Of a DNA stretch of 64,000 nt, positions 1 to 64,000 are shown in pieces. A model generated the notes under the pieces. The model worked only from the letters and a program-made list of their open reading frames with translations, ran no database searches and was not told the DNA's origin. This stretch comes from Cyanomargarita calcarea GSE-NOS-MK-12-04C. Lineage in GTDB: Bacteria > Cyanobacteriota > Cyanobacteriia > Cyanobacteriales > Nostocaceae. Every line of letters starts with the position of its first letter. Within the stretch, counting starts at the first letter, position 1. The stretch lies in the NCBI GenBank assembly GCA_019359595.1, contig JAHHGZ010000013.1:62001-126000 (forward strand), read 5' to 3'. The translations under genes were made by a program, and so were the position numbers.

Positions 1-114
1 GGAAATATGATTTTTTTGCCTCCATCAGCCCCTGGGAGTCCGAATCAGGTACCCTCGACTTTGGGGCAAAAGACTGAAGCAGAACAGCAAACCTTAACCC
101 CAGTCGGATATTAA
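1..114 (+). CDS. C-terminal end of an unidentified protein (partial, 5' end outside window)
   Basis: The first reading frame is open from base 1 to a TAA at 112-114, giving 37 residues rich in Pro, Gln, Thr and Ser. The tail looks disordered and ends TPVGY. The gene starts before the window, so its family cannot be named. It lies 84 bases upstream of ftsI on the same strand, so the two may be transcribed together. Because only the tail is visible, real coding is likely but not proven. Confidence 0.5.
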   Translation, partial: GNMIFLPPSAPGSPNQVPSTLGQKTEAEQQTLTPVGY

Positions 115-198
115 GTCAACGTCGAAGGTTAGTGGTTATTTATTCAGTGTTTTCACAACTAACCACTAACAACTAACAAATAACAAAAAAACAATGCT

Positions 199-2028
199 AT
201 GCAGAAGTCACCAAGCAGATTAAAATTTCAAAATTTTAAGAATACAGCCTTAAAAAAGCAGGGAGGAGCGAAACGAGGATTGCGGGGAATATTTGGTGGA
301 GGCAATCAAGCCCAACAGCCAAATAGCAAAAATCGGCTATTTTTGGTTTGGGGTGTATTAATTGCTGCTGGGTTGGGGTTAGCTGCTAATTTATACCAGT
401 TGCAAATTGTCCAAGGAGCAAAGCTCAAAAAACAGGCGCGAAACCAGCAAATGGTTAATTTGCGACCTTATATGCCACGTCGCTCCGTGGTGGATCGCAA
501 TAAAGATGTATTGGCGATTGACCGTCGGGTGTATAGTTTGTACGCCTACCCCAAGCAGTTTAAAAAGCCTGCGGAAGAAATCGCGACCAAGCTAGCTAAT
601 GTATTAAACATCGACTCGGGGGAGTTGCTTTCAAATTTAAATGCTGGCAAAAGTAGTGTAACAATTACGAATGCGATGCCAGAACAAGTTTACAATCAAG
701 TTGTAGCCCTGCAACTTGATGGTTTAGAACTAAGAGAAAAATATTCACGATTCTACCCACAGGAAGATTTAGTTGCAGATGTTGTAGGTTATGTAAACCT
801 CGATCGGCGCGGTCAAGCTGGGGTAGAATTAAGCCAAGAGAAATTCCTAGAGAGGACTGTGCAAACAGTGCGCCTCAGTCGGGCGGGGAATGGAGCGCTG
901 ATGCCGGATTTTGCTCCCGAAGGATTTCTGCATTTTGATGACTTGCGATTGCAACTGACTATTGATAGCCGTCTGCAACGATCTGCCCGTTCTGCACTCA
1001 AAAAACAACTAGACAGATACAGTGCGAAACGCGGCGCAGTTATTGTAATGGATGCGTGGGATGGTTCCCTGCTAGCAATGGTTACTCAGCCAACTTATAA
1101 CCCAAATCAATACTCAAAAGCTGATATTTCACTGTTCAAAAACTGGACAGTAGCGGATTTATATGAACCAGGTTCGACTTTTAAACCGTTGAATGTAGCG
1201 ATCGCTCTAGAAAATGGTGTGATTAAACCCTCTGATACATTCATGGATCGTGGTGCAATCCAAGTCCTTGATAAAGTAATCAATAATTTTGACAAAAAGG
1301 GTAACGGACGCATTAATATTGCCCAAATTCTCCAACGCTCCAGTAACATTGGCATGGTGCAAATCATCCAAAAATTGCGACCATCAACTTACTACGGCTG
1401 GTTAGAACGAATGGGATTGGGACAAAGCGCCGGTTCCGATTTACCTTCAGAAACCGCCAGTCAGCTAAAAAATCAAGACGAATTTGTTGCTACACCCATT
1501 GAACCAGCTACTACCGCCTTTGGGCAAGGTTTTTCTCTCACGCCTTTACAATTAGTCCAAATGATGGGTGCTTTGGCAAATGGCGGTAAATTAGTTACAC
1601 CCCATGTCGTCCGTGGATTGATGGATACCAACGGACAGATGCATGAGGCCCCGACTCTGAGCGCACCCCGCCAAATTTTCACCCCCGCAACCACCCAAAA
1701 AATAGTGGAAATGATGGAAACTGTAGTTAGCTCTGGAAGCGGCAAAGAAGCAAAAATCTCCGGATATCGCATCGCTGGCAAAACCGGTACAGCCCAAAAA
1801 GCCAGTCCAGATGGCGGTGGTTATATCAAAGGTGCCAGAGTTACCAGCTTTGTGGGTATATTGCCGGTGGAATCCCCCCGCTACGTCGTCTTGGCGGTAG
1901 TGGATGAGCCAAAAGGAGAAAATGCCTATGGTGGTACCGTCGCTGCACCCATTGCCAAATCAGTGATGGAAGCATTAATTACTACCGAACAAATTCCACC
2001 ATCATGGTCGAGAGAACAACAGAGGTGA
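199..2028 (+). CDS. ftsI: Peptidoglycan D,D-transpeptidase FtsI (class B penicillin-binding protein)
   Basis: Septal class B PBP that cross-links peptidoglycan during division. The 609-residue protein has a basic, Gly/Gln-rich cytoplasmic start, one membrane anchor at about residues 47-66, a dimerisation/pedestal region at about 70-230 and the transpeptidase domain at about 260-590. All three active-site motifs are present: STFK at 326-329 (acylated Ser326), SSN at 381-383 and KTGT at 528-531. Length and motif spacing fit the family. An in-frame-unrelated ATG lies 5 bases earlier (194); 199 is the frame that encodes the protein. No PASTA domains are seen. The call is firm. FtsI is preferred to a PBP2 elongation paralogue because of the short pedestal and the family's overall pattern. 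Confidence 0.95.
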   Translation: MQKSPSRLKFQNFKNTALKKQGGAKRGLRGIFGGGNQAQQPNSKNRLFLVWGVLIAAGLGLAANLYQLQIVQGAKLKKQARNQQMVNLRPYMPRRSVVDRNKDVLAIDRRVYSLYAYPKQFKKPAEEIATKLANVLNIDSGELLSNLNAGKSSVTITNAMPEQVYNQVVALQLDGLELREKYSRFYPQEDLVADVVGYVNLDRRGQAGVELSQEKFLERTVQTVRLSRAGNGALMPDFAPEGFLHFDDLRLQLTIDSRLQRSARSALKKQLDRYSAKRGAVIVMDAWDGSLLAMVTQPTYNPNQYSKADISLFKNWTVADLYEPGSTFKPLNVAIALENGVIKPSDTFMDRGAIQVLDKVINNFDKKGNGRINIAQILQRSSNIGMVQIIQKLRPSTYYGWLERMGLGQSAGSDLPSETASQLKNQDEFVATPIEPATTAFGQGFSLTPLQLVQMMGALANGGKLVTPHVVRGLMDTNGQMHEAPTLSAPRQIFTPATTQKIVEMMETVVSSGSGKEAKISGYRIAGKTGTAQKASPDGGGYIKGARVTSFVGILPVESPRYVVLAVVDEPKGENAYGGTVAAPIAKSVMEALITTEQIPPSWSREQQR

Positions 2029-2040
2029 AAATGGGGAAAA

Positions 2041-2104
2041 GTTATGAGTTAGGAGTTAGGAGTTATGAATTCCAGACTCCTCACTCTTAACCACTAACTC
2101 TTGA
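2041..2104. repeat. Short heptad-type repeat cluster
   Basis: Several GGAGTTA-type units on the plus strand are followed by complementary units (AACTCCT/TAACCAC-like) about 40 bases later, so the two halves could pair. They lie 13 bases after the ftsI stop and may form the 3' structure of that transcript. The same unit recurs at 8305, 15285, 33023, 33190 and 61595. Confidence 0.55.
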
Positions 2105-2231
2105 TCCCCTCCTTTTGGCTTAACTCTCTTCTGACTGTAGGGAGAGGTAGATAAAGGAACTGAATGGAAACCTAGTTATAAGAAGTGGAAGTAAATTTTC
2201 ACCGAAAAATCGCAAAGCAACTAGAGATTCC

Positions 2232-3338
2232 ATGCAAAGTAATTTAGTTATGTTCCCGAGCCTCCGTGTTAAAGGAACTAATGCAAATACAGAAACAACT
2301 AAGATTACAATTTATGACCGTGCAGAGCGACAGTTTATAGAATTGTTGGCGATGGAGGGTTTGGATAATAAGCTAGCTTGTGATCCGGCGATCGCTTATG
2401 AGTTTGCAGCGACGCTCAATACAGCAATTGATGCTGCTTTTCAAGGTTCTTCTACTAACCAAGCGGCTCACCTTTTTCTCCAACGGATACTTTACCTGAT
2501 TAATCGGCTCAACTTGTTTTGGTACGACGATTTGCGGCATTATACCAATGAGCGATCGCCTTATTTAAGCCAAGTCCGCAACCACATTGAAGAAGTCTGG
2601 CAAGAGTGGGAACTTTCACAAGTCGATTTAGCCGCATTGCAACAATTGGATGTGAAGCAGGCTTTAAGCGAACGTGGTGCGGCTGATTTAGATCCGCCAT
2701 TATCCGCAGAAAGTCGTTACATTCGGGAGGAAATGACTGAGGCTGGTTACCGTCATTTGTTGGCGATCGCTTCTTTTGATGGTTTGGTAGAAGGTAGTCG
2801 TCTTTCTCGGATTCTCGGTGGTGCGGCGAATGATGTCCAGTGTACCCTCGTGCGGGTTCTAGTGGAAGAATATGGCAACGGTCGCTTATCCCACAAACAC
2901 TCAACATTTTTTGCAACTATGATGAATGAGTTTGGCATGAATACCGAACCGGAGGGATATTTTGATTTAGTCCCTTGGGAAGTCTTAGCTTGTGCCAATC
3001 ATAACTTCCTGCTGACGGAACGCAAACGCTATTTTCTTCGTTATAGCGGTGGTTTGACCTATTTTGAAGTAGCAGGACCAGCAGCTTATAGAAATTATCT
3101 CACCGCAGCCCAACGCCTACAACTCTCGGAAGCAGCAATGGGTTACTGGGAATTGCACATCAGAGAAGATGAACGTCACGGGCAATGGATGCTAGAACGT
3201 GTTGCTTTGCCTTTGGTCGATAGTTATCCCAATGATGCATGGGAATTGGTCTTGGGATACGACCAAGAGAAATCAATGAGCGATCGGGCTGCGGTGGCTG
3301 TTGTGCAATCCATACGCCAAGCAGAACAAGCTAACTGA
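2232..3338 (+). CDS. Haem-oxygenase-like diiron protein (iron-containing redox enzyme family)
   Basis: The 368-residue soluble, all-helical protein matches what I know of the iron-containing redox enzyme family, members of the haem-oxygenase-like diiron oxidase fold. Carboxylate/His-rich helices that could bind iron are visible: VEEYGNG followed by SHKH at about 210-222, and HIREDERHG at about 309-317. Family members catalyse O2-dependent chemistry such as N-oxygenation or C-C cleavage; the substrate here is unknown. The N-terminal ~110 residues are not obviously catalytic. The gene is monocistronic, with a 9-bp hairpin after it. Fold assignment is fairly good; function is open. Confidence 0.7.
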   Translation: MQSNLVMFPSLRVKGTNANTETTKITIYDRAERQFIELLAMEGLDNKLACDPAIAYEFAATLNTAIDAAFQGSSTNQAAHLFLQRILYLINRLNLFWYDDLRHYTNERSPYLSQVRNHIEEVWQEWELSQVDLAALQQLDVKQALSERGAADLDPPLSAESRYIREEMTEAGYRHLLAIASFDGLVEGSRLSRILGGAANDVQCTLVRVLVEEYGNGRLSHKHSTFFATMMNEFGMNTEPEGYFDLVPWEVLACANHNFLLTERKRYFLRYSGGLTYFEVAGPAAYRNYLTAAQRLQLSEAAMGYWELHIREDERHGQWMLERVALPLVDSYPNDAWELVLGYDQEKSMSDRAAVAVVQSIRQAEQAN

Positions 3339-3370
3339 AGTAATAAATCAGTTTAAATCAAATAGTAATA

Positions 3371-3402
3371 TTCCTTTAGTAAGTAATAGTTTGCTAAAGG
3401 AA
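3371..3402 (+). terminator. Hairpin after the diiron-protein gene
   Basis: TTCCTTTAG (3371-3379) pairs perfectly with CTAAAGGAA (3394-3402), a 9-bp stem with a 14-base loop, 33 bases past the stop. No strong T-run follows, so it is a possible weak terminator or 3' stability element. Confidence 0.45.
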
Positions 3403-3480
3403 CTATGAAGGCTAAGATTAATTTTGCAGCGAATGTTTTCAGCACAAATGATACCTACCTAATAATCGAGTTTTAATCAA

Positions 3481-4173
3481 ATGAAAGACATCTTTTTTTG
3501 TCCCGAAGAATCTAACTTTTATTCAAATTGTTTAGAAAATTTTGTATTGAGAAATTCATCTGATGCTGAATGCGTTGAATTTGGTTCAGGAGATGGCAGT
3601 CCTGTAATTAGTTCACTATTAAGAAACAAATTTGAAGGCGTAATACATGGATTTGAATTAAACGATTCTGCCTGTAAAGTTGCTAATTCCACAATTGATG
3701 AATATAATCTGACAGAAAAATATGTAATTTCCAATTCATCTTTGTTTGAATCTTCTCATCTTGAAGCCGATTATCTTGTCGCTAACCCACCCTATCTTCC
3801 TGCACCAGACGAAGATATTTATATGCCACTATTATTTGGTGGGGTTGATGGAGCTTCAATTACTAATGAACTTTTGTCATTAGGTTATGAAAATGTAGTA
3901 GTTTTGGTATCCAGCTATTCCAACCCTAAAAGTACAATAGACCACGCCAAAGAAAACGGTTACAGCGTTAGTAACTTCACAATTTTACCTTTAAAATTTG
4001 GATATTATAGCTCTGAGCCAAAAGTCAAAAAACACATTGAAGAACTACGGAAGCACAAAATGGCATTTTATTCCGGCGACTATTATTTTTTGGCTGGAGT
4101 CTTATTTCAAAAAGATTCTGCTCGTGAGGTTGATTTATCTAATGAATTAACTCAAGCTATCACAAGTTTGTAA
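3481..4173 (+). CDS. Class I SAM-dependent methyltransferase with NPPY motif (HemK/PrmC-like)
   Basis: A 230-residue Rossmann methyltransferase. The SAM-binding loop is EFGSGDG (Gly35-Gly39), and NPPYLP begins at Asn102. The NPPY motif is typical of enzymes that methylate amide or exocyclic amino nitrogens (glutamine in release factors, adenine or guanine in nucleic acids). It is shorter than PrmC and lacks its N-terminal helical domain. There is no convincing Shine-Dalgarno before the ATG. Base composition is more AT-rich than the neighbours (many AAT, TTT and ATT codons), which may indicate transfer. The substrate cannot be told from the sequence. Confidence 0.75.
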   Translation: MKDIFFCPEESNFYSNCLENFVLRNSSDAECVEFGSGDGSPVISSLLRNKFEGVIHGFELNDSACKVANSTIDEYNLTEKYVISNSSLFESSHLEADYLVANPPYLPAPDEDIYMPLLFGGVDGASITNELLSLGYENVVVLVSSYSNPKSTIDHAKENGYSVSNFTILPLKFGYYSSEPKVKKHIEELRKHKMAFYSGDYYFLAGVLFQKDSAREVDLSNELTQAITSL

Positions 4174-4182
4174 AAATAACCC

Positions 4183-4259
4183 CCAGCATTCTATGCTGGA
4201 GCTATACTATAAAAACAAAAAGTCTTTTTCATCTGCGTTCTACCCTATAGGACGCAGAT
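4183..4259. terminator. Two hairpins between convergent genes
   Basis: CCAGCAT/ATGCTGG (4183-4189 with 4193-4199, 3-base loop) and ATCTGCGT/ACGCAGAT (4231-4238 with 4252-4259) lie between two converging genes. They flank an A-rich/T-rich stretch (AAAAACAAAAAG...TTTTTC) that would give T-runs in either direction. A bidirectional terminator is the likely role. Confidence 0.6.
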
Positions 4260-4264
4260 AAAAC

Positions 4265-4867
4265 TCAAACTTTGACTTCACTAAACTTATGATTTTCAAA
4301 ACTTGGTAAAACAGTTTGAAATTCGGCTTTGTTGAGAGGTGCAAAATAAAGTTCAACCTTAATATCAGGATAGCGGTTGCGAATTGACCAATAAGCTCGA
4401 TTCAAATAATCTGTATGTACTTGTAACTCTCGCTCTGGATCTTTGCTTAAATTAGGGTCAATCATGATTGCATAAGCCCCACAATCTTGATGATCGAGAA
4501 CAATCACTTTGTTGATATGATGTAATCGATAGGATAGATCTAGCTGATCCCAAAATGCTTCCGCATCATATAGGTGAGGGAATCCTGTTACAGCAAGGGA
4601 AGCACCTGCTAAAGCTGTCCAATCATACTCATCCCGTAAATTTTTTATCCTCAAAAAGTTGCGCTCTGCTGTCAAAAACCGAAAGTCAATACAACTAAGT
4701 ACTAAAGTTTTAGCTTGATGAATTTCGGCTCTAGCAGGTTCTGCTGATTGCAGGATAGTAAAGGCCAATGCTCCGGGAAAGAAAGATTTAATAAAATGAC
4801 GACGACTAACCAAGGGATGACAACAAAGACATTCAGCAGTTTTCAATAGATTGATAGTATTTTTCAT
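4265..4867 (-). CDS. Tat-exported carbonic-anhydrase-like protein
   Basis: The 200-residue protein begins with a twin-arginine motif, SRRHFIKSFF (residues 21-30), followed by a hydrophobic stretch and an ARA-type cleavage region near 46-48. This indicates folded export. The mature part has the beta-carbonic-anhydrase metal pattern: CIDFR (Cys59, Asp61, Arg63) and HQDCGAY (His126, Cys129). The mature domain is only about 150 residues, short for a classical beta-CA, and the two metal motifs are about 65 residues apart. It may be a reduced carbonic anhydrase or a related metal protein. If active, it would interconvert CO2 and bicarbonate outside the cytoplasmic membrane. Confidence 0.7.
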   Translation of the reverse strand: MKNTINLLKTAECLCCHPLVSRRHFIKSFFPGALAFTILQSAEPARAEIHQAKTLVLSCIDFRFLTAERNFLRIKNLRDEYDWTALAGASLAVTGFPHLYDAEAFWDQLDLSYRLHHINKVIVLDHQDCGAYAIMIDPNLSKDPERELQVHTDYLNRAYWSIRNRYPDIKVELYFAPLNKAEFQTVLPSFENHKFSEVKV

Positions 4868-4937
4868 TTTTTGTGAGTAGATTTAGTTATGTTCGTAATG
4901 AAGAATGTGCCTCCGATTGAGTGAAAAAAGTTTTTAG

Positions 4938-5050
4938 GAATCCGTAGAACGATTTCGCGAGGAATATAATGTAGAGGTAGCAGAAATTGACCTGATGAAA
5001 TTTTTGCTCTTGTGCGGGACAAATCATCGGGACGTGGGGTAATTTTTTAA
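4938..5050 (+). pseudogene. Frameshifted remnant of a VapB-type antitoxin
   Basis: From 4938 the frame reads ESVERFREEYNVEVAEID. A single-base shift near 4993-4996 then restores DEIFALVRDKSSGRGVIF and a TAA at 5048-5050. A stop (TAG) precedes 4938 in frame, so the N-terminal part is gone. It stops 4 bases before the vapC-like remnant, the usual antitoxin-toxin order. The assignment rests on this linkage and on the acidic tail; the exact antitoxin family is uncertain. Confidence 0.55.
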
Positions 5051-5054
5051 TTTT

Positions 5055-5183
5055 ATGCGCTTTCTCCTAGATACTAACATCCTCTCAGAACCGTTGCGCC
5101 CCCGCTTAAATCAAGCTGTTGTCAACGTTGCTGATTATATCGATTTTCAAAATCTAAAAATAGAAAACTGGTTTGTAATATAA
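5055..5183 (+). pseudogene. Internally deleted VapC-like PIN-domain toxin remnant
   Basis: A 42-codon ORF starts MRFLLDTNILSEPLRPRLNQ, the typical PIN-domain beginning with the first acidic metal ligand (Asp6) and the TNILSEP motif. It then jumps to VADYIDFQNLKIENWFV, which resembles the end of such proteins (final strand plus NW). The middle ~90 residues with the other catalytic acids are missing, so no ribonuclease activity is expected. It looks like one internal deletion. Confidence 0.65.
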
Positions 5184-5521
5184 AACTTTTTCTTGTTTCT
5201 CCATTCCCTCTGTCTCTCTGTAGTCAATTTTTATACTCAAAGTTTTACCTAAGAAATTAGCAACCGCATCCAGCAAAACAATAAAGTGGCGTAGGTGCTG
5301 TCTAGACCAATGGTTAATACTTTCATCAATTTTGAACCCATCGCACACACGAGTAGTAGGGTTGATGGAGGGAAAATTCACCCACTAGCTGGATGCTAGG
5401 CAAAGATTGGCGATCGCACACTCCTGAAGAGTTGCGTGCGATCAATGGCGAACACTTAGACTCTTTAATTCCTTAACCCGTTACTTCTGTCGGCTACTAT
5501 AATAAACTCCCGTTTTGCTAT
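5184..5521. other. Non-coding stretch next to the toxin relic
   Basis: No convincing gene is seen. A 27-codon plus-strand ORF (5393-5476, MLGKDWRSHTPEELRAINGE...) contains one HIP1-like site and could be a relic tail of a lost gene. It ends 46 bases before the stop of the convergent ligase gene. An unrelated minus-strand frame (5154-5381) overlaps the PIN relic and resembles no family I know. Confidence 0.35.
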
Positions 5522-6616
5522 TTAATAAGTTTGCCGCAAAGTATCTTCTATTGAACCAAGCTCTTGAAAGATTTTAATTAATTCATTCGCTCTTGCTTCC
5601 CGCTTTTCAAGAATCAGCTTTAGCGGAGTTAATAATTCAATATCAGGGTCATCTTTTAGCGCAAGTTCAGCAGCTTGTAAAACCTGGGTTGCATTCCCAA
5701 AAATTTCCTCATTCTCAAAACCAAATTGTGCCGATTTTTGGTGCAATTCCGCATCAGGTACAGTTGCTCTTCCTGGCAAAGATTCATCTAAAACCAAACC
5801 TTTCAATAATGCCAGTAACCCAGCATAAATAGAAAAATCATCACAACTATCACAAGCTTTAAATTCGATGCGACCAACTTCCATTGGAATCCGGGCTATT
5901 TTTGTCAGCGAAGGAACGCTTTTAATTATTTCTTCCTGTTTTTCCACAAAAACTAATGCGGCCGACCTTTTCCCAGTTCTAATAAACGTCCTCACCGATA
6001 ATCCTTGCCATAATTTCCCTTGATAAAACGGAGAACTATAACTAAAAGGAACAATATAAGGACTGTAATAAGTCAACTTTTTCCCAATATCAATTACATT
6101 TTCAATCTTATTATCTTTGACTGAAATATTTAAGTCGGGTCCGTATGAAGCCATATAGATATTGGCAGTCTGCTCATCAGGATAAGCCTGTAACTCTTTA
6201 ATTTCATAGTCATTTAATGGTGGCTCAGGCTCAAATGCAGCACGGTAAGGATTGAAACTTATTAAAACTGGCGAAAAACCGAATTGTGCAGCAACCTCAC
6301 GCAACAAACGAAAACTTTCTGACAACTGGGCGATCGCACCTTGAATATCAGAGTGTATACTCGTTCTAATCTCTATACCTTTAGGAACGCATTCAACAAG
6401 TGTTCCAGAATCGCTAAATCGTTCAAATCCTTCAATATACCAACGTTTTGCCTTGATACCAGCATCCCCAACGCGCAATTGAGGATAATCACTTTCGTAT
6501 GTGGGTAGCTGTTCGATAATTTGGCTGAAATCATTAAATTTCGTCTGCGAAAAATCAGCGAACTTTCCTTCTTTATTTAAGAAAGCAACTTCATGCTCAA
6601 TGCCAAAATAAAACAT
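5522..6616 (-). CDS. Glutamate-cysteine ligase-like (GCS2/carboxylate-amine ligase) protein
   Basis: The 364-residue protein starts with FGIEHEVAFL, the glutamate/Mg-binding strand typical of the GCS2 and carboxylate-amine ligase superfamily. It then has SDSGTLVECVPKGIEIRTS (residues ~68-86) and GRIEFKACDSCDDF (~244-257), which resemble the later acidic metal-binding strands. Such enzymes join a glutamate-type carboxylate to an amine using ATP. It lies 25 bases after the methyltransferase gene on the same strand, so the two are probably co-transcribed and may modify the same small molecule. It could be a secondary-metabolism ligase rather than glutathione GshA. Confidence 0.6.
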   Translation of the reverse strand: MFYFGIEHEVAFLNKEGKFADFSQTKFNDFSQIIEQLPTYESDYPQLRVGDAGIKAKRWYIEGFERFSDSGTLVECVPKGIEIRTSIHSDIQGAIAQLSESFRLLREVAAQFGFSPVLISFNPYRAAFEPEPPLNDYEIKELQAYPDEQTANIYMASYGPDLNISVKDNKIENVIDIGKKLTYYSPYIVPFSYSSPFYQGKLWQGLSVRTFIRTGKRSAALVFVEKQEEIIKSVPSLTKIARIPMEVGRIEFKACDSCDDFSIYAGLLALLKGLVLDESLPGRATVPDAELHQKSAQFGFENEEIFGNATQVLQAAELALKDDPDIELLTPLKLILEKREARANELIKIFQELGSIEDTLRQTY

Positions 6617-6641
6617 TTAGATAGACCTTAGCGAATTAAAT

Positions 6642-7466
6642 TTAACCCAAGCGAACTAATGCCAAACGATAAGAATCCCGCAAAATTGGAATATACGAAA
6701 ACAGTAAACGGTTAATCAAAGAAAAACGTTGTATATATTTAGCTGGCAAATCCGCAAACGTACAGACTTCTATTACTTGATAATGTCCATCCCAATTGTG
6801 AATTTTGCGGATATTTGCAATACCCCAATCAAACTTTGCTGAGGTATATTTTAGTGAGTCATGATACTTTTGATTCCTCACCATTAGCGGTGACATGGAA
6901 TCAAAAGCAAAGAAACAACTGGCAAACTCTTGCAAAAGATTAGCAAATAACAGCTTAACTTGCTGTTCGCTTAGATACATCAGTACTCCCTCCGCCAGAA
7001 ACATACAAGGTTCTGTACTAACAGCTTTCACCTGCTCAATCCAATCTGTATCTAAAGCTGAAGCACTGATAAACTGCCGACGTTCTGTCTCCTCAAAAAA
7101 CTGTCGTCGCACAGCTATTGAATCTGGTAAATCTAAATCAAACCAGCGTACCTCACCATTATCCACTCGTTCAAAGCGTGTATTTAATCCGGAACCGATC
7201 TCAATAACAGTACCTTGAGGATGCTGTGTCATATAAGTGCGTACCCAGTTATCGAGTACCATCCCTCGCAAGCAACAGCCTATCTGAGAGTTTTTAGCAG
7301 TAGCAAATTTATGAAAATCATAATCAATGGCCCGAACAATTTCAGCAGATTTTGGGTCTACTATAATTGGATCGGCTTCCTGAAGCTCGTAAGCTCTAGC
7401 ATAGAGAGTAATTAGCAGGGTTTCTTGAATAACACCCAAGTTTACTTTGGTTTTACTCACCAACAC
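6642..7466 (-). CDS. Leucine carboxyl methyltransferase-type (PPM/TcmP-like) O-methyltransferase
   Basis: The 274-residue protein has the SAM loop VIEIGSGLNTRFERVDN (~90-106), RWFDLDLPDSI (~111-121) and FLAEGVLMYL (~159-168). These are the hallmarks of the LCMT/PPM1 family, which includes TcmP polyketide O-methyltransferases. It would methylate a carboxyl or hydroxyl group. The start is a GTG at 7466; TTG at 7463 and GTG at 7460 are equally possible. It is the first gene of a two-gene unit with the GCS2-like ligase, which suggests a small peptide-like or amino-acid product methylated on a carboxylate. That link is inference. Confidence 0.75.
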   Translation of the reverse strand: MLVSKTKVNLGVIQETLLITLYARAYELQEADPIIVDPKSAEIVRAIDYDFHKFATAKNSQIGCCLRGMVLDNWVRTYMTQHPQGTVIEIGSGLNTRFERVDNGEVRWFDLDLPDSIAVRRQFFEETERRQFISASALDTDWIEQVKAVSTEPCMFLAEGVLMYLSEQQVKLLFANLLQEFASCFFAFDSMSPLMVRNQKYHDSLKYTSAKFDWGIANIRKIHNWDGHYQVIEVCTFADLPAKYIQRFSLINRLLFSYIPILRDSYRLALVRLG

Positions 7467-7635
7467 CTCGACAACACAAATTAATTAAAAAAGATTCTTG
7501 ATAATTTTCCCAACTTAATGCTCAACAGTCAACATTGAACAAAGCTATAAAGCCTACAAGTGAGACGTGCGGCAGTTTAGCAGCCTTTAAGGTAACTTAA
7601 GTAATGAAAATACAATAACCTTGAGGTATAAAATT

Positions 7636-8304
7636 ATGACAAATGCTGTAAAGTCTCTCTACAGCAGCGAGCAAATTACCGCTTGGCTGCGTGGACTGCT
7701 AACTATTGCTTGGGCTGATGGTGACTTTGATGCTCAAGAACAGCAATTAATTGCCAGGATCGTTGAGGACGAGTTGGCTCCCGGTTTGAAGTTGGAATCA
7801 CTGGATAATATTTCACCAGATGAATTAGCCGCTGTTTTAGGCACAGGTACACCAGCAGCCGAAAATTTTTTACGGACAGCTGTGATGATCGCGATCGCCG
7901 ACGGGATGTATACCAAAAGCGAAGACGATCTGTTGCACCAGTTGTGCAAAGCTTTAGGAGAACCAGAGAATATACTCGAGGGCCTGCGTCACACTCTAGA
8001 ACATCCAGAAACCAGGAGCGCGACTACCGCACCTACAAAGCGTCAGGTGGATGCAATTCATCCCTTACGCGAGTGGCTTGATGGGCTAGAAATTGAAGAC
8101 CCCAGAGTCGCCCGGTTTTTGTGTAAAATGATTCCCTCTCAGTGTCCCTTTGAACGGGATATCACCCTATTTAAACGCAAAATAGTTCACATTCCACCGT
8201 TGTGTAAAATTAATCCGCTTTATGAGCAGTTAGTCGGGTTACGTTTCCGCGCTCTCTCCTATTTAGCAGATGACTGCGGTGAGGATGTTTCGCCATATAT
8301 TTAG
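7636..8304 (+). CDS. TerB-like domain fused to Mo-dependent nitrogenase C-terminal domain
   Basis: The start is the ATG at 7636 (MTNAVKSLYS), with GAGG 10 bases upstream; a TTG at 7621 would overlap that ribosome site. Residues ~12-110 form a TerB-like helical domain (LLTIAWADGDFDAQEQQLI and MIAIADGMYTKSEDDLL, two Asp-rich AxADG repeats that could bind metal). Residues ~140-222 match the Mo-dependent nitrogenase C-terminal family of cyanobacteria (HPLREWLDGLEIEDPRVARFLCKMIP, QCPFERDI, LCKINPLYEQL). No function is proven for that domain; it is often found near nif genes in diazotrophs. A heptad repeat array follows directly. Confidence 0.75.
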   Translation: MTNAVKSLYSSEQITAWLRGLLTIAWADGDFDAQEQQLIARIVEDELAPGLKLESLDNISPDELAAVLGTGTPAAENFLRTAVMIAIADGMYTKSEDDLLHQLCKALGEPENILEGLRHTLEHPETRSATTAPTKRQVDAIHPLREWLDGLEIEDPRVARFLCKMIPSQCPFERDITLFKRKIVHIPPLCKINPLYEQLVGLRFRALSYLADDCGEDVSPYI

Positions 8305-8437
8305 TTAGGAGTTAGGAGTTAGGAGTTAGGAGTTAGGAGTTAGGAGTTATGAGTTGGGAGTTGGGAGTTGGGAGTTAGGAGTTGGGAGTTGGGAGTTATG
8401 AGTTGGGAGTTAGGAGTTGGGAGTTAGGAGTGAGGAG
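8305..8437. repeat. Heptanucleotide tandem repeat array (GGAGTTA/GGAGTTG)
   Basis: About 18 degenerate copies of the 7-mer GGAGTTR run from the first base after the preceding stop codon. Units alternate between GTTAGGA, GTTGGGA and GTTATGA. This is the short tandemly repeated class long known from heterocystous cyanobacteria. A short complementary stretch (AACTCCTAAT, 8560-8590) sits before obgE, so the two could pair across 130 bases. Confidence 0.85.
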
Positions 8438-8605
8438 TTAAGAATTAAAATCTATAATTTATGGAGCGATGCACGTTGATGTTGTAAAATCTTAGTCTGG
8501 CTTTGAAGATAGGCGAGACGCCTGTACTACAATAATAAAAAAATGTGTATTGCAATCTTAACTCCTAATTCTTAACTCCTAACTCCTCACTAACTTTTAT
8601 TGACC

Positions 8606-9634
8606 ATGCAATTCATCGATCAAGTAGAAATTGAAGTAGAAGCCGGTAAGGGGGGCGATGGTATTGTCGCTTTCCGCCGAGAAAAATATGTACCCGCAGG
8701 TGGCCCCTCTGGTGGAAATGGGGGACGCGGTGGTTCGGTAATTTTTGTTGCTGTGGAAAACCTGCAAACCTTGCTGGACTTTAAATACAATCACCGTTTT
8801 CAAGGTGAAAATGGTGCTAGAGGTGGCCCAAACAATTGCACTGGTGCATCGGGGAAGGATTCGATTATCGAGATTCCGGTAGGTACGGCTATTTATGATG
8901 CCGAAACTGCTGAATTAATCGGCGATTTGACGAAACCCGGACAAAGATTGCAAATTGCTCAAGGTGGTAAAGGTGGACTGGGAAATCAGCACTTCCTCAG
9001 CAACCGCAACCGGGTCCCGGAATTCTGTCTCCCCGGACTTCCAGGGGAAATTAGGCAGTTGCGTTTGGAGTTAAAGCTTTTGGCGGAAGTGGGGATTATT
9101 GGCTTACCAAATGCCGGAAAATCCACCTTAATTTCATCTCTGTCAGCCGCACGCCCAAAAATTGCTGACTATCCCTTCACTACCCTGATCCCAAATTTGG
9201 GTGTAGTGCGCAAACCTACTGGCGATGGTACAGTTTTTGCTGATATTCCGGGACTGATTGAAGGTGCTTCCCAAGGTGCTGGTTTGGGACATGATTTCTT
9301 ACGCCACATCGAACGCACGCGGGTGCTGTTGCACTTAATTGATGCTACCAGTGATGACGTGGTTAGAGACTATCACATAATAAATAGAGAATTGCAAGAT
9401 TATGGACGGGGTTTAGCAGAACGTCCCCAGATTTTGGCGTTGAATAAAATTGACGCAGTTGATAGGGAAACTGTGGATTTAGAAGAGTTAGCGATGCAGT
9501 TAAATCATCTTTCTCATGCACGGGTTTTCGTAATTTCAGCGGTGACACGGAATGGGTTGGAGCCGATGTTACAGGAACTTTGGGGAATTTTGGATGTACT
9601 CAATGTCCCTGAGGAAGAAATGGTGATGAGTTAA
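8606..9634 (+). CDS. obgE: GTPase Obg/CgtA
   Basis: A 342-residue ribosome-associated GTPase that acts in large-subunit assembly. The N-terminal Obg glycine-rich domain (1-157) has many GGxGG segments ([19 protein letters not shown]). The GTPase domain follows, with GLPNAGKST at 166-174, switch I around YPFTTL, DIPG at 213-216 and NKID at 280-283. The protein ends shortly after the G domain, without the C-terminal OCT domain of some bacteria. The start is ATG 8606 ([11 protein letters not shown]), the conserved family start; a TTG two codons earlier is less likely. Confidence 0.96.
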
Positions 9635-10039
9635 CTTCTGAGATACACATTTTAAAACCCTTGTATAGTGAAGCTTCCAGGGATTCAGGAAAAATGTGTT
9701 TCTTTCATACGTTGCTACCTACGCTTTAGCCGCTAGTTAAAGGCTCACATCTTGCATTAATATGTTATGCAGGAAAATAGCTACTAAATATTTATAGCTT
9801 GGACGACTGCGTTCCGGACGACCAGGGACTAGAAGTCCCTGTCTCATAGCTAAAGTCCTCTTTTAGAGGACTGTTTGAGAATATTTCATTGAGGTCAAAG
9901 AGCGCTACTTAAAACTATTCGATGTTTATTTTCTTTTATTTACACCCGCCCAGATAAAGAATCATATGGTGTGCCGATTTGCTTGTAACTTCTCTGAGTG
10001 AAATTCAAGCTGACACGATCCATAAACTTTAACCTAGGT
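9635..10039. other. Intergenic region with two perfect hairpins
   Basis: I see no coding frame in these 405 bases between convergent genes. AGGGACT/AGTCCCT (9824-9830, 9834-9840; 3-base loop) and AGTCCTC/GAGGACT (9854-9860, 9866-9872; 5-base loop) stand side by side. The phrase 'agtcc...ggact' is repeated with compensating changes. Such paired hairpins are common dispersed elements in cyanobacteria and could act as terminators here. Confidence 0.55.
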
Positions 10040-11182
10040 CTAAATTTTAATAAACCAACGTCGCGAATACATTATATATGCGATCGCCAACCACAAGCAG
10101 ACGGTAACAAGGGCGAAAAATAGGGAACCGTTAAATGCACCAGCCCAAGATGCGAACACATTCTGATAAATCCAATCGAAGGTACTGGGGGCTTTTTCCC
10201 CGATACCAACTTTAGTTTTAACTAAAACTTTAATCAGCAGTACAGAGGCAACAAAAATCGAAATTGCATTCATTCCCAATACTTCAAAGGGTTTGCCCCA
10301 ACGTCGGATTCTCCGCACTTCAATTAATTCGTAGCAACCAGCGAGTAATAATAATGCCCAACCAGTGGTAAATACGACATAAGAACTCGTCCACAGCTTT
10401 TTGTTGATGGGGAATATAAAGTCCCAGCCCCAACCTACAATCAAGCAACCAATGCCAAATAAAGCCAAACCAATACTAGTGCGCGACTGTACAGGTTGAT
10501 TACGTATCCATTGCCCGGTGAAGTAGCCAAAAAGGACGCTGACGACTGCCGGAATTGAACTAAAAAGTCCTTCTGGGTCACCCAAATTTTTAAAGCTTCC
10601 GTGTAAATGTGCTTTCGGAATTACCAAGCGGTCAATATAAGATGCAAAATTCCATTCTTGGACGATTTCTGGCTTTTGTGTCAAGTCGGGAATGCCATGA
10701 CCGGGAATTGGGACATACATCATGACTAACCAATAACCTAGCAGTAATACCACTGCCAGTATCCATTGTCCCTTACGCGGTAGGTTGAGGACTGCCAAAG
10801 ATGCTAACAGGTAGGAAAGGGAAATCCGCTGCAATACCCCCATGATCCGAAGGACGCTGAAGTCAAAAGTCCACGGGCCCTTATTCCAAAAGCCGTTGAG
10901 AAATAACCCCAAAGCAAAGAGAATAGCCGCACGACGCAAAATCCGCCAATATACGGAGGCAGTGGGTTTATTTCCGTCGCTATATTTGGAGAGGGAAAAG
11001 CTCATCGCTACACCGACGATAAACAGGAAGAAGGGAAATACTAAATCTGTTGGTGTACAACCATTCCAATCTGCATGGAGTAGCGGTGCGTAAACATTCG
11101 GTTCCATGACTCCCGCCATATTGACGAGAATCATTCCCGCGATAGTCAGACCGCGAAAAATATCAAGAGATGTCAGGCGCAT
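10040..11182 (-). CDS. Membrane acyltransferase, NagX/heparan-alpha-glucosaminide N-acetyltransferase-like
   Basis: The 380-residue protein has about ten hydrophobic segments and starts RLTSLDIFRGLTIAGMILVN, the hallmark of the COG4299/HGSNAT family (DUF1624/DUF5009). These move acetyl groups across a membrane onto sugar amines. PTDLVFPFFLFIVGVAMSFS (~44-63) is also characteristic. In bacteria these proteins probably modify cell-wall or exported sugars; the substrate here is not known. The ATG at 11182 is the natural start. It is transcribed away from bcp, separated by a long inverted repeat. Confidence 0.8.
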   Translation of the reverse strand: MRLTSLDIFRGLTIAGMILVNMAGVMEPNVYAPLLHADWNGCTPTDLVFPFFLFIVGVAMSFSLSKYSDGNKPTASVYWRILRRAAILFALGLFLNGFWNKGPWTFDFSVLRIMGVLQRISLSYLLASLAVLNLPRKGQWILAVVLLLGYWLVMMYVPIPGHGIPDLTQKPEIVQEWNFASYIDRLVIPKAHLHGSFKNLGDPEGLFSSIPAVVSVLFGYFTGQWIRNQPVQSRTSIGLALFGIGCLIVGWGWDFIFPINKKLWTSSYVVFTTGWALLLLAGCYELIEVRRIRRWGKPFEVLGMNAISIFVASVLLIKVLVKTKVGIGEKAPSTFDWIYQNVFASWAGAFNGSLFFALVTVCLWLAIAYIMYSRRWFIKI

Positions 11183-11189
11183 AAGCTAG

Positions 11190-11325
11190 GTTGAATGAAG
11201 GAAGAAGGAAGAAGGAAGAAGGAAGAAGGAGGTTTATATTTATATATGTGGATACAGGACCCCAACTCAAAACGGACGACCTGCGAAAAGTAACTATTAA
11301 CAAAGAACAGCGAGGATAATATTTA
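11190..11325. repeat. Left arm of a long imperfect inverted repeat
   Basis: Reading outward, this arm has GAATGAAGGAAGAAGG-type repeats, then TTTATATATGTGGATACA, then CCCCAACTCAAAACGGACGACC, then AGAACAGCGAGGATAAT. All of these occur in reverse complement, in mirror order, at 11590-11725. The arms differ by small indels. The arm begins 8 bases upstream of the NagX-like start codon, so it forms that gene's leader. Confidence 0.75.
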
Positions 11326-11422
11326 CTACTTGATTAAACTAAATCTAAATAGTTGCCTAAAATATCTACACATTCAGAATCTTGCATCCTCGCTGCCCTC
11401 AGACTGGAAGTTTGTGTGGTCA

Positions 11423-11455
11423 GATACCCGACTTCGCGCTCATTTGTCGGGTATC
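11423..11455. repeat. 10-bp perfect hairpin element
   Basis: GATACCCGAC (11423-11432) pairs with GTCGGGTATC (11446-11455), with a 13-base loop starting TTCG. The flank GGTCA and the TTCG loop start recur at 39294, where stem changes are compensatory. It belongs to a common cyanobacterial palindrome family. Confidence 0.75.
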
Positions 11456-11589
11456 TCGTCGGTCGAGGTAGATTTTTCTATTGAGATGATATAGTTATGC
11501 CTGGAATTAATGTTGTAAAGCCTTACACAAGTTAAAATCTTGTAAAGAAACTTAAAAACCCAGTTTGTGAAAAAACCGGGTTTCTGGAA

Positions 11590-11725
11590 AAATTGGGGAT
11601 TTTATCCTCGCTGTTCTTGTTGATACCCCGACCGTTCTTAGGTCACTTGTTTTGAGTTGGGGTTTTGTATCCACATATATAAACCTTCTTCCTTCTTCCT
11701 TCTTCCTTCTTCCTTCATTCAATTT
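11590..11725. repeat. Right arm of the long inverted repeat, ending at the bcp start codon
   Basis: It contains ATCCTCGCTGTTCTTG, CCCCGACC, GTTTTGAGTTGGGG, TGTATCCACATATATAAACC and four CTTCCTTCTT-type units, then the bcp ATG. The core GTTTTGAGTTGGGG with TCCTCGCTG also occurs at 40300 and 43920. A second hairpin, AAACCCAG with CCGGGTTT, lies just before it (11550-11583). Confidence 0.75.
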
Positions 11726-12181
11726 ATGGCAGTCAAAGTTGGCGATTCGGCTCCTGATTTTACTCTTACAAACCAAAGCGGCACACCTGTTAGCCTGAAA
11801 GATTTACGAGGCAAAGCTGTTGTTCTTTACTTTTACCCCAAAGACGACACCCCCGGATGTACGGCAGAATCCTGTGCGTTTCGCGACCAGTATGAAGTCT
11901 TTAAAAGTGCTGGGGCTGAAGTTATCGGCGTGAGTGGAGATTCCAACGAATCTCACCAACGCTTTGCAACTAAGTATCAGTTACCATTTACTTTGTTGTG
12001 TGACAAAGGCGACCAAGTAAGAAATTTATATGGTGCAAAAGCTTTAGGTTTTTTACCTGGTCGCGTTACTTATGTAATTGACGCTTCTGGTATTGTGCAA
12101 TACGTGTTTGACTCGATGTTTAACTTTAAAGGTCACGTCGAGGAAGCGTTGAAAATGTTACAGCAGATGGCGGCAAAGTAA
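11726..12181 (+). CDS. bcp: Thioredoxin-dependent thiol peroxidase (Bcp-type peroxiredoxin)
   Basis: A 151-residue peroxiredoxin that reduces H2O2 and organic hydroperoxides with electrons from thioredoxin. The start is ATG 11726 (MAVKVGDSAPDFTL), the conserved beginning; the upstream open frame only runs through the inverted repeat. YPKDDTPGCTAESCAFRD holds the peroxidatic Cys45 and, five residues on, Cys50, the atypical 2-Cys arrangement of Bcp/PrxQ. PrxQ-type enzymes protect the photosynthetic apparatus in cyanobacteria. The gene converges with lrtA/hpf. Confidence 0.93.
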   Translation: MAVKVGDSAPDFTLTNQSGTPVSLKDLRGKAVVLYFYPKDDTPGCTAESCAFRDQYEVFKSAGAEVIGVSGDSNESHQRFATKYQLPFTLLCDKGDQVRNLYGAKALGFLPGRVTYVIDASGIVQYVFDSMFNFKGHVEEALKMLQQMAAK

Positions 12182-12193
12182 GAGTTTTTACAA

Positions 12194-12222
12194 AGGAACG
12201 CAAAGAAATACTCTGCGTTCCT
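12194..12222. terminator. Bidirectional terminator between bcp and lrtA/hpf
   Basis: AGGAACGCA (12194-12202) pairs perfectly with TGCGTTCCT (12214-12222), an 11-base loop. It lies between two convergent stop codons only 57 bases apart. Flanking TTTTTA on the left and AAATTTAT on the right give modest T-runs for each direction. Confidence 0.65.
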
Positions 12223-12238
12223 AGAAATTTATACTCCT

Positions 12239-12892
12239 TTATTTATTCGAGTGTGATTTTTCCGGCATGGGAAGATGAGATACTTTGCCATTTTTGCCGT
12301 TGCCGTTGGTATGACTGTTAGCGTTACGCGGTTGAATTACGCCATAACCACCGTGGTTGCGTTCGTAAATCACGTTAATTTCCCCACTTTCGGAATTGTG
12401 GAACATATAAAAATCGTGTCCCACCATTTGCAGATGTTCTAAAGCCTCTGTAACTGTCATCGGCGGCATGGAAAAATATTTTGTCCGGACGACTTCCGTT
12501 GGTAATTCCGGTGTGCGATCGCCGATTAAATCTCCTATCACCTCAGTAGCAACTATCGTATCTGGTTCAACCTCTGGAGTCTGATTTTTCTTATTTTGTC
12601 GGCGTTCCTTATATTTACGCAGTTGACGAGCAATTTTATCTGCTACTAAGTCAATACTTGCGTATAAACTTTCGCTATTCTCCTCCGCACGAATAACGTT
12701 GCCATTGGCATAAATAGTCACTTCAGCTGCTTGCCTGGGGTTAATTCGGGGATTGCGAGCCACGCTCAAGTGTACATCCACTTCATTTGTGATGCTCTGA
12801 AAGTGATTTACTGCTTTTTCAATCTTTTGATGCACATACTCCCGAATTGCATCGGTGATTTCAATATTTTTGCCGTGGATGACAAGGTTCAT
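12239..12892 (-). CDS. hpf: Long-form ribosome hibernation promoting factor (LrtA-type)
   Basis: A 217-residue protein that dimerises 70S ribosomes in the dark or stationary phase. The N-terminal S30AE domain (1-~105; [20 protein letters not shown]) is joined by a polar linker to the C-terminal dimerisation domain (~142-195; [36 protein letters not shown]). The start is ATG 12892, with GGGAGAG just upstream on the minus strand; a TTG six codons earlier would contain that ribosome site. Cyanobacterial homologues (lrtA) are light-repressed, with a long leader controlling mRNA stability. The ~300-base empty leader upstream fits. Confidence 0.92.
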
Positions 12893-13189
12893 GTAAACTC
12901 TCCCGCTCAATAGTTGATGTGGATTTAGTTAGTATGAAAAAGAGTTGCGGTAATGTCTATCAGTGCCGACAGAAAAAGTTGCGAACAAATAATTTACATC
13001 CAGTCCGTTTCATTCTCATCTTAAAAGTCTCTTTGCGTCAGTTTTTATGATAAGTTTTCAACTGGAAATGATATATCATTCTGATGGTGTGCGATAAACC
13101 ACGCATAAATATTCTAGTAAGCGTAACCTCATCTACTATGCTTCCCACTGCTTGCTAGGCAATCAGCATCGTGCAGATATTGTCTAATC
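12893..13189 (-). promoter_or_regulatory. Putative long 5' leader/promoter of lrtA/hpf
   Basis: No gene is visible in these ~300 bases. The region is AT-rich, includes a run of small direct and inverted segments (e.g. ATGATATATCATT near 13070, a 10-base near-palindrome) and lies directly upstream of a gene whose relatives have long regulated leaders. The regulatory role is inferred from the family, not shown by a motif. Confidence 0.35.
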
Positions 13190-13354
13190 TCACCTTCTTC
13201 TTGGTTTTAGGTTTGCTTGGAATACAGAACGCATGACTTCTTTTAAATTCGATCGCTTACTGAAGATAAACCGAACAGGCACACCATCAACCAGTACATT
13301 TGTTCTTACTTTCTGGGCGTGATGGTTATTGCAGAGAATTCCTCCTGACACCAT
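13190..13354 (-). CDS. Small 54-residue ORF of unknown function
   Basis: An ATG at 13354 opens 54 codons ending at TGA (13190-13192): it begins MVSGGILCNNHHAQKV, continues with VLVDGVPVRFIFSKRSN and ends in a basic PRRR tail. The amphipathic strand-like pattern, CNNHHAQ (possible metal ligands) and a CGATCGC site in frame make it look gene-like. No clear Shine-Dalgarno precedes it. It is on the same strand as lrtA/hpf, about 300 bases upstream, so it could be an upstream small gene. I recognise no family. Confidence 0.4.
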   Translation of the reverse strand: MVSGGILCNNHHAQKVRTNVLVDGVPVRFIFSKRSNLKEVMRSVFQANLKPRRR

Positions 13355-13515
13355 TGAGGTTATGCATTCAAAGTAGCATTTTGTATTTTAGAAAATGAGT
13401 TTCCTTTACTTTCCTTTAAAATCCTTTGCAAAGCTTGAGGTTTATTTACGGCAAATGTGTAATTTGAAACACTTTTTGTTCCCAATATCAGTTGAATTTT
13501 AATTTTATTCGTAGT

Positions 13516-14169
13516 ATGACCTCCCACTCTCATAAATGTTCGTTATATAACCGAGAATTGATGCCCTACTTAATTGCTCATCAATGGCAGCGATCGCTAT
13601 ATGCCGAAAGGATAAAAAATCCCGACTTAGATGATGTGCTGATCTTATTGGAACACCCGTCTGTATATACCTTGGGGCAAGGTGCAACTCTAGAATTTCT
13701 CAAGTTTGATCCTGATAACAGCGAATATGAGGTGCATCGAGTTGAACGAGGTGGTGAGGTTACTTACCATTGTCCCGGTCAACTAGTGGGTTATCCAATT
13801 TTAAATTTGCAACGTTATCGTAAAGACTTGCATTGGTACTTGCGCCAATTGGAAGAAGTATTAATTCGCGTTTTGGCTGTTTACAATTTGCAAGGTGAAC
13901 GGAGTGCCGGCTTTACTGGTGTTTGGCTAGAAGGGCAGAAGGTTGCGGCTATCGGTATCAAAGTTAGTCGTTGGATTACCATGCACGGTTTTGCATTAAA
14001 TGTATGTCCTGATATGACAGGCTTTGAGCGGATTGTACCTTGCGGGATTCAGGATAAACCTGTTTCTTGTTTAGCGCAGTGGATTCCAGATATTAGTTGT
14101 CCAGAAGTGCGATCGCACGTAGCCCAATGTTTTGCACAAGTGTTTGATGTCGAATTCGGCAACGGATAA
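13516..14169 (+). CDS. lipB: Octanoyl-[ACP]:protein N-octanoyltransferase LipB
   Basis: It transfers octanoate from acyl carrier protein to lipoyl domains, the first step of lipoate assembly. The 217-residue protein contains [17 protein letters not shown] (78-94, substrate pocket), the catalytic Lys142 in [12 protein letters not shown] and the acyl-accepting Cys176 in IVPCGI. The start is ATG 13516; ATG 13561 (MPYLIAHQW) would remove 15 poorly conserved residues and is possible. A TTG at 13492 is unlikely. Confidence 0.93.
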
Positions 14170-14285
14170 AAGTAAAAAGTAAAAAGTAAACTCCTATAAA
14201 TAAATTTACTTGCTCTGAACCCTTTTTATTTCTTCTTTCTTCTTTCTTTTACCTTTTGACTTTTGACTTTTTACTTTCTTTTACC
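14168..14285. repeat. Heptad repeats of AAAAGTA type with complementary half
   Basis: Four AAAGTAAA units directly after lipB (14169-14190) are followed at 14225-14285 by TTCTTTC and TTTTACTTTTGACTTT-type units, their reverse complement. The two halves could fold back on each other. This is a second heptad family, distinct from GGAGTTA. Confidence 0.6.
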
Positions 14286-14377
14286 TTGTTCGGTAATAAT
14301 TTTCCGGTTTCAAGGGGATTAAACGTGTATTTATGTAATAAGTATGACCACATCTAGCTTGTAACCACGCACTTGGG

Positions 14378-14659
14378 TTGGGGTTGTCAAAGCTGGAATA
14401 TTCTTATTTATACGCCGTGACAACTAATTTTTCGCGGGAGTCGAATAATGTCTTCCGTATAAATTCCCAAGTCAATATAGATACGTTTAGTTCACCGTCA
14501 ATTCCCTTGACAGAACGTGACTGCAGAGCTATGGCAGAATTGTTCGATCGGGGAGATTGCGATGAAATTGAAAAGGATATTAATCGTAAATTGCAGAAAA
14601 TTTATCCCGAACCTTGTTGGGAAGACGATCCTTATGATTTTTTAAGAGAATATCTTTAA
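14378..14659 (+). CDS. Small acidic hypothetical protein (~93 aa or less)
   Basis: An open frame runs from TTG 14378 to TAA 14657-14659. The C-terminal half is the gene-like part: LTERDCRAMAELFDRGDCDEIEKDINRKLQ followed by YPEPCWEDDPYDFLREYL, a helical, acidic region with three Cys. The start is doubtful; GTG 14417 or ATG 14531 (MAELFDRGDCD, giving 42 residues) are alternatives. No family is recognised. Its 3' end abuts the relic of a toxin gene on the other strand. Confidence 0.5.
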   Translation: MGLSKLEYSYLYAVTTNFSRESNNVFRINSQVNIDTFSSPSIPLTERDCRAMAELFDRGDCDEIEKDINRKLQKIYPEPCWEDDPYDFLREYL

Positions 14660-14661
14660 GG

Positions 14662-14864
14662 GTGATATCGCTATTTTTCGCCCGCATCTTGAAAACAACA
14701 TAGTTTGTGCCAGCAATCTGGTCGCCAACAAAATTTCCAGTCTGAAGCTCATCAATGATGGGTTGAATATCCTTCTGAATCTGACGATAACGCTTGGAGA
14801 GGGATTTCAGACGACGCTAAAACGGCAACGTAAATCGAACCTCAACAGCAGAATTTTCAGACAT
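14662..14864 (-). pseudogene. RelE/HigB-like toxin remnant with internal stop
   Basis: Read on the minus strand from ATG 14864: MSENSAVEVRFTLPF, an in-frame TAG, then RRLKSLSKRYRQIQKDIQ, PIIDELQTGNFVGDQIAG and TNYVVFKMRAKNSDI. This is the helix-helix-strand pattern of RelE-superfamily toxins, including the conserved VxFKxRxxNSD strand. The amber codon after residue 15 and loss of the last strands with the catalytic residues mean it is dead. Its start overlaps the end of the antitoxin gene, as in active pairs. Confidence 0.7.
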
Positions 14865-15111
14865 CAATCCCATCCCATAATTCAGAGATAGGGAACGTTT
14901 GCCCTGCTTTCACTTGACGAAGGGAGTCCTGCAAATCTGCTAAAATTTGCTCTTTAGGTTCTGCTTCATCAACTTTCCCAAGCTCCAGCGCAAAAACCTG
15001 CCACGATTTCAGGATATCTTCCCAAACTTTCAGGGGAACTAATACGCCTGTTGTTTCACCATGAGCATTGGTGACATATTGCACCAGTTCACGAACCTCC
15101 CCAATCGTCAT
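14857..15111 (-). CDS. Antitoxin of a type II toxin-antitoxin pair (toxin decayed)
   Basis: The 84-residue protein starts MTIGEVRELVQYVTNAHGE (ATG 15111, GAGGA 7 bases upstream), has LVPLKVWEDIL in the middle and ends SLRQVKAGQTFPISELWDGIDV. The VxxxxGxxxxVxVPLxxWE strand and the conserved FPISELWDGI tail are typical of a cyanobacterial antitoxin family paired with RelE-like toxins. It would bind and neutralise the toxin and repress its own promoter. The downstream toxin overlaps by 8 bases but carries a nonsense codon, so this is an orphan antitoxin. A longer frame begins at 15183 but lacks a ribosome site. Confidence 0.65.
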   Translation of the reverse strand: MTIGEVRELVQYVTNAHGETTGVLVPLKVWEDILKSWQVFALELGKVDEAEPKEQILADLQDSLRQVKAGQTFPISELWDGIDV

Positions 15112-15284
15112 TTCGCTATCCTCAACGCTACACATCAATGATAGCAATCTCAGTCCATACACCACAGGAGCTTCAGTTTCCACTCTTAGAATTGAACGGG
15201 GCGATAGCGAAGCGCTGACAAGGAGTCAGTTCGCTGCTTTATCAGAACGAACGGACTATCCCGATTATTAAAGATATGTTGATT

Positions 15285-15330
15285 TTAATTCCTAACTCCT
15301 AACTCCTAACTCTTAACTCTTAACCCCTAA
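15285..15330. repeat. Heptad array (AACTCCT/TAACTCT) overlapping the glnQ 3' end
   Basis: Six to seven CTAACTC units run up to and past the glnQ stop codon (15313-15315 on the minus strand), so the last residues of GlnQ (ELGVKS) are encoded within repeat units. Confidence 0.75.
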
Positions 15331-16080
15331 CTCTCGACCGTTCAACCGACTAAGAAAAAGACGCAGGCGATCGCTCTGGGGATTTGTGAGGATTTCTTGA
15401 GATAGTCCTTGTTCTGCGACGATGCCTTTATCCATAAATATCACTCGATGGGCTACTTCCCGAGCGAATTGCATTTCATGGGTCACAACCACCATTGTCA
15501 TCCCTTCTGATGCTAGTTGCTGCATGACTTGCAAGACTTCGCCGACTAGTTCGGGATCTAATGCGCTGGTGGGTTCATCGAATAGCATTATCTGGGGGTT
15601 CATGCACAAACTGCGGGCGATCGCTGCTCGTTGTTTTTGTCCGCCGGATAGTTGTTCGGGGTATGCTGATGCTTTGTCGAATAGCCCGACTTTTTCGAGA
15701 TAAAATCCTGCCGTTTGGGCGCTTTCTTTGCGGGTTTTACTTAGGACTTTGCAGGGGGCGAGTATCAGATTTTCTAGGACGCTGAGGTGAGGGAATAGGT
15801 TAAATTGCTGGAAGACTATGCCGACTTGGGTTCGCAGTTGTCGGAGTTGTTGGTTGTTAAAGTTGGGTTGGTGTAGGTTAATACCGTTGACTGTTAATTG
15901 TCCGGCGTCTATGGTTTCTAGGCGGTTGAAGCAGCGGAGGAGGGTACTTTTTCCGCATCCTGAGGAACCGATGATTGCTACTACTTCCCCACGATTGATT
16001 TCGCCGCTGATTCCTTTGAGGACTTTGAGGGTGGCGAAGTTTTTTTCGATATTTTCAAAGGCGATCGCGGGGGTGTTCAT
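15313..16080 (-). CDS. glnQ: Polar amino acid ABC transporter ATP-binding protein
   Basis: The 255-residue ATPase energises uptake of polar amino acids such as glutamine. Walker A is GSSGCGKST (38-46), the Q-loop lies around QQFNLFPH, the signature is LSGGQKQR (144-151) and Walker B is [11 protein letters not shown] (166-176). H-loop VVTHEM follows. It is divergent from the substrate-binding/permease fusion gene, with about 240 bases between them. The final six codons come from heptad repeat units. The plus strand across this gene is strongly G+T-rich. Confidence 0.92.
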
Positions 16081-16318
16081 TAAGGGTTTTATCTAGGATA
16101 CTGTGATTTTAATATATTGAACCGCATCAGGTGCAGTAGCTTGCTTCGATGCAAGGTGGATGCAGAGAGTAATATAACCCCCTCCTCGCTTGCGGGGAAG
16201 GGGCAGGGGGTGGGGTTCCGAGGGCTATTGCGAGATGTGAATAGAGGTATTTTACGTGGGTGTAGAAGTATTATTTTTTAATGAACCGCGAAGATGCGAA
16301 GGGCGCGAAGGAGGAGGG

Positions 16319-17812
16319 ATGAGGAGTAGAGGTTTTTTCCGTTGGGGTTTGGTTGTTGGGTTGTGTTGTTTGTTGTTGGTGGGTTGTGCTGGGGGGGGTG
16401 GGGGGAAGGTTTTGCGGGTTGCGACTGAGCCGGCGTTTCCTCCTTTTGAGTTTCAGGGGAAAGGGGGTGAGGTACAGGGTTTTTCTTATGATTTGATGAA
16501 TGCGATCGCAAAGAAGGGTGGGTTTAAGGTGGAGTTTCAGAGTCTGCCTTTTGATGGGATTATCCCGGCTTTGCAGGCTAATACGCGAGATGCGGCGATT
16601 AGTTCGATTACTATTACTGAGGAACGGGCAAAGGCGGTTTCTTTTTCTCGTCCATATTTTAAGGCGGGGTTGGCAATCGCTGTTCAAAGTAATAATCAAG
16701 ATATTACTGGTTTTGATAGTTTGAAGAATAAGAAGATTGCTATTCAAATTGGAACTACTGGTGCTAATAAAGCTAAGGAGGTTTCTGGGGCGCAAATTCG
16801 CAGTTTGGATTCTGCTCCTTTGGCTTTGCAAGAGTTGCGAAATGGGAATGTGGATGCGGTAATTCATGATGCCCCGGCGATTTTATATGCCATTAATACG
16901 GCGAATCTCCAGGGGGTTAAGGTGGTGCAGCAGTTATTAACTGAGGAGTATTACGGAATTGCGACTCCGAAAAATTCGCCCAATTTAGCACTGATTAATC
17001 AAGGTTTGGCTGAGGTTTTGAGAAATGGCACTTATGATAAAATCTATCAAAAATGGTTTAAAGCTACGCCGCCGAAATTACCAGAAAAGTTAGCATTTAC
17101 TACTGATAATGCTGCTGGTGGTTCTAAAATATTGGCTGCAATTCAATTAATTTTACAGTCTCTGCCTTCTTTATTGCAGGGTGCATTGGTAACGCTACAA
17201 TTAACGATTTTTTCTGTAGTTTTGGGTTTAATTTCCGGTTCGCTGATTGGAATTTTCCGGCTTTCTCATATTGCACCAGTACGTTGGTTGGCCCGAGCTT
17301 ATGTAGATTTTTTCCGGGGAACGCCGTTGCTGGTTCAGATATTTATGATTTATTTTGGATTACCTGCAATTATCCAAGATTTAGGGATTAATTTCAGTTT
17401 TAATCGTTTTGTCGCAGCGGTAATTGCATTAACTTTAAATAGTGCTGCATATATTGCGGAAATTGTCCGCGCTGGGATTCAATCGATTGAAACTGGGCAG
17501 TCAGAAGCATCACAATCACTGGGTTTAAGTTCTGTGCAAACGATGCGTTATGTGATTTTTCCCCAAGCCTTTCGGCGGATGTTACCACCTTTGGGCAATG
17601 AGTTTATTAGTATGTTGAAAGATACTAGCTTAGTTGCGGTGATTGGTTTTGAAGAATTGTTTCGTAAAGGACAATTGATAGTTGCAGGAAATTATCGCGC
17701 TTTTGAAATTTATGCGGCTGTGGCTATAGTTTATTTATGTTTGACGCTAATTTCTTCGCAATTATTTAGTCGCTTGGAGGTGTGGATGAATCCGGTTAAG
17801 CGTAGGAGATAG
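16319..17812 (+). CDS. Amino acid ABC transporter substrate-binding/permease fusion protein
   Basis: The 497-residue GlnH-GlnP fusion forms the rest of the importer with GlnQ. The start is ATG 16319 after AAGGAGG; a GTG at 16256 would add 21 residues without a ribosome site. A lipoprotein signal (LLLVGC, Cys23) is followed by a periplasmic-binding domain (31-~255; RVATEPAFPPFEFQ, FDGIIPALQ, AISSITIT) and a permease domain with TM helices at about 280-495. The permease includes the HisM-type loop (QSEASQSLGLSSVQTMRYVIFPQAFRR, in two parts) that contacts the ATPase. Fused binding protein-permeases are common in cyanobacteria and Gram-positives. Amino-acid specificity is not visible. Confidence 0.92.
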   Translation: MRSRGFFRWGLVVGLCCLLLVGCAGGGGGKVLRVATEPAFPPFEFQGKGGEVQGFSYDLMNAIAKKGGFKVEFQSLPFDGIIPALQANTRDAAISSITITEERAKAVSFSRPYFKAGLAIAVQSNNQDITGFDSLKNKKIAIQIGTTGANKAKEVSGAQIRSLDSAPLALQELRNGNVDAVIHDAPAILYAINTANLQGVKVVQQLLTEEYYGIATPKNSPNLALINQGLAEVLRNGTYDKIYQKWFKATPPKLPEKLAFTTDNAAGGSKILAAIQLILQSLPSLLQGALVTLQLTIFSVVLGLISGSLIGIFRLSHIAPVRWLARAYVDFFRGTPLLVQIFMIYFGLPAIIQDLGINFSFNRFVAAVIALTLNSAAYIAEIVRAGIQSIETGQSEASQSLGLSSVQTMRYVIFPQAFRRMLPPLGNEFISMLKDTSLVAVIGFEELFRKGQLIVAGNYRAFEIYAAVAIVYLCLTLISSQLFSRLEVWMNPVKRRR

Positions 17813-18226
17813 AGCTTGGGGAATACATCTCTTGCACCAAGCCGCAACACCCTATTCGTGTCTCGCTATACATCCAGAGCTACACCAGCGTAGGCTTGAT
17901 CCTTCCAGGGTGAGCGACTTTGAAAGACAAATTAAGGTTTTTTCAACTTCTACACCACGTAGGCTATAAGTCAGGGGGCTATAATATACCTTATGCGATC
18001 GGGAAATGCTATACATTTAGAACTTACACAAAAACTCTCTTAAACTCTTATTTCTAGCCTACGGCAACGCCAAGGGCGTACAGCGTACTTGGCGTCTGAA
18101 CGCGGTTATATAATCAAAGTTTCCGGCAATTTCTGCGTAAGTCCTAGCATTAAAGAGTTTAAAACCGCACCCTCGACGCTGATGTACGCAGATAAACCTG
18201 TACCTCACCCGGATGGGAACTACTAC
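17813..18226. other. Intergenic region with dispersed repeat fragments
   Basis: About 410 bases without a convincing gene. It contains AGCCGCAACACCCT...TCGCTATACA (17840-17875), which resembles in reverse the hairpin element at 34780-34815, and GACGCCAAG/CTTGGCGTC (18068-18098) flanking GGCGTACAGCGTAC. An open frame from here into aas (starting at TTG 18089 or ATG 18182) only adds repeat-derived residues. Confidence 0.4.
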
Positions 18227-20182
18227 ATGAAAGCTGAACAACAAAGCCAAAATGCCTCTATTTCTGCAAATAAACCCTCCCAAATCGCGGGTTTAGTTGA
18301 TTATTCCAATTTGCGATCGCTTCCTGAAATCTGGCAAATAACTGCAAAATTATTTCCCGATACGGTGGCCTTGATAGACCCTCATGCTAAAGCAAAAGTA
18401 TCTTTAACTTACGCACAGCTAAACCAACAAATTCAGCAATTTGCAACAGGAATCCAAGCATTAGGTGTGAATGGAGATGCAACAGAATCGATTCCACCAC
18501 GGATAGCTTTAATTGCTGATAATAGCCCCCGTTGGTTAATTGCTGACCAAGGAATTATGCTAGCTGGTGCGGCAAATGCTGTGCGTTCTTCTGTAGCGGA
18601 GAAAGGTGAAATCCTGTATATTATAGAACACAGTGGCAGCATTGGGTTAGTAGTAGAAAATATCAAAACTCTGAAGAAGCTTACCCCAGAGTTATCTAAT
18701 TTACCGTTGCAATGGGTGGTGTTGTTGTCTGATGAGGACGCAGAAGAAAATCCAGATTTGAAAGTATTCAATTTTACTCAACTGATGGATTTAGCCTCGA
18801 AAAATACTCTGGAAGTAGTAAAGCAAAATCATCAGACTCTCGCTACCTTAATTTACACATCTGGAACAACTGGTAAACCAAAAGGTGTGATGTTGAGTCA
18901 TGGAAATTTCGTTCATCAATTGACAAGTTGCACTGCGTTAATTCAACCTAATGTTGGCGACAAAACTTTAAGCATTCTCCCAACATGGCATAGTTTTGGA
19001 CGAATTGGTGAATACTATCTTTTGTCTCAGGGTTGCACTCAAATTTACACCAATCGGCGCTATTTTAAGGAAGATTTAGAAACATATACCCCGCAATATG
19101 TAGTTGGTGTTCCGCGTTTGTGGGAGTCAATTTATGAAGGCATCCAAAAGTCATTCCGCCAGAAATCACCTAAGATGCAGAAAATAATTAACAATTTCCT
19201 GAGTGTGAGTGAAAGCTATATTAAAGCAGCTCGCGTTTGGAAAAGACAAGATTTAAAAAATTTGCATCCTTCCAATTCTGAAATATTTCAAGCTAGGATA
19301 AAAACAATCTTACTTGCCCCGCTACATTATTTAGGCGAATTGATTGTTTACAAAAAAATCCAACAGGCAACGGGTGGAAAATTAAAACAATTAATCTGTG
19401 GTGGTGGTTCAATAGCCCAGCATTTAGAAGATTTTTTTGAAATTGTAGGAATCGATATTTTAGTTGGTTATGGGCTGACAGAAACTTCACCCGTACTCAC
19501 CGCACGTCGTCCAAAAAATAATTTGCGTGGTTCTTCTGGATTACCTATTGCTAACACCCAAATCAAAATTGTTGACTTGGAAACTCACAAAGCTTTACCT
19601 CAAGGTCAACGGGGTTTAGTGATGGCAAAAGGACCACAAATCATGCAAGGATATTATTTAAACCCGGAAGCAACCCAGAAAGCAATTGATAATGAAGGTT
19701 GGTTTGATACTGGGGATATTGGCTGGCTAACACCAGATAATCAGATTGTGTTGACAGGTAGGGCAAAAGATACCATTGTCTTAACAAATGGTGAAAATAT
19801 TGAACCTCAGCCGATTGAAGATGCTTGTTTGCGCAGTGCTTATATCGACCAAATTATGCTAGTCGGTCAAGACCAAAAAAGCCTTGGTGCTTTGATTGTA
19901 CCCAATTTGGATGCATTAGAAGCCTGGTTGTTGAGCAAAAATCAACCGATGGAGGGAGAGATTGATTTAAATAGTAAAATGATTCGGGATTTATTTCGTG
20001 AAGAATTAAATCGAGAAGTACGCGATCGCACAGGTTATCGTCGAGATGATGAAGTTATCGTATTTGATTTAATCAAAGAGCCATTCTCTGTAGAAAATGG
20101 TTTATTGACTCAAACATTGAAAATTCGCCGAAATGTGGTCGCAGACAATTATCAAGAAGTAATTAAGAAGATGTTTAGGTGA
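18227..20182 (+). CDS. aas: Acyl-ACP synthetase/long-chain acyl ligase (AMP-binding family)
   Basis: The 651-residue enzyme activates free fatty acids through an acyl-adenylate. In cyanobacteria the single such enzyme loads acyl carrier protein and recycles fatty acids released from membranes. Motifs: YTSGTTGKPKGVMLSH (210-225, P-loop), GYGLTETSPV (A4), GWFDTGDIGWL and TGRAKDTIVLTNGENIEP (adenylate closure and hinge). The chosen ATG gives a family-like length; ATG 18182 is the alternative. The specific Aas role is inferred from the cyanobacterial context. Confidence 0.88.
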   Translation: MKAEQQSQNASISANKPSQIAGLVDYSNLRSLPEIWQITAKLFPDTVALIDPHAKAKVSLTYAQLNQQIQQFATGIQALGVNGDATESIPPRIALIADNSPRWLIADQGIMLAGAANAVRSSVAEKGEILYIIEHSGSIGLVVENIKTLKKLTPELSNLPLQWVVLLSDEDAEENPDLKVFNFTQLMDLASKNTLEVVKQNHQTLATLIYTSGTTGKPKGVMLSHGNFVHQLTSCTALIQPNVGDKTLSILPTWHSFGRIGEYYLLSQGCTQIYTNRRYFKEDLETYTPQYVVGVPRLWESIYEGIQKSFRQKSPKMQKIINNFLSVSESYIKAARVWKRQDLKNLHPSNSEIFQARIKTILLAPLHYLGELIVYKKIQQATGGKLKQLICGGGSIAQHLEDFFEIVGIDILVGYGLTETSPVLTARRPKNNLRGSSGLPIANTQIKIVDLETHKALPQGQRGLVMAKGPQIMQGYYLNPEATQKAIDNEGWFDTGDIGWLTPDNQIVLTGRAKDTIVLTNGENIEPQPIEDACLRSAYIDQIMLVGQDQKSLGALIVPNLDALEAWLLSKNQPMEGEIDLNSKMIRDLFREELNREVRDRTGYRRDDEVIVFDLIKEPFSVENGLLTQTLKIRRNVVADNYQEVIKKMFR

Positions 20183-20236
20183 TAACCTGTTCCCATCCGA
20201 ATGATATCATGTTCGGCAAATCACTTATAATTCCCC

Positions 20237-20314
20237 AAGAACGCCACCCCTTTATCCCCTCCCCTTGCTAAGGGGAGGGGACGTAAAGCACAGCTTTACG
20301 GGGGTGGGGTTCTT
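20237..20314. repeat. 78-bp inverted-repeat element with nested hairpins
   Basis: The outer arms AAGAACGCCACCCC (20237-20250) and GGGGTGGGGTTCTT (20301-20314) match at 13 of 14 pairs. Inside are two perfect hairpins: CCCCTCCCCTT/AAGGGGAGGGG (20256-20266, 20270-20280) and CGTAAAGC/GCTTTACG (20282-20289, 20293-20300). This is a compact MITE-like element between convergent genes. Confidence 0.7.
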
Positions 20315-20323
20315 ATACCTCAT

Positions 20324-20355
20324 ATGTAGAGACGTTACATATCACGTCTCTACAT
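20324..20355 (-). terminator. Hairpin overlapping the stop codon of the WD40 gene
   Basis: ATGTAGAGACG (20324-20334) pairs with CGTCTCTACAT (20345-20355), an 11-bp stem with a 10-base loop. The right arm contains the stop codon of the last operon gene (20350-20352). No T-run follows, so it may be a processing/stability element at the operon end. Confidence 0.5.
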
Positions 20356-21837
20356 AAGTTGATAAATATTAATTAGTTGGTCTTTACTACCACTCACAAT
20401 AGTTTGACCATCTGGACTAATAGCAACACAATAAACTTCCTTGGAATGACAATCTAAACTAGAAAGTAATTCACCCGTACTCAATTTCCAGAGTTTAACA
20501 GTTTTATCTCCACTACCACTCAGAAGGGTTTTTCCATCAGGACTAATCGCAACGGACCAAACCTCTTTTAAATGACCTGTGAGGGTGTGTTGTAATTCCC
20601 CTGTATTTAGGTTCCACAGCCTAATAGTATGCTTAATACTACCACAAGCAAGAGTTTCTCCATCCGGACTAATAGCAACTGACCAAAATAAATCGGAATA
20701 TCCAGAAATAGTTCTAATTAATTCCCGAGTATCTAGATTCCATAGTTTGATAGTATTATCAAAACCGCTGCTAGCAAGAACATATCCATTGGGGCTAAAA
20801 ACAAGTGAAATAACTGCACCATGATGTCCAGTAAAAGTTTGAAGTAATTCCCCAGTTTCTAGATTCCAAATTTTAATAGTTTCGTCACGACTACCACTAG
20901 CAATAAGTTCTCCATTTGGACTCACGGCAACACAATCAATCCAACCCGAATGACCAGTTAGAAAATTTTTTAATTTGCCGTTGGTGATTTTCCAAATCTT
21001 AATAGTTTCATGATCGCTACCACTAACGAGGGTTTCCCCATCCGGACTAATAGCAACAGAATTAAACCTAGAATATCCACTAATAGTATTAATGATTGTT
21101 CCTGACTGTAAATCCCAAATTTTGATTGTGTTATCAAAACCCCCGCTAGCCAAAACATTACCTTGAGGACTTATAGCAATGGAACGTATTGAGTTTGTAT
21201 GTCCGGTTAAAGTATGTAATAATTTAGGTATTGGTGTTTCTTCAATACCTTCCTCAAAATCTCCATCGCTGGGTGAAGTGCTAGCAAAATTCAATCTACC
21301 AGGTTCTACTAACATCCATTGCTCTCCCCCTGCTGCTAAAGAGACTGTGGCAGGTTTTATCAAAGTAAATTCGCTGTCTGAATTTACTTCATAACCATCG
21401 CATTCAAATAGAGATTTAACTGTTTGATAGTTATAGGTGTCAATCCTGAGATTAGCTTTAGGTAATAGCCAGTAATTATCATCCTCTGTAGCGACAATCC
21501 AATAATTACCTTTTTTTCTTTCTGCCAAAAAGATAGAGTTACTAGATTTTTTTAACAAGCTATCTTCTGTTAATGAAACTTTTAATACTTTATTGAATAA
21601 AGCTGAACAATCATTATTGTAAAGTTCTACTAATTCTGGTTCTGAATAATTAATCTTAATAATGTTAGGTCTTTCCAAAGAGCCAGTTACCGACACTGCA
21701 TCTGTGTCAATTAAATTATTTCCTTGTTGTAAAGACTTCTCAACAAAAATTAACCTACGTTCTAATTGATGAATTGTCTCAATTAGGTAGTTAATCTTTT
21801 CTTCCAGTTCTGCAAAATTTTGCTCAGAATCTGCCAT
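20350..21837 (-). CDS. WD40-repeat protein with GNYW-type N-terminal domain (operon gene 6)
   Basis: The 495-residue protein has a short coiled coil (5-40), then at ~64-184 the ~115-residue domain shared with the two genes upstream (ERKKGNYWIV, YWLLPKANLRIDTYNY, FTLIKPATVS). After an acidic linker, seven WD40 repeats (~208-495) each end like IKIWDL or VKLWKL. The propeller is probably a binding platform for the other operon products. No signal peptide or TM is seen. It starts 8 bases after the stop of the lipoprotein gene, so translational coupling is likely. The function is not known; the shared domain implies it acts with its neighbours. Confidence 0.8.
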   Translation of the reverse strand: MADSEQNFAELEEKINYLIETIHQLERRLIFVEKSLQQGNNLIDTDAVSVTGSLERPNIIKINYSEPELVELYNNDCSALFNKVLKVSLTEDSLLKKSSNSIFLAERKKGNYWIVATEDDNYWLLPKANLRIDTYNYQTVKSLFECDGYEVNSDSEFTLIKPATVSLAAGGEQWMLVEPGRLNFASTSPSDGDFEEGIEETPIPKLLHTLTGHTNSIRSIAISPQGNVLASGGFDNTIKIWDLQSGTIINTISGYSRFNSVAISPDGETLVSGSDHETIKIWKITNGKLKNFLTGHSGWIDCVAVSPNGELIASGSRDETIKIWNLETGELLQTFTGHHGAVISLVFSPNGYVLASSGFDNTIKLWNLDTRELIRTISGYSDLFWSVAISPDGETLACGSIKHTIRLWNLNTGELQHTLTGHLKEVWSVAISPDGKTLLSGSGDKTVKLWKLSTGELLSSLDCHSKEVYCVAISPDGQTIVSGSKDQLINIYQLM

Positions 21838-21845
21838 ATTTCCAA

Positions 21846-23210
21846 TTAAAATTCTAGCACTCCGTAGTCAGCAAGTTCCCACATTTTTTGACCAATGGCA
21901 GAGACTCTTGCAGGTCTGACAAGTTGAAAGTCACTGGAGTAACCAGGACGGTAACTATGACAATCAAACAATGCTTCAACTGTTTCATAGTTATATTCAT
22001 TTATTTTGATATTCCCTTTTGGAAGCAAGTAGTCTACACCTTGTTCAGATACAATCCAATAATTACCTTTGCCTTTGCCAACTTTTTCCAAAATTGCTGC
22101 ACGATCGCTACCAACACGACGTTGATTAATGCTTTCTTCTGTTTCTGAAACTTCTATAGCAATTTTTAACAATGAATTACGATTTTTATTATAAGCTCCA
22201 ACTAGGATACTTTCAGGAGAATTAAAATTTTCATTTGCAATTCTTTGCTGACTGTGAGAATCTGGAGTGTAAACTTCTTCCGAGAATTTCAGTGGTGTAA
22301 TTTCTATACCCTTTGTCGGTGAAGGTGAAGTATGTTGCTCCATAGATATCTGAGGAGAAACTGATTCCTTCAGATGACCATATACTTGCTTGTTAGGAGC
22401 CAAATTTTGTTTATTGTTTCTATGTTCTTGTTTGGGATTAGCATAACGATCTTTATAAATAAACATTGCGATCGCTCCGATAATTATACCAGCTACAAAG
22501 GAGACAAGAGAGAGTGCTAACAAGCCGGATGAGGACTTTTGTGAGTTTTGATTCTCTACTCCTAAATTGCGATTGTTATTCGGAATATTCTCAATTGGCT
22601 TAGTATCAGTAGCGACTGTTCCTAACTGTTGAATTTGATTGCTTAAATCTTCACTTTTTTTAGTTAGATATTCTTGAATTTCACCTTGAGTTATTTTACC
22701 AAAGGAGCCTTTGTTGCGACTAACTTCAGGATTTTTATCAATTCCAAGAGTTTCTTGTATTTGTTTAACAGCTTTAAAATTTAAACCGCTTTTTAAAGGT
22801 TCAATAACCTTTAAAATATCTTGAATTGTATTATCTATATTTGTTAAAATGTTGCTGTTTACATCAGATGTTAGTATTGTTTTCCGGAAATTATTATTTT
22901 CTAAACTCAGTTGTTGCAGCTTTTCCAATGTTGCACTAGAATTTACATCCTTTTTGTCTATTTTTTGATTAACTACTTGTTGAAGTTGAATCAATAATTC
23001 ATCAAGTGCAAGCTTAAATTCGCTAGATATAGTTCTAAGTTGACTAACCTCTGAAACTGTATTTTGAGACGCTCCACTATTACTTTGGATAGTAATTAGT
23101 TTCGTGGTATCACTTTCATCGGCACGGTTTTGTACTGGTTGACAGCCAATTAAGAAACTAGGAACTATCAGTAATGCCAGTAATGATTTATAAATTGTTC
23201 GTTTTGCCAT
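21846..23210 (-). CDS. Lipoprotein/TM protein with C-terminal GNYW-type domain (operon gene 5)
   Basis: The 454-residue protein (ATG 23210; a GTG two codons earlier is possible) has a signal ending LIVPSFLIGC, a lipobox-like site at Cys23. A helical region with two LxxLxxxN-rich heptads (~65-180) follows, then one TM (~229-252, LLALSLVSFVAGIIIGAIAMFIY), a polar linker and the shared domain (~332-454: TEESINQRRVGS, GKGKGNYWIVSEQG, VDYLLPKGNIKINEYNY, FQLVRPARVS). The TM would put the helical part outside and the shared domain in the cytoplasm. That topology could couple an envelope sensor to cytoplasmic partners. Confidence 0.75.
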   Translation of the reverse strand: MAKRTIYKSLLALLIVPSFLIGCQPVQNRADESDTTKLITIQSNSGASQNTVSEVSQLRTISSEFKLALDELLIQLQQVVNQKIDKKDVNSSATLEKLQQLSLENNNFRKTILTSDVNSNILTNIDNTIQDILKVIEPLKSGLNFKAVKQIQETLGIDKNPEVSRNKGSFGKITQGEIQEYLTKKSEDLSNQIQQLGTVATDTKPIENIPNNNRNLGVENQNSQKSSSGLLALSLVSFVAGIIIGAIAMFIYKDRYANPKQEHRNNKQNLAPNKQVYGHLKESVSPQISMEQHTSPSPTKGIEITPLKFSEEVYTPDSHSQQRIANENFNSPESILVGAYNKNRNSLLKIAIEVSETEESINQRRVGSDRAAILEKVGKGKGNYWIVSEQGVDYLLPKGNIKINEYNYETVEALFDCHSYRPGYSSDFQLVRPARVSAIGQKMWELADYGVLEF

Positions 23211-23256
23211 TAACACCCCACTTTCTAACTTTGAATAAAACTACCTATCCATTAAA

Positions 23257-24522
23257 TTAAAATTTCAGTACACCAAGTTTTGTAAGTTGCCATTTTTCTG
23301 GTTCGATAGGAGATACTATTGCAGGTTGAAGGAGGATGAATTTACTATTATAATTATCTCCCTGCTCTTTAATACACTCAAACAAAGTTTGAACTGTTGC
23401 TATATTATATTGATTTATTTTTAGATAAGCTTTAGGGACTAAATAGAATTCAGTATTACTTTTAGGTAATATCCAATAATTTCCCTTACCCCGACGAGAG
23501 TTTTCTAGAATTACTGGTTGATTCGTTCCCAGACGACGCTGATTAATATTTTCTTCTGTTACTGATACTTCTGTTGCATGTTGGGATAAGGATTCTGGGT
23601 CTTGATTGTAAGTTATTAGCCAGGGAATATCTGAAAAAGCATCAGGCTCATTTTCAGAAGCTTGTTGTGGAATATCTTCCGGTTGAATTTGATAATTTTG
23701 GTTGACTTCATAACCTGTCATCCTCTCGGCAGGGGGAGTATTACTATTGGTATTTAAATTAGTTTTGATTTCTTTGATTTCAGTGAATAATATCGCTAAA
23801 TTATCATTGATTTGCTGTAACTGCGATTCAACTAGGTTGTTATTTTCTAATACAGGCTGAGTAGAGATTTTACGCTCGATTAAATTAGCCACTTGGGAGG
23901 GAATTAGCAGTATCGTTTGTTCCAGTTTCTCTATCTGAGACTGGGATTGTAATTCATTTCTACTTGATGGTTGTCTATGTGCTGCAGTCGGTGTTAAATT
24001 AGGTTGAATATGTTGTTTTTGTAACTCAGATATTCGTTTGGACAGATTATTAGTGAATGCGGAGAATATATGCTGACTGTTCGGTACAATCGAGACGTTT
24101 AATTCTCTTAAATCAGATTCAAGTTTGCTAAACTCTTCGAGTAATCGCTTAGATTGAGATTGAACAAGTGATAATTGCTTTTCTAACTCTTTAATCTGAG
24201 ACTGCAATCGCTGGATTTCATCTTCATCTTGCTTCTGCGAATTATCCGCAACCTGATTAAAAACGTCGTCTGTTAAAGATGAATGGTGACGATTGAAGTC
24301 TTGATTTGATTTTGCCGACTGCTGCTTTAATTGCGAGTATTCTTTATATAACTTATTTGCCCATACAAGCAACTCGTGTTGTAGTGACTCCGATTTTCCA
24401 GAAGCCATTTTTTCCCACAAACTATAGCTGATAGAAGGAGGTATTACAGGAAAGCCACAGTTTGAACAATCTTTATGATTTTTAGTGTCAACTTGAGTTC
24501 CACAAACTGGACATGGTGACAT
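23257..24522 (-). CDS. Zinc-ribbon coiled-coil protein with C-terminal GNYW-type domain (operon gene 4)
   Basis: The 421-residue protein opens with a zinc ribbon, CPVCGTQ (Cys4, Cys7) and CSNCGFP (Cys19, Cys22). It continues with long coiled coils (~55-140, EIQRLQSQIKELEKQLSLV; and ~185-260) and ends with the shared domain (~302-421: TEENINQRRLGT, RRGKGNYWILPKSN, YLVPKAYLKINQYNI, FILLQPAIVS). No TM. It is probably a cytoplasmic adaptor. A 144-base gap with a HIP1 site separates it from the upstream ATPase gene and could hold an internal promoter. Confidence 0.75.
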   Translation of the reverse strand: MSPCPVCGTQVDTKNHKDCSNCGFPVIPPSISYSLWEKMASGKSESLQHELLVWANKLYKEYSQLKQQSAKSNQDFNRHHSSLTDDVFNQVADNSQKQDEDEIQRLQSQIKELEKQLSLVQSQSKRLLEEFSKLESDLRELNVSIVPNSQHIFSAFTNNLSKRISELQKQHIQPNLTPTAAHRQPSSRNELQSQSQIEKLEQTILLIPSQVANLIERKISTQPVLENNNLVESQLQQINDNLAILFTEIKEIKTNLNTNSNTPPAERMTGYEVNQNYQIQPEDIPQQASENEPDAFSDIPWLITYNQDPESLSQHATEVSVTEENINQRRLGTNQPVILENSRRGKGNYWILPKSNTEFYLVPKAYLKINQYNIATVQTLFECIKEQGDNYNSKFILLQPAIVSPIEPEKWQLTKLGVLKF

Positions 24523-24666
24523 AAGTATAATTGCTCTCCTTGAATTTCAGTACTGACTTCTCAGTTGGCGATCGCTATCGCTCTTCAGTATATCTCTCTA
24601 TCAGCTTGTGCTGTTGCTAACTTAGGAAATAGCAAGCAGACAGCCTTGTCAAAACTTAAGAAAACT

Positions 24667-27600
24667 TTATTTTGACCATTTGTCTGCCCAATCCTTACCT
24701 AAAACCCGCATTAAGGCCTTTAAAGCCAATATATAGGGAGGCTCTAAGCGAATGTTATCTGATTTACCTTTGATTTTCAGCAAGATGTTAGTCAATTCTC
24801 GCTTAGTGTCATCCCAAAGTTTTTTATTATCTTGGGGATTTGGACTGCGTTTGTACCCCTCCAGCGGTTTTATTCCCTCAATTTCTAAGTCTCTCAAAGC
24901 TACATGAAAGTCATATAGAAACTGTGGCAATATTGCTAATTCTGGAATTGTAAATTGCTCAACATTATCCTCATCTTCTTGTAATTCCAATCGAGCATCC
25001 CAATTAATTAATCTGCCATTAATCTCACAATCTTCTCCTGCAATTAATGGGTCTTTTACTTTTTTCTTTAGTCCTTGGAGTTTGGTTTCACTCAATACCA
25101 AACCGCAAGCAACTTCATCTTTTAAATTCTGACTCAATCGTGTTTTTACTTCTGTATCTTCAAAGCCAGAACCTTTACTCAACATTCTACTTAGTAATTC
25201 ATTCACCTCAGAATGACGGTTAAATTCACCTCCTTCAGCAAGCCAGTGTAAAAATCTACCCCCATTTCCACCGATGTAAACAGGAGTAATTTCACTACGT
25301 CGATACTTCTCTTCTACGTGTAAAGTTTTCAGCAAAATTCCTACATAATAATATAACCCAGCTGTGCCAATTGCCGTGAGTTGTATCAATTCTTGAAAAT
25401 CTGGCTTTTCTGATACAAATGCTCTTTGACTATTGAGCCAATTATCACCTTCCAATCGCAGCCATACATCTAATTTGGGATTAAATGCTGTACCTTTGAG
25501 TCCTTTTAATTCAGTCGCATCAATCCCAAATGTCCGCTGCATAAACTTAGGATTTATCTCTAAAAATTGCGAAAATAAATCCCTACCTGCAAACAAAACT
25601 GAACACTGATGTACTAAATTTTCTTCTTCCCAAATTGATATATCCGAAGTTCCTCCACCCACATCAATACAGGTAGTATTAACTAAATCATGACCTTCCT
25701 GGTCGGCAAAATATTGAGCTACAGCTAAACTTTCAGAACGGAAGTAATCTAAATTATCGACTTCTGGACAAAGATGAATAATTCCTGTTTTACTTTGCAA
25801 TTCTTTGGTTAAATCTTGCCATGTTTTCGCATATTTATTTTTGTCACTGCGAGAAAAAGCAGAGGGAAAAGATAAAGACCATTGAATCTGTTTTACCCGA
25901 TTCTTTGCTGCTATAGCTGTAATGTGTAGGGCTAAGTGTTTGAGAAATAACTGATTGAAACTTAAATTTTGTGGATCTTCCCACTTCAAATTTGTTTTGA
26001 TCCAGTCTTCTTGAGGCTTGAATCTGTTGCGATCGGGCACATAAATTCGACCGTCAAAAACTGGACGTAATTTTTCATGACTAACCCCGGAATTCCCTCT
26101 AATTGTCAGTACACTAGATAGAGGTAATGGCTTTTCTACAGGGATAAAGTTTTCTGGGATAAAGTATTCATACAGCAGTGGTAAGCGAGTTTCTGGGTTA
26201 AATTCTGTGATTTTGAGATGCAAATTCTCAAGTTTCAATGGTTCCGCAGCACCTGTCCTATTGACATAGACATTGGTAAAAGAAGTCCCAAAATCGACGC
26301 CAATTTTCCATGTAGTTGTGGGCTTAGTTTCTTTCGGAGGTTGCAAAAGAATCAGACCGACAGTTGTCCTTCTATCTTTGGTCTGACATTGAATAAAAGA
26401 TGGAAATTTTTCCAGAATAGACATTTGATAAGAACCTCTACCATCTTCAAAGTCGTAGGGTTGCTTTGCTTCTGGTAAAAACACCTGAAAAGTATCCTTT
26501 CCATGTTCACCATCATAGTAAAATGCGTGATAGGATTTCCAGCCTTCCGAGCGGAAATTCGGCCATACTTCTAAGACGGGTACTTCAGCAAGGGCATTTT
26601 CTTCTTTGATGAAATAATCTTTCTGCAAGCGGAAATTAGTTGGGGGATTGCCATCCTTTAAACCAGCAAGAGGCAAATCCAAAATAACTCGCACTTGGGG
26701 CCCATTATTATCATTAAAGGGTTGGAGTTTAATTTTTTCAATTAAATCTTCTGGGGTGAAATAATCTAACAAAATTGGATTTAGGGGAAGAAGTGGGGTA
26801 ATCCGCTCACCCTCGAAAGTTAAAGGTAATATTTCTTTAGGGAGAAAAGCCCCTGGCAAGGCATCTTCTTGGTTGATAAAACAAAATTCTGCTAAAAATA
26901 AATCCTTGGATTCACAGTATCTAACATCCTGCCAAACAATTTTTTTGCTGCGTAAATCATCCACCTTTAAAGATGCGAGAGTTTTGCCTCCATGAACCCA
27001 GATATGTTGCGGTGATTCATGCCATCTATCGGCAATTTCTGTGTCAATAATTAGTAAATCAATTACTTTACCTTTTTCTAAGCTAGGAATTAAACGGACA
27101 CTGGATGGTTTTTCCGGTGCTTTAACAGGAAAATTTAGAGCAGTTAATACCCCACGATTCAGGGGAACGCCAAAAAACTGCGGGTCTTCAGTTAAACTCA
27201 GAGGTGGCTCATTATCTGCATTTAATTCTGCCCGAAAGTCGTCAATTAATCCACCAATTCTATTAATTGCAGCCTTCCTACCTCCATATTTATTTAACTC
27301 CATGCGGATATTTTCTAACCAACGCCATAATAGAGATTTTTCACTTGAGTTAAGATATTTAATTGGAGAACGCAATCTCCCATCTGACCACCAAGGTAAA
27401 CCTTTCCATTGTCCCTCTTCTGAAGGAGAAACTAAGGTACTTGGTGAAGTCATTCCGACGGCTTTGTTATCCCATAAAAATATGTAAATATCTTCCCAGG
27501 GATGCTTATTTTCTAAGGTGTAAAGAGTATTGCCGTCAAAAGGTAAAAGCTCATATAAAGAACGGGCAAAATCTTCATGTCTTAACTTGCTAAGTTCTAC

Positions 27601-27936
27601 CAATTGTGCAATTAAGGGAAAACCACGCACCTCAGCTAAAGCGATCGCAGCCAACATCCCCTGCCACTGCTCAATCATTTGGTTGCGAATAGCATACTGA
27701 TCATTATGGAGTGCCATTTCCATCGACAAGGGACGTGCCCACATTGTCGGGACGGAACTAACATTCTTCACCTCTCTCGGGGCTTTATACTCTAAGCTAG
27801 AAGCCACATCTTGAAATGCTTTTCTTTTTTGTGCCTGCCATTTTCCGGCTTCATCAATCGGCTTAACGTCAGAATCTGGCTTTAATCTTGGTAGAAAAAA
27901 ATGCAACTTTTTGTTACCTGGTTGTGTGTTTGTCAT
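24667..27936 (-). CDS. Large protein with C-terminal actin/Hsp70-type ATPase domain (operon gene 3)
   Basis: A 1089-residue protein. The C-terminal half is an actin/Hsp70-fold ATPase: phosphate-1 loop VDFGTSFTNVYV (547-558), ESLAVAQYFADQEG (735-748), phosphate-2 loop CIDVGGGTSDISIW (756-769) and adenosine loop YIGGNGGRF (887-895). Residues 1-540 match nothing I know; they are mixed alpha/beta, rich in Trp and Pro, with no signal peptide or TM. No Hsp70 substrate-binding domain is visible after the ATPase. It starts 10 bases after the tubulin-like gene. It likely hydrolyses ATP as a switch or filament; its substrate and partner remain unknown. Confidence 0.8.
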   Translation of the reverse strand: MTNTQPGNKKLHFFLPRLKPDSDVKPIDEAGKWQAQKRKAFQDVASSLEYKAPREVKNVSSVPTMWARPLSMEMALHNDQYAIRNQMIEQWQGMLAAIALAEVRGFPLIAQLVELSKLRHEDFARSLYELLPFDGNTLYTLENKHPWEDIYIFLWDNKAVGMTSPSTLVSPSEEGQWKGLPWWSDGRLRSPIKYLNSSEKSLLWRWLENIRMELNKYGGRKAAINRIGGLIDDFRAELNADNEPPLSLTEDPQFFGVPLNRGVLTALNFPVKAPEKPSSVRLIPSLEKGKVIDLLIIDTEIADRWHESPQHIWVHGGKTLASLKVDDLRSKKIVWQDVRYCESKDLFLAEFCFINQEDALPGAFLPKEILPLTFEGERITPLLPLNPILLDYFTPEDLIEKIKLQPFNDNNGPQVRVILDLPLAGLKDGNPPTNFRLQKDYFIKEENALAEVPVLEVWPNFRSEGWKSYHAFYYDGEHGKDTFQVFLPEAKQPYDFEDGRGSYQMSILEKFPSFIQCQTKDRRTTVGLILLQPPKETKPTTTWKIGVDFGTSFTNVYVNRTGAAEPLKLENLHLKITEFNPETRLPLLYEYFIPENFIPVEKPLPLSSVLTIRGNSGVSHEKLRPVFDGRIYVPDRNRFKPQEDWIKTNLKWEDPQNLSFNQLFLKHLALHITAIAAKNRVKQIQWSLSFPSAFSRSDKNKYAKTWQDLTKELQSKTGIIHLCPEVDNLDYFRSESLAVAQYFADQEGHDLVNTTCIDVGGGTSDISIWEEENLVHQCSVLFAGRDLFSQFLEINPKFMQRTFGIDATELKGLKGTAFNPKLDVWLRLEGDNWLNSQRAFVSEKPDFQELIQLTAIGTAGLYYYVGILLKTLHVEEKYRRSEITPVYIGGNGGRFLHWLAEGGEFNRHSEVNELLSRMLSKGSGFEDTEVKTRLSQNLKDEVACGLVLSETKLQGLKKKVKDPLIAGEDCEINGRLINWDARLELQEDEDNVEQFTIPELAILPQFLYDFHVALRDLEIEGIKPLEGYKRSPNPQDNKKLWDDTKRELTNILLKIKGKSDNIRLEPPYILALKALMRVLGKDWADKWSK

Positions 27937-27946
27937 AAGCGACTTT

Positions 27947-29458
27947 TTAGAGTCTAGAGAGAATATAAAGAGCTTTAGCCAGTCCTGCCGTACCTTGATT
28001 TGGTGGCATGAGATTTTTGGGTTCAGATATTAGATTTACGTGCAAACTCTGTACTGTATCTTGCGATTGTTTACCTTTATCTCGACTATCACTTATTACT
28101 AAATTGGGAAATTCTTCTTGTTTGAGTTGGACTTCAGAATTCATAAAAGAACGAGACATAAATAGTTGCACATTATCACCTTCACAAAGATGAAGTTCCG
28201 ACAACCAGCGCAAATAATCTTTACACCAATTGCTGACAATTGTTATTGTTTCTTGTTCATTTGTGTCACCAAACTCTGGTAAATCCTCTCCCCTCTTGAT
28301 GAAAAATCCTTGTTTAGGACGAAAAAACCTGCTAAACCAAGTAATATATTTTTGTGCCCACTCAATGCCATTATCTTTTGCATCCTTCAAGTCTGGAGCA
28401 GTCTTAGCTAGCCAAGCATAAGCAAATCTCGTGGCATTAACTAATTCAGCTTTAATTATACTTTGCTCTGGAATATCGCTCCAACCTAATACCTCCAGCC
28501 GATCCCGACCAATTAACATCACCGTGCCAGACATAACAGTTGGACTCAAAAAAAACTGTCGGGCTGCAGATGCGGCATATAATTCAATAAAATGTGACTC
28601 ATTGCGTTGTTCGTTTTTGCCGATACTAAACTTCACTTGCTTGAAGTTTTGATTACCCAATAAATACACCGTATCAAAGATATCTTCGGCTTGACTTTCA
28701 TAGTATCTCAAAGCCGCTTCTGTATTTAGCAAAAATAAATCTGATTGAGCATAAACCCCATCTGGGTCTTTACCTGCATCTGGTGAAAAGCCAAAATAAG
28801 GTAGCATGAATAAACACCCTACCTTAACGCGATCGCGGACGTTAATCTTTTTCAATTTATTCGCAATTAAGCGACCGATAGTCGGCAAGCCAGAGGCACC
28901 AGTACCCCCAAACATGGAACCACACAGAAAAATTTTGGTAGGTTTTCCTGCACCCACATCCGATTGAATTTGACTAATTAACGTCCCCCAAGGCTCATTG
29001 TCTAAAGCATCCAAATCTACCTGACTCATGATTGCCGAACCAATCGCAGGTCTACCCCGAAAACCTACATCTAAGACAACATCCCGCTCTTCTTGCGTAT
29101 ATAGAACATCAAATAAATTCCCCAAACCTTGATAATTTTGTTTGAGATTGTTGTAATTAAAAAATGAGCCAAGAGTCCGATTCGTACTTGTTTCGTTAAA
29201 GGGTGACCATAAATCATACGATTCAATAGGAGTCTTCATCCAAGAAGCTTGCTGTTTCTCACCCTCCTGTAATTTAAAGCATTTTTGATAAACATTTAAA
29301 CTGCTGCGAGTCCGTTCTACATTGCCATTACTTTCATCTGCATCAATAAACAATATCCTAATCGGTTCTTCCGCAAACAACCCGATAGATGCCAAATGAA
29401 TTACTGACTCAATACACTTAGCACCAGTCCCACCAATACCAATAATATAAAATGCCAT
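27947..29458 (-). CDS. Tubulin/FtsZ-like GTPase (tubulin-2-type family; operon gene 2)
   Basis: The 503-residue protein begins AFYIIGIGGTGAKCIESVI, with the nucleotide-binding first loop GIGGTGAK (7-14). The tubulin signature loop is GSMFGGTGASGLPTIG (180-195, core GGTGASG). GFRGRPAIGSAIM (132-144) is also typical of the tubulin-like family that is distinct from FtsZ and TubZ. I do not see the classical NxDxxD T7 catalytic loop, so self-stimulated GTP hydrolysis in a filament is uncertain. It is coupled to the 4-TM gene (4-base gap) and to the ATPase gene (10 bases). Related FtsZ-like families have been predicted to remodel membranes. Confidence 0.82.
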   Translation of the reverse strand: MAFYIIGIGGTGAKCIESVIHLASIGLFAEEPIRILFIDADESNGNVERTRSSLNVYQKCFKLQEGEKQQASWMKTPIESYDLWSPFNETSTNRTLGSFFNYNNLKQNYQGLGNLFDVLYTQEERDVVLDVGFRGRPAIGSAIMSQVDLDALDNEPWGTLISQIQSDVGAGKPTKIFLCGSMFGGTGASGLPTIGRLIANKLKKINVRDRVKVGCLFMLPYFGFSPDAGKDPDGVYAQSDLFLLNTEAALRYYESQAEDIFDTVYLLGNQNFKQVKFSIGKNEQRNESHFIELYAASAARQFFLSPTVMSGTVMLIGRDRLEVLGWSDIPEQSIIKAELVNATRFAYAWLAKTAPDLKDAKDNGIEWAQKYITWFSRFFRPKQGFFIKRGEDLPEFGDTNEQETITIVSNWCKDYLRWLSELHLCEGDNVQLFMSRSFMNSEVQLKQEEFPNLVISDSRDKGKQSQDTVQSLHVNLISEPKNLMPPNQGTAGLAKALYILSRL

Positions 29459-29462
29459 TCCT

Positions 29463-29939
29463 TCAGTTCCTAAATAGACGACGCATTAAAAACGCACCAG
29501 GGGGAACAAAACTTAAACCTCCGGGAGAACTTGTTGCCGTAGTAAACCAATAAAGGAACAGAATATCGAGAACAAAAAAGCTAGTTAAAGACAAAAGTGC
29601 TTCATCGCTTCCCTTAAAAAAGACGATGGCAATAATAATACTCAAAACAGGTAATAAGAAAATTATCCACCACACCACAGACCACTTCTCAACATCCTTC
29701 CCTCCTTTCACTTGAGCTTTAGCAGCCAGTAAATACCACAGCACCGTTGCAACGAGCGAAGCAAAAAATACAACATATGCTCCTGGCATATAATAGTTGC
29801 TTACCCAGGCATCGACAGGCACACTTCGCAACCGTACAAAAGGAAATTTGCTTCGGTAAATCCAAGGTTGCCCCAAAAACATCAAAACTGAGCCGATGAG
29901 GCTGAAAACTATGATCCGAATCCACTCACTCGTTCTCAT
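29463..29939 (-). CDS. Four-TM membrane protein (operon gene 1)
   Basis: The 158-residue protein has hydrophobic segments at ~8-24, ~53-72, ~88-108 and ~113-133, and a basic, Gly/Pro-rich tail (FVPPGAFLMRRLFRN). Four TM helices put both ends on the same side. It has no recognisable domain. As the first gene before the tubulin-like GTPase it may be the membrane anchor for that protein. Composition and Shine-Dalgarno are not informative. Confidence 0.7.
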   Translation of the reverse strand: MRTSEWIRIIVFSLIGSVLMFLGQPWIYRSKFPFVRLRSVPVDAWVSNYYMPGAYVVFFASLVATVLWYLLAAKAQVKGGKDVEKWSVVWWIIFLLPVLSIIIAIVFFKGSDEALLSLTSFFVLDILFLYWFTTATSSPGGLSFVPPGAFLMRRLFRN

Positions 29940-30290
29940 AAGTACAGGTTCGATTTCAGTACTGTTTTAAAAACATATTATAAACCGGGAAACCTTTTTG
30001 CTACATTCAGTAAGAAGAGAAAAGTAGTAATATTTACCTTTTTTTATAAATAGTATCTTGACTTAGTAACTAAGAGGTGATAAGAAAATTTAGTTCTAGA
30101 CTTGAATGTTCTAGCAAAAAGCTCGTTCTGTTCCTTCTAAAAGATTGGTGGTAACTTCTGCCCACCATATCATTGGGTTGGCAACGGCGATCGCATTTAA
30201 GTTATTTTTATAGCTTAAATGCGTGCTAGAGTATGGGCGTAGTACAAACTTTTTTATACGAGTAATATTAATTACTAACTTGTGTGTAAA
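29940..30290. promoter_or_regulatory. Divergent promoter region of the tubulin/actin-like operon and the MIDAS lipoprotein gene
   Basis: A 351-base region with no gene serves both directions. Its main feature is the palindrome at 30192-30223; another is a HIP1-overlapping site at 30188-30195. An AT-rich run (TTTTTTATAC, 30250-30259) lies 30-40 bases before the plus-strand start. Promoter elements cannot be assigned with certainty. Confidence 0.5.
30192..30223. promoter_or_regulatory. 32-base palindrome (possible operator) in the divergent promoter
   Basis: CGCATTTAAG (30192-30201) pairs perfectly with CTTAAATGCG (30214-30223). Inside, TTAT pairs with ATAG including one T-G pair, leaving a TTTT loop, so the whole is a 14-pair stem. 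It sits 68 bases before the plus-strand start and 250 before the minus-strand operon. It could be an operator for a dimeric repressor or an RNA hairpin in the lipoprotein mRNA leader. Confidence 0.6.
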
Positions 30291-31676
30291 ATGATTCGAG
30301 TAAAATCGTTAGTATTGGCGATCGCTACATCGATGTTAGTGGTAGCTTGCAGTCTTGAGAATGAAAAAATCACCTGCGATTTATCCTTAACTAGTATTCA
30401 GTCTCCCCAGTCGCAAAACCTCAGCATTTTTATGTATGTAGACGGGACTCCATCTATGCGGGGATATGTAAATCCTCAAAATACTAAAACTCGCTATGCT
30501 CAAACAATAGATTTGCTAGACCAAATATTATTTGCTGGTGGAACAGTTGCACCTAGAACAAAATCTCAACTCGAATACTATCGTTTGGGAGAAACCAGTG
30601 CAAAAACTGACCGTGATGGATATCTGAAAGCAAGAGATTCTAAATTTTATGATGGTACTGACCCAAAATTTCCCCCACTAAAAGTTAGTAAAATTGAAAC
30701 TGCGATTACTCCTGCTATTGATGGTAAACTGACAGTTATTGTGACTGATTTATATCAAGATGGGGAAGATGTCACTAAACTTAATAAAAAAATCAGAGAT
30801 AATTACTTTAATGCCAATCAAGTAGGATATGCAGTCGGTATTTTAGGAATCAAAAGTGAATTTAATGGCGATATTTTTCTAGAAGATGGCAGTAACAGAA
30901 ATTTTAAATATAATACCAATGATGCTCAAGGTAATAAAGTTAAGGGTCAAGAATTTCGACCTTTTTATATAATTTTCCTTGGTCATTCTAGTGATATAGC
31001 TCACTATTTTAAAAATCTCAGCGATAGTAAAAAATTACCTGAAGATAGTAAATTAGCTATTTTTTCGCCAAATAATTTAGTCAGCGGCTTATCTTATCTC
31101 CAAGGTTATCCTAAACTCCCAGAAGGTTTTAAAACTAGACCACAAGAACTGGGTGATGCCAATGTCATACTAGCAGGAGATGATAAGAGTCAGCTTTTAG
31201 AATTAGAAAGTAATATAAATAATCCTTTAAATATTAATTATAGTGTTCCATTTCAGAGCATCAACAATACATTATTGATAGAATCGAATTCTCTCCAGAC
31301 AGAAACAAAAGTTCAGAGTTTTGATTCGATTGAGAAAAAGTTTAAAGAACCTCCCAATAATTCCTCACTGCTAAAAGCATTGGAACTCAGCAAATGGCAA
31401 ATAGATAATAACAAAAATTTAAACTTTGTCACAACAATCAAACCCAGCGATATTCCAGAAACCGGAATTTATAAATTCACCGTTGATGTGCTAGCTAAAG
31501 GTGTACAAGAGCAAAAATGGTGGTCTGAATGGAGTGCAAATAACAATACCAGTAATGATTGGAGAACCTATAACTTGCAACCCTTTTTACAGGGATTAAA
31601 ATCTAGTACTGACGATATTCTGAAAAATAATAAAGTTGTAGTTGGTCGTTTTTGTTACGGAATTCAGAAGAATTAA
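30291..31676 (+). CDS. Lipoprotein with von Willebrand A-like MIDAS motif
   Basis: The 461-residue protein (ATG 30291) has a signal ending LVVAC, with lipidated Cys20. The metal-ion-dependent adhesion site reads FMYVDGTPSMRGYV (Asp51-x-Thr53-x-Ser55), a variant of DxSxS. The second acidic loop is VIVTDLYQDGED (149-160), where vWA domains have their last MIDAS Asp; IETAIT (135-140) could give the Thr. The following ~300 residues have a strand-rich region with no known domain. It is exported, membrane-anchored and divergent from the operon; vWA-type proteins often accompany FtsZ-like and MoxR-like NTPases. It is probably an outer partner of the machine. Confidence 0.75.
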   Translation: MIRVKSLVLAIATSMLVVACSLENEKITCDLSLTSIQSPQSQNLSIFMYVDGTPSMRGYVNPQNTKTRYAQTIDLLDQILFAGGTVAPRTKSQLEYYRLGETSAKTDRDGYLKARDSKFYDGTDPKFPPLKVSKIETAITPAIDGKLTVIVTDLYQDGEDVTKLNKKIRDNYFNANQVGYAVGILGIKSEFNGDIFLEDGSNRNFKYNTNDAQGNKVKGQEFRPFYIIFLGHSSDIAHYFKNLSDSKKLPEDSKLAIFSPNNLVSGLSYLQGYPKLPEGFKTRPQELGDANVILAGDDKSQLLELESNINNPLNINYSVPFQSINNTLLIESNSLQTETKVQSFDSIEKKFKEPPNNSSLLKALELSKWQIDNNKNLNFVTTIKPSDIPETGIYKFTVDVLAKGVQEQKWWSEWSANNNTSNDWRTYNLQPFLQGLKSSTDDILKNNKVVVGRFCYGIQKN

Positions 31677-31870
31677 GCGCTGCCGATTCTTTCTCTGATG
31701 AAAGAAAAAAATACACTAAAACAGGTGAACTTTTTAGCTTGACTATCAACACTTATTCGCTTGCGAGAACAGGATAGTTTAACTATTATAAGTGAGGTTG
31801 AAGGCCATCTTCGGGAAACTACTACAAAATAGAACGTCAAACATATACAGGTGCGATTAGAGTATTTAGC

Positions 31871-33016
31871 ATGAAGTTCCAACTGTTACTAGCTTCCCTA
31901 TTTTCCCAGCTTAAAGGACGCCATTTGTGGTTAAGTATTCTGGTGTGGATTGCTTTGATTGTCCCAGCCCAAGCCGCTGTAATTTTGCGGGTGGCAATAG
32001 AAAGGGATGTCAAACAGGTAAAAGTCGGCAGTTCCACAGCAGCTGTTCTCAAAGATGGTAGCGGTAGGACTTTAGGAGAATTGCCGCAAATGAGCGCATT
32101 TATTGCCCAAGCTGTTCCTGGTGGAGTTGCTTTGGACAAATGGCGTTCTGGTTTATTTTGGATTGAACCAACAGGTAAAGGATTTGTTTACATTAACGAC
32201 AAATGGTATCGGGGTCGAACTTTAGTTGTTCCCACATCTAAAGGCTTAACCGCTGTCAATTGGGTAGATTTAGAAGAATATCTTTACAGCGTCATCGGCG
32301 GTGAAATGGATACTAGATGGCCCGGTGAAGCCCTCAAAGCCCAGGCGATCACGGCCCGTACTTATGCCATCTATGAGCGGGAAAAACGCCGCAATGACCC
32401 CCTTTTCGACGTTGGCGACAGCCCCGATAAGTGGCAGATTTACAAAGGTGTCATCAGTGAATCTCCCACTACTTATGCAGCAGTTGATGGGACGGCAGGG
32501 CAAGTTCTTACTTACCGAAACCAGATTATTCTCTCTGTCTTCCACGCTTGTTCTGGCGGACATACAGAAAATGTCGAAGATGTTTGGGGAAGTCCACAAC
32601 CTTACCTGCGTGGGGTTCCAGACTTTGACCAAAATGTCCCCGAATGCAATTGGGTGAGAACCTTCACTCCTGCGGAAATCAGTGCCAGCATTCCTGAAAT
32701 GGGTAATGTTAAAGAAATGAAGATAGAGCAATTATCGCCTCACCAAAGCGTCAAAGCTTTGAGTATTATTGGCGATAAAGGTACAAAGGTACTAAGAGGT
32801 GAAGAGGTGCGCACTGCTCTCAAATTGAGAAGTACCCGCTTTACCGTCACCAAAAGCGCAGATGGTAGTTTTACCCTACAAGGTTTAGGCTACGGTCATG
32901 CTTTAGGTATGAGTCAGTGGGGAGCCTACAATTTAGCTTTGCGGAAATACAATCACCTGCAAATCTTGAATTACTACTACCGAGGTGTTGCCCTAGCGCC
33001 AATTCGAGCAAAATGA
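31871..33016 (+). CDS. SpoIID/LytB-domain protein
   Basis: The 381-residue protein has a signal peptide (TM at ~17-35, ending PAQA) and then the SpoIID/LytB domain: LEEYLYSVIGGEMDTRWPGEALKAQAITARTYA (in segments from ~134), FHACSGGHTENVEDVW (~225-240) and GYGHALGMSQWGAYNLA (~340-356). SpoIID proteins are lytic transglycosylases that act on amidase-processed peptidoglycan. Cyanobacterial versions are linked with cell-wall remodelling and septal junctions. It lies 194 bases after the MIDAS lipoprotein gene on the same strand; whether it belongs to that unit is not known. Confidence 0.85.
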   Translation: MKFQLLLASLFSQLKGRHLWLSILVWIALIVPAQAAVILRVAIERDVKQVKVGSSTAAVLKDGSGRTLGELPQMSAFIAQAVPGGVALDKWRSGLFWIEPTGKGFVYINDKWYRGRTLVVPTSKGLTAVNWVDLEEYLYSVIGGEMDTRWPGEALKAQAITARTYAIYEREKRRNDPLFDVGDSPDKWQIYKGVISESPTTYAAVDGTAGQVLTYRNQIILSVFHACSGGHTENVEDVWGSPQPYLRGVPDFDQNVPECNWVRTFTPAEISASIPEMGNVKEMKIEQLSPHQSVKALSIIGDKGTKVLRGEEVRTALKLRSTRFTVTKSADGSFTLQGLGYGHALGMSQWGAYNLALRKYNHLQILNYYYRGVALAPIRAK

Positions 33017-33022
33017 AAAAGT

Positions 33023-33080
33023 CAGGAGTTAGGAGTTTGGAGTTAGGAGTTTGGAGTTAGGAGTTTGGAGTTTGGAGTTG
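33023..33080. repeat. Heptad array (GGAGTTA/GGAGTTT)
   Basis: Eight units of GGAGTTW start 7 bases after the stop of the SpoIID gene. The complementary array at 33190-33272 lies on the other side of a ~110-base spacer, so both could form a long stem between convergent genes. Confidence 0.8.
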
Positions 33081-33189
33081 TACGCTTGTTGCATTTAAAA
33101 GTTGTAGAACAGACCTCTTGCCTATTCGTCATTCGCAAAAAAACGCCTGCTTTAGGCACCACAGCTTATTAGCATGATGAAGCCTGAAC

Positions 33190-33272
33190 TAACTCCTAAC
33201 TCCTAACCCCTAACTCTTAATCTTTAACTCCTAACTCCTAACTCCTAACTCCTAATTCCTAACTCTTAATTT
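33190..33272. repeat. Heptad array (AACTCCT/TAACTCT), complementary to the preceding array
   Basis: About eleven CTAACTC-type units run to the stop codon of the minus-strand membrane protein gene (TAG at 33273-33275). With 33023-33080 they form a head-to-head inverted pair, likely folding in either transcript. Confidence 0.8.
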
Positions 33273-34580
33273 CTAACTTCCTTCATTCAATCGTCTTTGC
33301 CATTCCGCGTCAATTTGTGCGGAACGTTCTACTTCCTGTTCCAGCAAATCTGTTTCGGTGGAGTAAACTAAATCCTCATTACCGATGACTTTTTCAGCCG
33401 CAAACTGACTGGCATAGGCAATTTTTTGTTCTAAAGCTGGATCGGTACTCGCTAATATTTTCGCACGGGAGAGGCGATCGCGGTTCCTAGAGGCAATTTG
33501 ACTATTGCGCCATTTAATCCAGAAATAACGGACTAACGGCACACCCAAAAATCCTGTACCGTAAGCCAATAGTACCCAGTAAATCCCTTGAACAAAGGCA
33601 ACAAGTCCCCCCAACTGCGCTGCGACTGCTCCATCCCTTAACAAACTGCCTAGTACTAATGCACCAACAAAATTGGCGACACCCAACCCTGCACTGAGCA
33701 TAATTTGTCCGGAAGGAGCTGCACTAAATCGCCAAGGAAATTCCTCCAAGTACACTGATGCTGACTGACGGCGTTTTTTGCCTGCACTTACTTGTAACTC
33801 TGGAAAGTAGTATACAATAGAACCTTCGGGACTGACTGAAGGTTGCCCGTTAAAGCGTGTGAGAACGGGTAACATATAGTCTTCGTATTCTTGTTGATAT
33901 TTTTCACCGATATCATCCAAATATGGCGAAACTTGCTCTGCAACAATCGCACCCCGGTTTTTCCGAATCACACCTGCAATTTCTTGCCAGCGACGTTCGT
34001 CTAAATTAGCGTTGGGATTACCATCACCGAATAAAAAGGAAAAGACAGCTTCAAAGAAATTCAGTTCGCTTTCTTCCTGTCCTCCCCGTCTTCGTTCTTC
34101 TCTACGTCGTTCTTCATAACCAGGGCTAAAATACCAGAATAAATCTGGGAAGTAGAAAAAGCCAAAGCCACCACCCCCTCCCCTAGAACCACCAGAATTA
34201 TTGCCGTTATCCCGATCGGAGTTGGCTGCAATCGTAATCGCAATTATGGCGATCGCAATCAGCGCAATAGAAGCAACCAGAAAAACGCCAAAGGAAATCC
34301 GAATTAGGTAAAACAGTACTCCCCAGACCTTTTTCCACCATTCGGCAAGTTGTAATCGGAAATATTTCCTCCGTAATATTGCTCGAAAATTCTTTGAAAA
34401 TTCGTAAACTATATCACCAGTACTTGCTACTTGCATATGCCCGCCAGCGTCAGATGCAAGAGCTAATAAACCAAGATTAGCCTCCCCCACATTCAATCCT
34501 GCTTGGGTTGCCACATCGCCAACAGTGACGCGGTAGCCCAATTGTTCGACAGCCTGCATGATACTTGGATTGGGAGCCAT
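33273..34580 (-). CDS. Conserved cyanobacterial/plastid-type membrane protein of unknown function
   Basis: The 435-residue protein starts after GGAGGG (ATG 34580). Residues 1-60 resemble a helical winged-helix-like fold (VEQLGYRVTVGDVATQAGL). A basic segment and a long hydrophobic stretch with two TM follow at ~85-122, then a Gly/Ser-rich linker, an Arg/Glu-rich region (EERRREERRRGGQEE), a soluble domain (~205-280) and two TM near ~300-350. The C-terminus is a basic/acidic helix. I recall similar proteins in cyanobacteria and chloroplasts, sometimes without a function. It does not match an enzyme family. Confidence 0.7.
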   Translation of the reverse strand: MAPNPSIMQAVEQLGYRVTVGDVATQAGLNVGEANLGLLALASDAGGHMQVASTGDIVYEFSKNFRAILRRKYFRLQLAEWWKKVWGVLFYLIRISFGVFLVASIALIAIAIIAITIAANSDRDNGNNSGGSRGGGGGFGFFYFPDLFWYFSPGYEERRREERRRGGQEESELNFFEAVFSFLFGDGNPNANLDERRWQEIAGVIRKNRGAIVAEQVSPYLDDIGEKYQQEYEDYMLPVLTRFNGQPSVSPEGSIVYYFPELQVSAGKKRRQSASVYLEEFPWRFSAAPSGQIMLSAGLGVANFVGALVLGSLLRDGAVAAQLGGLVAFVQGIYWVLLAYGTGFLGVPLVRYFWIKWRNSQIASRNRDRLSRAKILASTDPALEQKIAYASQFAAEKVIGNEDLVYSTETDLLEQEVERSAQIDAEWQRRLNEGS

Positions 34581-34750
34581 AGTGCTTCCCTCCTGTTTAA
34601 ATTTACTCCCTTTATCAAGTATAAAGTTTTATTTTGACTGATTGGGGAACGGCTATAGAGTAATATCGCGGTAGTGCGGGTTGTTGCGTTTTCAGAACGG
34701 ATACTATATTTTTCGTGCCTGCTGTGGCTCTGAAAATATTGATTTGGCCT

Positions 34751-34799
34751 AGCCCACGCAGGTGGGCTTTATATGTATAGCGACACCCTTCTAGGGTGT
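34751..34799. repeat. Two adjacent hairpins of a dispersed repeat
   Basis: AGCCCAC/GTGGGCT (34751-34757, 34762-34768) and ACACCCT/AGGGTGT (34783-34789, 34793-34799) sit between two minus-strand genes. The second, with TGTATAGCG before it, resembles 17840-17875 in reverse. It could act as a terminator for the Uma2 gene. Confidence 0.55.
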
Positions 34800-34827
34800 T
34801 GCGGCTTGTATCTTCGATTTTCATCAC

Positions 34828-35379
34828 TCAGATACTGACAATCAAATCTATTGATACAGCTACATCAGGCAAAGCCGATGGGTAAACCGTTCCAACCGTT
34901 AATGTGGACTTTGATGCATACTCCCCATCTTGGGGTTCTCGAAATACTATAAGCTGTCTCTTTCTGAGGTTAACCACCCAGTATTCAGGAATTCTAGCTT
35001 CAGCATAGACTTTACTTTTCATCTCCAAGTCTTTGTCCAAGCTGGAATCTGAATATTCAATTAGCCAGAAAACATTTTCCGGATAAGGATGATGCTCCAA
35101 GTACTCACGCCCCAACCGTTGTACAATAGCAATATCAGGCTCAGGCTCAGAGTTGTTAGGAAGCGTAATCGGCTTACTTGAGCGAATCATTGCTCTATCG
35201 CCCAACAACCTCATCAAATATTCTCCGGCTTCACTGCTGAAATAGGCGTGAGGTTCTCCCTCCGGTGGCATCTCTACAATTTCTCCCTTGAGTAGTTCCA
35301 CGCAGCGATTCTCCAAAATGCCCGCCGCAATCATGCGATGATATTCATCAGTCGTCCATTTAATTACAGTTACGGTCAT
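34828..35379 (-). CDS. Uma2-family (DUF820) restriction-endonuclease-fold protein
   Basis: The 183-residue protein has the PD-(D/E)XK-type core of Uma2 proteins: EIVEMPPEGEPHA (~30-42), PEPDIAIVQ (~75-83; acidic residue), LIEYSDSSLDKDLEMKSKVYAEARIPEYWVV (in pieces; Glu, Asp and Lys of the core, ~105-137). Cyanobacteria carry dozens of such genes, often near mobile elements. Nuclease activity is predicted but no cellular target is known. It is a single gene, preceded by a HIP1 site. Confidence 0.85.
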   Translation of the reverse strand: MTVTVIKWTTDEYHRMIAAGILENRCVELLKGEIVEMPPEGEPHAYFSSEAGEYLMRLLGDRAMIRSSKPITLPNNSEPEPDIAIVQRLGREYLEHHPYPENVFWLIEYSDSSLDKDLEMKSKVYAEARIPEYWVVNLRKRQLIVFREPQDGEYASKSTLTVGTVYPSALPDVAVSIDLIVSI

Positions 35380-35569
35380 AGCGATCGCTTATTTCTCGCT
35401 TTTCTTAATTCACATCATAACAAAATAGCAAACTCACACGGAGCTATCGCCCTGAAATAAGCATATAACTCTAGTGCAAGCGTATCTTTCTCGCTACTGA
35501 GCAAACGCACGCACTACCTAATATTTTTTAACTCCTCATAACTAGCGATCGCTTGGAATTTTCCCTAGT
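35380..35569. other. Upstream of the tandem array: no gene
   Basis: AT-rich, with one HIP1 site at 35547-35554. It contains two degenerate matches to the array unit (ATAACTCTAGTGCAAG near 35466 and ATTTTCCCTAG near 35557), suggesting the array was once longer. Confidence 0.4.
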
Positions 35570-35949
35570 GATGAAACTATAGCTCTAGCGCAAGAGTTTT
35601 CTGTGGTGATGAAACTATAGCTCTAGCGCAAGAGTTTTCTGTGGTGATGAAACTATAGCTCTAGCGCAAGAGTTTTCTGTGGTGATGAAACTATAGCTCT
35701 AGCGCAAGAGTTTTCTGTGGTGATGAAACTATAGCTCTAGCGCAAGAGTTTTCTGTGGTGATGAAACTATAGCTCTAGCGCAAGAGTTTTCTGTGGTGAT
35801 GAAACTATAGCTCTAGCGCAAGAATTTTCCCTAGTGATGAAACTATAGCTCTAGCGCAAGAGTTTTCTGTGCTGATGAAACTATAGCTCTAGCGCAAGAA
35901 TTTTCCCTAGTGATGAAACTATAGCTCTAGCGCAAGAATTTTTTATTAG
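35570..35949. repeat. Ten-copy 38-bp tandem repeat (minisatellite)
   Basis: Units begin GATGAAACTATAGCTCTAG at 35570, 35608, 35646, 35684, 35722, 35760, 35798, 35836, 35874 and 35912, exactly 38 bases apart. The first, eighth and tenth follow a variant joining sequence (TTTTCCCTAGT instead of TTTTCTGTGGT); one copy has CTGTGCT. Since 38 is not a multiple of 3, the array is not translated as a repeat. It contains no spacers, so it is not CRISPR. Confidence 0.95.
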
Positions 35950-36039
35950 GAATAAAAAAAGAAATAACCGCTCCAGGTAACACTTCATGTTAGGATTAAA
36001 GGCTCAGGCTTGGTTTATCGGCAACATCTGCGCCTAAAT

Positions 36040-36519
36040 ATGGTTCAATACACTCTTGCTCAAAGCCCAGAAATCATCCTCACCGTTCCTGGCAAAGACT
36101 CAGCCAAAGCCCGTGAGAAAGCAATGGATCAATTAATGGAACTGATGGATTCGGGTAGTCTTCCCACAGAATTAGAAGAAGGATTTGGCGCTCAACAATT
36201 AATTGAAGTCAAAGAGCAGCCAATAGAATCTACTAGCGGTGAGGACGCTATTACACAAGCGGTTCAAGTTTTGAGCAACCTTGCCACGCTGAAACTCAAA
36301 GTTCAAGAGTCACGTAGCGAAGCGTTGGAAGTTCGCAAGGCAGTTGACGTTCTCTTCTGCGATGAATCTGTGACAGAAGAGGAAATTACTAAACTCAAAG
36401 AAGGCTTTAAAGTTCTCAAAACCTTTGCGACAGCAAATCTACGCTACCAAGAAGCCCGTTCCAAAGCAGAACAGGCTAGGGAAGTGCTAGATCAAGCGCT
36501 AAAATCTCCCGATAAGTAA
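36040..36519 (+). CDS. Hypothetical helical protein
   Basis: The 159-residue protein (ATG 36040, MVQYTLAQSPEIILTV) is acidic, with two long helices. A central part (VQVLSNLATLKLKVQESRSEALEVRKAV) and a C-terminal coil (ATANLRYQEARSKAEQAREVLDQAL) resemble each other and could pair. No TM or motif is seen. An upstream ATG at 36010 adds 10 residues overlapping the end of a repeat-adjacent frame. Family unknown. Confidence 0.6.
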   Translation: MVQYTLAQSPEIILTVPGKDSAKAREKAMDQLMELMDSGSLPTELEEGFGAQQLIEVKEQPIESTSGEDAITQAVQVLSNLATLKLKVQESRSEALEVRKAVDVLFCDESVTEEEITKLKEGFKVLKTFATANLRYQEARSKAEQAREVLDQALKSPDK

Positions 36520-36593
36520 TTTGATAATTGTTAGTTGTTGTTTGTTCCGACCAACCACTATCCACCAACCACCAACAACTAACAACTAACCAA

Positions 36594-38789
36594 TTAGGGT
36601 CGCTTAACTTTCCTCAGAGAAGAGGAATTAGAAGCATCAAGTTCTGCATCCACCTCAATCCTCTCAGCGCTGATACTCTGTTTGTAATAGCGTTCATAGT
36701 AGCTATTAGAGTTAGGTACAGATTCTTTTGACTTATTTGCTACCATCCCTAAAATGGGAGTGCCAGACACCTGTAAATCTTCTAATGCCTGTTGCAGAAC
36801 AGTTCGTTTCAGCTTGCCCAATCCAGCGACTAATACCATACCATTGGTATTTGCTGCCAGCAGATAGGCATCCGCAAAACCAACTATCGGTGGGGTGTCA
36901 TAAATTACTAAATCAAAAGCCGATTGCATCTCGTCCATTAAATCGTGCATTTTCTGAGACGCTAGCAACCTGACTGAATCTGGCGGAATCGGACCAGCAC
37001 TCATGACATAGAGATTGTCTTCTAGAGGCGATCGCTCAATCACATTATTCCAATCTAAATCCTGTGAGATGACATCAGTCAATCCCTGAATATTCATTAA
37101 ACCGACACGGTTGTGTAAGGTAGGACAACGTAAATTGGCATCTACTAATAAAACTCGTTGTCCCATGGCCGCTGCTGCCTGTGCTAATTGTATAGCAACA
37201 GTAGACTTACCATCACCCTGTCCCGCCGAACTGATGACAAGAGAGCGAATCGGACTATCCGAACCAAGCAGCAGAATATTGGTGTACAGAGAACGGAAAA
37301 CTTCAAAAAACGAAGTAGGACTTGCATTTTGCAAATCTTGTGCCACCAAAGTCCCAAGTTCTTTTCTAAACGGAACTACCCCTAATAGTGGCAGTCTAGT
37401 AGCATCTTTGAGGTCTTTAGAAGAGTAGAAGACATTGCTGAGTTTATCCACTACCAAAGCTGCTCCCACACCCAACAGCAAACCTAAGACTCCCCCCAAG
37501 GCTAAGTTTTTCTTGGCATTTGCTGAGACAGTTGTAGGCTCAGTCACTTGAGTTAGTTTTGGATCTAATAACTGCCAAGGCTGCTGCTTTTGAGATTTTT
37601 CAATCTGCAACGCTTGTTTTTTGGTAGTAAATTGATCTAGGGATTCGGTATTAATTTTTAATTCTCGCTGGATATTATCGTAATTACGGCTAATAGTTGC
37701 TAAATCTTTGACGTAATTATTTAGGTTGTTTATTTTTTGCTCCAAAGAGCGATCGCGTGTTTGTAGATCCACGATGCGGCTTTGAAAATCTCTATTAACC
37801 CGATCCCTTTCGAGATTCAGTAAGGAGAGCATCGTTGCTTTCTGCTCGTTCAGACGCTGCATCCCTTCTTCTTCATCTGTAAAAACAGATGACCTTTTGG
37901 CAATTTCAGCGTCCAGTGGCAGAATTTGATCTAGTATTCTTTGGTAGTTAGCATTTTCACTCAGCACTGAATTACTAGCCGAGGCTCCGGGTTGCTGCGC
38001 TAACTCCCTTTGCAAATTCTGATATTTTGCTACCATTTGCTCTAACTGCACCCGACTCTCCAACTGCTGCTGGGTCAAATTAGCAATATAAGTCGAAACT
38101 TCTTGAGCTTTCTGTGCTGGATCGATTAACTTATTTTCCAGTCGCAGGCTTCGCAGTTTGTTTTGCCCTAATTTAACCCGATCTTCTATCGGCTTTATTT
38201 CTTGGTTAACAAACTTAATAGCCTGATCTACGTCTGCCTGACGTTCAGCCAAACTATACTGAAGAAAAGCATTAGCAAGCGTCTTCAAAACGTCGATAGC
38301 TCGCTTCTCGTCTTGATCTACATATGCAATTTTTAAGATATTATCCTGCTTGGAGTCTATAGTTAAATTCGCAGCAATTAAATTGTAAGTCAGTTCTGGA
38401 TATTTCTTCTGAAGCTTTTCGACAACCGAATTAAGCACTCGATGACTTTCTAAAACCGCAATCGTAGTTTTTACTGGTTGTACTGTCTCAGGAAATGCCA
38501 CACTACCGGGAGCGCTACCCAAAGTTTGAGGAATATTCGAGATCGCCTGACTTTCGCCAGTCACCGGTTTGGTTAAAATCTCAAACTCGCCTTGATACTC
38601 CGGAGGTGCTTGTTCTGCCTTTAATACCGTGGCCGTTGCGACAACCCCAGTTACACCAGCAATTAACAATGAACGGCGACGTAGAGCTGCTCCAACTTTG
38701 CCCAGATTTAATCCACCTTCATCAACATCATTTAAGTGGGCAGTGTTGACTTGTGATAATGGGTGATGATATTTGTCTGACTTCAGCAT
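36594..38789 (-). CDS. Wzc-like polysaccharide co-polymerase/tyrosine autokinase 1
   Basis: The 731-residue BY-kinase controls exopolysaccharide chain length and export. N-terminal Wzz domain with TM at ~40-60 and a second TM at ~425-445 flank a long periplasmic coiled coil. The cytoplasmic kinase has Walker A (SSAGQGDGKST, ~521-531), Walker A' (LLVDANLR, ~546) and Walker B (VIYDTPP, ~626). A tyrosine cluster (YYERYY, ~695) near the C-terminus is a probable autophosphorylation site. It faces away from the rest of the polysaccharide locus and is separated from it by tRNA-Gln and small hypotheticals. Confidence 0.9.
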   Translation of the reverse strand: MLKSDKYHHPLSQVNTAHLNDVDEGGLNLGKVGAALRRRSLLIAGVTGVVATATVLKAEQAPPEYQGEFEILTKPVTGESQAISNIPQTLGSAPGSVAFPETVQPVKTTIAVLESHRVLNSVVEKLQKKYPELTYNLIAANLTIDSKQDNILKIAYVDQDEKRAIDVLKTLANAFLQYSLAERQADVDQAIKFVNQEIKPIEDRVKLGQNKLRSLRLENKLIDPAQKAQEVSTYIANLTQQQLESRVQLEQMVAKYQNLQRELAQQPGASASNSVLSENANYQRILDQILPLDAEIAKRSSVFTDEEEGMQRLNEQKATMLSLLNLERDRVNRDFQSRIVDLQTRDRSLEQKINNLNNYVKDLATISRNYDNIQRELKINTESLDQFTTKKQALQIEKSQKQQPWQLLDPKLTQVTEPTTVSANAKKNLALGGVLGLLLGVGAALVVDKLSNVFYSSKDLKDATRLPLLGVVPFRKELGTLVAQDLQNASPTSFFEVFRSLYTNILLLGSDSPIRSLVISSAGQGDGKSTVAIQLAQAAAAMGQRVLLVDANLRCPTLHNRVGLMNIQGLTDVISQDLDWNNVIERSPLEDNLYVMSAGPIPPDSVRLLASQKMHDLMDEMQSAFDLVIYDTPPIVGFADAYLLAANTNGMVLVAGLGKLKRTVLQQALEDLQVSGTPILGMVANKSKESVPNSNSYYERYYKQSISAERIEVDAELDASNSSSLRKVKRP

Positions 38790-39410
38790 GGTATTTGTAA
38801 ATTTAATTACTCATGTTATTTCCGCAGTTGGATGCTGCGATTCGAGAGAAAGGCATCCGTACTGGAATTTCTCCGACGTTGCCTTGCCGATGCACTCTGT
38901 AATATTACTGAATTAATTATGATGGCGCAGTCAAAAGTATCTCAAGCTTCACTTAAGTATCATTTTGAACTTACTTAACAGACTTATTACCCTGATGAAA
39001 GAATTTAAAATACAGGCTGATTTGGAGAGATGCACTATAACTACAGTAACATTACGCAGGAGGAATTTGGTTCCTGATTGACACCTTTAGTTCTAACAAA
39101 AAACTAAATAACTAGGTATTTAAATGTTATGGCTGTAAATAAAGTTTGAAGTAGGCGTGGAGCAATCGGTATAAATTGCTTAAGTTTACTAATCAACATC
39201 AAAGTTTTCCGGATAAATCAGGATGGTATCGATTTATCTTTATTGCGACAAATACACGGATACAGTCGCAGTCATGAAAAACCCGATTTTGTTGGTCAGA
39301 TCCCTGACTTCGTAAAAGTTGTCAGGGATCTTGCGTAATGCATAGGCGAAGCGAAGCCTAGAAACATTGTAGGCAAAGGAGTACAGCCCAGGGCAGTATC
39401 AGTTATTGTT
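38790..39410. other. Leader of the first Wzc gene; no ORF, one hairpin element
   Basis: About 620 bases of AT-rich DNA without a gene. The region upstream of the Wzc start probably holds its promoter. The hairpin at 39298-39331 is listed separately. Confidence 0.5.
39298..39331. repeat. 11-bp perfect hairpin, relative of the 11423 element
   Basis: AGATCCCTGAC (39298-39308) pairs with GTCAGGGATCT (39321-39331). Flank GGTC and loop start TTCG match the element at 11423; two base pairs differ in both arms together (A-T to C-G and C-G to T-A). Confidence 0.75.
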
Positions 39411-39445
39411 AAAAAATCTAAAGGGTGGACTAACAAGTCCACCCT
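39411..39445 (-). terminator. Rho-independent terminator of tRNA-Gln
   Basis: Reading the minus strand, AGGGTGGACT (39445-39436) pairs with AGTCCACCCT (39431-39422) over a 4-base loop and is followed by TTAGATTTTTT. It begins 9 bases after the tRNA 3' end. Confidence 0.8.
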
Positions 39446-39453
39446 CTATAATG

Positions 39454-39525
39454 CTGGGGCGCTAGGATTCGAACCTAGGGATGTCGGGACCAAAACCCGA
39501 TGCCTTACCACTTGGCGACGCCCCA
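39454..39525 (-). tRNA. tRNA-Gln (anticodon UUG)
   Basis: The 72-base minus-strand gene folds into a full cloverleaf. The acceptor is TGGGGCG with CGCCCCA; the D stem is GCC/GGC; the anticodon stem is TCGGG/CCCGA with the loop TTTTGGT, giving anticodon TTG; the T arm is CTAGG/CCTAG with TTCGAAT. U1-A72 and discriminator G73 are the identity elements of glutamine tRNA. CCA is not encoded (the 3' bases continue CAT). Confidence 0.95.
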
Positions 39526-39870
39526 ATGCGTTCACCTCACATAATATAGCAGTCACACCAGGGGTTGTGTCAAGTGGTTCCTGAAATTTTGTTGCCAATA
39601 AAAGTGAAAAGCTGGCTTTGGAGTCAAATCAAAGGCTTTCGCTACTCCAAAGAGTGAACAAAGGTGGCATACAAGCGCTTGTTCAGTTATTCTAGTAGTT
39701 AGACTTAGTTCTTTGTGAACACTCTATAAAAATAAAAATCATATATCTTAAGGTATTACTATCGAATGATTAGGGAAAATTATTTACCTTGACATTTAGT
39801 AAGTTTCAAGGTAAACATAACTGCCCAGCGACTTCAGCCTGTGTTTAACATTATTTATTCCAACTAACTT
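39526..39870. other. Region between tRNA-Gln and a small hypothetical gene
   Basis: 345 bases; no gene. It begins with the probable tRNA promoter on the minus strand and ends in an AT-rich segment before the plus-strand gene. No notable repeat is seen. Confidence 0.35.
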
Positions 39871-40191
39871 ATGTCAAATGCCAGGTCAGGTATCAACCAA
39901 GAAGTGAATTTTTTCTCCTTACTTAGCTTTCTATTAAATCAACCAAAACCTCATAAAAAGAAAACATATGATTACACCGACTACGTTTGTGGTCGTGACT
40001 ATGTTTTTGAGCTTATAGAAGATAAACCTAATTCAGGTTATATGACTTGCCAGAGCAAAGGCATCAAACTAGGCGATCGCATTATTTTACAAAACGACTC
40101 AACCATAGGGTTATATGAAGTTGAAGAGATTGAATACTATTCAGAGCCGTCAGATATGTGGATGGCCTTGCTTACGAAAGTAAAGTCCTGA
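39871..40191 (+). CDS. Small hypothetical protein (106 aa)
   Basis: The protein starts MSNARSGINQEVNFF and has a basic patch (PKPHKKKTYDY) followed by two strand-rich segments, DYVFELIEDKPNSGYMTCQ and GIKLGDRIILQN, then YEVEEIEYYSEPSDMW. The GxxxGDxIxL pattern is reminiscent of small beta-barrel (SH3- or OB-like) proteins, but I cannot name a family. Coding is supported by regular codon use and a HIP1 site in frame. Confidence 0.6.
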   Translation: MSNARSGINQEVNFFSLLSFLLNQPKPHKKKTYDYTDYVCGRDYVFELIEDKPNSGYMTCQSKGIKLGDRIILQNDSTIGLYEVEEIEYYSEPSDMWMALLTKVKS

Positions 40192-41044
40192 TTCCTGGAC
40201 TGATGAGTCGGTGAGAATGAAGAGTGATTTTTGCTATTGTTGCATTATAGAAGTTTTACGTGCGATATCGTGTCCGCTTAATTTAGTTATAAATCCCCAA
40301 TAACCCCAACCTCTACAGGTCATCCGTTTTGAGTTGGGGCGGCACCGTTTGCGTTCTTAATCTTAAGAGCGCAAAGCTGCCTTGTCTGAATCCTCATCTC
40401 AAAACCTCTTCCTTCTTCAAGGATATATAGATTTAATAAAACTAGATTCAGATTGTAAAGTATCGTAAAGTACACCGCATCTACCTGAAGACACGTTTAT
40501 AAAGTTCAAGTAAGAGATTCATAAAGTTTGCCGTGAATGTGATATAAAGTACACTGAGTTAAATTAAAGCAGCGATACGATATAGCCAACTACTAAAAAT
40601 ACTGAAAAGAAAGGGTGTAAATTATACTGCCGAATAAGTTGAATCACCAGGGATTCATGCCTTTCCAATCAGAAACTAGCATAGACCTTGCGCTCTGATT
40701 ATGGCGCAAGTAGTTGATAGTAGGGTGTTTGAGGGTCAATTAACATCAGCCCAAGTCTAACCAGTGTGGGTGCTAAAACAACAGTTTGGGGACTCTCTCG
40801 AAGTATCTTCGTGACAATTCGTTATCTAGAGCAAATGTATCCTAACCGTGACATTTAACTTCCTTAGAAAGTTTTTCGGTTTGAGCAAGTAGAAGCTTGA
40901 AAGTATTTTAAAGAGTCACAGTTAAGCAAGTATCTACCGTAATTAAATAGTTAATTATTTATACATAGGAGATTGGGCTTCGATGGTCTTTTTGATCTCA
41001 GTCCCTCCAACGTAACCTTCTTCTTATCTTTTTTATACTTATTG
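40192..41044. other. Long intergenic region with a dispersed element
   Basis: About 850 bases without a convincing gene, apart from a 10-codon ORF (MVFLISVPPT, 40983) preceded by AGGAG. Its one recognisable feature is the dispersed repeat at 40298-40430. Several AT-rich promoter-like segments occur before the next gene. Confidence 0.45.
40298..40430. repeat. Copy of a dispersed element (core GTTTTGAGTTGGGG)
   Basis: It contains CCCCAACC...GGTCATCCGTTTTGAGTTGGGG, then GGCACCGTTTGCG, CAAAGCTGCCTTGTCTGAAT, CTCATC and CTTCCTTCTTC, in the same order as the copy at 43918. The 11590 arm shares the GTTTTGAGTTGGGG core and the CTTCCTTCTT end. Confidence 0.75.
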
Positions 41045-41485
41045 ATGAGGGAGGTCGAATTGCAGAGAAGGTGTGACAAAAATCGGAAACGCTCGAAAAG
41101 ACGGACAATTTATTGTCCAGTTCATGGATGCTACATACACAGTATAAGCCAAAAGTATGCATTATTTGCCGACCAAGCAGGGCAACTTCAGGAACGGGGT
41201 GTAGGACGAGAAGAAGCCCAGATATTGATCGCAAGCAAAACTGCAATTACTCTCAAGGGTGAATGGTTAGAAGCTTTTTGGTGCGATCTGTGTCAGGAAA
41301 CGAAGTGGTATCACGTCACCAAACGCGATCGCATCTATGAAGTTACAAATGCACCAAGAGAACTCTGGCAACAAGCAATTGGGGTAATGAACCCATCTGG
41401 AAATCCAACTGTTAGCGAATTTACTCGCAGACAGTCACGGATGGTTGGCGATCGCGGCATCAAGGATTTTCGGTTTGTAGGTTAA
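41045..41485 (+). CDS. Conserved cyanobacterial zinc-finger-like hypothetical protein
   Basis: A basic N-terminus (RRCDKNRKRSKRRTIYCP) is followed by two CxxxC/CxxC pairs, CPVHGC and CDLCQ, which could bind zinc. A helical middle (QERGVGREEAQILIASKT), EWLEAFWCDLCQETKWYHV and a conserved end (NPTVSEFTRRQSRMVG, IKDFRF) follow. I recall close relatives throughout cyanobacteria without a known function. The ATG at 41045 gives 146 residues. TTG 41060 has the better ribosome site (GAGGGAGG, 5-base spacing) and may be the true start; TTG 40973 is less likely. Confidence 0.75.
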   Translation: MREVELQRRCDKNRKRSKRRTIYCPVHGCYIHSISQKYALFADQAGQLQERGVGREEAQILIASKTAITLKGEWLEAFWCDLCQETKWYHVTKRDRIYEVTNAPRELWQQAIGVMNPSGNPTVSEFTRRQSRMVGDRGIKDFRFVG

Positions 41486-41524
41486 GCCAGCAGTTGAAGT
41501 CACTTTCTTAAGCATACTGCCAAG

Positions 41525-41620
41525 AAATAAATGCCCAGCCGTCACAGCTAGATCCTGTCTTCGACACGCTCCGCGAACGACACACACGAATAATTTCAAC
41601 ACACGGCTGGGCATTTATTT
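41525..41620. terminator. 18-bp inverted repeat flanking a short insert (interrupted terminator)
   Basis: AAATAAATGCCCAGCCGT (41525-41542) pairs perfectly with ACGGCTGGGCATTTATTT (41603-41620), followed by TTATGG. It stands 40 bases after the zinc-finger-like gene. The 60-base interior holds TCTTCGACACGCTCCGCGAACG in pieces, a common cyanobacterial repeat, so a terminator loop may have been enlarged by an insertion. Confidence 0.65.
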
Positions 41621-41669
41621 TTATGGATCACTCTAATACGCGAATAGTCTCACTCAGCAGCCATTTATT

Positions 41670-43871
41670 ATGCAGCCACAAGAACATTTTGACTTTGAAG
41701 AAATAGATTTTCAAAAATACTGGCTTGTCCTGCAACGCCGTTGGATACCCGCAACAGGGGTTTTCTCCGTAATTTTCACTATGGCATCTGTATTTGCACT
41801 TTCATTAAAACCTACGTATAAAGCAGATGGAAGCGTGCTAATTAAGGTGAATCGCTCCTCACTAACAGGATTAGAGGAAAATATTGGACGGATTGACCCT
41901 GCACTTCAGACAAATAATCCTACAGATACTCAGGCAAAGATTGTTGCGTCGGTTCCAGTTATTGAAGAAACTATAAATTCACTGCATCTAAAGGATAAGC
42001 AGGGCAAAGCGATTAAAATCCGAGACCTCACAAAAAAACTTAAGGTAGAAAGTACAAAAGGAACGGATGTTGTGGAAATTTCCTACTCTGACAGCGATCC
42101 AAAACAGGCTGCCAAAGTAGTTAACAAAATTATTGAAATATATATCAGGAATAACATTAACGCGAATCGGGCTGAAGCAGTCTCTGTTCGCAAGTTCATT
42201 GGAAAGCAACTACCCTCAAGTGAGGCAGCTGTAAAACAAGCAGAGTCATTTCTGCGTAAATTTAAAGAAGAAAATAAGGTCATCGTTCTTGCCGAAGAAG
42301 CAACTGCAGCAGTCAAAACAATTTCTCAGCTAGAAGATCAAATTGCTCAAGCTCAAGCTCAACTAGTTGATGCTACCGGACGAGAGGCAAAGTTACTTAA
42401 AGAGGTCAACGTTGATTCGCAACAAGCTGTAGCATTTACTCAGTTGAGTCAAACACCTGGAGTTCAAAAAGTGCTTGCTCAACTCCAAGAAGCGCAAAGC
42501 CTGCTTGCAGTTGAGCAAACCCGCTTACAGCCTGGACACCCAAGCATCATTAGCTTGAACGAAAAAGTTACTGCTCTCAACAGTTTGCTGCAAGTGCGGG
42601 TACAGGAGGTAGCTGGTAGTAATGAACAAGTAAGGGTAGGAAATTTACAAATTGGAGAGTTGCGACAAAGCCTGATTGCAGATATTGTTCGTGTTCAAGC
42701 AGAGCGTATTGGTCTAGAAAGACAAGTTACTGAACTTTCTAATATGCGGACTGCTTATAAAGAACGTGCAAACATTTTGCCACGGCTAGAACAGAATCAA
42801 CGGGAACTGGAGCGGCAGATGAAAGCGGCGCAAACGACTTACGAAACACTCTTGACCAGATTGCAAGAGATTAAAGTCGCAGAAAACCAAAATATTGGCA
42901 ATGCTAGCGTCATCTCAAAAGCCTTAGTACCAGACCAACCTGTAGGTCTTGGAAAAAAAGTGGTTTTGGCAGGTGGAGGAGTTGTTGGAATTTTGCTGGG
43001 GATAACGGCTGCATTTGCTATAGATTTGATAGACAGATCGCTTAAGACAGTTAGAGAAGCCAGGGAAATCTTCCAATACACCTTATTGGGAGTGATTCCC
43101 TTATTGAGTAGGGATAGCAAAAATAGTGGAGATCCATCCATCCCCAAAGTGATTGGTAGAGACATTCCTCACTACCCGCTTGGTGATGCCTACCAAATGC
43201 TGCAAGCGAACTTAAAGTTTCTCAGTTCGGATAAGAAGTTAAAAAGCATTGTAGTTACAAGTTCTGTCTCTAAAGAGGGTAAGTCTGAAGTTGCTGCAAA
43301 TTTAGCTGTCTCTATGGCTCAGGTAGGGAATCGAGTCTTGCTTGTAGATGCTAATATGCGTCATTCCGTACAGCATCATATCTGGAATCTGACAAATACA
43401 GTGGGTTTAAGTAATCTCATTGTTGACCAAGTTGCTCTTGACGCAGCCGTCCATCAAGTAATGCCTAACCTTGATGTTCTTCTTGCTGGGGTAGTACCTC
43501 CTAACCCTGTGGCACTGCTGGATTCCAATCGCATGGCTTCTTTGGTCACTACCTTTGTCAATAACTACGATTTCGTAATTTTTGATACTCCCGCTCTCGC
43601 TGGAACAGCAGATGCTGCGGTTTTGGGCAAGCTGGTGGACGGCATCTTACTTGTAGTTCGTCCTGGAGTGGTTAACTCTGCTTCGGCACAAGCAGCAAAA
43701 GAGTTCTTAACCCAGTCTGGTCAGCAAGTTTTGGGCATGGCAATCAATGGTGTGAATGTCAAGCGTGAGCCAGACAGCTACTTTTACTACACGCAAAAGC
43801 AGGTTGAAACTGGTTCTAAGTCGAAAAAATCTATCAATATCAAATCCACTTCATCGGAGGTTAGTAAATAA
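41670..43871 (+). CDS. Wzc-like polysaccharide co-polymerase/tyrosine autokinase 2
   Basis: The 733-residue BY-kinase resembles the first copy in layout: Wzz-type TM at ~28-48, periplasmic coiled coil, second TM at ~430-452. The kinase has Walker A (SSVSKEGKSE, ~530-539), A' (LLVDANMR, ~557) and B (VIFDTPA, ~635). The C-terminal tail has SYFYYTQKQ (~703), fewer tyrosines than copy 1. The P-loop starts S rather than G and ends KSE, a variation also known in cyanobacterial paralogues. It opens the plus-strand polysaccharide operon and would set chain length for this locus. Confidence 0.88.
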   Translation: MQPQEHFDFEEIDFQKYWLVLQRRWIPATGVFSVIFTMASVFALSLKPTYKADGSVLIKVNRSSLTGLEENIGRIDPALQTNNPTDTQAKIVASVPVIEETINSLHLKDKQGKAIKIRDLTKKLKVESTKGTDVVEISYSDSDPKQAAKVVNKIIEIYIRNNINANRAEAVSVRKFIGKQLPSSEAAVKQAESFLRKFKEENKVIVLAEEATAAVKTISQLEDQIAQAQAQLVDATGREAKLLKEVNVDSQQAVAFTQLSQTPGVQKVLAQLQEAQSLLAVEQTRLQPGHPSIISLNEKVTALNSLLQVRVQEVAGSNEQVRVGNLQIGELRQSLIADIVRVQAERIGLERQVTELSNMRTAYKERANILPRLEQNQRELERQMKAAQTTYETLLTRLQEIKVAENQNIGNASVISKALVPDQPVGLGKKVVLAGGGVVGILLGITAAFAIDLIDRSLKTVREAREIFQYTLLGVIPLLSRDSKNSGDPSIPKVIGRDIPHYPLGDAYQMLQANLKFLSSDKKLKSIVVTSSVSKEGKSEVAANLAVSMAQVGNRVLLVDANMRHSVQHHIWNLTNTVGLSNLIVDQVALDAAVHQVMPNLDVLLAGVVPPNPVALLDSNRMASLVTTFVNNYDFVIFDTPALAGTADAAVLGKLVDGILLVVRPGVVNSASAQAAKEFLTQSGQQVLGMAINGVNVKREPDSYFYYTQKQVETGSKSKKSINIKSTSSEVSK

Positions 43872-43917
43872 ATAGTTCCATTTCCAACCGTTACACCTTA
43901 GAAAAAGGATTATTTAT

Positions 43918-44058
43918 CTGTGTTTATCCTCGCTGGGGGTTTAAGACCCCGACCTAATCAGGCCGTCCGTTTTGAGTTGGGGTGGCACGTTTGCAAAGCT
44001 GCCTTGTCTGAATCCCCATCTAAAACTTCTTCCTTCTTTCTTCTTCCTTCATTCAGAG
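43918..44058. repeat. Second plus-strand copy of the dispersed element
   Basis: TATCCTCGCTG, CCCCGACC, GGCCGTCCGTTTTGAGTTGGGG, CAAAGCTGCCTTGTCTGAAT, CCCATCT and CTTCCTTCTTTC occur in order, ending 11 bases before the ABC exporter start. It matches 40298-40430 and the 11590 arm, and provides the leader of the downstream gene. Confidence 0.75.
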
Positions 44059-44069
44059 GTTATAATTAG

Positions 44070-45872
44070 GTGATCAAATCTCTGTCAAAATTTTTGTATA
44101 TCCTTGGAGAAGCAAAAGGTAAACTTGTATGGTTATTCCTTGCATCCATTACAGCTTCTCTATTAGAAGCGATAGGTATTGGACTTATCGGTCCCTTTTT
44201 AAGTTTAGCTTCTCATCCAGAATCTATACAGGACTCTTCCTTTTTAGACTGGGCTTATAGGCAATCAGGTGTGCAAACCAGTCAACAATTTATTTCGATT
44301 GTTGGGCTAGTAATTGCACTTGTTTTTTGCTTCAAGGCATTAGTATATTTTCTGGTTAAAGCATATATCTACAGGTTTAGTTTTAGTCAAAAAGGGAAAC
44401 TTTGCTCAAAACTAATTAGAGCATATCTAACAGTTCCCTATACTTTCTTCCTCAGCAGAAACACTGCCAGTATTATTAGAAATATCGTCATTGAGACAGA
44501 TAAATTTTGTTATGCTTATATGCTTCCACTCCTAGATGGCAGCGCTAACCTTGTGGTTGTTATTGCACTTATATTTTTACTTGGTAAAACGGATTTAGTT
44601 TTTCTAGCAATAGCATCAGCAGTTATTTTACCTGTCTTTTTACTATTTTACACACTCAGAAAGAATTTCAGACACTGGGGTGAAGAAGCATCTGAATCTC
44701 GCAATCAGATGGTTCGGATTATTAACCATAGTTTGGGGGGAGTTAAGGAGACACGGCTTATCGGTTGTGAGCAGTACTTTGAGAAACAGATGGATGAGCA
44801 AGGATACAGGTACGAAATTGCGGAATCTCTCTTTCATTATTCTCAAATTATTCCACGCATTTCAATTGAGACAATTTTAGTTTTATTTTTGATAATTCTT
44901 GTATCTGTATCTCAGAGTTTTTCTAATGGGGGACTAGAAACACTTATTCCAACTTTAAGTGTTTTTGCAGTAGCTTCACTCCGTCTGATACCAGCAGCTA
45001 GCCAGTCAATAGCAGCAATTGGTCATCTTCAGAATGCTACTTATTCTGTTAATGCTATTTATTCAGATTTGAAGGAGACTCAGCAACAAAATAACCACAA
45101 AAATCTCGGGTTATCGCACAAAGATAAGCGACGCAATCAATTAAGTTCTGAGTTTGCCGGACAGCAAATTATGACTTTCAGGGATCGAATTGAATTGCGG
45201 AACATCACATACTCTTATCCAAATGTAAAATCTTCTGCCATCTCAAATATTTCTTTAAATTTGAACAAGGGTGAGTCTATTGCACTAATTGGTAAATCTG
45301 GGGCTGGAAAAACAACTTTAGTGGATGTGATTCTGGGTCTTTTGGAACCGGAAAAAGGAGACATTTGTGTTGATGGTGTCTCTATATATAAAGATATCCG
45401 TTCATGGCAAAACTTAATCGGTTACATTCCACAATCCATTTTTCTCATGGATGACACCATCGAACGCAACATTGCTTTCGGTGTTCCAAATGACTTGATA
45501 CATACAGAAAGGATGAATAAAGCTATCCAGGCTGCTCAACTGACAGAACTCATAGTCCAACTACCTGAAGGTCTGCAAACAGTTGTTGGTGAGCGTGGAG
45601 TCAGGCTTTCGGGTGGTCAGCGTCAAAGGGTTGGTATTGCAAGGGCACTATACCATGAGCGAGAAATTTTAGTCCTAGATGAAGCTACATCCGCACTAGA
45701 TAATGAGACGGAAAGTCTTGTGAATGAAGCAATTCGGGCATTATCTGGCACAAAGACAATAATTATCATTGCTCATCGACTCTCGACTGTTGAGCATTGC
45801 GATCGCATCTATCTACTTGAGGGAGGTGGGATTGTGAAGTCGGGTAGTTATCAGCAAGTTGTAGTCGGGTAG
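44070..45872 (+). CDS. ABC exporter with fused TM and ATPase domains (flippase type)
   Basis: The 600-residue protein begins with a GTG. Six TM helices occupy ~1-310 (WLFLASITASLLEAIGIGLIGPFLSL), the ATPase ~370-600: Walker A GKSGAGKTT (~407), signature LSGGQRQR (~513), Walker B ILVLDEATSALD (~533), H-loop IIAHRLS (~570). The MsbA/PglK-like half-transporter acts as a homodimer. In a polysaccharide locus with no Wzx it is the best candidate to flip the lipid-linked oligosaccharide. The dispersed element is its leader. Confidence 0.85.
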   Translation: MIKSLSKFLYILGEAKGKLVWLFLASITASLLEAIGIGLIGPFLSLASHPESIQDSSFLDWAYRQSGVQTSQQFISIVGLVIALVFCFKALVYFLVKAYIYRFSFSQKGKLCSKLIRAYLTVPYTFFLSRNTASIIRNIVIETDKFCYAYMLPLLDGSANLVVVIALIFLLGKTDLVFLAIASAVILPVFLLFYTLRKNFRHWGEEASESRNQMVRIINHSLGGVKETRLIGCEQYFEKQMDEQGYRYEIAESLFHYSQIIPRISIETILVLFLIILVSVSQSFSNGGLETLIPTLSVFAVASLRLIPAASQSIAAIGHLQNATYSVNAIYSDLKETQQQNNHKNLGLSHKDKRRNQLSSEFAGQQIMTFRDRIELRNITYSYPNVKSSAISNISLNLNKGESIALIGKSGAGKTTLVDVILGLLEPEKGDICVDGVSIYKDIRSWQNLIGYIPQSIFLMDDTIERNIAFGVPNDLIHTERMNKAIQAAQLTELIVQLPEGLQTVVGERGVRLSGGQRQRVGIARALYHEREILVLDEATSALDNETESLVNEAIRALSGTKTIIIIAHRLSTVEHCDRIYLLEGGGIVKSGSYQQVVVG

Positions 45873-45909
45873 TAAATTAATTCCTGAAATTGGCTAAGGA
45901 GCTATTAAA

Positions 45910-47013
45910 GTGAAAAGTCTGAAAGTTTTTATGTTATCGAATCTAGGGAAAAATCCCTACAATCAATTATTAATTGAGCATTTAGCTAAAAACGGGGTCA
46001 AAGTAGAATCTGAAGACGACCATCAAGGCATTATATTCTTACCACAAGTATTGAAGAAAGGTCGGCCTAATATTCTTCACCTCCACAAGCTACATTATTT
46101 TTTCCTTAGTAAAAAAGGACAGCATAAATCATTTTTTGACCGAGATGAGGTTCGACGTTCATTTAAGTTGTTGGTATTTCTCAGTCAAATTTGGATTTTG
46201 AAGTTAATCGGAACCAAAATTGTTTGTACAGTTCACGAGTGGGCTGACAAAGTGGAGGGAGGTAAACAGAGTATTCCTTCGGGTTGGTTACCTATACTTG
46301 GTAGAGGATTTGATGCATTAATCGTTCATTGCGAAACTACGAAAAAGCAACTGCTCGAAGGATTTGGTTTAGAAATTTTACCCAAGGTATTTGTTGTACA
46401 ACACGGCAATTACATCGGTTCGTATGCCAACTCTATTAGTCAACAATTGGGTCGAAAAATCTTAGCTATAAAGGACGAAAACTTAACTTTTCTGCTTTTT
46501 GGAAATATCTACCATTCTAAAGGCTTTTTGGAAGCAATTGATAGTTTCAAGAGATTACCCCAACATAAGTTATTTCTCATAATTGCTGGCTACCCTGCTG
46601 AATCGGGTATTGAAAACCTGATACGTGAAAAAATACAGGGTTATGGCAATATTTTATTTGTGCCTCAACAAGTGCCAGACAAGGAAGTTCAAATTTATAT
46701 GAATGCCTGCGATTGCGTGGTACTTCCATATAAAATTTTTACGACTTCGGGAGTAACTCTACTGGCAATGTCATTTGGGAAAGCTTGCATTGCACCCAAT
46801 TCAGGTTATTTTAGTGATTTGCTTGATGAATTCGGAGCATTTCTTTACGATTCAACTCAAGAGAATGGCTTGTTTTATGCCATGAAAGAAGCAATTTATA
46901 AGCAAGGTATGCTTCTAGATATGGGTGAGCATAATCTGGAATTAGCTCAGAAATGGAACTGGGATTATGTTGCCGAAGAAACTCTAAATGTTTACCAACA
47001 ATGTCTGAGGTAG
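45910..47013 (+). CDS. Glycosyltransferase, GT4-like
   Basis: The 367-residue protein starts with GTG after AGGAG (8-base spacing). The N-domain has GRPNILHLHKLHYFF (~55-69); the C-domain has LTFLLFGNIYHSKGFLEAI (~195-213) and CDCVVLPYKIFTTSGVTLLAMSFGKACIAPN (~273-303, in two pieces), the nucleotide-sugar binding half of a GT-B enzyme. It lies 37 bases after the ABC exporter, so it belongs to the same operon. It transfers a sugar from an activated donor to the lipid-linked precursor; donor and linkage are unknown. Confidence 0.75.
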   Translation: MKSLKVFMLSNLGKNPYNQLLIEHLAKNGVKVESEDDHQGIIFLPQVLKKGRPNILHLHKLHYFFLSKKGQHKSFFDRDEVRRSFKLLVFLSQIWILKLIGTKIVCTVHEWADKVEGGKQSIPSGWLPILGRGFDALIVHCETTKKQLLEGFGLEILPKVFVVQHGNYIGSYANSISQQLGRKILAIKDENLTFLLFGNIYHSKGFLEAIDSFKRLPQHKLFLIIAGYPAESGIENLIREKIQGYGNILFVPQQVPDKEVQIYMNACDCVVLPYKIFTTSGVTLLAMSFGKACIAPNSGYFSDLLDEFGAFLYDSTQENGLFYAMKEAIYKQGMLLDMGEHNLELAQKWNWDYVAEETLNVYQQCLR

Positions 47014-47171
47014 TTACTTTTATTAAGTTAGATTTTACCTTCGACTGAAAGCTTGTGTTCGCAATGACATTATATAGCCTCTTTCTTTTCAGTCTGAGGT
47101 CTATTTCCACTTGGAAAGATGTTTTCTTTGAGGAGTTTCGCCTGGAAGAGTCAAATATCGTAAATGGAACT

Positions 47172-48380
47172 ATGAAAACAGTTAAACAGCTATATCAGCG
47201 AATATTTTCATATCATCTTCGCGGTCAAATAAAACTAATAGTATTTAAGCTTTTCAGAAAGCTTCAAATCTTATCTCTACTCAACAAAATAGGATTCTTA
47301 GCTGCTAATAGGTATCTTCCACTCAATGGGAACAATATAGAAGAAGTTTTGGGAGTTTCCAATGGGCATACCCAAACTTACAAAATAGTAGAAGATATTA
47401 TAACAACGGAGCCTGCGAATCATCTTTCCGAACAGGTATTAAATGAGATTCAGCCATTCGCAGCAGTAACAGAAACCGTAGTATTAGATACTAGAGACTG
47501 CGGATTTTCTTTTCGCAATAATTACATCCTAGATAGAAAATTGAATGTCATTGGAGGATACAGAATAGAGTTTGAGAAGTTACCTATATATATACAAACA
47601 CTTTCAAATGCAACTAGGCTATCGGGAACGGTAGCATACTTATCCGAATCAGAGCCATCAAACTATTACCATTGGATGTGCGCAACATTGCCACTCATTA
47701 GGTTTTATCAGAAGTTTTATAATCTGGCGGATATTGATTTTTTTTATGTTGGCCAATTTCCACTATCTGGCTTTCATGAAGAGACTTTGAGAAAAGCAGG
47801 TATTTCTATGAGACAAGTTATTCAGAAAGCCTGTACAGCCGATAGGTTAGTCGCAGCAATTAGCAGCCGATTTATGGGTGTTAACGATCCAGTTAGTGAA
47901 GAAGCTTATCGTTTTACTAGAAGTCTTTTCCAGAATGAATGCCATCGGGGTGCAGAAAAAGAGAAAATTCGTATCTATGTACCAAGAGGCAATGTCAGCA
48001 GAAGAAGAGTGATTAATGAAACTGCAGTAATTGATTTGCTCTCTGCTTATGGCTTTCAAACAGTAGAAATGGACGGAAAAACAGTCAAAGAGCAAGCGGA
48101 AATATTTTCTCGGGCAGAGGCAATAGTTGCTCCACATGGTGCAGCTTTGACTAATTTGCTCTTTGCACAACCTCTAACAACTGTGATTGAAATCATCCCG
48201 AATGGATTTACAAATAATTGTTTCTATGTATTAGCTAATTATGGAAAACTCAACTACTTGTATTTGCAAGGTGAAAACATTGGTCAAACCAAGGATGCAC
48301 ATCATCGAGATATATATGTAGATATTCAAAAGCTTGAAAAGATTTGTCAAATGTCACTTCGCAAGTTAAATTACTGTTAA
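47172..48380 (+). CDS. GT61-family (DUF563) glycosyltransferase
   Basis: The protein has 402 residues from ATG 47172 (MKTVKQLYQRIF); GTG 47055 or ATG 47064 would add an N-terminal segment without clear support. Characteristic motifs are SNYYHWMCATLPLIRFY (~165-181) and APHGAALTNLLFAQP (~319-333), the GT61 HGxxLxN signature. GT61 enzymes add xylose or other sugars in plants and decorate polysaccharides in bacteria. A xylanase-like hydrolase is in the same locus, which would fit a xylose-containing polymer, but that is inference. Confidence 0.8.
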   Translation: MKTVKQLYQRIFSYHLRGQIKLIVFKLFRKLQILSLLNKIGFLAANRYLPLNGNNIEEVLGVSNGHTQTYKIVEDIITTEPANHLSEQVLNEIQPFAAVTETVVLDTRDCGFSFRNNYILDRKLNVIGGYRIEFEKLPIYIQTLSNATRLSGTVAYLSESEPSNYYHWMCATLPLIRFYQKFYNLADIDFFYVGQFPLSGFHEETLRKAGISMRQVIQKACTADRLVAAISSRFMGVNDPVSEEAYRFTRSLFQNECHRGAEKEKIRIYVPRGNVSRRRVINETAVIDLLSAYGFQTVEMDGKTVKEQAEIFSRAEAIVAPHGAALTNLLFAQPLTTVIEIIPNGFTNNCFYVLANYGKLNYLYLQGENIGQTKDAHHRDIYVDIQKLEKICQMSLRKLNYC

Positions 48381-48401
48381 AAAAATAAAATTTTACAAAT
48401 A

Positions 48402-49667
48402 ATGAAAGTATCACTAATCAGTACATACGACAAAGCCAATGGTTCAGGTACTGCTACTTACCGCCTACATCAAGGTTTGCAGAAAATTGGCGTAGTCTCT
48501 CAAATGTTAGTACAAGGCAAAAGTACTGATGATAAAACGATCGCTGGGCCAAAGACAAGACTGGCACAAGGTATCGCAAGGGCAAGGATTACCTTTGACG
48601 CTTTACCTCTAAAATTCTATCCTCAACGCGATAACACAACATTTTCTGTACAGTGGTTTCCAGATAAAGTCGCACAAAACATTGCTAATTTTAGTCCCGA
48701 TGTCATTAATTTACATTGGATGAATGAGGGATATGTGCAAATTGAAACCATCGCTAAATTGAGAAAACCTCTAGTTTGGACACTCCACGATATGTGGGCC
48801 TTTACAGGTGGGTGTCATTATAACCAGGAGTGCGATCGCTATACAAAATCTTGTGGAGCTTGTCCCCAGCTTGGCAGCAGTAAAGACGGGGATTTATCCC
48901 GGTGGGTGTTTCAGCGCAAAGCCAAGGCTTGGAGAAATCTTAATTTAACTGTCGTTACCCCTAGTTTGTGGTTGGGCAACTGTGCTAGAAAAAGTCCTCT
49001 ATTCCAAAATTATCGCATCGAAGTCATCCCTAACGGTCTTGATACTGCAATCTATAAACCCCTGTCTAAGCAGGTAGCACGAGAACTACTGAATTTACCT
49101 CAAGATAAGCAACTTGTGGTTTTTGGGGCACTACAAGCAAATAGTGATAGTCGCAAGGGGCTTCATCTATTGCAGCCAGCTCTCGTAAATTTGAGTCAAT
49201 CTGGATTACGCGATCGCCTAGAAATTGTAATTTTTGGCTGCAACACTCCAGAAGTTCCACCGGAATTTGGTTTTAAGTCTCACTATTTAGGCACTCTTAG
49301 AGATGACCTCTCGCTGGCTTTAATCTATTCTGCTGCAGATGTCTTCATTGCTCCTTCTACTCAGGAAAACTTAGCCAATACTGTGATGGAGTCACTCGCT
49401 TGCGGTACACCCTGTGTTGCCTTCAATATCGGTGGAATGCCAGATATGATTGAGCATCAAAAAAATGGCTATCTAGCTCAACCATACAAGATAGAAGACT
49501 TGGCTAAAGGAATTGCTTGGGTATTAGAAAACCCAGAACGTCACCAAAAACTTGCCGAAAATGCTCGCACCAAAGTAGAGCAAGAATTTACTTTGGAAAT
49601 CCAAGCACGACGCTACAAATCTCTGTTTGATGAAATTCAATCTGGGCAACATAAAATTTACTCTTAA
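48402..49667 (+). CDS. Glycosyltransferase, GT4 family (WcaC-like)
   Basis: The 421-residue GT-B enzyme opens MKVSLISTYDKANGSGTATY. INLHWMNEGYVQIETI (~103-118), GGCHYNQECDRYTKSCGACPQL (a Cys-rich loop, ~135-156) and VVTPSLWLGN (~184-193) match WcaC/colanic-acid type GT4. The donor site is PSTQENLANTVMESLACGTPCVAFNIGG (in parts, ~322-350), with the E-x7-E motif. It is separated from the GT61 gene by 21 bases. A relic of its C-terminus lies at 51135. Confidence 0.85.
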   Translation: MKVSLISTYDKANGSGTATYRLHQGLQKIGVVSQMLVQGKSTDDKTIAGPKTRLAQGIARARITFDALPLKFYPQRDNTTFSVQWFPDKVAQNIANFSPDVINLHWMNEGYVQIETIAKLRKPLVWTLHDMWAFTGGCHYNQECDRYTKSCGACPQLGSSKDGDLSRWVFQRKAKAWRNLNLTVVTPSLWLGNCARKSPLFQNYRIEVIPNGLDTAIYKPLSKQVARELLNLPQDKQLVVFGALQANSDSRKGLHLLQPALVNLSQSGLRDRLEIVIFGCNTPEVPPEFGFKSHYLGTLRDDLSLALIYSAADVFIAPSTQENLANTVMESLACGTPCVAFNIGGMPDMIEHQKNGYLAQPYKIEDLAKGIAWVLENPERHQKLAENARTKVEQEFTLEIQARRYKSLFDEIQSGQHKIYS

Positions 49668-49684
49668 CACTTGGAGAAAGAACA

Positions 49685-50971
49685 TTGAAAGCTCAATCAA
49701 TTGGGCATCTATGGCGAAAGCTAGAGCCAGGGATTGTAATTCTACTGCTTTTAGTATTTTCTGCAGATGTCGATTTAGCACCTTTTCTACGTACAGGTGT
49801 AAATATATTTGCCTATGTAATTATTTATCCCCTTGTACTTGGATGCTGGAAACGCTTTCTTTATGTTTGTACAAGAGATTGGACATTACTGCTTCTACTA
49901 GTAGTTGCTCTGACTTCATTCTTTTGGTCTGTAGCTCCGGAGGTGACTTCCCTTAAGCTCAGAGCTTTGATGCGGACAATGATGATTGGTGGATACTTGG
50001 CTGCACGCTATACCCCATTAGAGCAGAAACAATTGCTATCGAAAGTTTTAATTCTCTCTGGGTTTTTCAGTTATGCAGCGGTTCTGCTTTTACCAAGCTA
50101 TGGCATCAAGTTTGCTAGTGCTGATGGGGACTTGGGATGGACGGGCATATATGGATTTAAGAATGGACTAGGTACCATGATGAATTTGGGAGCTACCTTA
50201 GCTTTGCTGAATTTTCTTCATGGTAAAAAAAACCGATTGCTTTCACTAGTTGGATTTTGTTTGGCAGTAATTCTAATCGTATGTTCCAAGAGTTCAACTA
50301 GTTTAATTTCTCTGGCATCTGCAATTGCATTATTGCCAATTTATAAAATTATGAAGCAGCATTACAAGCTGCGGATTGTTTTTTTTATTAGTGCATTACT
50401 TTTATCTGTTAGTGTAGCTATATTAGCTCTCACTAATTTAGATACGATTTTCACTAATTTTTTGGGTAAGGAAGCCACTCTTTCTGGACGTCAACCACTC
50501 TGGGGAGCAATTGTTTCGGTAGGTAATGAGCGACCTTGGCTTGGCTATGGATTTGGAGGTGCATTCTGGAATTCTCCCTTCGGTCTTGAGGCTATTAGTA
50601 GAAACCCTCTAGGTTGGCCACCACTAGATTCCGATCTTACTAAGTTTCACAGTCATAGTGGTTTTGTAGAGCTTTTTACTCAGTTAGGTTGGTTAGGTTG
50701 TTCAATATTTGCACTCAACTTCGTATTTGTTTTTTATCGAGTTATTACTTTAGCCATATCAACGAAGAAAATAGAATATTTCTGGATGCTTCAAATTCTG
50801 ATAATTTTTGTGGTCTTTAACTATACTGAGGCTCCAACTATATTAGTTGCCAATCAATTTATGTGGGTTTTGTATGTATCAATTTGTCTTTCTACTGCTA
50901 TTCAAAAGGGACGAATTAAAAGAGAATCACAGCGAAGGAACTTCCAAAAAATTAATTGTCCAGTAGGATAA
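49685..50971 (+). CDS. O-antigen ligase/polymerase-like membrane protein (Wzy-type)
   Basis: The 428-residue protein with about ten TM helices starts with TTG 49685 after GGAGAAAG. Central TMs are followed by a large periplasmic loop containing FGGAFWNSPFGLEAI and FHSHSGFVELFTQLGW (~305-345); the HSHSGF part is typical of the Wzy_C/WaaL active loop. It would join repeat units to lengthen the polymer. It directly follows a glycosyltransferase (17 bases), so it belongs to the same unit. Confidence 0.82.
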   Translation: MKAQSIGHLWRKLEPGIVILLLLVFSADVDLAPFLRTGVNIFAYVIIYPLVLGCWKRFLYVCTRDWTLLLLLVVALTSFFWSVAPEVTSLKLRALMRTMMIGGYLAARYTPLEQKQLLSKVLILSGFFSYAAVLLLPSYGIKFASADGDLGWTGIYGFKNGLGTMMNLGATLALLNFLHGKKNRLLSLVGFCLAVILIVCSKSSTSLISLASAIALLPIYKIMKQHYKLRIVFFISALLLSVSVAILALTNLDTIFTNFLGKEATLSGRQPLWGAIVSVGNERPWLGYGFGGAFWNSPFGLEAISRNPLGWPPLDSDLTKFHSHSGFVELFTQLGWLGCSIFALNFVFVFYRVITLAISTKKIEYFWMLQILIIFVVFNYTEAPTILVANQFMWVLYVSICLSTAIQKGRIKRESQRRNFQKINCPVG

Positions 50972-51266
50972 GCATCTTGCCTGTCATTTTCGGGCTTAGA
51001 CATATATTTTCAGTAATACAAGTAATTTCTATAGGCTAAATATCATGAAGAAAGTATGCGGCAGTGATTCAATTTATGCTGCAAAATTTTCCGCTTCTTC
51101 AGGGGAAAAATCCTACAATGATAAGCTTTATTTCTATGCTCGTTAGAAGGCAGAACAAGAATTTGCATTAGAAATTCAAGCTGGTGTTATTTTTCTTTGT
51201 TTAAGGAAGTTTTTTGAATTAACTATCAACTACGCAAAGTACGCTAACCGAGGGAAGAAAGATATT
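50972..51266. other. Intergenic region holding a glycosyltransferase relic
   Basis: 295 bases without an intact gene. The recognisable part is the GT4 C-terminus relic at 51135-51217. The first ~160 bases look non-coding. Confidence 0.5.
51135..51217 (+). pseudogene. Relic of a GT4 glycosyltransferase C-terminus
   Basis: The frame reads YAR, a stop (TAG 51144), KAEQEFALEIQA, then after a two-base shift CYFSLFKEVF and TGA (51215-51217). The complete gene at 48402 ends NARTKVEQEFTLEIQARRYKSLFDEI, which matches at 15 or more positions. The relic has a nonsense codon and a frameshift and lacks everything before it. It is the tail of a duplicated or replaced glycosyltransferase. Confidence 0.75.
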
Positions 51267-52424
51267 ATGAAAGTTCTTTTTTTGACGACAATTCTGTTAA
51301 GTAAAAACTGTAATGGTGGTGAAGTTGCTTCTCAGTGGTTTATTGATGCGATTAGGGGTTTGGGACATCAAGTTACAGTTGTTGGCTATCTTCGTAAGGG
51401 AGATGCTTTTAAGCATAATCCGCAAGAGGTGTTAGTCGTTGATGAGCGGTATACGGAAACGAGAAAGTCTAAGTTTCATACCATGCTTTGGATGGGATAT
51501 AGTTTTCTCAAAAATCTCCCTTATTCATCAGCCAAATACTATTCTGCTGCTTACATCAGTTTAGTTAAAAAGTTATTGAATCAAGAGGACTATAACTGTA
51601 TTATTATTAACCACGCTCAGATGCTTTGGATAGAAAAATTTATCCCAGATAAGAGCAAGTTGATTAATATTGCTCAAAATATCGAGAATGAAATATATGA
51701 GGATCATGCTAAAAAAGCCAAGAATTTAATTTCAAGGTTTATTTATCAAAGAGAAGCGAGTTTAATTAGAGCGCAGGAAGAAAGTTTGCCAGGGATTCAA
51801 CAGGTTTGGACGTTGACTGAACACGACAATAAGTACTTTTCTCAATTCAGTGGTGCAAATAGAACTAAAACTTTTGGAATTGTAGCAACTGCGACAAATG
51901 TCAAGGAAAAGACTGTTAATAAATCCTGCGATATTGGTCTTTTAGGTAGTTGGTCATGGCAAGCAAATATCGAAGCCCTGGAATGGTTTCTAGAAGCTGT
52001 TTATCCTCATTTGCCAACTAATTTGTCAATTCATATTGCTGGCAAAGGTGCTGATTGGTTGGATGGTAAATATCCGAATATCATCTATTGCGGTGTCGTA
52101 CCAGATGCTCAAGAATTTATGGCACATTCCCGAGTTGTAGCGATTCCAACTTTGAGTGGAGGTGGTATCCAAATCAAAACTTTAGATGCAATTACCTCTG
52201 GTTCTTTCATCGTCGCTACCACTGTAGGTTTACGAGGAATTTCTCAACCCCCATCCACAGTTAAAATTGCCGACAATCCAGAAGAATTCGCTTCTTCTTT
52301 AGTTTCAGCCGTAGCTTTATCATCAACGCAAAAATCCTTTGATGAAGCTAAAAATTGGTACCAACAACGTCGAGATCAATTCCACAATGATGTTGCTGAT
52401 GCACTTAATAGAGCAAAGAGTTAA
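51267..52424 (+). CDS. Glycosyltransferase, GT4-like
   Basis: The 385-residue GT-B protein begins MKVLFLTTILLSKNCNGGEVASQWF. The middle has INIAQNIENEIYEDHAKKAK (~130-149) and VWTLTEHDNKYF (~180-191); the C-domain has IGLLGSWSWQANIEALEWFLEAV (in parts, ~223-245) and ALSGGGIQIKTLDAITSGSFIVATTVGLRG (~297-326, in parts), a donor-binding pattern with the usual acid replaced. It is likely membrane-associated through a hydrophobic face. Confidence 0.8.
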   Translation: MKVLFLTTILLSKNCNGGEVASQWFIDAIRGLGHQVTVVGYLRKGDAFKHNPQEVLVVDERYTETRKSKFHTMLWMGYSFLKNLPYSSAKYYSAAYISLVKKLLNQEDYNCIIINHAQMLWIEKFIPDKSKLINIAQNIENEIYEDHAKKAKNLISRFIYQREASLIRAQEESLPGIQQVWTLTEHDNKYFSQFSGANRTKTFGIVATATNVKEKTVNKSCDIGLLGSWSWQANIEALEWFLEAVYPHLPTNLSIHIAGKGADWLDGKYPNIIYCGVVPDAQEFMAHSRVVAIPTLSGGGIQIKTLDAITSGSFIVATTVGLRGISQPPSTVKIADNPEEFASSLVSAVALSSTQKSFDEAKNWYQQRRDQFHNDVADALNRAKS

Positions 52425-52537
52425 GAGGTGCCCTGCATCAAGAAAAATCCGAAGCCAAAAATCTCTCTCCAACCTCTTCCCTTTCCGTACTTAGCGTCTA
52501 AGCCGAGACGGCTGACTTCGCCTACGTGGTTAAATAA

Positions 52538-53380
52538 ATGAAAATATCAATCATTACACCCGTATATAATTCCGCCAAAACATTGGAGACAACTATCCAA
52601 AGTATTATCAATCAAAAAACCACATCGCAATTAGAATACATAATTGTTGATGGAGGCTCAAATGATGGCGGTCTAGAAATCATTCAGCGTTATTTAGATC
52701 ACATCGACATTTTTATTTCTGAAACTGATAAAGGTGTCTATGATGCGATGAATAAGGGTATTGCTCGTGCGACGGGTGACATTATCGGTATCATCAATGC
52801 TGATGATTGGTATAACGATAAAGCATTAGAAGCTGTGGAAACCATTTTTACACAAGAACCAGATGTTTCCATCGTTTACTCTCCCATACATAACTATTTT
52901 GACGGTAAGTATTTAAATACCTTCACACCAGGTAAATTAGAAAATCTTGTATTCAAATTTACCTTGAATCATCCTAGCTGCTTTGTGAGAAAGTCAGTCT
53001 ACGACCAGATAGGTGTGTTTGATTTAACCTACTCTATGGCGGCTGACTACGATTTCATTTTTCGAGCTTATAAATCTGGTGTTAGTTTTCGCTACCTTGA
53101 TACACCGCTTGTTTCGTACTCTCTTAACGGCATGACTGGAAAACCATCAAGTAAATTTAAACAAATCCATGAGAGTTGGAGAGTCGCATCAAAATTTGCT
53201 CAAAACACCTCTAAGGACTTAGAAAAACAACGTCAAAAATTTTACTTAGTTTGGCTAGTTAAAGAATACCTAACCTTGCCATTCAAGCAATTTATTAAAC
53301 CCCATACTGCTAGGAAAATCAAAGCTTTTGTGAGAAATATCTTAGGAGGTTTGCCATCCGATCGCTATGGAGCATGGTGA
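52538..53380 (+). CDS. Glycosyltransferase, GT2 family
   Basis: The 280-residue GT-A enzyme starts MKISIITPVYNSAKTLETT, followed by IIVDGGSNDGG (~33-43) and ETDKGVYDAMNKGIARATGD (~61-80), then IINADDWY (~83-90), the DxD-type metal site. AADYDFIFRAYKSG (~167-180) holds the catalytic base region. WcaA/PgaC-like enzymes add a single sugar to a lipid-linked acceptor. It is likely part of the operon; the GAAGGAA repeats at 53390 follow. Confidence 0.88.
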   Translation: MKISIITPVYNSAKTLETTIQSIINQKTTSQLEYIIVDGGSNDGGLEIIQRYLDHIDIFISETDKGVYDAMNKGIARATGDIIGIINADDWYNDKALEAVETIFTQEPDVSIVYSPIHNYFDGKYLNTFTPGKLENLVFKFTLNHPSCFVRKSVYDQIGVFDLTYSMAADYDFIFRAYKSGVSFRYLDTPLVSYSLNGMTGKPSSKFKQIHESWRVASKFAQNTSKDLEKQRQKFYLVWLVKEYLTLPFKQFIKPHTARKIKAFVRNILGGLPSDRYGAW

Positions 53381-53387
53381 CATTAAA

Positions 53388-53420
53388 TGAAGGAAGAAGG
53401 AAGAAGGAAGAAGGAAGAAG
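53388..53420. repeat. GAAGGAA tandem repeat
   Basis: Four to five GAAGGAA units occur 10 bases after the GT2 stop. The same unit is found in both arms at 11196-11232 and 11690-11715 and in the 43918 element. It is a third heptad family in this window. Confidence 0.7.
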
Positions 53421-53503
53421 AATGTTTGTACAGCGGTTCCTGCTGTTATGAAGTACAGTCTCCACTCTTTCATATATTCTGAAAATATGGGGATTTTCTC
53501 GCT

Positions 53504-54289
53504 ATGAAAAGTTTTGCAGAAGTCTCGGTACTGAACACGAGATTCCATAAAGTAACAGTCCATCAACTAATCCAATATTTAGTATCGGCTGCAAAAACAG
53601 AAACCAAAAAAATTGTTGGTAATGTGAATATCCGAGCGATGAACTTTGCCTATGAACTACCTTGGTATCGAGATTTTATAAATGATGCTGATTTGGTTTT
53701 TTGTGATGGATTCGGCATTATTTTAGGAGCTAAATTTTGCGGATGTTCTGTCGATTCCACTCATCGGATGACTTGTCCTGATTACATCGAAGATTTAGTC
53801 AAGGCTTGTGAAAAAAACAATGTCTCTTTGTTTATTCTTGCTGGTCGTCCTGGTGTAGTAGAAAAGGCGATTCATAAGTTTAACGTGATTGCACCAAACT
53901 TAAAAGTAGAAGGGCATCATGGCTATTTCAAAAAGTCTGGTGCGGAAAATGATGCTGTTATTCAGAAGATTAACGAGTTTCAACCTGGAATCTTATATAT
54001 AGGTTTTGGGATGCCATTGCAGGAACGTTGGATTGTAGAAAATTTTGACCGCATAGAAGCGCGGATTTTCTTACCTCTAGGTGCTTGCCTTGACTTCTAT
54101 ACGGATACTGTAAACAGAGGACCTTCTTGGCTTACTGACAACGGATTTGAGTGGCTTTCACGATTTATTACCGAACCACGCCGCCTCTGGAAACGATATT
54201 TCTTGGGAAATTTCGTTTTTTTCTATCGAGTTTTTTGTAATAAGCTTTTCAATTCCCCAAAAAAAAAGCGACTTCAACATAAAGACTGA
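53504..54289 (+). CDS. WecG/TagA/CpsF-family glycosyltransferase (GT26)
   Basis: The 261-residue protein holds the GT26 core: NVNIRAMNFAYELPWYRDFINDADLVFCDGFGIILG (in parts, ~41-77, with the conserved DG), FILAGRPGVVEKA (~110-122), GHHGYFKKS (~138-146), ILYIGFGMPLQERWIVEN (~165-182) and FLPLGACLDFYTDTVNRGPSW (in parts, ~193-213). Such enzymes transfer ManNAcA or GlcA-type sugars to a lipid-linked acceptor, usually the second or third step. Predicted to act at the inner leaflet. Confidence 0.9.
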   Translation: MKSFAEVSVLNTRFHKVTVHQLIQYLVSAAKTETKKIVGNVNIRAMNFAYELPWYRDFINDADLVFCDGFGIILGAKFCGCSVDSTHRMTCPDYIEDLVKACEKNNVSLFILAGRPGVVEKAIHKFNVIAPNLKVEGHHGYFKKSGAENDAVIQKINEFQPGILYIGFGMPLQERWIVENFDRIEARIFLPLGACLDFYTDTVNRGPSWLTDNGFEWLSRFITEPRRLWKRYFLGNFVFFYRVFCNKLFNSPKKKRLQHKD

Positions 54290-54528
54290 AATTTCAGTTG
54301 ATAGTTGTTCTTCTCAAGCTATTTTTTGGGTGCATTTAATTGGGAAATTTTGCATGGATTGGCCTCCTATACTCCCAATTTAGGATTGCTATTAATGCAC
54401 TAGGGTGTGAATCGCCTCCGGTTAACTCTAAATGAGAGTAGCTGAATCTCCGTTTCTGACAGCTTGAAGTTTGTTTGCACCAACTTACCTAACGTCACAG
54501 TAACTAGAGGCGATCGCAATTTTCCTAT

Positions 54529-55056
54529 ATGATTAACCCCCCTCCTTGTCTATTGACACTAAAATGGTTCGGGAAAATACTTGGTAGCAATACTGCCGAT
54601 TTTGTCAAGATAGGCGACAAATATTTAAAGATCAGAGGTTATTTTATTACTTACCATGATTTACATCATCTTGAAGCTTCTTGTTTAGATAGAGTTCAAA
54701 TAGGAAGACACATGGTAAGTGGAATTCATGGCATTAACTCAGATATGTTTCATGACTCCCCAATTGTAGAGGAGTATGATGGCATATTGGATGAGATTCG
54801 TGTTGTGTTTCATCAGTGGATATCTCGACCATCGCTATTCACAACTCTGAAAGGAATCTTTTGGATGTTCTGGATAATATTATATGGTCTCAACTCAATC
54901 GCTATCGTATTTCGCTTAGTTAGAGCCAGCAAACATCGCGAAGACTTTTACAAGTTAGCTGAGAACATGATATTCGTTAGTTCAAATGAATTTAATGAAT
55001 TTAATGTTCAGAATAATACTAACCAGGAAATTTCCTTAGGCAATTACGGGCATTGA
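54529..55056 (+). CDS. Hypothetical protein with one or two TM segments
   Basis: The 175-residue protein has a soluble N-terminal region (KIGDKYLKIRGYFITYHDLHHLEASC), a short Gly/His-rich part (GRHMVSGIHGINSDMFHD) and a TM stretch at ~107-128 (LKGIFWMFWIILYGLNSIAIVF). A polar C-terminus follows. No family is recognised. It sits between WecG and the xylanase-like gene and may be an accessory protein of the locus. Start context is weak; HIP1 sits just before the ATG. Confidence 0.5.
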   Translation: MINPPPCLLTLKWFGKILGSNTADFVKIGDKYLKIRGYFITYHDLHHLEASCLDRVQIGRHMVSGIHGINSDMFHDSPIVEEYDGILDEIRVVFHQWISRPSLFTTLKGIFWMFWIILYGLNSIAIVFRLVRASKHREDFYKLAENMIFVSSNEFNEFNVQNNTNQEISLGNYGH

Positions 55057-55218
55057 AGATTGATTAGGGTGCTTATTATTTAACGTAAGTTGCTAGTTAT
55101 ATAGTTAGGGTTGGCAATGGGTAATAGTCCTTTCAATAACCCATTGTAAAACCACATCTTTTCATGGAATTGCATCCTTGATTAATGCAGATAATTATCT
55201 TAAAAATAATAGTTAATT

Positions 55219-56397
55219 ATGGCTTATAAACGATTAATTAGTAGGCGGCATATTATGCGTTTAGGTCTTGCAACTCTGTCGGGTATAGGGGTTGTTTTAG
55301 GAGCTAAAAAAATTTATCCACGTCAACAGATTTCATCATTTAGCAACCAAGAAAAGAACTTAAGACGAGATTTTACAGTATCTGGAAAGACTCCCCTGAG
55401 AAATCGTGCTGCTAGCAAAGGATTGATTTATGGAGCCGCAGGTAACTACCCGGCATTATCTTCAGATGAAGCATTTAAAAAGCGTTTTGCACAGGAATGC
55501 GGTATTCTTGTTCCGGAAAATGAACTTAAATGGGATACCTTACGCCCTACTCCATACATTTTTGATTTTTCTAAAGGTGATTGGTTAGCTCAATTCGCAC
55601 AGCGTAACAATATGCTTTTTCGGGGGCATAATTTGGTCTGGAATCAGTTTATGCCTGAGTGGTTTAAGGAGGTAGTCAACCGTCAGAACGCCGAAAAATT
55701 CTTGGTCGAACATATCACAACTGTCACCAAACACTATGTCGGTCAGATGCATTCCTGGGATGTGGTAAATGAGGGGATCGATCCAAATCACGGAAACCCT
55801 GACGGATTGGCAAATTCACCGTGGCTAGATTTCTTAGGTGCAGATTACATTGAACTTGCCTTTCGAGTTGCTGCTCAATCCGATCCTAAAGCTTTGCTAG
55901 TTTACAACGAGGGAGGACTAAAGTATGACACTCCTGAACACGAAGCAAGGAGAACCGCTGTTCTGAAATTGCTAGAACATTTGAAATCTAGAGGAACACC
56001 AATTCATGCTCTTGGTATGGAATCCCATATTTTAGCTCATGAAACCCGTTTCAATCCCAAAAAATTACGGACTTTCCTGAGTGATGTCGCAAGTCTTGGT
56101 TTGAAAATTATGATTACTGAATTAGATGTAATAGACCAAAAGTTACCAGCAGATCCAACGCTTCGCGATCGCATAGTTGCTGGAGCCTATCAAGACTTTC
56201 TTTCAGTGGTGTTAGATGAAAAAGCAACGATCGCTGTACTAACTTGGGGATTGAGCGATCGCTACACCTGGATTTCACGGTTTAATTCCCGTTCAGATGC
56301 TGCAACCGTGCGTCCTTTGCCCCTGGACTCAGATTTTAAACCTAAGTTGGGCTGGAATGCGATCGCTTCTTCATTTGACAAAGCTCCAAAACGTTAG
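55219..56397 (+). CDS. Tat-exported GH10 endo-1,4-beta-xylanase-like glycoside hydrolase
   Basis: The 392-residue protein begins with a twin-arginine signal (SRRHIMRLGLATLSG, residues ~8-22). The GH10 barrel contains ECGILVPENELKWD (~93-106), FRGHNLVWNQFMPEW (~133-147), WDVVNEGID with the acid/base Glu (~179-187) and MITELDVID with the nucleophile Glu (~297-305). Export is probably to the periplasm or outside, where it would cut the polymer made by this locus or clear failed chains. GH10 enzymes prefer xylan; the substrate here is unproven. Confidence 0.9.
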   Translation: MAYKRLISRRHIMRLGLATLSGIGVVLGAKKIYPRQQISSFSNQEKNLRRDFTVSGKTPLRNRAASKGLIYGAAGNYPALSSDEAFKKRFAQECGILVPENELKWDTLRPTPYIFDFSKGDWLAQFAQRNNMLFRGHNLVWNQFMPEWFKEVVNRQNAEKFLVEHITTVTKHYVGQMHSWDVVNEGIDPNHGNPDGLANSPWLDFLGADYIELAFRVAAQSDPKALLVYNEGGLKYDTPEHEARRTAVLKLLEHLKSRGTPIHALGMESHILAHETRFNPKKLRTFLSDVASLGLKIMITELDVIDQKLPADPTLRDRIVAGAYQDFLSVVLDEKATIAVLTWGLSDRYTWISRFNSRSDAATVRPLPLDSDFKPKLGWNAIASSFDKAPKR

Positions 56398-56671
56398 CAA
56401 AAAAACCAAGTTTTCCACCTCAATTTTTCTAGTTTTGCTACTTGACTAAACAATTTCTACATTTTAGATTTCGGATTGTGAGGGGAGAAAAATCTCCAAA
56501 TGAGTGGAGGTTTCAACTTCCCACAAAATCCGAAATCCAAAATTTATTGACCGAATTCTCTGGTATATATGTCGCTGTAAATCCAGAGAATCTTGTCAGT
56601 TAGACAGATTGTTATTTATTCACCGACTCAGGAGTGCAGTTAACGGTACAAATTCAAAGATTAAAATTATC

Positions 56672-58099
56672 ATGGTTCCCAAATATATACCAGTAGAAAG
56701 CCTCAAAACAGATTTGAGGTCTGCTCAAGGCACAAAGATACAGAAAGGATTAGCGATAAGATTAATCCGCGTATTAACACTTGTACTTCTAGATGCCATA
56801 TCTCTGTCCTTAGCATGGAGCTTGGCAGTCTACTATGGAACACCATTACCTTCTCCTTGGACACAAAATTTATCTTTTCTATTACTAACTCTAATTACTG
56901 CAATCGGCATCTTTGCAACAACAGGACAGTATAAAGCAGGAGTTCGTCGGCGCAATTATTTTGACCTGATAAAAGCAATTTTTCTATCAGAGTTATTACT
57001 CTTACTTATTGCTTTTCTTTATGAACCAAATCGCTATGTCTCGCGCTCAACTTTTCTATTATTTTGCTTTTTGTCCATAACATTCATCTGTACTGCTCGT
57101 CTGATATTTGATATCACTACTAAATTAGTACGGAAAAAAGGGCTAGCTCGTCACCCCGTTTTTCTCATCGCGGATGCAGAGGAACGAGAGGCTAATATTA
57201 GCATTATAGAAAAAGAAAATGCCTATTCTATACTTGCAGTAACTGACGCTAGCTGTCTTGACAAATGTAACCGAGAAAAAACCTTTGCCTCACTTCAGAG
57301 AATGGGTATAGTAGAAGTTTTTGTCTCTTGGGATGCAATCAAGAATCGTTTATATGTTTGCTGGCATTTCCAGACTGCAGGTATTACTATCCGAATACTG
57401 CCGAAACAGAAGGATGCTTTTCCACGTAATTCTATATTTTCTGCAATCGGTGAAGTTCCAAGTCATATGATTCCAGCACCAATTGTTGCAGGCAGCGATT
57501 TCTGGGTGAAGCGGTGTTTTGACTTTTATTTCTCAGTGATTTTGGTACTAATTATTTCACCTGTCTATCTTCTAATTGCCTTGCTAATTAAGTTAGATTC
57601 TCCTGGACCAGTCTTCTTCAAGCAAAATCGCATCGGTTTACATTGTCAAAATTTCAAAATGTGGAAATTTCGGACAATGATTACAAATGCAGACAAAATG
57701 CAAGCAGCCTTAGAAGCAAAGAATCAGAACAAGGATGGTGTTTTGTTTAAAATGAAAGACGACCCTCGCATCACAAAAATTGGCAAATTTTTACGACGTT
57801 ACAGCCTGGACGAATTGCCACAACTTTTTAATGTTGTACTTGGAGAAATGAGTCTTGTTGGGCCTCGTCCTCTGCCGATGCGAGATGTTGAGAAATTTCA
57901 AACAAAACACTTTATCCGACAAGAAGTTCTACCGGGGATGACAGGATTGTGGCAAGTTTCTGGTCGCTCTAATATTGAGGATTTTGAAGATGTGATCAAA
58001 TTAGACCTAGATTACATTCAAAATTGGTCTTTATGGGTAGATTTACAAATTTTGCTGAAAACTGTACAAGCTGTTTTTCAAAAGTCAGGTGCCTACTAG
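56672..58099 (+). CDS. Polyprenyl-phosphate sugar phosphotransferase (WbaP/exopolysaccharide initiating enzyme)
   Basis: The 475-residue initiating enzyme transfers a sugar-1-phosphate to undecaprenyl phosphate. The start is ATG 56672 ([12 protein letters not shown]); an upstream open frame of 56 codons lacks support. Four N-terminal TM helices (~40-150), a CoA-binding-like middle and the C-terminal bacterial sugar transferase domain (~278-475: [69 protein letters not shown] in parts, [14 protein letters not shown]) are all present. It is the expected first step of the pathway. It follows the GH10 gene by about 270 bases. Confidence 0.9.
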
Positions 58100-58132
58100 T
58101 AGCTCCCTACCCCCAATTCTGGGGGAGAAGAA

Positions 58133-58280
58133 GGCGTTGCTGACTCCGGGTATGAATCGCTAAATCCGCCCTCACCCTAGCCCTCTCCCTTAGGGAGAGG
58201 GAAGAATAATTAAAAGCTCCCCTCTCCCTAGGGAGAGGGGTCGGGGGTGAGGGCAATTCATACCTCAATTCAGCAACGCC
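58133..58280. repeat. 148-bp imperfect palindromic element (MITE-like)
   Basis: The arms GGCGTTGCTGA...GTATGAAT (58133-58155) and ATTCATACC...TCAGCAACGCC (58256-58280) are complementary. Nested within are CGCCCTCACCC with GGGTGAGGGC and two CTCTCCCT(T)AGGGAGAG hairpins. It contains no protein of its own. Such elements are common in cyanobacteria and are mobilised by unlinked transposases. Confidence 0.8.
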
Positions 58281-58454
58281 GAGAAGAAAATTCAAAGTCC
58301 CCCAAATTTGGGGGATTTAGGGGGCTTTTGGGGTTTTCCGTGACTAGTGTATAAATCTCCGGTTGGCGGCAAATTTGGCTGTAATTAATTTATTGAGGTA
58401 GTAAAAATTACTTTACTCACTTCTTACAGCAAGTGCCGTCACCCTATAGGTGCA
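58281..58454. other. Spacer between the palindromic element and the nucleotidyltransferase gene
   Basis: It contains CCCCCAAATTTGGGGGATTTAGGGGGCTTTTGGGG (in parts), a second C/G-rich near-palindrome, then AT-rich DNA. No gene is seen. Confidence 0.4.
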
Positions 58455-59660
58455 ATGATACAAATTTTATCGTCATACGACACCAGAAACAAGTTAAGCA
58501 ATTTGCGAAAAGAAGCGGAATTACTCCTTTGTTGTGCCCGCACTCACTTAAATTTTTCCACAACTGAGCTACTTAAAACTTTACTTCAAGAGAATATTGA
58601 CTGGGAATATCTGCTCAACATAGCTCATTGCCATAAGGTCATGCCACTTTTGTATTGGAGTCTGAAAAATACTTGCTCTTCTTCTGTTCCCCAAGCCGAA
58701 TTTGATAAGCTTCGCAATTATTTCCAAAGCAATAATTATAGTAACCTAATTTTAACTCAAGAATTAATCAAACTCCTACGCTTATTTGAAAGTCAGAAAA
58801 TTCCCGTTATCCCTTTCAAAGGACCTGTCTTAGCGGCTTCTATTTATCGTAACCTTTCACTTCGTAGAATCGGCGATTTGGATATTTTAGTCCAACAACA
58901 GGACTTTCAAAAAGTTGCAGATTTACTATCAGCCCAAGGATATAAATTAAAGATTGACGTTCCTTGGGAATGTCACTTTGTACGTGATGATGGTTCCTCT
59001 AACATAGACCTTCATAGAGACATCGTACCAAAACACTTGTGTTGCTCTGTTAGTGATAATTATTGGTGGGAGCATATTGAGCCATTTTCCCTCGCTGGAA
59101 CAAAAATTTCTAACCTCACCCCAGAAGCATCGCTTCTCATTCTCTGTCTGAATGGCACTAAAGAATGTTGGCAAAGTTTGAACAGAATTTGCGATGTTGC
59201 GGAATTAATCCGCACCCATCCAGAAATGGACTGGAACCATATTATGGAAGAATTTACTATTTTGGGGTGCAAAAGACTGATTTCTTTAGGTCTTATCCTT
59301 GCAGGAGAACTTTTGGCAGCACCGCTAACAGAAGAAGTTTGGCAGTGGGTAAAATCAGATTCAGTAGCAAAGTCTTTAGCGTTTCAGGTGAGGGAACAAC
59401 TATTTTCTGATTCCGCTCAAGAAATAGGAGAGGTTGAAAGAACCATCTTCCACATTAAAACAAGAGAGCGTCTGCGAGACAAATTTCAGAGTTTTCTCGG
59501 TTTAATGAACCATTCTGGCTGGCTGACTCCGACACAAAAAGATTTAGATTTTTTATCTTTACCTCTGTTTCTTTACTGGCTTTACTTTTTGATTCGACCA
59601 ATTCGAGTCCTTAAAGACTATGGGTTGAGTCCTTTAAGAAAACTTTTACTACCTCAGTAA
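58455..59660 (+). CDS. Nucleotidyltransferase-fold protein (NTP_transf_5 family)
   Basis: The 401-residue protein has SQKIPVIPFKGPVLAASIYRNLSLRRIGDLDILVQQQDF (in parts, ~114-154), with GDLDILV carrying the acidic catalytic pair of the nucleotidyltransferase fold. Helical segments precede and follow, as in the NTP_transf_5 family. Members occur in bacterial surface-polysaccharide and peptide clusters; no substrate is known. It may transfer a nucleotide to a sugar or protein. The start at 58455 is an ATG. Confidence 0.8.
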   Translation: MIQILSSYDTRNKLSNLRKEAELLLCCARTHLNFSTTELLKTLLQENIDWEYLLNIAHCHKVMPLLYWSLKNTCSSSVPQAEFDKLRNYFQSNNYSNLILTQELIKLLRLFESQKIPVIPFKGPVLAASIYRNLSLRRIGDLDILVQQQDFQKVADLLSAQGYKLKIDVPWECHFVRDDGSSNIDLHRDIVPKHLCCSVSDNYWWEHIEPFSLAGTKISNLTPEASLLILCLNGTKECWQSLNRICDVAELIRTHPEMDWNHIMEEFTILGCKRLISLGLILAGELLAAPLTEEVWQWVKSDSVAKSLAFQVREQLFSDSAQEIGEVERTIFHIKTRERLRDKFQSFLGLMNHSGWLTPTQKDLDFLSLPLFLYWLYFLIRPIRVLKDYGLSPLRKLLLPQ

Positions 59661-59731
59661 TTTATTCCTACGTTCAGATTATGGTGTATCATCTATCACG
59701 ATTGCATAGATTCTCAAAACTTTGGGGTTTT

Positions 59732-61594
59732 ATGAAAAATTTCCTGGTGATATGTTTAGTTTGTTTATTGTGCTTGACAGCAAGCATTTTTCCTGTAAAT
59801 GCTGTACCATTGCCATCCAAGGCTCAGGGGATCAATGTTAAAGCATTTGGTGCTAAGGGAGATGGAAGAACTGATGATACTAAGGCAATACAGCAAGCAC
59901 TTGATGCAGCCAGCAAAAATAAAGGAACTGGCACTGAGAGGAATAATTTAGTTTATCTGCCGAACGGTACTTATTTGATTAGTGCTACATTGTCCTGGCC
60001 TAGTAAGAGAATAATTGTATCAGGACAGACTAGAGAAAAAACTGTTATTAAGTTAAAAGACAATAGTCCCGGATTTAGCTCTAGCAACAAACCTCTGCCA
60101 GCAATCACGACTTTTGAAGGTGAAAGCACGGGTCAAGCTTTTAGCAATGCAATTTATGACTTGACTGTAGATATTGGTTCTGGTAATCAAGGTGCGATTG
60201 GGATTCGTTTTTTGAATAACAATCAGGGAGGACTCCGTAACGTCGCAATTAAATCAAGCGATCGCGATCGACGTGGGAGTGTTGGTCTAGCATTGACAAG
60301 AGCTTGGCCTGGTCCTGCGATGATTCGTGACTTGCAGATTTCTGGTTTTGACTATGGCATTGAGGTGCAGCAGCCAGAATATAGTCTGGTTTTTGAGGAT
60401 ATAGCTTTAACAAACCAGAGAGTTGCTGGCATAAAAAACACCGCAAACATCTTAAGTATTCGAGGCTTAACAAGCAAAAACTCAGTACCAGTCATACAAA
60501 ATGTTAATAGTGATACAGGTATGATTGTTGTACTGAATGGAGACTTTAAAGGTGGTTCTTCATCTTTTACCGCAATCGAAAATCGCGGTGGAACGCTATA
60601 CGCTCGAAATATCAAAACATCTGGGTATAAATCCGCGATTAAAAACGGATGTAAGGTGATTCGGGGTAATAACGTCACCGAGTATATTTCGGGAAAGGTG
60701 TATAGTTTATTTCCCACTCCCAAGCGATCGTTACAATTAGCTGTAGAGGAAGTGCCTGTAATTCCTCAAGATGACTTCAAGGATTGGGTAAGTGTCACTG
60801 ACTACGGTGCAAACGGTGAGGACGATAAAGATGATACTGCAGCCATTCAAAAGGCAATGGATGCAGGTACGACAGTTTATTTTCCGAATGGTAAGTATTT
60901 CATCAGCGATACGATTCGTGTCCGGGGCAAGGTTCGCAGAATCACAGGATTGCATTCCACCTTCAAGGTGAATCCTCCACTCCAGAATCAGGATAAACCA
61001 GTTTTTCGGTTTGAAGAAGGCGAACGCAATGCCATCATTCTGGAGCGTTTCTGGGGTGATTACGGTGGAGGTGCTTTTCATTGGATAGAGCATGCCTCAT
61101 CCAAAACTTTAATTTTGAGAAACATTTACATGGGTTCTGGCGCGGTCTATCGCAATACGGGTTCTGGTAAGCTTTTTATTGAAGATGTTACAGGCTATGG
61201 GAATCTAGTATTTAACAAGCAAAAGGTTTGGGCGAGACAGTTGAATGTAGAAGCTGCTGCTACCCAAATTACCAACAATGGCGGCAGCTTATGGATACTG
61301 GGACTCAAAACTGAAGATGAAGGTACAGTAGTCGAAACAACTAATGGTGGAAAAACAGAGATTTTGGGTGGGTTAGTTTATCCAGCTACTCGAAAGATAC
61401 CAGATGACAGACCAGCTTTCATTAACGATGAATCAAAACTCTCTGTGATTATTCGCACTTCTTACTATCAAGGTGGTCGCTATCAGACTGTTGTGAGAGA
61501 AAAAAGAAAAGGTGCAACCAAGAAGTTAATGTACACAGATATTCCCCGCATTGGTGAAATCAATATTATTCCTCTGTATGCGGGGTATGAATAA
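59732..61594 (+). CDS. Secreted two-domain pectate-lyase-3/beta-helix protein
   Basis: The 620-residue protein has a signal peptide (MKNFLVICLVCLLCLTASIFP, ending NA at ~24). Two right-handed beta-helix domains of the pectate_lyase_3 family follow: the first starts INVKAFGAKGDGRTDDTKAI (~36-55) and LPNGTYLISATLSW (~94-107); the second WVSVTDYGANGEDDKDDTAAI (in parts, ~352-372) and FPNGKYFISDTI (~384-395). Such proteins cleave or bind polysaccharides; a GH55/pectate lyase-like role is likely. ATG 59681 would add 17 residues before the signal. Its mirrored Ca-binding DxxDDT motifs are intact in both domains. Confidence 0.85.
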   Translation: MKNFLVICLVCLLCLTASIFPVNAVPLPSKAQGINVKAFGAKGDGRTDDTKAIQQALDAASKNKGTGTERNNLVYLPNGTYLISATLSWPSKRIIVSGQTREKTVIKLKDNSPGFSSSNKPLPAITTFEGESTGQAFSNAIYDLTVDIGSGNQGAIGIRFLNNNQGGLRNVAIKSSDRDRRGSVGLALTRAWPGPAMIRDLQISGFDYGIEVQQPEYSLVFEDIALTNQRVAGIKNTANILSIRGLTSKNSVPVIQNVNSDTGMIVVLNGDFKGGSSSFTAIENRGGTLYARNIKTSGYKSAIKNGCKVIRGNNVTEYISGKVYSLFPTPKRSLQLAVEEVPVIPQDDFKDWVSVTDYGANGEDDKDDTAAIQKAMDAGTTVYFPNGKYFISDTIRVRGKVRRITGLHSTFKVNPPLQNQDKPVFRFEEGERNAIILERFWGDYGGGAFHWIEHASSKTLILRNIYMGSGAVYRNTGSGKLFIEDVTGYGNLVFNKQKVWARQLNVEAAATQITNNGGSLWILGLKTEDEGTVVETTNGGKTEILGGLVYPATRKIPDDRPAFINDESKLSVIIRTSYYQGGRYQTVVREKRKGATKKLMYTDIPRIGEINIIPLYAGYE

Positions 61595-61697
61595 GAGTTA
61601 GGAGTTAGGAGTTAGGAGTTGGGAGTTGGGAGTTAGGAGTTAGGAGTTAGGAGTTAGGAGTTGGGAGTTGGGAGTTAGGAATTGGGAGTTGGGAGTT
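61595..61697. repeat. Heptad array (GGAGTTA/GGAGTTG)
   Basis: About 15 units of GGAGTTR begin at the stop codon of the beta-helix protein gene. Same family as at 8305. No complementary array is nearby. Confidence 0.85.
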
Positions 61698-62032
61698 ACA
61701 ATTCATGTCGCTTGCCTCCTTATCGGTATTGTCCCTACAGTACCCCTAACAATTTATGAAACAGACCACTGGTGGTTGATGTCAAAAGTTTTGAGGGTTT
61801 TAAAAAGATTCTGTAGTGCGAGCATCTTGCTCGCTTTATATAATACACGAGCAAGATGCTCGCACTACTGCCCCTCAAAATCAATGTGGCGGACTACTAA
61901 TCCGAAGGGCGTTAGTTTGATTTGATTGCTACTGGACTGGGTAGCAAGTATATTTTAATTTGATGAAAACTCTGTATTGATTCCACCGCTTGCTGAAATG
62001 CTAGGATATCCAACAAAGCAAGAGGATAATAA
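61698..62032. other. Region with one long perfect hairpin; no intact gene
   Basis: About 335 bases. The hairpin at 61813-61868 is listed separately. The rest shows no significant ORF; an 85-codon frame beginning in the heptad array is repeat-derived. Confidence 0.4.
61813..61868. repeat. 21-bp perfect hairpin
   Basis: GTAGTGCGAGCATCTTGCTC (plus G) at 61813-61833 pairs perfectly with 61848-61868 (CGAGCAAGATGCTCGCACTAC). The 14-base loop is TA-rich. It is a dispersed cyanobacterial palindrome, likely able to form a cruciform, or to terminate transcription from both sides. Confidence 0.75.
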
Positions 62033-62155
62033 ATGAAAGCGATCGAAGTTACTGGCAAGATTGACCATGAAGGAAACCTAGTTTTGGATAAACCGATCCA
62101 GGGAACAACCTATCCCCATCAAGTGCGGGTGATTGTGTTGGTTCCAGAACATTAG
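62033..62155 (+). pseudogene. Truncated antitoxin-like ORF (40 codons)
   Basis: ATG 62033 follows AGAGGA (a good ribosome site), and the frame reads MKAIEVTGKIDHEGNLVLDK, PIQGTTYPHQVRVIVLVPEH, then TAG. Complete antitoxins of this cyanobacterial family have the same start but continue with an acidic middle and a helical end (about 75-80 residues). The DNA after the stop shows no continuation in any frame. The toxin gene is absent too. It may still bind DNA through the N-terminal strand region. Confidence 0.6.
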
Positions 62156-62210
62156 ATGTGGAACAGCTTATCAAGTTTTCTTTGGACGGTAAAAATATCC
62201 CCACTCGTTG

Positions 62211-63398
62211 CTATTTAGCTGACTTAGCATAAATTTCCATCAATCTCCGGTAGTTTTCTACTGCCGTGTACTTGGCTTCAAACTCGGCTCTAGCCTGCTG
62301 TCGCATATCAGCGAGTTTCTTCGGGTTAAGTAGAAGTGATTCCACTTTCAAGGCCAAATCGACCGCATCACCAGGAGAGAAAAGTAAACCGGTACGATTG
62401 TGGTCAATTAATTCGGCGATCGCTCCAATGTTTGCGGCTATCACTGGTGTTCCTTTAGCCAATGCTTCAATTGCTACAAGGCCAAATGTCTCGTACCACT
62501 CTGAGGGAAACACCAAAAATGCAGCTTTTCCCATTAATTCATAAACTTCTTTCAAAGGTTTGCGTCCCAACCATTCCACTCCGGGTATTTGCTGTGCAGC
62601 TTCAGTAACTTTCGCTGCCAAGGGACCATCTCCCACGATTTTGAGGGGAATTTTGCCACCCAATCGCTCCCAAGCTGCAAGTAATGTCCCTGTCCCTTTT
62701 TCTGGTGCCAATCTGCCTACAAATAAAGCGTAACCTTCTTCACCTTTTCCAGGTTGAGGGGCTGGGTGGAGGAAATTCGGCTTAAATTCTAGCTTTTCTT
62801 TGGGTAGCCCTCCCTGAATAAATTTATCCAGGGCAAAATGACTATTAGCAATCAATATATCAACAACCTTAGTCCAAGTTCCCAGAAGTTCGTGCAGTTT
62901 GGTCATAGTTGCGACTGCACCACTGGCTATTTGGCTATCCCGGTAACAAGCATTCTTCACTCCCTGCCAATGTACAGGTTGGCCCAAACAATCTTCGCAG
63001 ACTTTCCCGTCGCGAAAAAACAAACCATTCGGGCAAAGTAAACGATAATTATGTAAGGTTTGAACTACGAGTACACCCTCGGCTTTTGCTGCATAAAAGG
63101 CAGCAGGAGATATTAGGGGAAAAGTATTGTGAAAGTGAGCAACTTGGGGACGAAAGTCACGAATTATTTCTCGCAACTCTTGGTAAATTTTACCGTTCCA
63201 CAACGTCGCAGTCGCTAAACTGAAAGCATTCATTTGCTCCACTTTGTCGTTGTGAACAGTATAACGTCGTACTTCGTGACCGTAGGACTCTAGTAGGTCT
63301 GACTCAGTAGAAAAAACTGTATCCTCACCTCCAACTTGCTGGTAATAGTTATGGACAGTAAGAATACGCATTGGGGAAGACAGTTTAGAGTTATTCAT
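62211..63398 (-). CDS. Glycosyltransferase, GT4 family
   Basis: The 395-residue GT-B protein has the start MRILTVHNYYQQVGGEDTVF (internal; ATG 63371 is the alternative start). FRPQVAHFHNTFPLISPAAF (~89-108) and LRLLCPNGLFFRDGKVCEDC-type Cys loop (~120-138) precede the C-domain with LFVGRLAPEKGTGTLLAAW (~225-243) and PSEWYETFGLVAIEALAKGTPVIAANIGAI (in parts, ~300-328; E-x7-E). It likely adds a sugar or recognises an early lipid intermediate. It is on the opposite strand from the main operon, and pairs with the next polymerase-like gene. Confidence 0.88.
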   Translation of the reverse strand: MNNSKLSSPMRILTVHNYYQQVGGEDTVFSTESDLLESYGHEVRRYTVHNDKVEQMNAFSLATATLWNGKIYQELREIIRDFRPQVAHFHNTFPLISPAAFYAAKAEGVLVVQTLHNYRLLCPNGLFFRDGKVCEDCLGQPVHWQGVKNACYRDSQIASGAVATMTKLHELLGTWTKVVDILIANSHFALDKFIQGGLPKEKLEFKPNFLHPAPQPGKGEEGYALFVGRLAPEKGTGTLLAAWERLGGKIPLKIVGDGPLAAKVTEAAQQIPGVEWLGRKPLKEVYELMGKAAFLVFPSEWYETFGLVAIEALAKGTPVIAANIGAIAELIDHNRTGLLFSPGDAVDLALKVESLLLNPKKLADMRQQARAEFEAKYTAVENYRRLMEIYAKSAK

Positions 63399-63401
63399 AT
63401 T

Positions 63402-64000
63402 TTAAGACAGCTTATTATCCCTACAGCGATGCTCGTGCCAACGAATACCAATCAGACTCATTACAAAAAGCATATATCCTGGTTCTTCCATCTGGCTAAA
63501 AACAGCTCCGAAAACCCACACACTCAGCAGGGCATATCGGGAAAAATCATCTACACAGAAATAGCGCCAAGCTAAAAAGGATATATATAGGTATGTTCCC
63601 AAGCCTAAGAAACCTAAATCTCCCCAAATACCTGCCCAACCCCATAGCGGTGACCACAAACTAGATTTGTCACCTAATGGGTTTGCTGATACCACCTCCC
63701 AAATCCGTTTGTTGAGAGGATGGATGCTAACACCAAGGGGATTCAGCAGGTCATAATAATCTCGAATCATCCATCCTCCCAGTCGTCCGACTGTGTGCCC
63801 TGGTCCCAAACCAAGTAACCAATTCCAGCTAGAATGATAGTAAGAATGAACAATAGAAAATACTGAATATTTGAGTTCCAGCCCATCCTGTACTAGGTCA
63901 AGATTGTTTGTCCAATATTTTAGTTCAGTATTTGGGGCTAAATTGAAGGCAGCCCAATAAAGTGCGCTTCCTCCAATAATAAAAAGAAGTATGTACTGTA
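63402..64000 (-). CDS. O-antigen ligase/polymerase-like membrane protein, 3' part (gene runs out of window)
   Basis: The minus-strand frame is open from 64000 to the TAA at 63402, so the N-terminal part lies outside. The visible ~199 residues begin QYILLFIIGGSALYW and include a periplasmic loop (VFSIVHSYYHSSWNWLLGLGPGHTVGRLGGW in parts; the HSYYHSSWNWLLGLGPG segment resembles a Wzy loop), then TM helices (LGFLGLGTYLYISFLAWRYF, ALLSVWVFGAVFSQM, MLFVMSLIGI). It lies 3 bases before the GT4 gene, so they are co-transcribed. It is the second polymerase-like protein of the locus. Confidence 0.75.
   Translation of the reverse strand, partial: QYILLFIIGGSALYWAAFNLAPNTELKYWTNNLDLVQDGLELKYSVFSIVHSYYHSSWNWLLGLGPGHTVGRLGGWMIRDYYDLLNPLGVSIHPLNKRIWEVVSANPLGDKSSLWSPLWGWAGIWGDLGFLGLGTYLYISFLAWRYFCVDDFSRYALLSVWVFGAVFSQMEEPGYMLFVMSLIGIRWHEHRCRDNKLS

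Follow-up and report, generated by a model that had tools for sequence, protein, structure and literature searches.

A predicted bacterial machine in which a tubulin-like GTPase and an actin/Hsp70-like ATPase work beneath a membrane-anchored protein of sensor type

Do seven neighboring genes of the cyanobacterium Cyanomargarita calcarea GSE-NOS-MK-12-04C encode a single system, and if so, of what kind? The genes lie in a stretch of 64,000 nucleotides, here called the window, in which a sequence-only reading had described six minus-strand genes and a divergent MIDAS lipoprotein gene. All seven open reading frames were found as described, and the gaps within the operon (8, 40, 144, 10 and 4 bases) agree as well. 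The features, in window positions, are as follows.

30282..31676, plus strand: vWA-type lipoprotein gene (464 aa; signal peptide with lipobox Cys, MIDAS DGTPSM, VTD strand)
29940..30281, no strand: spacer separating the operon from the divergent vWA gene, with presumed promoters
29463..29939, minus strand: TM4, a 158-aa membrane protein with four TM segments
27947..29458, minus strand: TUB, a 503-aa GTPase of the tubulin/FtsZ superfamily (Tubulin_2)
28889..28909, minus strand: T4 GTP-binding loop GGTGASG of TUB, residues 184-190
24667..27936, minus strand: HSP, 1089 aa, an N-terminal part of about 540 aa without known identity followed by a predicted actin/Hsp70-type ATPase domain
26263..26304, minus strand: phosphate-1 loop IGVDFGTSFTNVYV of HSP, residues 545-558
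25630..25674, minus strand: phosphate-2 loop TCIDVGGGTSDISIW of HSP, residues 755-769
23257..24522, minus strand: 421-aa adaptor with zinc ribbon, coiled coil and TAIL domain
23260..23622, minus strand: TAIL copy 1, in the zinc-ribbon/coiled-coil protein
21846..23216, minus strand: 456-aa lipoprotein/TM protein with a C-terminal TAIL domain, predicted on the cytoplasmic side
21849..22205, minus strand: TAIL copy 2, in the lipoprotein/TM protein
20350..21837, minus strand: 495-aa protein with coiled coil, TAIL domain and WD40 beta-propeller, an accessory adaptor
21286..21633, minus strand: TAIL copy 3, in the WD40 protein

The homologous start of the vWA gene is probably the ATG at 30291. The sole conserved motif in the spacer between this gene and TM4 is an AT-rich TATTAAGTAA-TTTAC block, which is confined to one clade. 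The arrangement is beyond chance, since the gene order is repeated in more than 30 loci: vWA lipoprotein, TM4, TUB (about 500 aa), HSP (about 1090 aa) and TAIL proteins recur in the same order in 36 mapped cyanobacterial loci, with TM4 directly upstream of TUB in 34 of the 36. In 16 of the mapped loci the vWA gene points away from the operon, and in 14 it runs in the same direction. An identical set of 25 of the 291 genomes of the class has TUB and HSP (hypergeometric p 1e-36), and in the 217 genomes of the family they were detected in 15 and 16, respectively, with 15 common to both. The distance matrices of the four core proteins are correlated (Mantel r 0.90-0.98), and none of 2000 permutations gave an equally high value. 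Scattering of unlinked homologues is thus refuted by the identical phyletic sets, the conserved order and the correlated distance matrices (r = 0.98), and the five kinds of component are inherited together as one unit. The earlier proposal of one envelope-associated system holding two NTPases of different folds is backed by linkage, motifs and profiles.

The locus is present in 7-12% of the sampled genomes, most copies are chromosomal with a patchy distribution, and it has been interrupted repeatedly (L017, L075 and L265). Each of five cyanobacterial plasmids carries both TUB and HSP, and the Gloeothece plasmid with the locus has its own ParA/ParB. The system travels between bacteria via plasmids and is a horizontally mobile accessory. 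Profile comparison identified a homologous operon in Prevotella (Bacteroidota), with matches for TUB (5e-29), HSP (1.2e-21) and vWA (9.6e-7). A 147-aa membrane protein of that operon agrees with TM4 in position and size alone, with no sequence match, and neither of two downstream Prevotella proteins matches TAIL. A search for homologues in phages and viral contigs found none.

Assignment of TUB to the FtsZ/tubulin superfamily is supported by its sequence motifs and profiles. The Pfam Tubulin_2 match (1.1e-7) is better than the cut-off, GGTGASG lies at residues 184-190 as the earlier reading had claimed for a tubulin-type GTPase, and this loop is unchanged across all 10 aligned homologues. In the profile alignment, a T3-like GFRGRPAIG lines up with FtsZ GAGGNPxIG; past T4, where the H7 helix, the T7 catalytic loop and the C-terminal domain needed for filaments would be expected, the alignment with FtsZ is unreliable, and the invariant Asp of LTWxDIPD is a candidate. 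Against cyanobacterial FtsZl1, the TUB profile scored a probability of 96% (2.4e-9). Searches of PDB sequences with profiles of TUB, HSP and vWA gave nothing significant. Hydropathy bore out the four TM segments claimed for the 158-aa protein and gave the vWA protein a signal peptide. No Pfam vWA model reaches any of the members scanned, so the label is based on MIDAS residues together with a profile match of moderate strength (60%, 8.9e-5; controls 0.1-0.5%). D-x-[STA]-x-S-M and [TS]D are present in every cyanobacterial row of the alignment, and in Prevotella the first D is replaced by E.

For HSP, the actin/Hsp70 loops noticed earlier proved to be part of five actin-ATPase motifs in the correct order: phosphate-1, connect-1, phosphate-2, adenosine and connect-2 are all conserved across 35 aligned sequences. 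An MreB profile matches HSP from connect-1 to phosphate-2 (83%, 9.1e-6), and further FtsA/MreB matches are weak. Assignment to the actin/Hsp70 ATPase superfamily is based on the ordered motifs and the moderate profile match. The Pfam scan gave no match of HSP to PF00012 (classical Hsp70); membership of SrfB or PF00012 has no support from Pfam. An AlphaFold2 model of HSP, from a shallow alignment of four sequences, had a mean pLDDT of 37.9. In additional HSP copies the nucleotide-loop residues of P1 and P2 are altered or lost, and these copies look ATPase-dead from their sequences; to call the two NTPases cytomotive, as the earlier reading did, overstates the case.

The three proteins encoded downstream indeed share a domain, at residues 301-421 of the zinc-ribbon/coiled-coil protein, 338-456 of the lipoprotein/TM protein and 69-184 of the WD40 protein. 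This TAIL domain of about 118 aa occurs in one to five carrier proteins per locus and is nearly limited to genomes with TUB; all three copies in the genome of the window lie inside this operon. Its structure is modeled confidently (mean pLDDT 93.7 for copy 2). A fold search against the PDB returned no match with E <0.001, the top VIA hit having Z 2.0 (DUF402), though this is no proof of a new fold. As to the carriers, hydropathy gave the 456-aa protein a signal peptide and a single TM segment (232-250), in line with the lipoprotein/TM claim. The zinc ribbon of the 421-aa protein was matched, but weakly (0.0045). The WD40 part matches strongly (1.2e-79) and, being found in 2 of 52 TAIL proteins, counts as a variable accessory outside the core.

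What the machine is for can be approached through the company that HSP keeps. One relative, an HSP with the effector-associated domain EAD8 (1e-21), is encoded within an operon of EAD8-iSTAND, EAD8-NACHT, EAD8-trypsin, MoxR and CoxE-vWA, and in Westiellopsis HSP is fused behind an iSTAND-MoxR-vWA cassette. These are the only two linkages of HSP to conflict cassettes, one of them with a broken iSTAND, and MoxR, CoxE-vWA and iSTAND were seen around HSP in L018 and L295 only. From these sequences, predicted antiviral (conflict) systems appear to have borrowed the HSP ATPase. Typically inactive effectors have been described in conflict systems (PMC7159879), to which the additional HSP copies with altered P1/P2 loops can be likened. 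A conflict role is favored by the EAD8-HSP operon, the Westiellopsis fusion and these altered loops. It is weighed down by the small number of linkages, by the PADLOC models, none of which match TUB, HSP, TM4 or vWA, and by the flanks: among 108 flanking proteins, PADLOC matches were few and broad (PD-T4-6, mad3) and Pfam found mostly housekeeping proteins, so that a defence-island setting is unsupported. The borrowing could also mean that conflict systems copied a module of a cellular machine which is not itself immune.

On balance, we give an even chance to the seven genes encoding an envelope-anchored, mobile, NTP-driven assembly machine, most likely for conflict-type surveillance of, or response to, invaders or envelope insult. 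Located on the outer side of a membrane, the vWA lipoprotein would bind a ligand or partner; TM4 would relay this state to TUB, which may assemble at the membrane in a GTP-dependent manner. HSP, cycling ATP, would bind and remodel the TUB assembly, roughly as FtsA acts on FtsZ. TAIL may be a dedicated docking module that joins variable partners to the core, such as the membrane-spanning lipoprotein, the zinc-ribbon coiled coil, the beta-propeller sensor and a second, putatively inactive HSP. What was directly observed is the composition and the linkage; filament formation, sensing and an immune role are our inferences. A bolder version can be envisaged, which we regard as possible rather than probable: an undescribed immune or surveillance class common to Cyanobacteriota and Bacteroidota, in which tubulin- and actin-type NTPases would jointly assemble or remodel under control of the outer-face vWA lipoprotein, TAIL would be a new docking domain for interchangeable sensors and effectors, and dead ATPase copies would be traded with EAD/MoxR conflict systems.

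Tubulin-fold and actin-fold NTPases encoded by neighboring genes are known from FtsZ-FtsA, and this pair lends some weight to a membrane-remodeling or cytoskeletal machine with no conflict role, in which TM4-anchored, HSP-modulated TUB filaments would bend or organize membrane. Such a function (vesicles, membrane domains, shape) was proposed for FtsZl1/vWA operons (PMC2875224), which share the pairing of Tubulin_2 with vWA and TM partners, and the genome of the window has two further Tubulin_2 loci, one adjoining a vWA protein. We nevertheless consider it unlikely in view of the low frequency of the locus, its plasmid-borne copies and repeated interruption, the variable, effector-like adaptors, and the presence of HSP in the EAD8 operon. 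Rather improbable is envelope quality control or export, by which a chaperone-like HSP, with TUB and TM4, would pass proteins through the membrane, or refold them, for handover to the vWA lipoprotein; the Hsp70-type ATPase motifs, the outer-face lipoproteins and a co-chaperone-like combination of zinc ribbon and coiled coil would suit it, but the classical Hsp70 substrate-binding domain was not seen (just about 140 residues follow connect-2), DnaJ or GrpE partners are absent, known exporters give a tubulin-type GTPase no role, and inactive HSP copies are kept. That the locus aids plasmid persistence by TubZ-like partition or addiction, as the five plasmids and patchy chromosomal presence might suggest, is very improbable, given the ParA/ParB of the Gloeothece plasmid, the mainly chromosomal copies, the absence of a DNA-binding partner gene and the poor fit of a vWA lipoprotein and membrane adaptors.

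If both NTPases are active, the locus would provide another natural tubulin-actin pair besides FtsZ-FtsA, packed into a small mobile operon suited to transfer into a laboratory strain. Should the conflict reading hold, a cytoskeletal-type assembly would serve as an immune device, and the gap left in cyanobacteria by near-absent GTPase-centric systems would be filled. The TAIL domain offers a handle on further members and partners, and a role in conflict can be tested directly through the fusions of HSP with EAD8 and MoxR-vWA cassettes.

Among known systems, TubZ partition resembles the present one in its tubulin-like GTPase and occasional plasmid location, but the window's system lacks a DNA-binding adaptor and has envelope components. 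FtsZ-FtsA shares the adjacent tubulin-fold and actin-fold genes, and FtsA/MreB matches of HSP are weak; HSP has an N-terminal region of about 540 aa, and the window genes are patchy and not for division. The iSTAND-MoxR-vWA ternary systems (PMC7159879) are related through the two relatives that have an HSP module in such operons, once with EAD8, whereas MoxR, iSTAND, CoxE-vWA and EAD are all missing from the operon described here.

The closest described kinds are the FtsZl1/vWA and GAP1/DO-GTPase systems. The former, reported in 2010 by Makarova and Koonin (PMC2875224) in a text from which Hsp70 is absent, likewise combine a Tubulin_2 GTPase with a neighboring vWA protein and with TM partners. 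However, cyanobacterial FtsZl1 proteins mostly have 850-1100 aa with a long coiled-coil/helical C-terminal part that the 503-aa TUB lacks, and their partner is a P-loop GTPase, whereas TUB is accompanied by an actin/Hsp70-type ATPase and TAIL adaptors. Identity is ruled out by the short TUB and by the lack of a P-loop GTPase in a Pfam scan of the seven proteins. Tubulin/vWA and HSP70 themes were predicted in GTPase-centric conflict systems by Kaur et al. (2020; PMC7159879), whose GAP1-N2 DO-GTPase systems also combine NTPases, tubulin, HSP70, vWA, zinc ribbons and TM proteins, with variable parts coupled by adaptors. Pfam recognized neither a DO-GTPase nor a GAP1-type protein among the seven, which rules out this identity too. 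The earlier statement that no characterized system has this exact set has to be qualified by these two precedents. Tubulin and HSP70 are non-overlapping themes in PMC7159879, whereas both occur together in the window's system, which we propose as an analogue, in cyanobacteria, of the predicted tubulin/vWA GTPase conflict systems that are nearly absent there.

The claim of the sequence-only reading that these genes form one system is borne out by coinciding genome sets of the tubulin-like GTPase (TUB, about 500 aa) and the actin/Hsp70-type ATPase (HSP, about 1090 aa), by a recurrent gene order and by correlated distances among the core proteins. TUB homologues occur in 25 of 291 genomes of the class, and HSP homologues in exactly the same 25; in the family, TUB was found in 7 of 60 sampled genomes and in 15 of 217 in all, and HSP in 16, of which 15 are the TUB genomes. 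Chance is a negligible cause of this overlap (p ~1e-36 for the class and ~1e-22 for the family, values that overstate the surprise due to kinship among genomes). Of the 36 TUB loci mapped, 34 encode the 4-TM protein TM4 directly upstream of TUB, and in 33 HSP comes after TUB at a distance of no more than one or two ORFs. A vWA-type gene accompanies 30 of the loci (divergent in 16, co-directional in 14), and 27 have genes with a recognisable TAIL, the domain of about 118 aa common to three window proteins; no conserved flanking genes were found around these loci. The four core proteins have correlated pairwise distances (r = 0.90-0.98, which 0 of 2000 permutations reach). Composition and co-inheritance of the locus are established.

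An ORF check also confirmed the seven reading frames, with the positions and gaps first proposed. In Pfam, TUB exceeded the family cut-off for Tubulin_2 (1.1e-7) and the WD40 protein was recognised, while HSP, the vWA-type protein, TM4 and TAIL matched no family over the curated cut-offs of Pfam and NCBIfam; TUB, HSP, TM4 and the vWA protein gave no PADLOC match. The TUB loops GIGGTG (T1), GFRGRPAIG (T3-like) and GGTGASG (T4) align with FtsZ, and TUB is nearer to FtsZl1 (96%, 2.4e-9) than to FtsZ, although it is without the long C-terminal region of FtsZl1. The cyanobacterial host genome (7.9 Mb), close by TUB to Westiellopsis, Calothrix and Anabaena, encodes two longer Tubulin_2 proteins outside this locus (L218 and L219, contigs C82 and C14): at one locus a 1092-aa FtsZl1 lies near a PBP-like protein, at the other a 913-aa protein directly adjoins a 610-aa vWA protein. 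A further short kind occurs in another genome (L220, G170:C42) as two neighbouring tubulin-like ORFs of ~510-550 aa (8352-9890 and 10382-12031), possibly a heterodimer-like pair.

All five actin/Hsp70 ATPase motifs are kept in HSP, in order, as far as Prevotella; profile matches to MreB and DnaK are moderate, and the ATPase domain is preceded by an additional N-terminal region of 540 residues. No reliable structure model of HSP was obtained. The nucleotide loops of the window copy are intact. Altered P1 and/or P2 loops, which probably render the protein inactive, occur in the HSP of genome G414 and in second copies at three TUB loci. The latter, one of them fused to TAIL, lie within TAIL gene arrays and are probably pseudo-ATPases, judging from degenerate nucleotide loops such as DFRNDYTS and IGNAVSN:
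L014, 17443-19641, second HSP copy
L078, 12685-15669, second HSP copy
L262, 16827-19019, second HSP copy
A lipobox and MIDAS residues are present in the vWA protein, and its profile moderately matches vWA domains where controls score near zero; this assignment is likely rather than certain. TM4 has four TM segments.

In the first set of loci, 57 proteins contain 66 TAIL copies. Three layouts predominate: zinc ribbon, coiled coil and TAIL; signal peptide/lipobox, TM segment and TAIL; and coiled coil, TAIL and a variable end (e.g. WD40, a second TAIL or HSP). Its structure model is confident (pLDDT 93.7), and a structure search with it found no relative. Of the 20 genomes with TAIL in a 282-genome sample, 18 also carry TUB. 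The most distant cyanobacterial clade (f24) retains a diverged TAIL (96%, 4.1e-9) and has Reg_prop beta-propeller proteins in addition; together with WD40 this indicates that beta-propellers recur as partners, though the WD40 gene is not core. Nuclease-related (NERD) proteins also occur there, 3' of HSP:
L091, 1864-2988, NERD protein
L094, 15024-16181, NERD protein
A lone TAIL protein, whose N terminus resembles a signal sequence, occupies the same chromosomal site in two Picosynechococcus-type genomes, one of them without TUB (L221, 6461-8047; L222, 6296-7924).

The locus is plasmid-borne in Gloeothece verrucosa PCC 7822, three Picosynechococcus strains and NIES-970, with HSP on the same five plasmid records. 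The TUB tree partially conflicts with host families (no fewer than three changes are needed for f36), and in one genome the two TUB copies belong to different clades. Several copies look interrupted, as expected of an accessory locus: transposase genes separate TUB pieces from HSP pieces in L017, and TUB or HSP is broken in L075 and L265. The architecture spans two phyla, since Prevotella oral taxon 299 has a homologous operon of a lipoprotein with a MIDAS-like motif, a 147-aa membrane protein, TUB, a 1158-aa HSP, a coiled-coil protein and a zinc-ribbon/TM protein (profile matches: TUB 5e-29, HSP 1.2e-21, vWA 9.6e-7). The last two, a coiled-coil/beta and a zinc-ribbon/TM protein 3' of HSP (L129, 17067-18496), resemble the cyanobacterial adaptors in layout, with no detectable sequence likeness.

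In two relatives HSP is tied to predicted counter-invader systems. In G414, where TUB is absent, HSP carries an N-terminal effector-associated domain, EAD8 (1e-21), in this operon:
L295 (G414:C1:8512000-8531000), 3053-13929, EAD8-HSP with EAD8-trypsin, EAD8-NACHT, EAD8-iSTAND, MoxR, CoxE-type vWA and a receiver-domain protein
By the published grammar (PMC7159879), this HSP would be an EAD-coupled effector; its phosphate-2 loop is altered, and such systems are described with effectors that are typically inactive (PMC7159879). In Westiellopsis prolifica (L018, 9512-18911), TM4-TUB is followed by iSTAND pieces with a MoxR and SAV_2336/CoxE-vWA cassette, and then by an in-frame fusion of HSP with a 303-aa conflict-system module. 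In the genome that holds the window, this module bears a P-loop NTPase, and three relatives have it with FGS-like domains (a name read from sequence, not a search match). The vWA lipoprotein and TAIL genes are missing from L018, an ISH3 transposase lies upstream, and, as the iSTAND is broken, a recombination accident may explain the case. The HSP link fits two readings: the TUB-HSP machine may itself serve in conflict, or it may be a cellular machine from which conflict systems took a part. The locus flanks examined gave no defence-island signal.

Predicted topology, ATPase and GTPase motifs and a system-specific adaptor domain are established features of the system. We propose that the vWA lipoprotein would act as sensor or anchor on the outer face and TM4 as coupling element, with TUB assembling at the membrane in a GTP-dependent manner and HSP as its ATP-driven partner, by a logic similar to that of FtsA on FtsZ. 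TAIL may be a tag by which exchangeable sensors and effectors dock, a logic like that of EADs, to which it shows no sequence relationship as far as could be detected. A role in surveillance or conflict is most likely, followed by membrane remodelling.

Two described systems were considered as the identity of the locus, and neither fits. FtsZl1/vWA operons (PMC2875224) have long GTPases and no described Hsp70-type partner, Hsp70 being absent from the paper's text. GAP1-N2 systems hardly occur in cyanobacteria and require a DO-GTPase and GAP1; tubulin and HSP70 belong to different themes in them (PMC7159879). No description of this gene set was found in the literature searched, which mostly did not cover subscription journals and preprints. 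The locus is best placed among the tubulin/vWA NTPase systems, as an undescribed variant, and there is a fair chance that it represents a class of its own.

Follow-up and report, generated by a model that had tools for sequence, protein, structure and literature searches.

A small unnamed domain shared by three adjacent genes is the hallmark of a patchy cyanobacterial operon with an actin-like ATPase and a Tubulin_2-family GTPase

The window, a stretch of 64,000 nucleotides from Cyanomargarita calcarea GSE-NOS-MK-12-04C, contains three adjacent genes on the minus strand, at 23257-24522, 21846-23216, and 20350-21837, which are separated by gaps of 40 and 8 bases. The first encodes a 421-aa protein composed of a zinc ribbon, a coiled coil, and a C-terminal domain. 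The second encodes a 456-aa lipoprotein/transmembrane (TM) protein, for which a lipobox, an outside coil, a TM segment, and a cytosolic C-terminal domain are predicted, and the third encodes a 495-aa protein in which the same domain precedes a WD40 propeller. The shared unnamed domain was given the working name DOM. Its copies, all on the minus strand, span residues 302-421 in the zinc-ribbon protein (23260-23619), residues 338-456 in the TM protein (21849-22205), and residues 68-185 in the WD40 protein (21283-21636). The pairwise Smith-Waterman scores among the three copies were 269, 183, and 216, with shuffled means of approximately 27, corresponding to z values of 32 to 52 (2,000 shuffles each). 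Compared with the zinc-ribbon copy, the other two copies showed 48% and 39% identity, so that by identity the zinc-ribbon copy was closest to the TM copy. These results confirm the claim of an earlier note that one domain is common to three adjacent genes of different architectures; the motifs quoted there were all found, in the same order, in the three copies. The size proposed in that note, about 115 residues, was roughly right and is corrected here to approximately 118 residues (119 aa in the model). The note had placed the domain at the middle of the WD40 protein, which was wrong: DOM lies in the N-terminal third, upstream of the propeller, whose best WD40 stretch starts at aa 205. In the source genome (7.9 Mb, 82 contigs), no DOM copies other than the three in the window were found.

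The genes that recur around DOM encode a vWA lipoprotein, a membrane protein, a Tubulin_2 GTPase, an actin-like ATPase of approximately 1,090 aa, and further DOM proteins. In the window, the minus strand carries the actin-like (ASKHA) ATPase of 1089 aa (24667-27936; motifs DFGTS, DVGGGTSD, and GGNG), the Tubulin_2-family GTPase of 503 aa (27947-29458; GGTGASG loop), and a small membrane protein of 158 aa that is conserved in the operon (29463-29939). A divergent lipoprotein of 464 aa with the MIDAS-like motif DGTPS lies on the plus strand (30282-31676), and a MIDAS-like motif was present in all 20 operon lipoproteins compared. The window GTPase matched the Pfam Tubulin_2 model with 31.9 bits against a cut-off of 27; among the GTPase members, 19 of 22 matched this profile and 25 of 25 had the GGTG loop. 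When the ATPase profile was compared with the PDB, the matches were the actin-family entry 8r2n (E 2.1e-4), MreB (E 0.0018), and FtsA (E 0.007). With Pfam at E≤0.01, FtsA was matched by 21 and MreB by 19 of 30 ATPase members (best E 4e-5). The phosphate-1, phosphate-2, and adenosine motifs were found in the 41 main ATPase rows, with single substitutions in a few. By profile, the operon ATPase is thus a member of the actin superfamily. It carries an extra N-terminal part of approximately 540 aa, and its predicted structure could not be used (pLDDT 44.7). For the window ATPase, membership in the SrfB or HSP70 families was rejected, no such Pfam match being obtained at E≤1. In none of the loci seen was DOM attached to the active ATPase or to the GTPase.

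None of the models in Pfam, NCBIfam, PHROGs, and PADLOC covers DOM, and the DOM parts of the window proteins had no Pfam match even at E≤1, in agreement with the earlier note, which could put no family name to the domain. Structure prediction, which that note had suggested as a check, gave a confident AlphaFold2 model from a 19-sequence alignment (pLDDT 92.8, pTM 0.85), with helices at the N-terminus followed mainly by strands. A Foldseek search of the PDB with this model returned a best E of only 0.9, a second look with VIA-align a top Z of 2.4 for a ribosomal protein over 72 residues, and a search of the viral structures of BFVD a best E of 0.6; the DOM sequence profile matched topoisomerase III alone in the PDB, at E 0.26. 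The predicted fold may therefore be new or very diverged. The conservation of DOM is mainly hydrophobic or glycine/proline, with an aromatic and hydrophobic core, and only two polar columns, N6 (79%) and K97 (76%), exceed 75% among 63 copies. Since so few polar columns are conserved, DOM looks like a binding module rather than an enzyme.

The position of DOM relative to the membrane was assessed in DOM proteins with a signal peptide or TM segment, and 21 of these 24 have an inner TM segment ahead of DOM. At that segment, the DOM side was more positive in 14 proteins, equal in four, and less positive in three. Because the DOM side is the more positive one in most proteins, the DOM of the TM proteins is probably cytosolic.

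The distribution of DOM was determined with a profile of the three window copies and later with a 63-row alignment built from collected copies. At E≤0.01, the three-row profile matched 8 of 60 genomes of the family, including the source genome, two of the eight being weak; at E≤0.001, it matched 23 of 388 genomes of the class. A pattern scan of GTDB contigs found copies in Sphaerospermopsis kisseleviana, a Chroococcus, a Chlorogloea, and Chrysosporum bergii; outside Cyanobacteriota, the coverage consisted of the GTDB scan with two narrow patterns and of plasmid and phage searches. The fetched loci, 34 in number, held 92 distinct DOM copies in 79 ORFs. With the 63-row profile, DOM was detected in 31 of the 388 genomes, so that a peculiarity of one genome was rejected, and the best match in a reversed-sequence control of 2,852 ORFs had an E of 1.2.

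The actin-like ATPase was detected in 33 of the same 388 genomes, and 25 genomes had both (p 5.8e-27). At the genus level, 19 genera were shared between the 22 with DOM and the 25 with the ATPase, among 160 (p 1.2e-16). Both values are based on one draw of 388 class genomes and on cut-offs of 1e-3 for DOM and 1e-5 for the ATPase. DOM without a detectable ATPase was seen in six genomes, of which two hold fragments (G026 and G033) and three gave weak matches (G117, G169, and G201); the sixth is G218. A congener of G218, G289, has both genes. The ATPase without a profile-detectable DOM was seen in eight genomes, namely G185, in which the gene is broken, G333, which is 72% complete, and the six genomes of the most distant set (G072, G106, G131, G142, G161, and G171). 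Here, the C-terminus encoded by the gene that follows the ATPase resembles DOM (hhalign 97%, E 9e-11, 108 columns, with the six C-termini as a profile), the six C-termini having been chosen by position and the E-value being that of a single pair. DOM thus marks a single operon that is conserved but patchily distributed among cyanobacteria. The profile search of cyanobacteria that the earlier note had set as a check accordingly ties DOM to one operon type and does not reveal a widespread unrelated domain, and the co-occurrence in 25 genomes bears out its suggestion of a module common to this system.

The association also holds at the level of gene order. Among 44 motif-bearing ATPase genes, the gene that follows carries DOM in 29 at E≤1e-3 and in 34 at E≤0.01, a share that is biased upward by the many loci fetched via DOM; in loci fetched around ATPase positions, the corresponding figure at E≤0.01 was 10 of 19 rows. 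The ten ATPase genes without a following DOM comprise four that lie at a locus or contig end or are broken (L089, L118, L119, and L125), four that belong to the distant set (L112, L113, L114, and L117), one whose neighbor falls at E 0.013 (L122), and L134. Furthermore, 72 of 87 DOM genes have a core gene no more than 8 kb away, the other 15 being on loci without one; this count dropped genes with a best E above 1e-6, identical proteins, the duplicate short loci L042-L064 and L092-L111, and also L034, which is identical in sequence to L038.

Most loci contain several DOM copies per operon, and two copies within one protein also occur. WD40 propellers were found in 4 of 93 scanned DOM proteins. 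The earlier note had further suggested that other domains be looked for on DOM proteins, and a protein kinase (L127), an FGE-sulfatase domain (L088), TM2 (L122), a Reg_prop propeller (L115), and ATPase twins were indeed found. When 95 copies were placed in a tree, the WD40, most coiled-coil, and ATPase-fused copies fell into a 32-row branch with an SH-aLRT support of 98, and the window's zinc-ribbon and TM copies lay outside it. The architecture labels change 27 times on this tree, compared with 57 times in shuffles, and the three window copies as one clade were not rejected by the AU test (p 0.28). The tree came from a quick search of 119 columns with labels assigned by simple rules, and it excluded L034, L042-L064, L092-L111, short matches, and matches weaker than 1e-6. 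Since the WD40-type copies form a supported branch apart from the zinc-ribbon and TM copies, the duplication is probably old; a recent duplication was rejected, as the earlier note had also judged from the divergence of the copies.

A second ATPase-like gene is present in five loci (L031, L040, L075, L078, and the Gloeothece plasmid described below). All five paralogs have lost the phosphate-2 loop and have an altered phosphate-1 loop, whereas a recognizable phosphate-2 loop is kept in all 41 main ATPase rows, among which L034 and L038 share one sequence. Judged from these motifs, the twins are inactive. Two of them (L075 and L078) form fusions with DOM, and in the remaining three the twin gene and a DOM gene overlap by a few bases. 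DOM is therefore tied physically or translationally to the ATPase family.

Several loci link the operon to parts known from conflict systems. Two genomes, G585 (L134) and G570 (L135), encode an ATPase with an N-terminally fused caspase domain (Peptidase_C14, E 9e-13 and 6e-13), and both fusions contain the His and Cys motifs (GHG and DCC/DAC). Because a search of PDB sequences with the caspase part of L134 returned nothing at E≤0.01, the caspase assignment rests on Pfam and on these motifs. L134 has no DOM gene in its 20 kb. At L135, the caspase-ATPase is accompanied by a vWA lipoprotein and a DOM protein, but the 20 kb contain no GTPase gene; G570 also has a full operon at L136, whose GTPase L135 may use. 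Two small GTPase-like genes were observed in the flank of L136, one of them with a weak DO-GTPase2 match below the cut-off (E 0.0024). In G550 (L137), the GTPase and ATPase genes are separated by a trio that encodes an iSTAND protein (E 2e-14), a midasin-like AAA protein with a GEPGCGKT motif, and a VWA_CoxE protein (E 6e-11), and four DOM genes come after this set. TIR genes adjoin DOM genes in G416 (L073) and on Cy782204, a mobilizable plasmid of Gloeothece verrucosa, strain PCC 7822, which carries the entire operon, including five DOM genes, and a gene for a periplasmic-binding protein. The ATPase was also found on plasmids of four more strains, namely Picosynechococcus PCC 7003, 73109, and 8807 and Synechococcus sp. 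NIES-970. When one DOM copy was searched by tblastn against 72,556 plasmid records, one record was matched; the same search of 50,697 phage records gave nothing, and a phage origin of DOM was rejected. PHROGs gave no operon-specific match, and the PADLOC library of 2023 returned WD40 and coiled-coil similarities only for seven operon proteins. The chromosomal flanks, including those of the window operon, seem ordinary in most of the few cases scanned. The window operon itself has no lethal effector.

The gene set can be compared with known pairings of cytoskeletal NTPases. In bacterial division, the tubulin-superfamily GTPase FtsZ is encoded beside the FtsA/MreB-like ATPase FtsA and membrane proteins. 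Likewise, the operon GTPase adjoins an FtsA/MreB-like ATPase and membrane proteins are present; however, the families are other ones, the ATPase has the extra N-terminal part, and the operon is a patchy accessory one. The GTPase-centric tubulin theme of firmicutes and actinobacteria, as far as it is set out in the available text of Kaur et al. 2020 (PMC7159879, System 2), similarly brings tubulin-family and vWA proteins together near membranes with an ATPase of the wider actin/HSP70 superfamily. In contrast to the system as given in that text, the window operon has no double GTPase or GAP1 (Pfam at E≤1, eight window proteins) and its ATPase is actin/FtsA/MreB-like by profile. No description of DOM or of the gene set was found in the literature covered, most subscription papers and preprints lying outside that coverage.

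We propose, with a confidence midway between acceptance and doubt, that DOM docks exchangeable modules onto a core of the actin-like ATPase and the Tubulin_2 GTPase in a conflict-style, EAD-like system. DOM would be a small, non-enzymatic, cytosolic docking domain, and the core would lie at the inner membrane. The modules to be docked would include a receptor that spans the membrane and bears a coil on the outside, an adaptor with a zinc ribbon, and WD40 or other propellers and, in relatives, a kinase, an FGE-sulfatase-like domain, and the inactive ATPase twin. A signal from outside or inside would reach a DOM protein, the NTPase core would then assemble or change state, and the effectors linked to the system, which in relatives are of the caspase, TIR, or STAND type, would act. 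We infer the binding partner, the direction of signaling, and the purpose in defense. The likeliest docking surface would be the actin-like ATPase. Since no DOM is present on the active core and four genomes (G139, G215, G293, and G305) have core genes with one detectable DOM copy each, docking on the ATPase is the simplest reading.

The main rival to ATPase docking is homotypic assembly, which the earlier note had put forward beside a ligand-binding module and in which DOM binds DOM to draw the three DOM proteins of the window into one complex, joined in relatives by the inactive twin. It would fit the multiple copies at most loci, the proteins with two copies, and the fusions to inactive twins, and it has a precedent in EADs. 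According to the available text of Kaur et al. 2020 (PMC7159879), these are small non-enzymatic domains, one copy of which is on a core component and the others on effectors; the copies are often in neighboring genes, and coupling by homotypic contacts is predicted. DOM resembles them in being small, in lacking enzymatic features, in occurring in adjacent genes joined to varied signaling modules, and in having caspase, iSTAND, AAA, and vWA parts in related operons. However, DOM fusions to the core family were seen only on inactive twins, the copies appear to form two old branches and not close neighboring pairs, and the DOM parts of the window proteins have no Pfam match. By this comparison, DOM would be EAD-like in action while failing one defining feature, the core-fused copy. 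Moreover, at least in the four single-copy genomes, the partner cannot be another kind of DOM protein, and DOM self-association or docking on a core protein may operate there. We regard homotypic assembly as unlikely. Still less probable is a sensory role, in which DOM would detect a small ligand (a nucleotide, lipid, or redox cue) and convey a common signal to each operon protein. The compact, confidently predicted fold with its conserved core and the joining of DOM to many module types, as in sensor domains, would suit such a role, but the two polar columns above 75% leave no obvious conserved polar pocket in the sequence, and the strong tie to one ATPase family argues against it.

As to the purpose of the operon, the alternative is a cytoskeleton for the envelope or for membrane remodeling, the latter having been predicted for FtsZl1 operons by Makarova and Koonin 2010 (PMC2875224), with DOM as an adaptor and the caspase, iSTAND, and TIR neighbors incidental. 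The available text of that paper lists cyanobacterial FtsZl1/Tubulin_2 members, and the operons share with ours a Tubulin_2 GTPase, a vWA protein, and membrane proteins; nevertheless, it names no actin-like ATPase or shared adaptor domain. An FtsA/MreB-like ATPase beside a tubulin-like GTPase and an ARC6-like IMS domain encoded in one divergent operon would also agree with remodeling. The patchy presence (33 of 388 genomes), the decay of the operon in some genomes, the carriage on plasmids, and the caspases fused directly to the ATPase in two genomes speak against it, and we hold this role to be rather doubtful. The caspase, iSTAND, TIR, and plasmid evidence tips the balance modestly to a conflict role, and the operon is probably a conflict system, serving immunity or cell death. 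A bolder picture, namely a mobile, membrane-linked immune or death machine based on a tubulin/actin-like hybrid filament, in which a new-fold adaptor would admit many different sensors and paired active and dead ATPases would be the switch for firing attached caspases, strikes us as distinctly unlikely.

With ATPase docking in a conflict system as the preferred reading, the DOM profile provides a search handle for an operon family that is annotated almost wholly as "hypothetical proteins". Tubulin-like, actin-like, vWA, and caspase parts are thereby brought into a single predicted system, and there follows a testable prediction on whether the FtsZl1 operons would serve membrane remodeling or conflict.

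At each of five loci of relatives (positions are those of each fetched locus), a second, catalytically degenerate copy of the actin-like ATPase was found, namely at L031 (10562-12754), L040 (12443-14641), L075 (8685-11669), L078 (5949-8879) and L132 (747-3239). Every one of these copies, which lack the phosphate-2 loop, was either fused to DOM, the unnamed domain of about 118 residues (L075 and L078), or overlapped a DOM gene. In two genomes, the actin-like ATPase was fused to an N-terminal caspase domain (L134, 7878-11177; L135, 7785-11648), and the His and Cys motifs expected of a caspase were present in the sequences of both fusions.

A complete operon was carried by the mobilizable Gloeothece plasmid NC_014503.1 (L132 and L133), with a Peripla_BP_6 gene inside the operon and TIR genes adjoining it. 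Two other operons were in decay: the ATPase gene of L118 was split, and the vWA and DOM genes of L128 were left as remnants.

A weak DOM was observed on a protein kinase of L127 (8718-10760), with a RelA/SpoT gene one gene distant. The genome that carries this locus is small and circular (L130 and L131 are relatives), and the ATPase search did not find the actin-like ATPase in it. Downstream in a divergent operon of the DOM/ATPase type (L115), a Reg_prop protein (14594-16873) bore an ARC6-like IMS domain; proteins of the ARC6 type act on FtsZ.

In L137, an insertion of iSTAND, AAA (midasin-like) and VWA_CoxE genes (2910-6879) separated the Tubulin_2 gene from the ATPase gene, giving the appearance of a conflict system nested inside another one.
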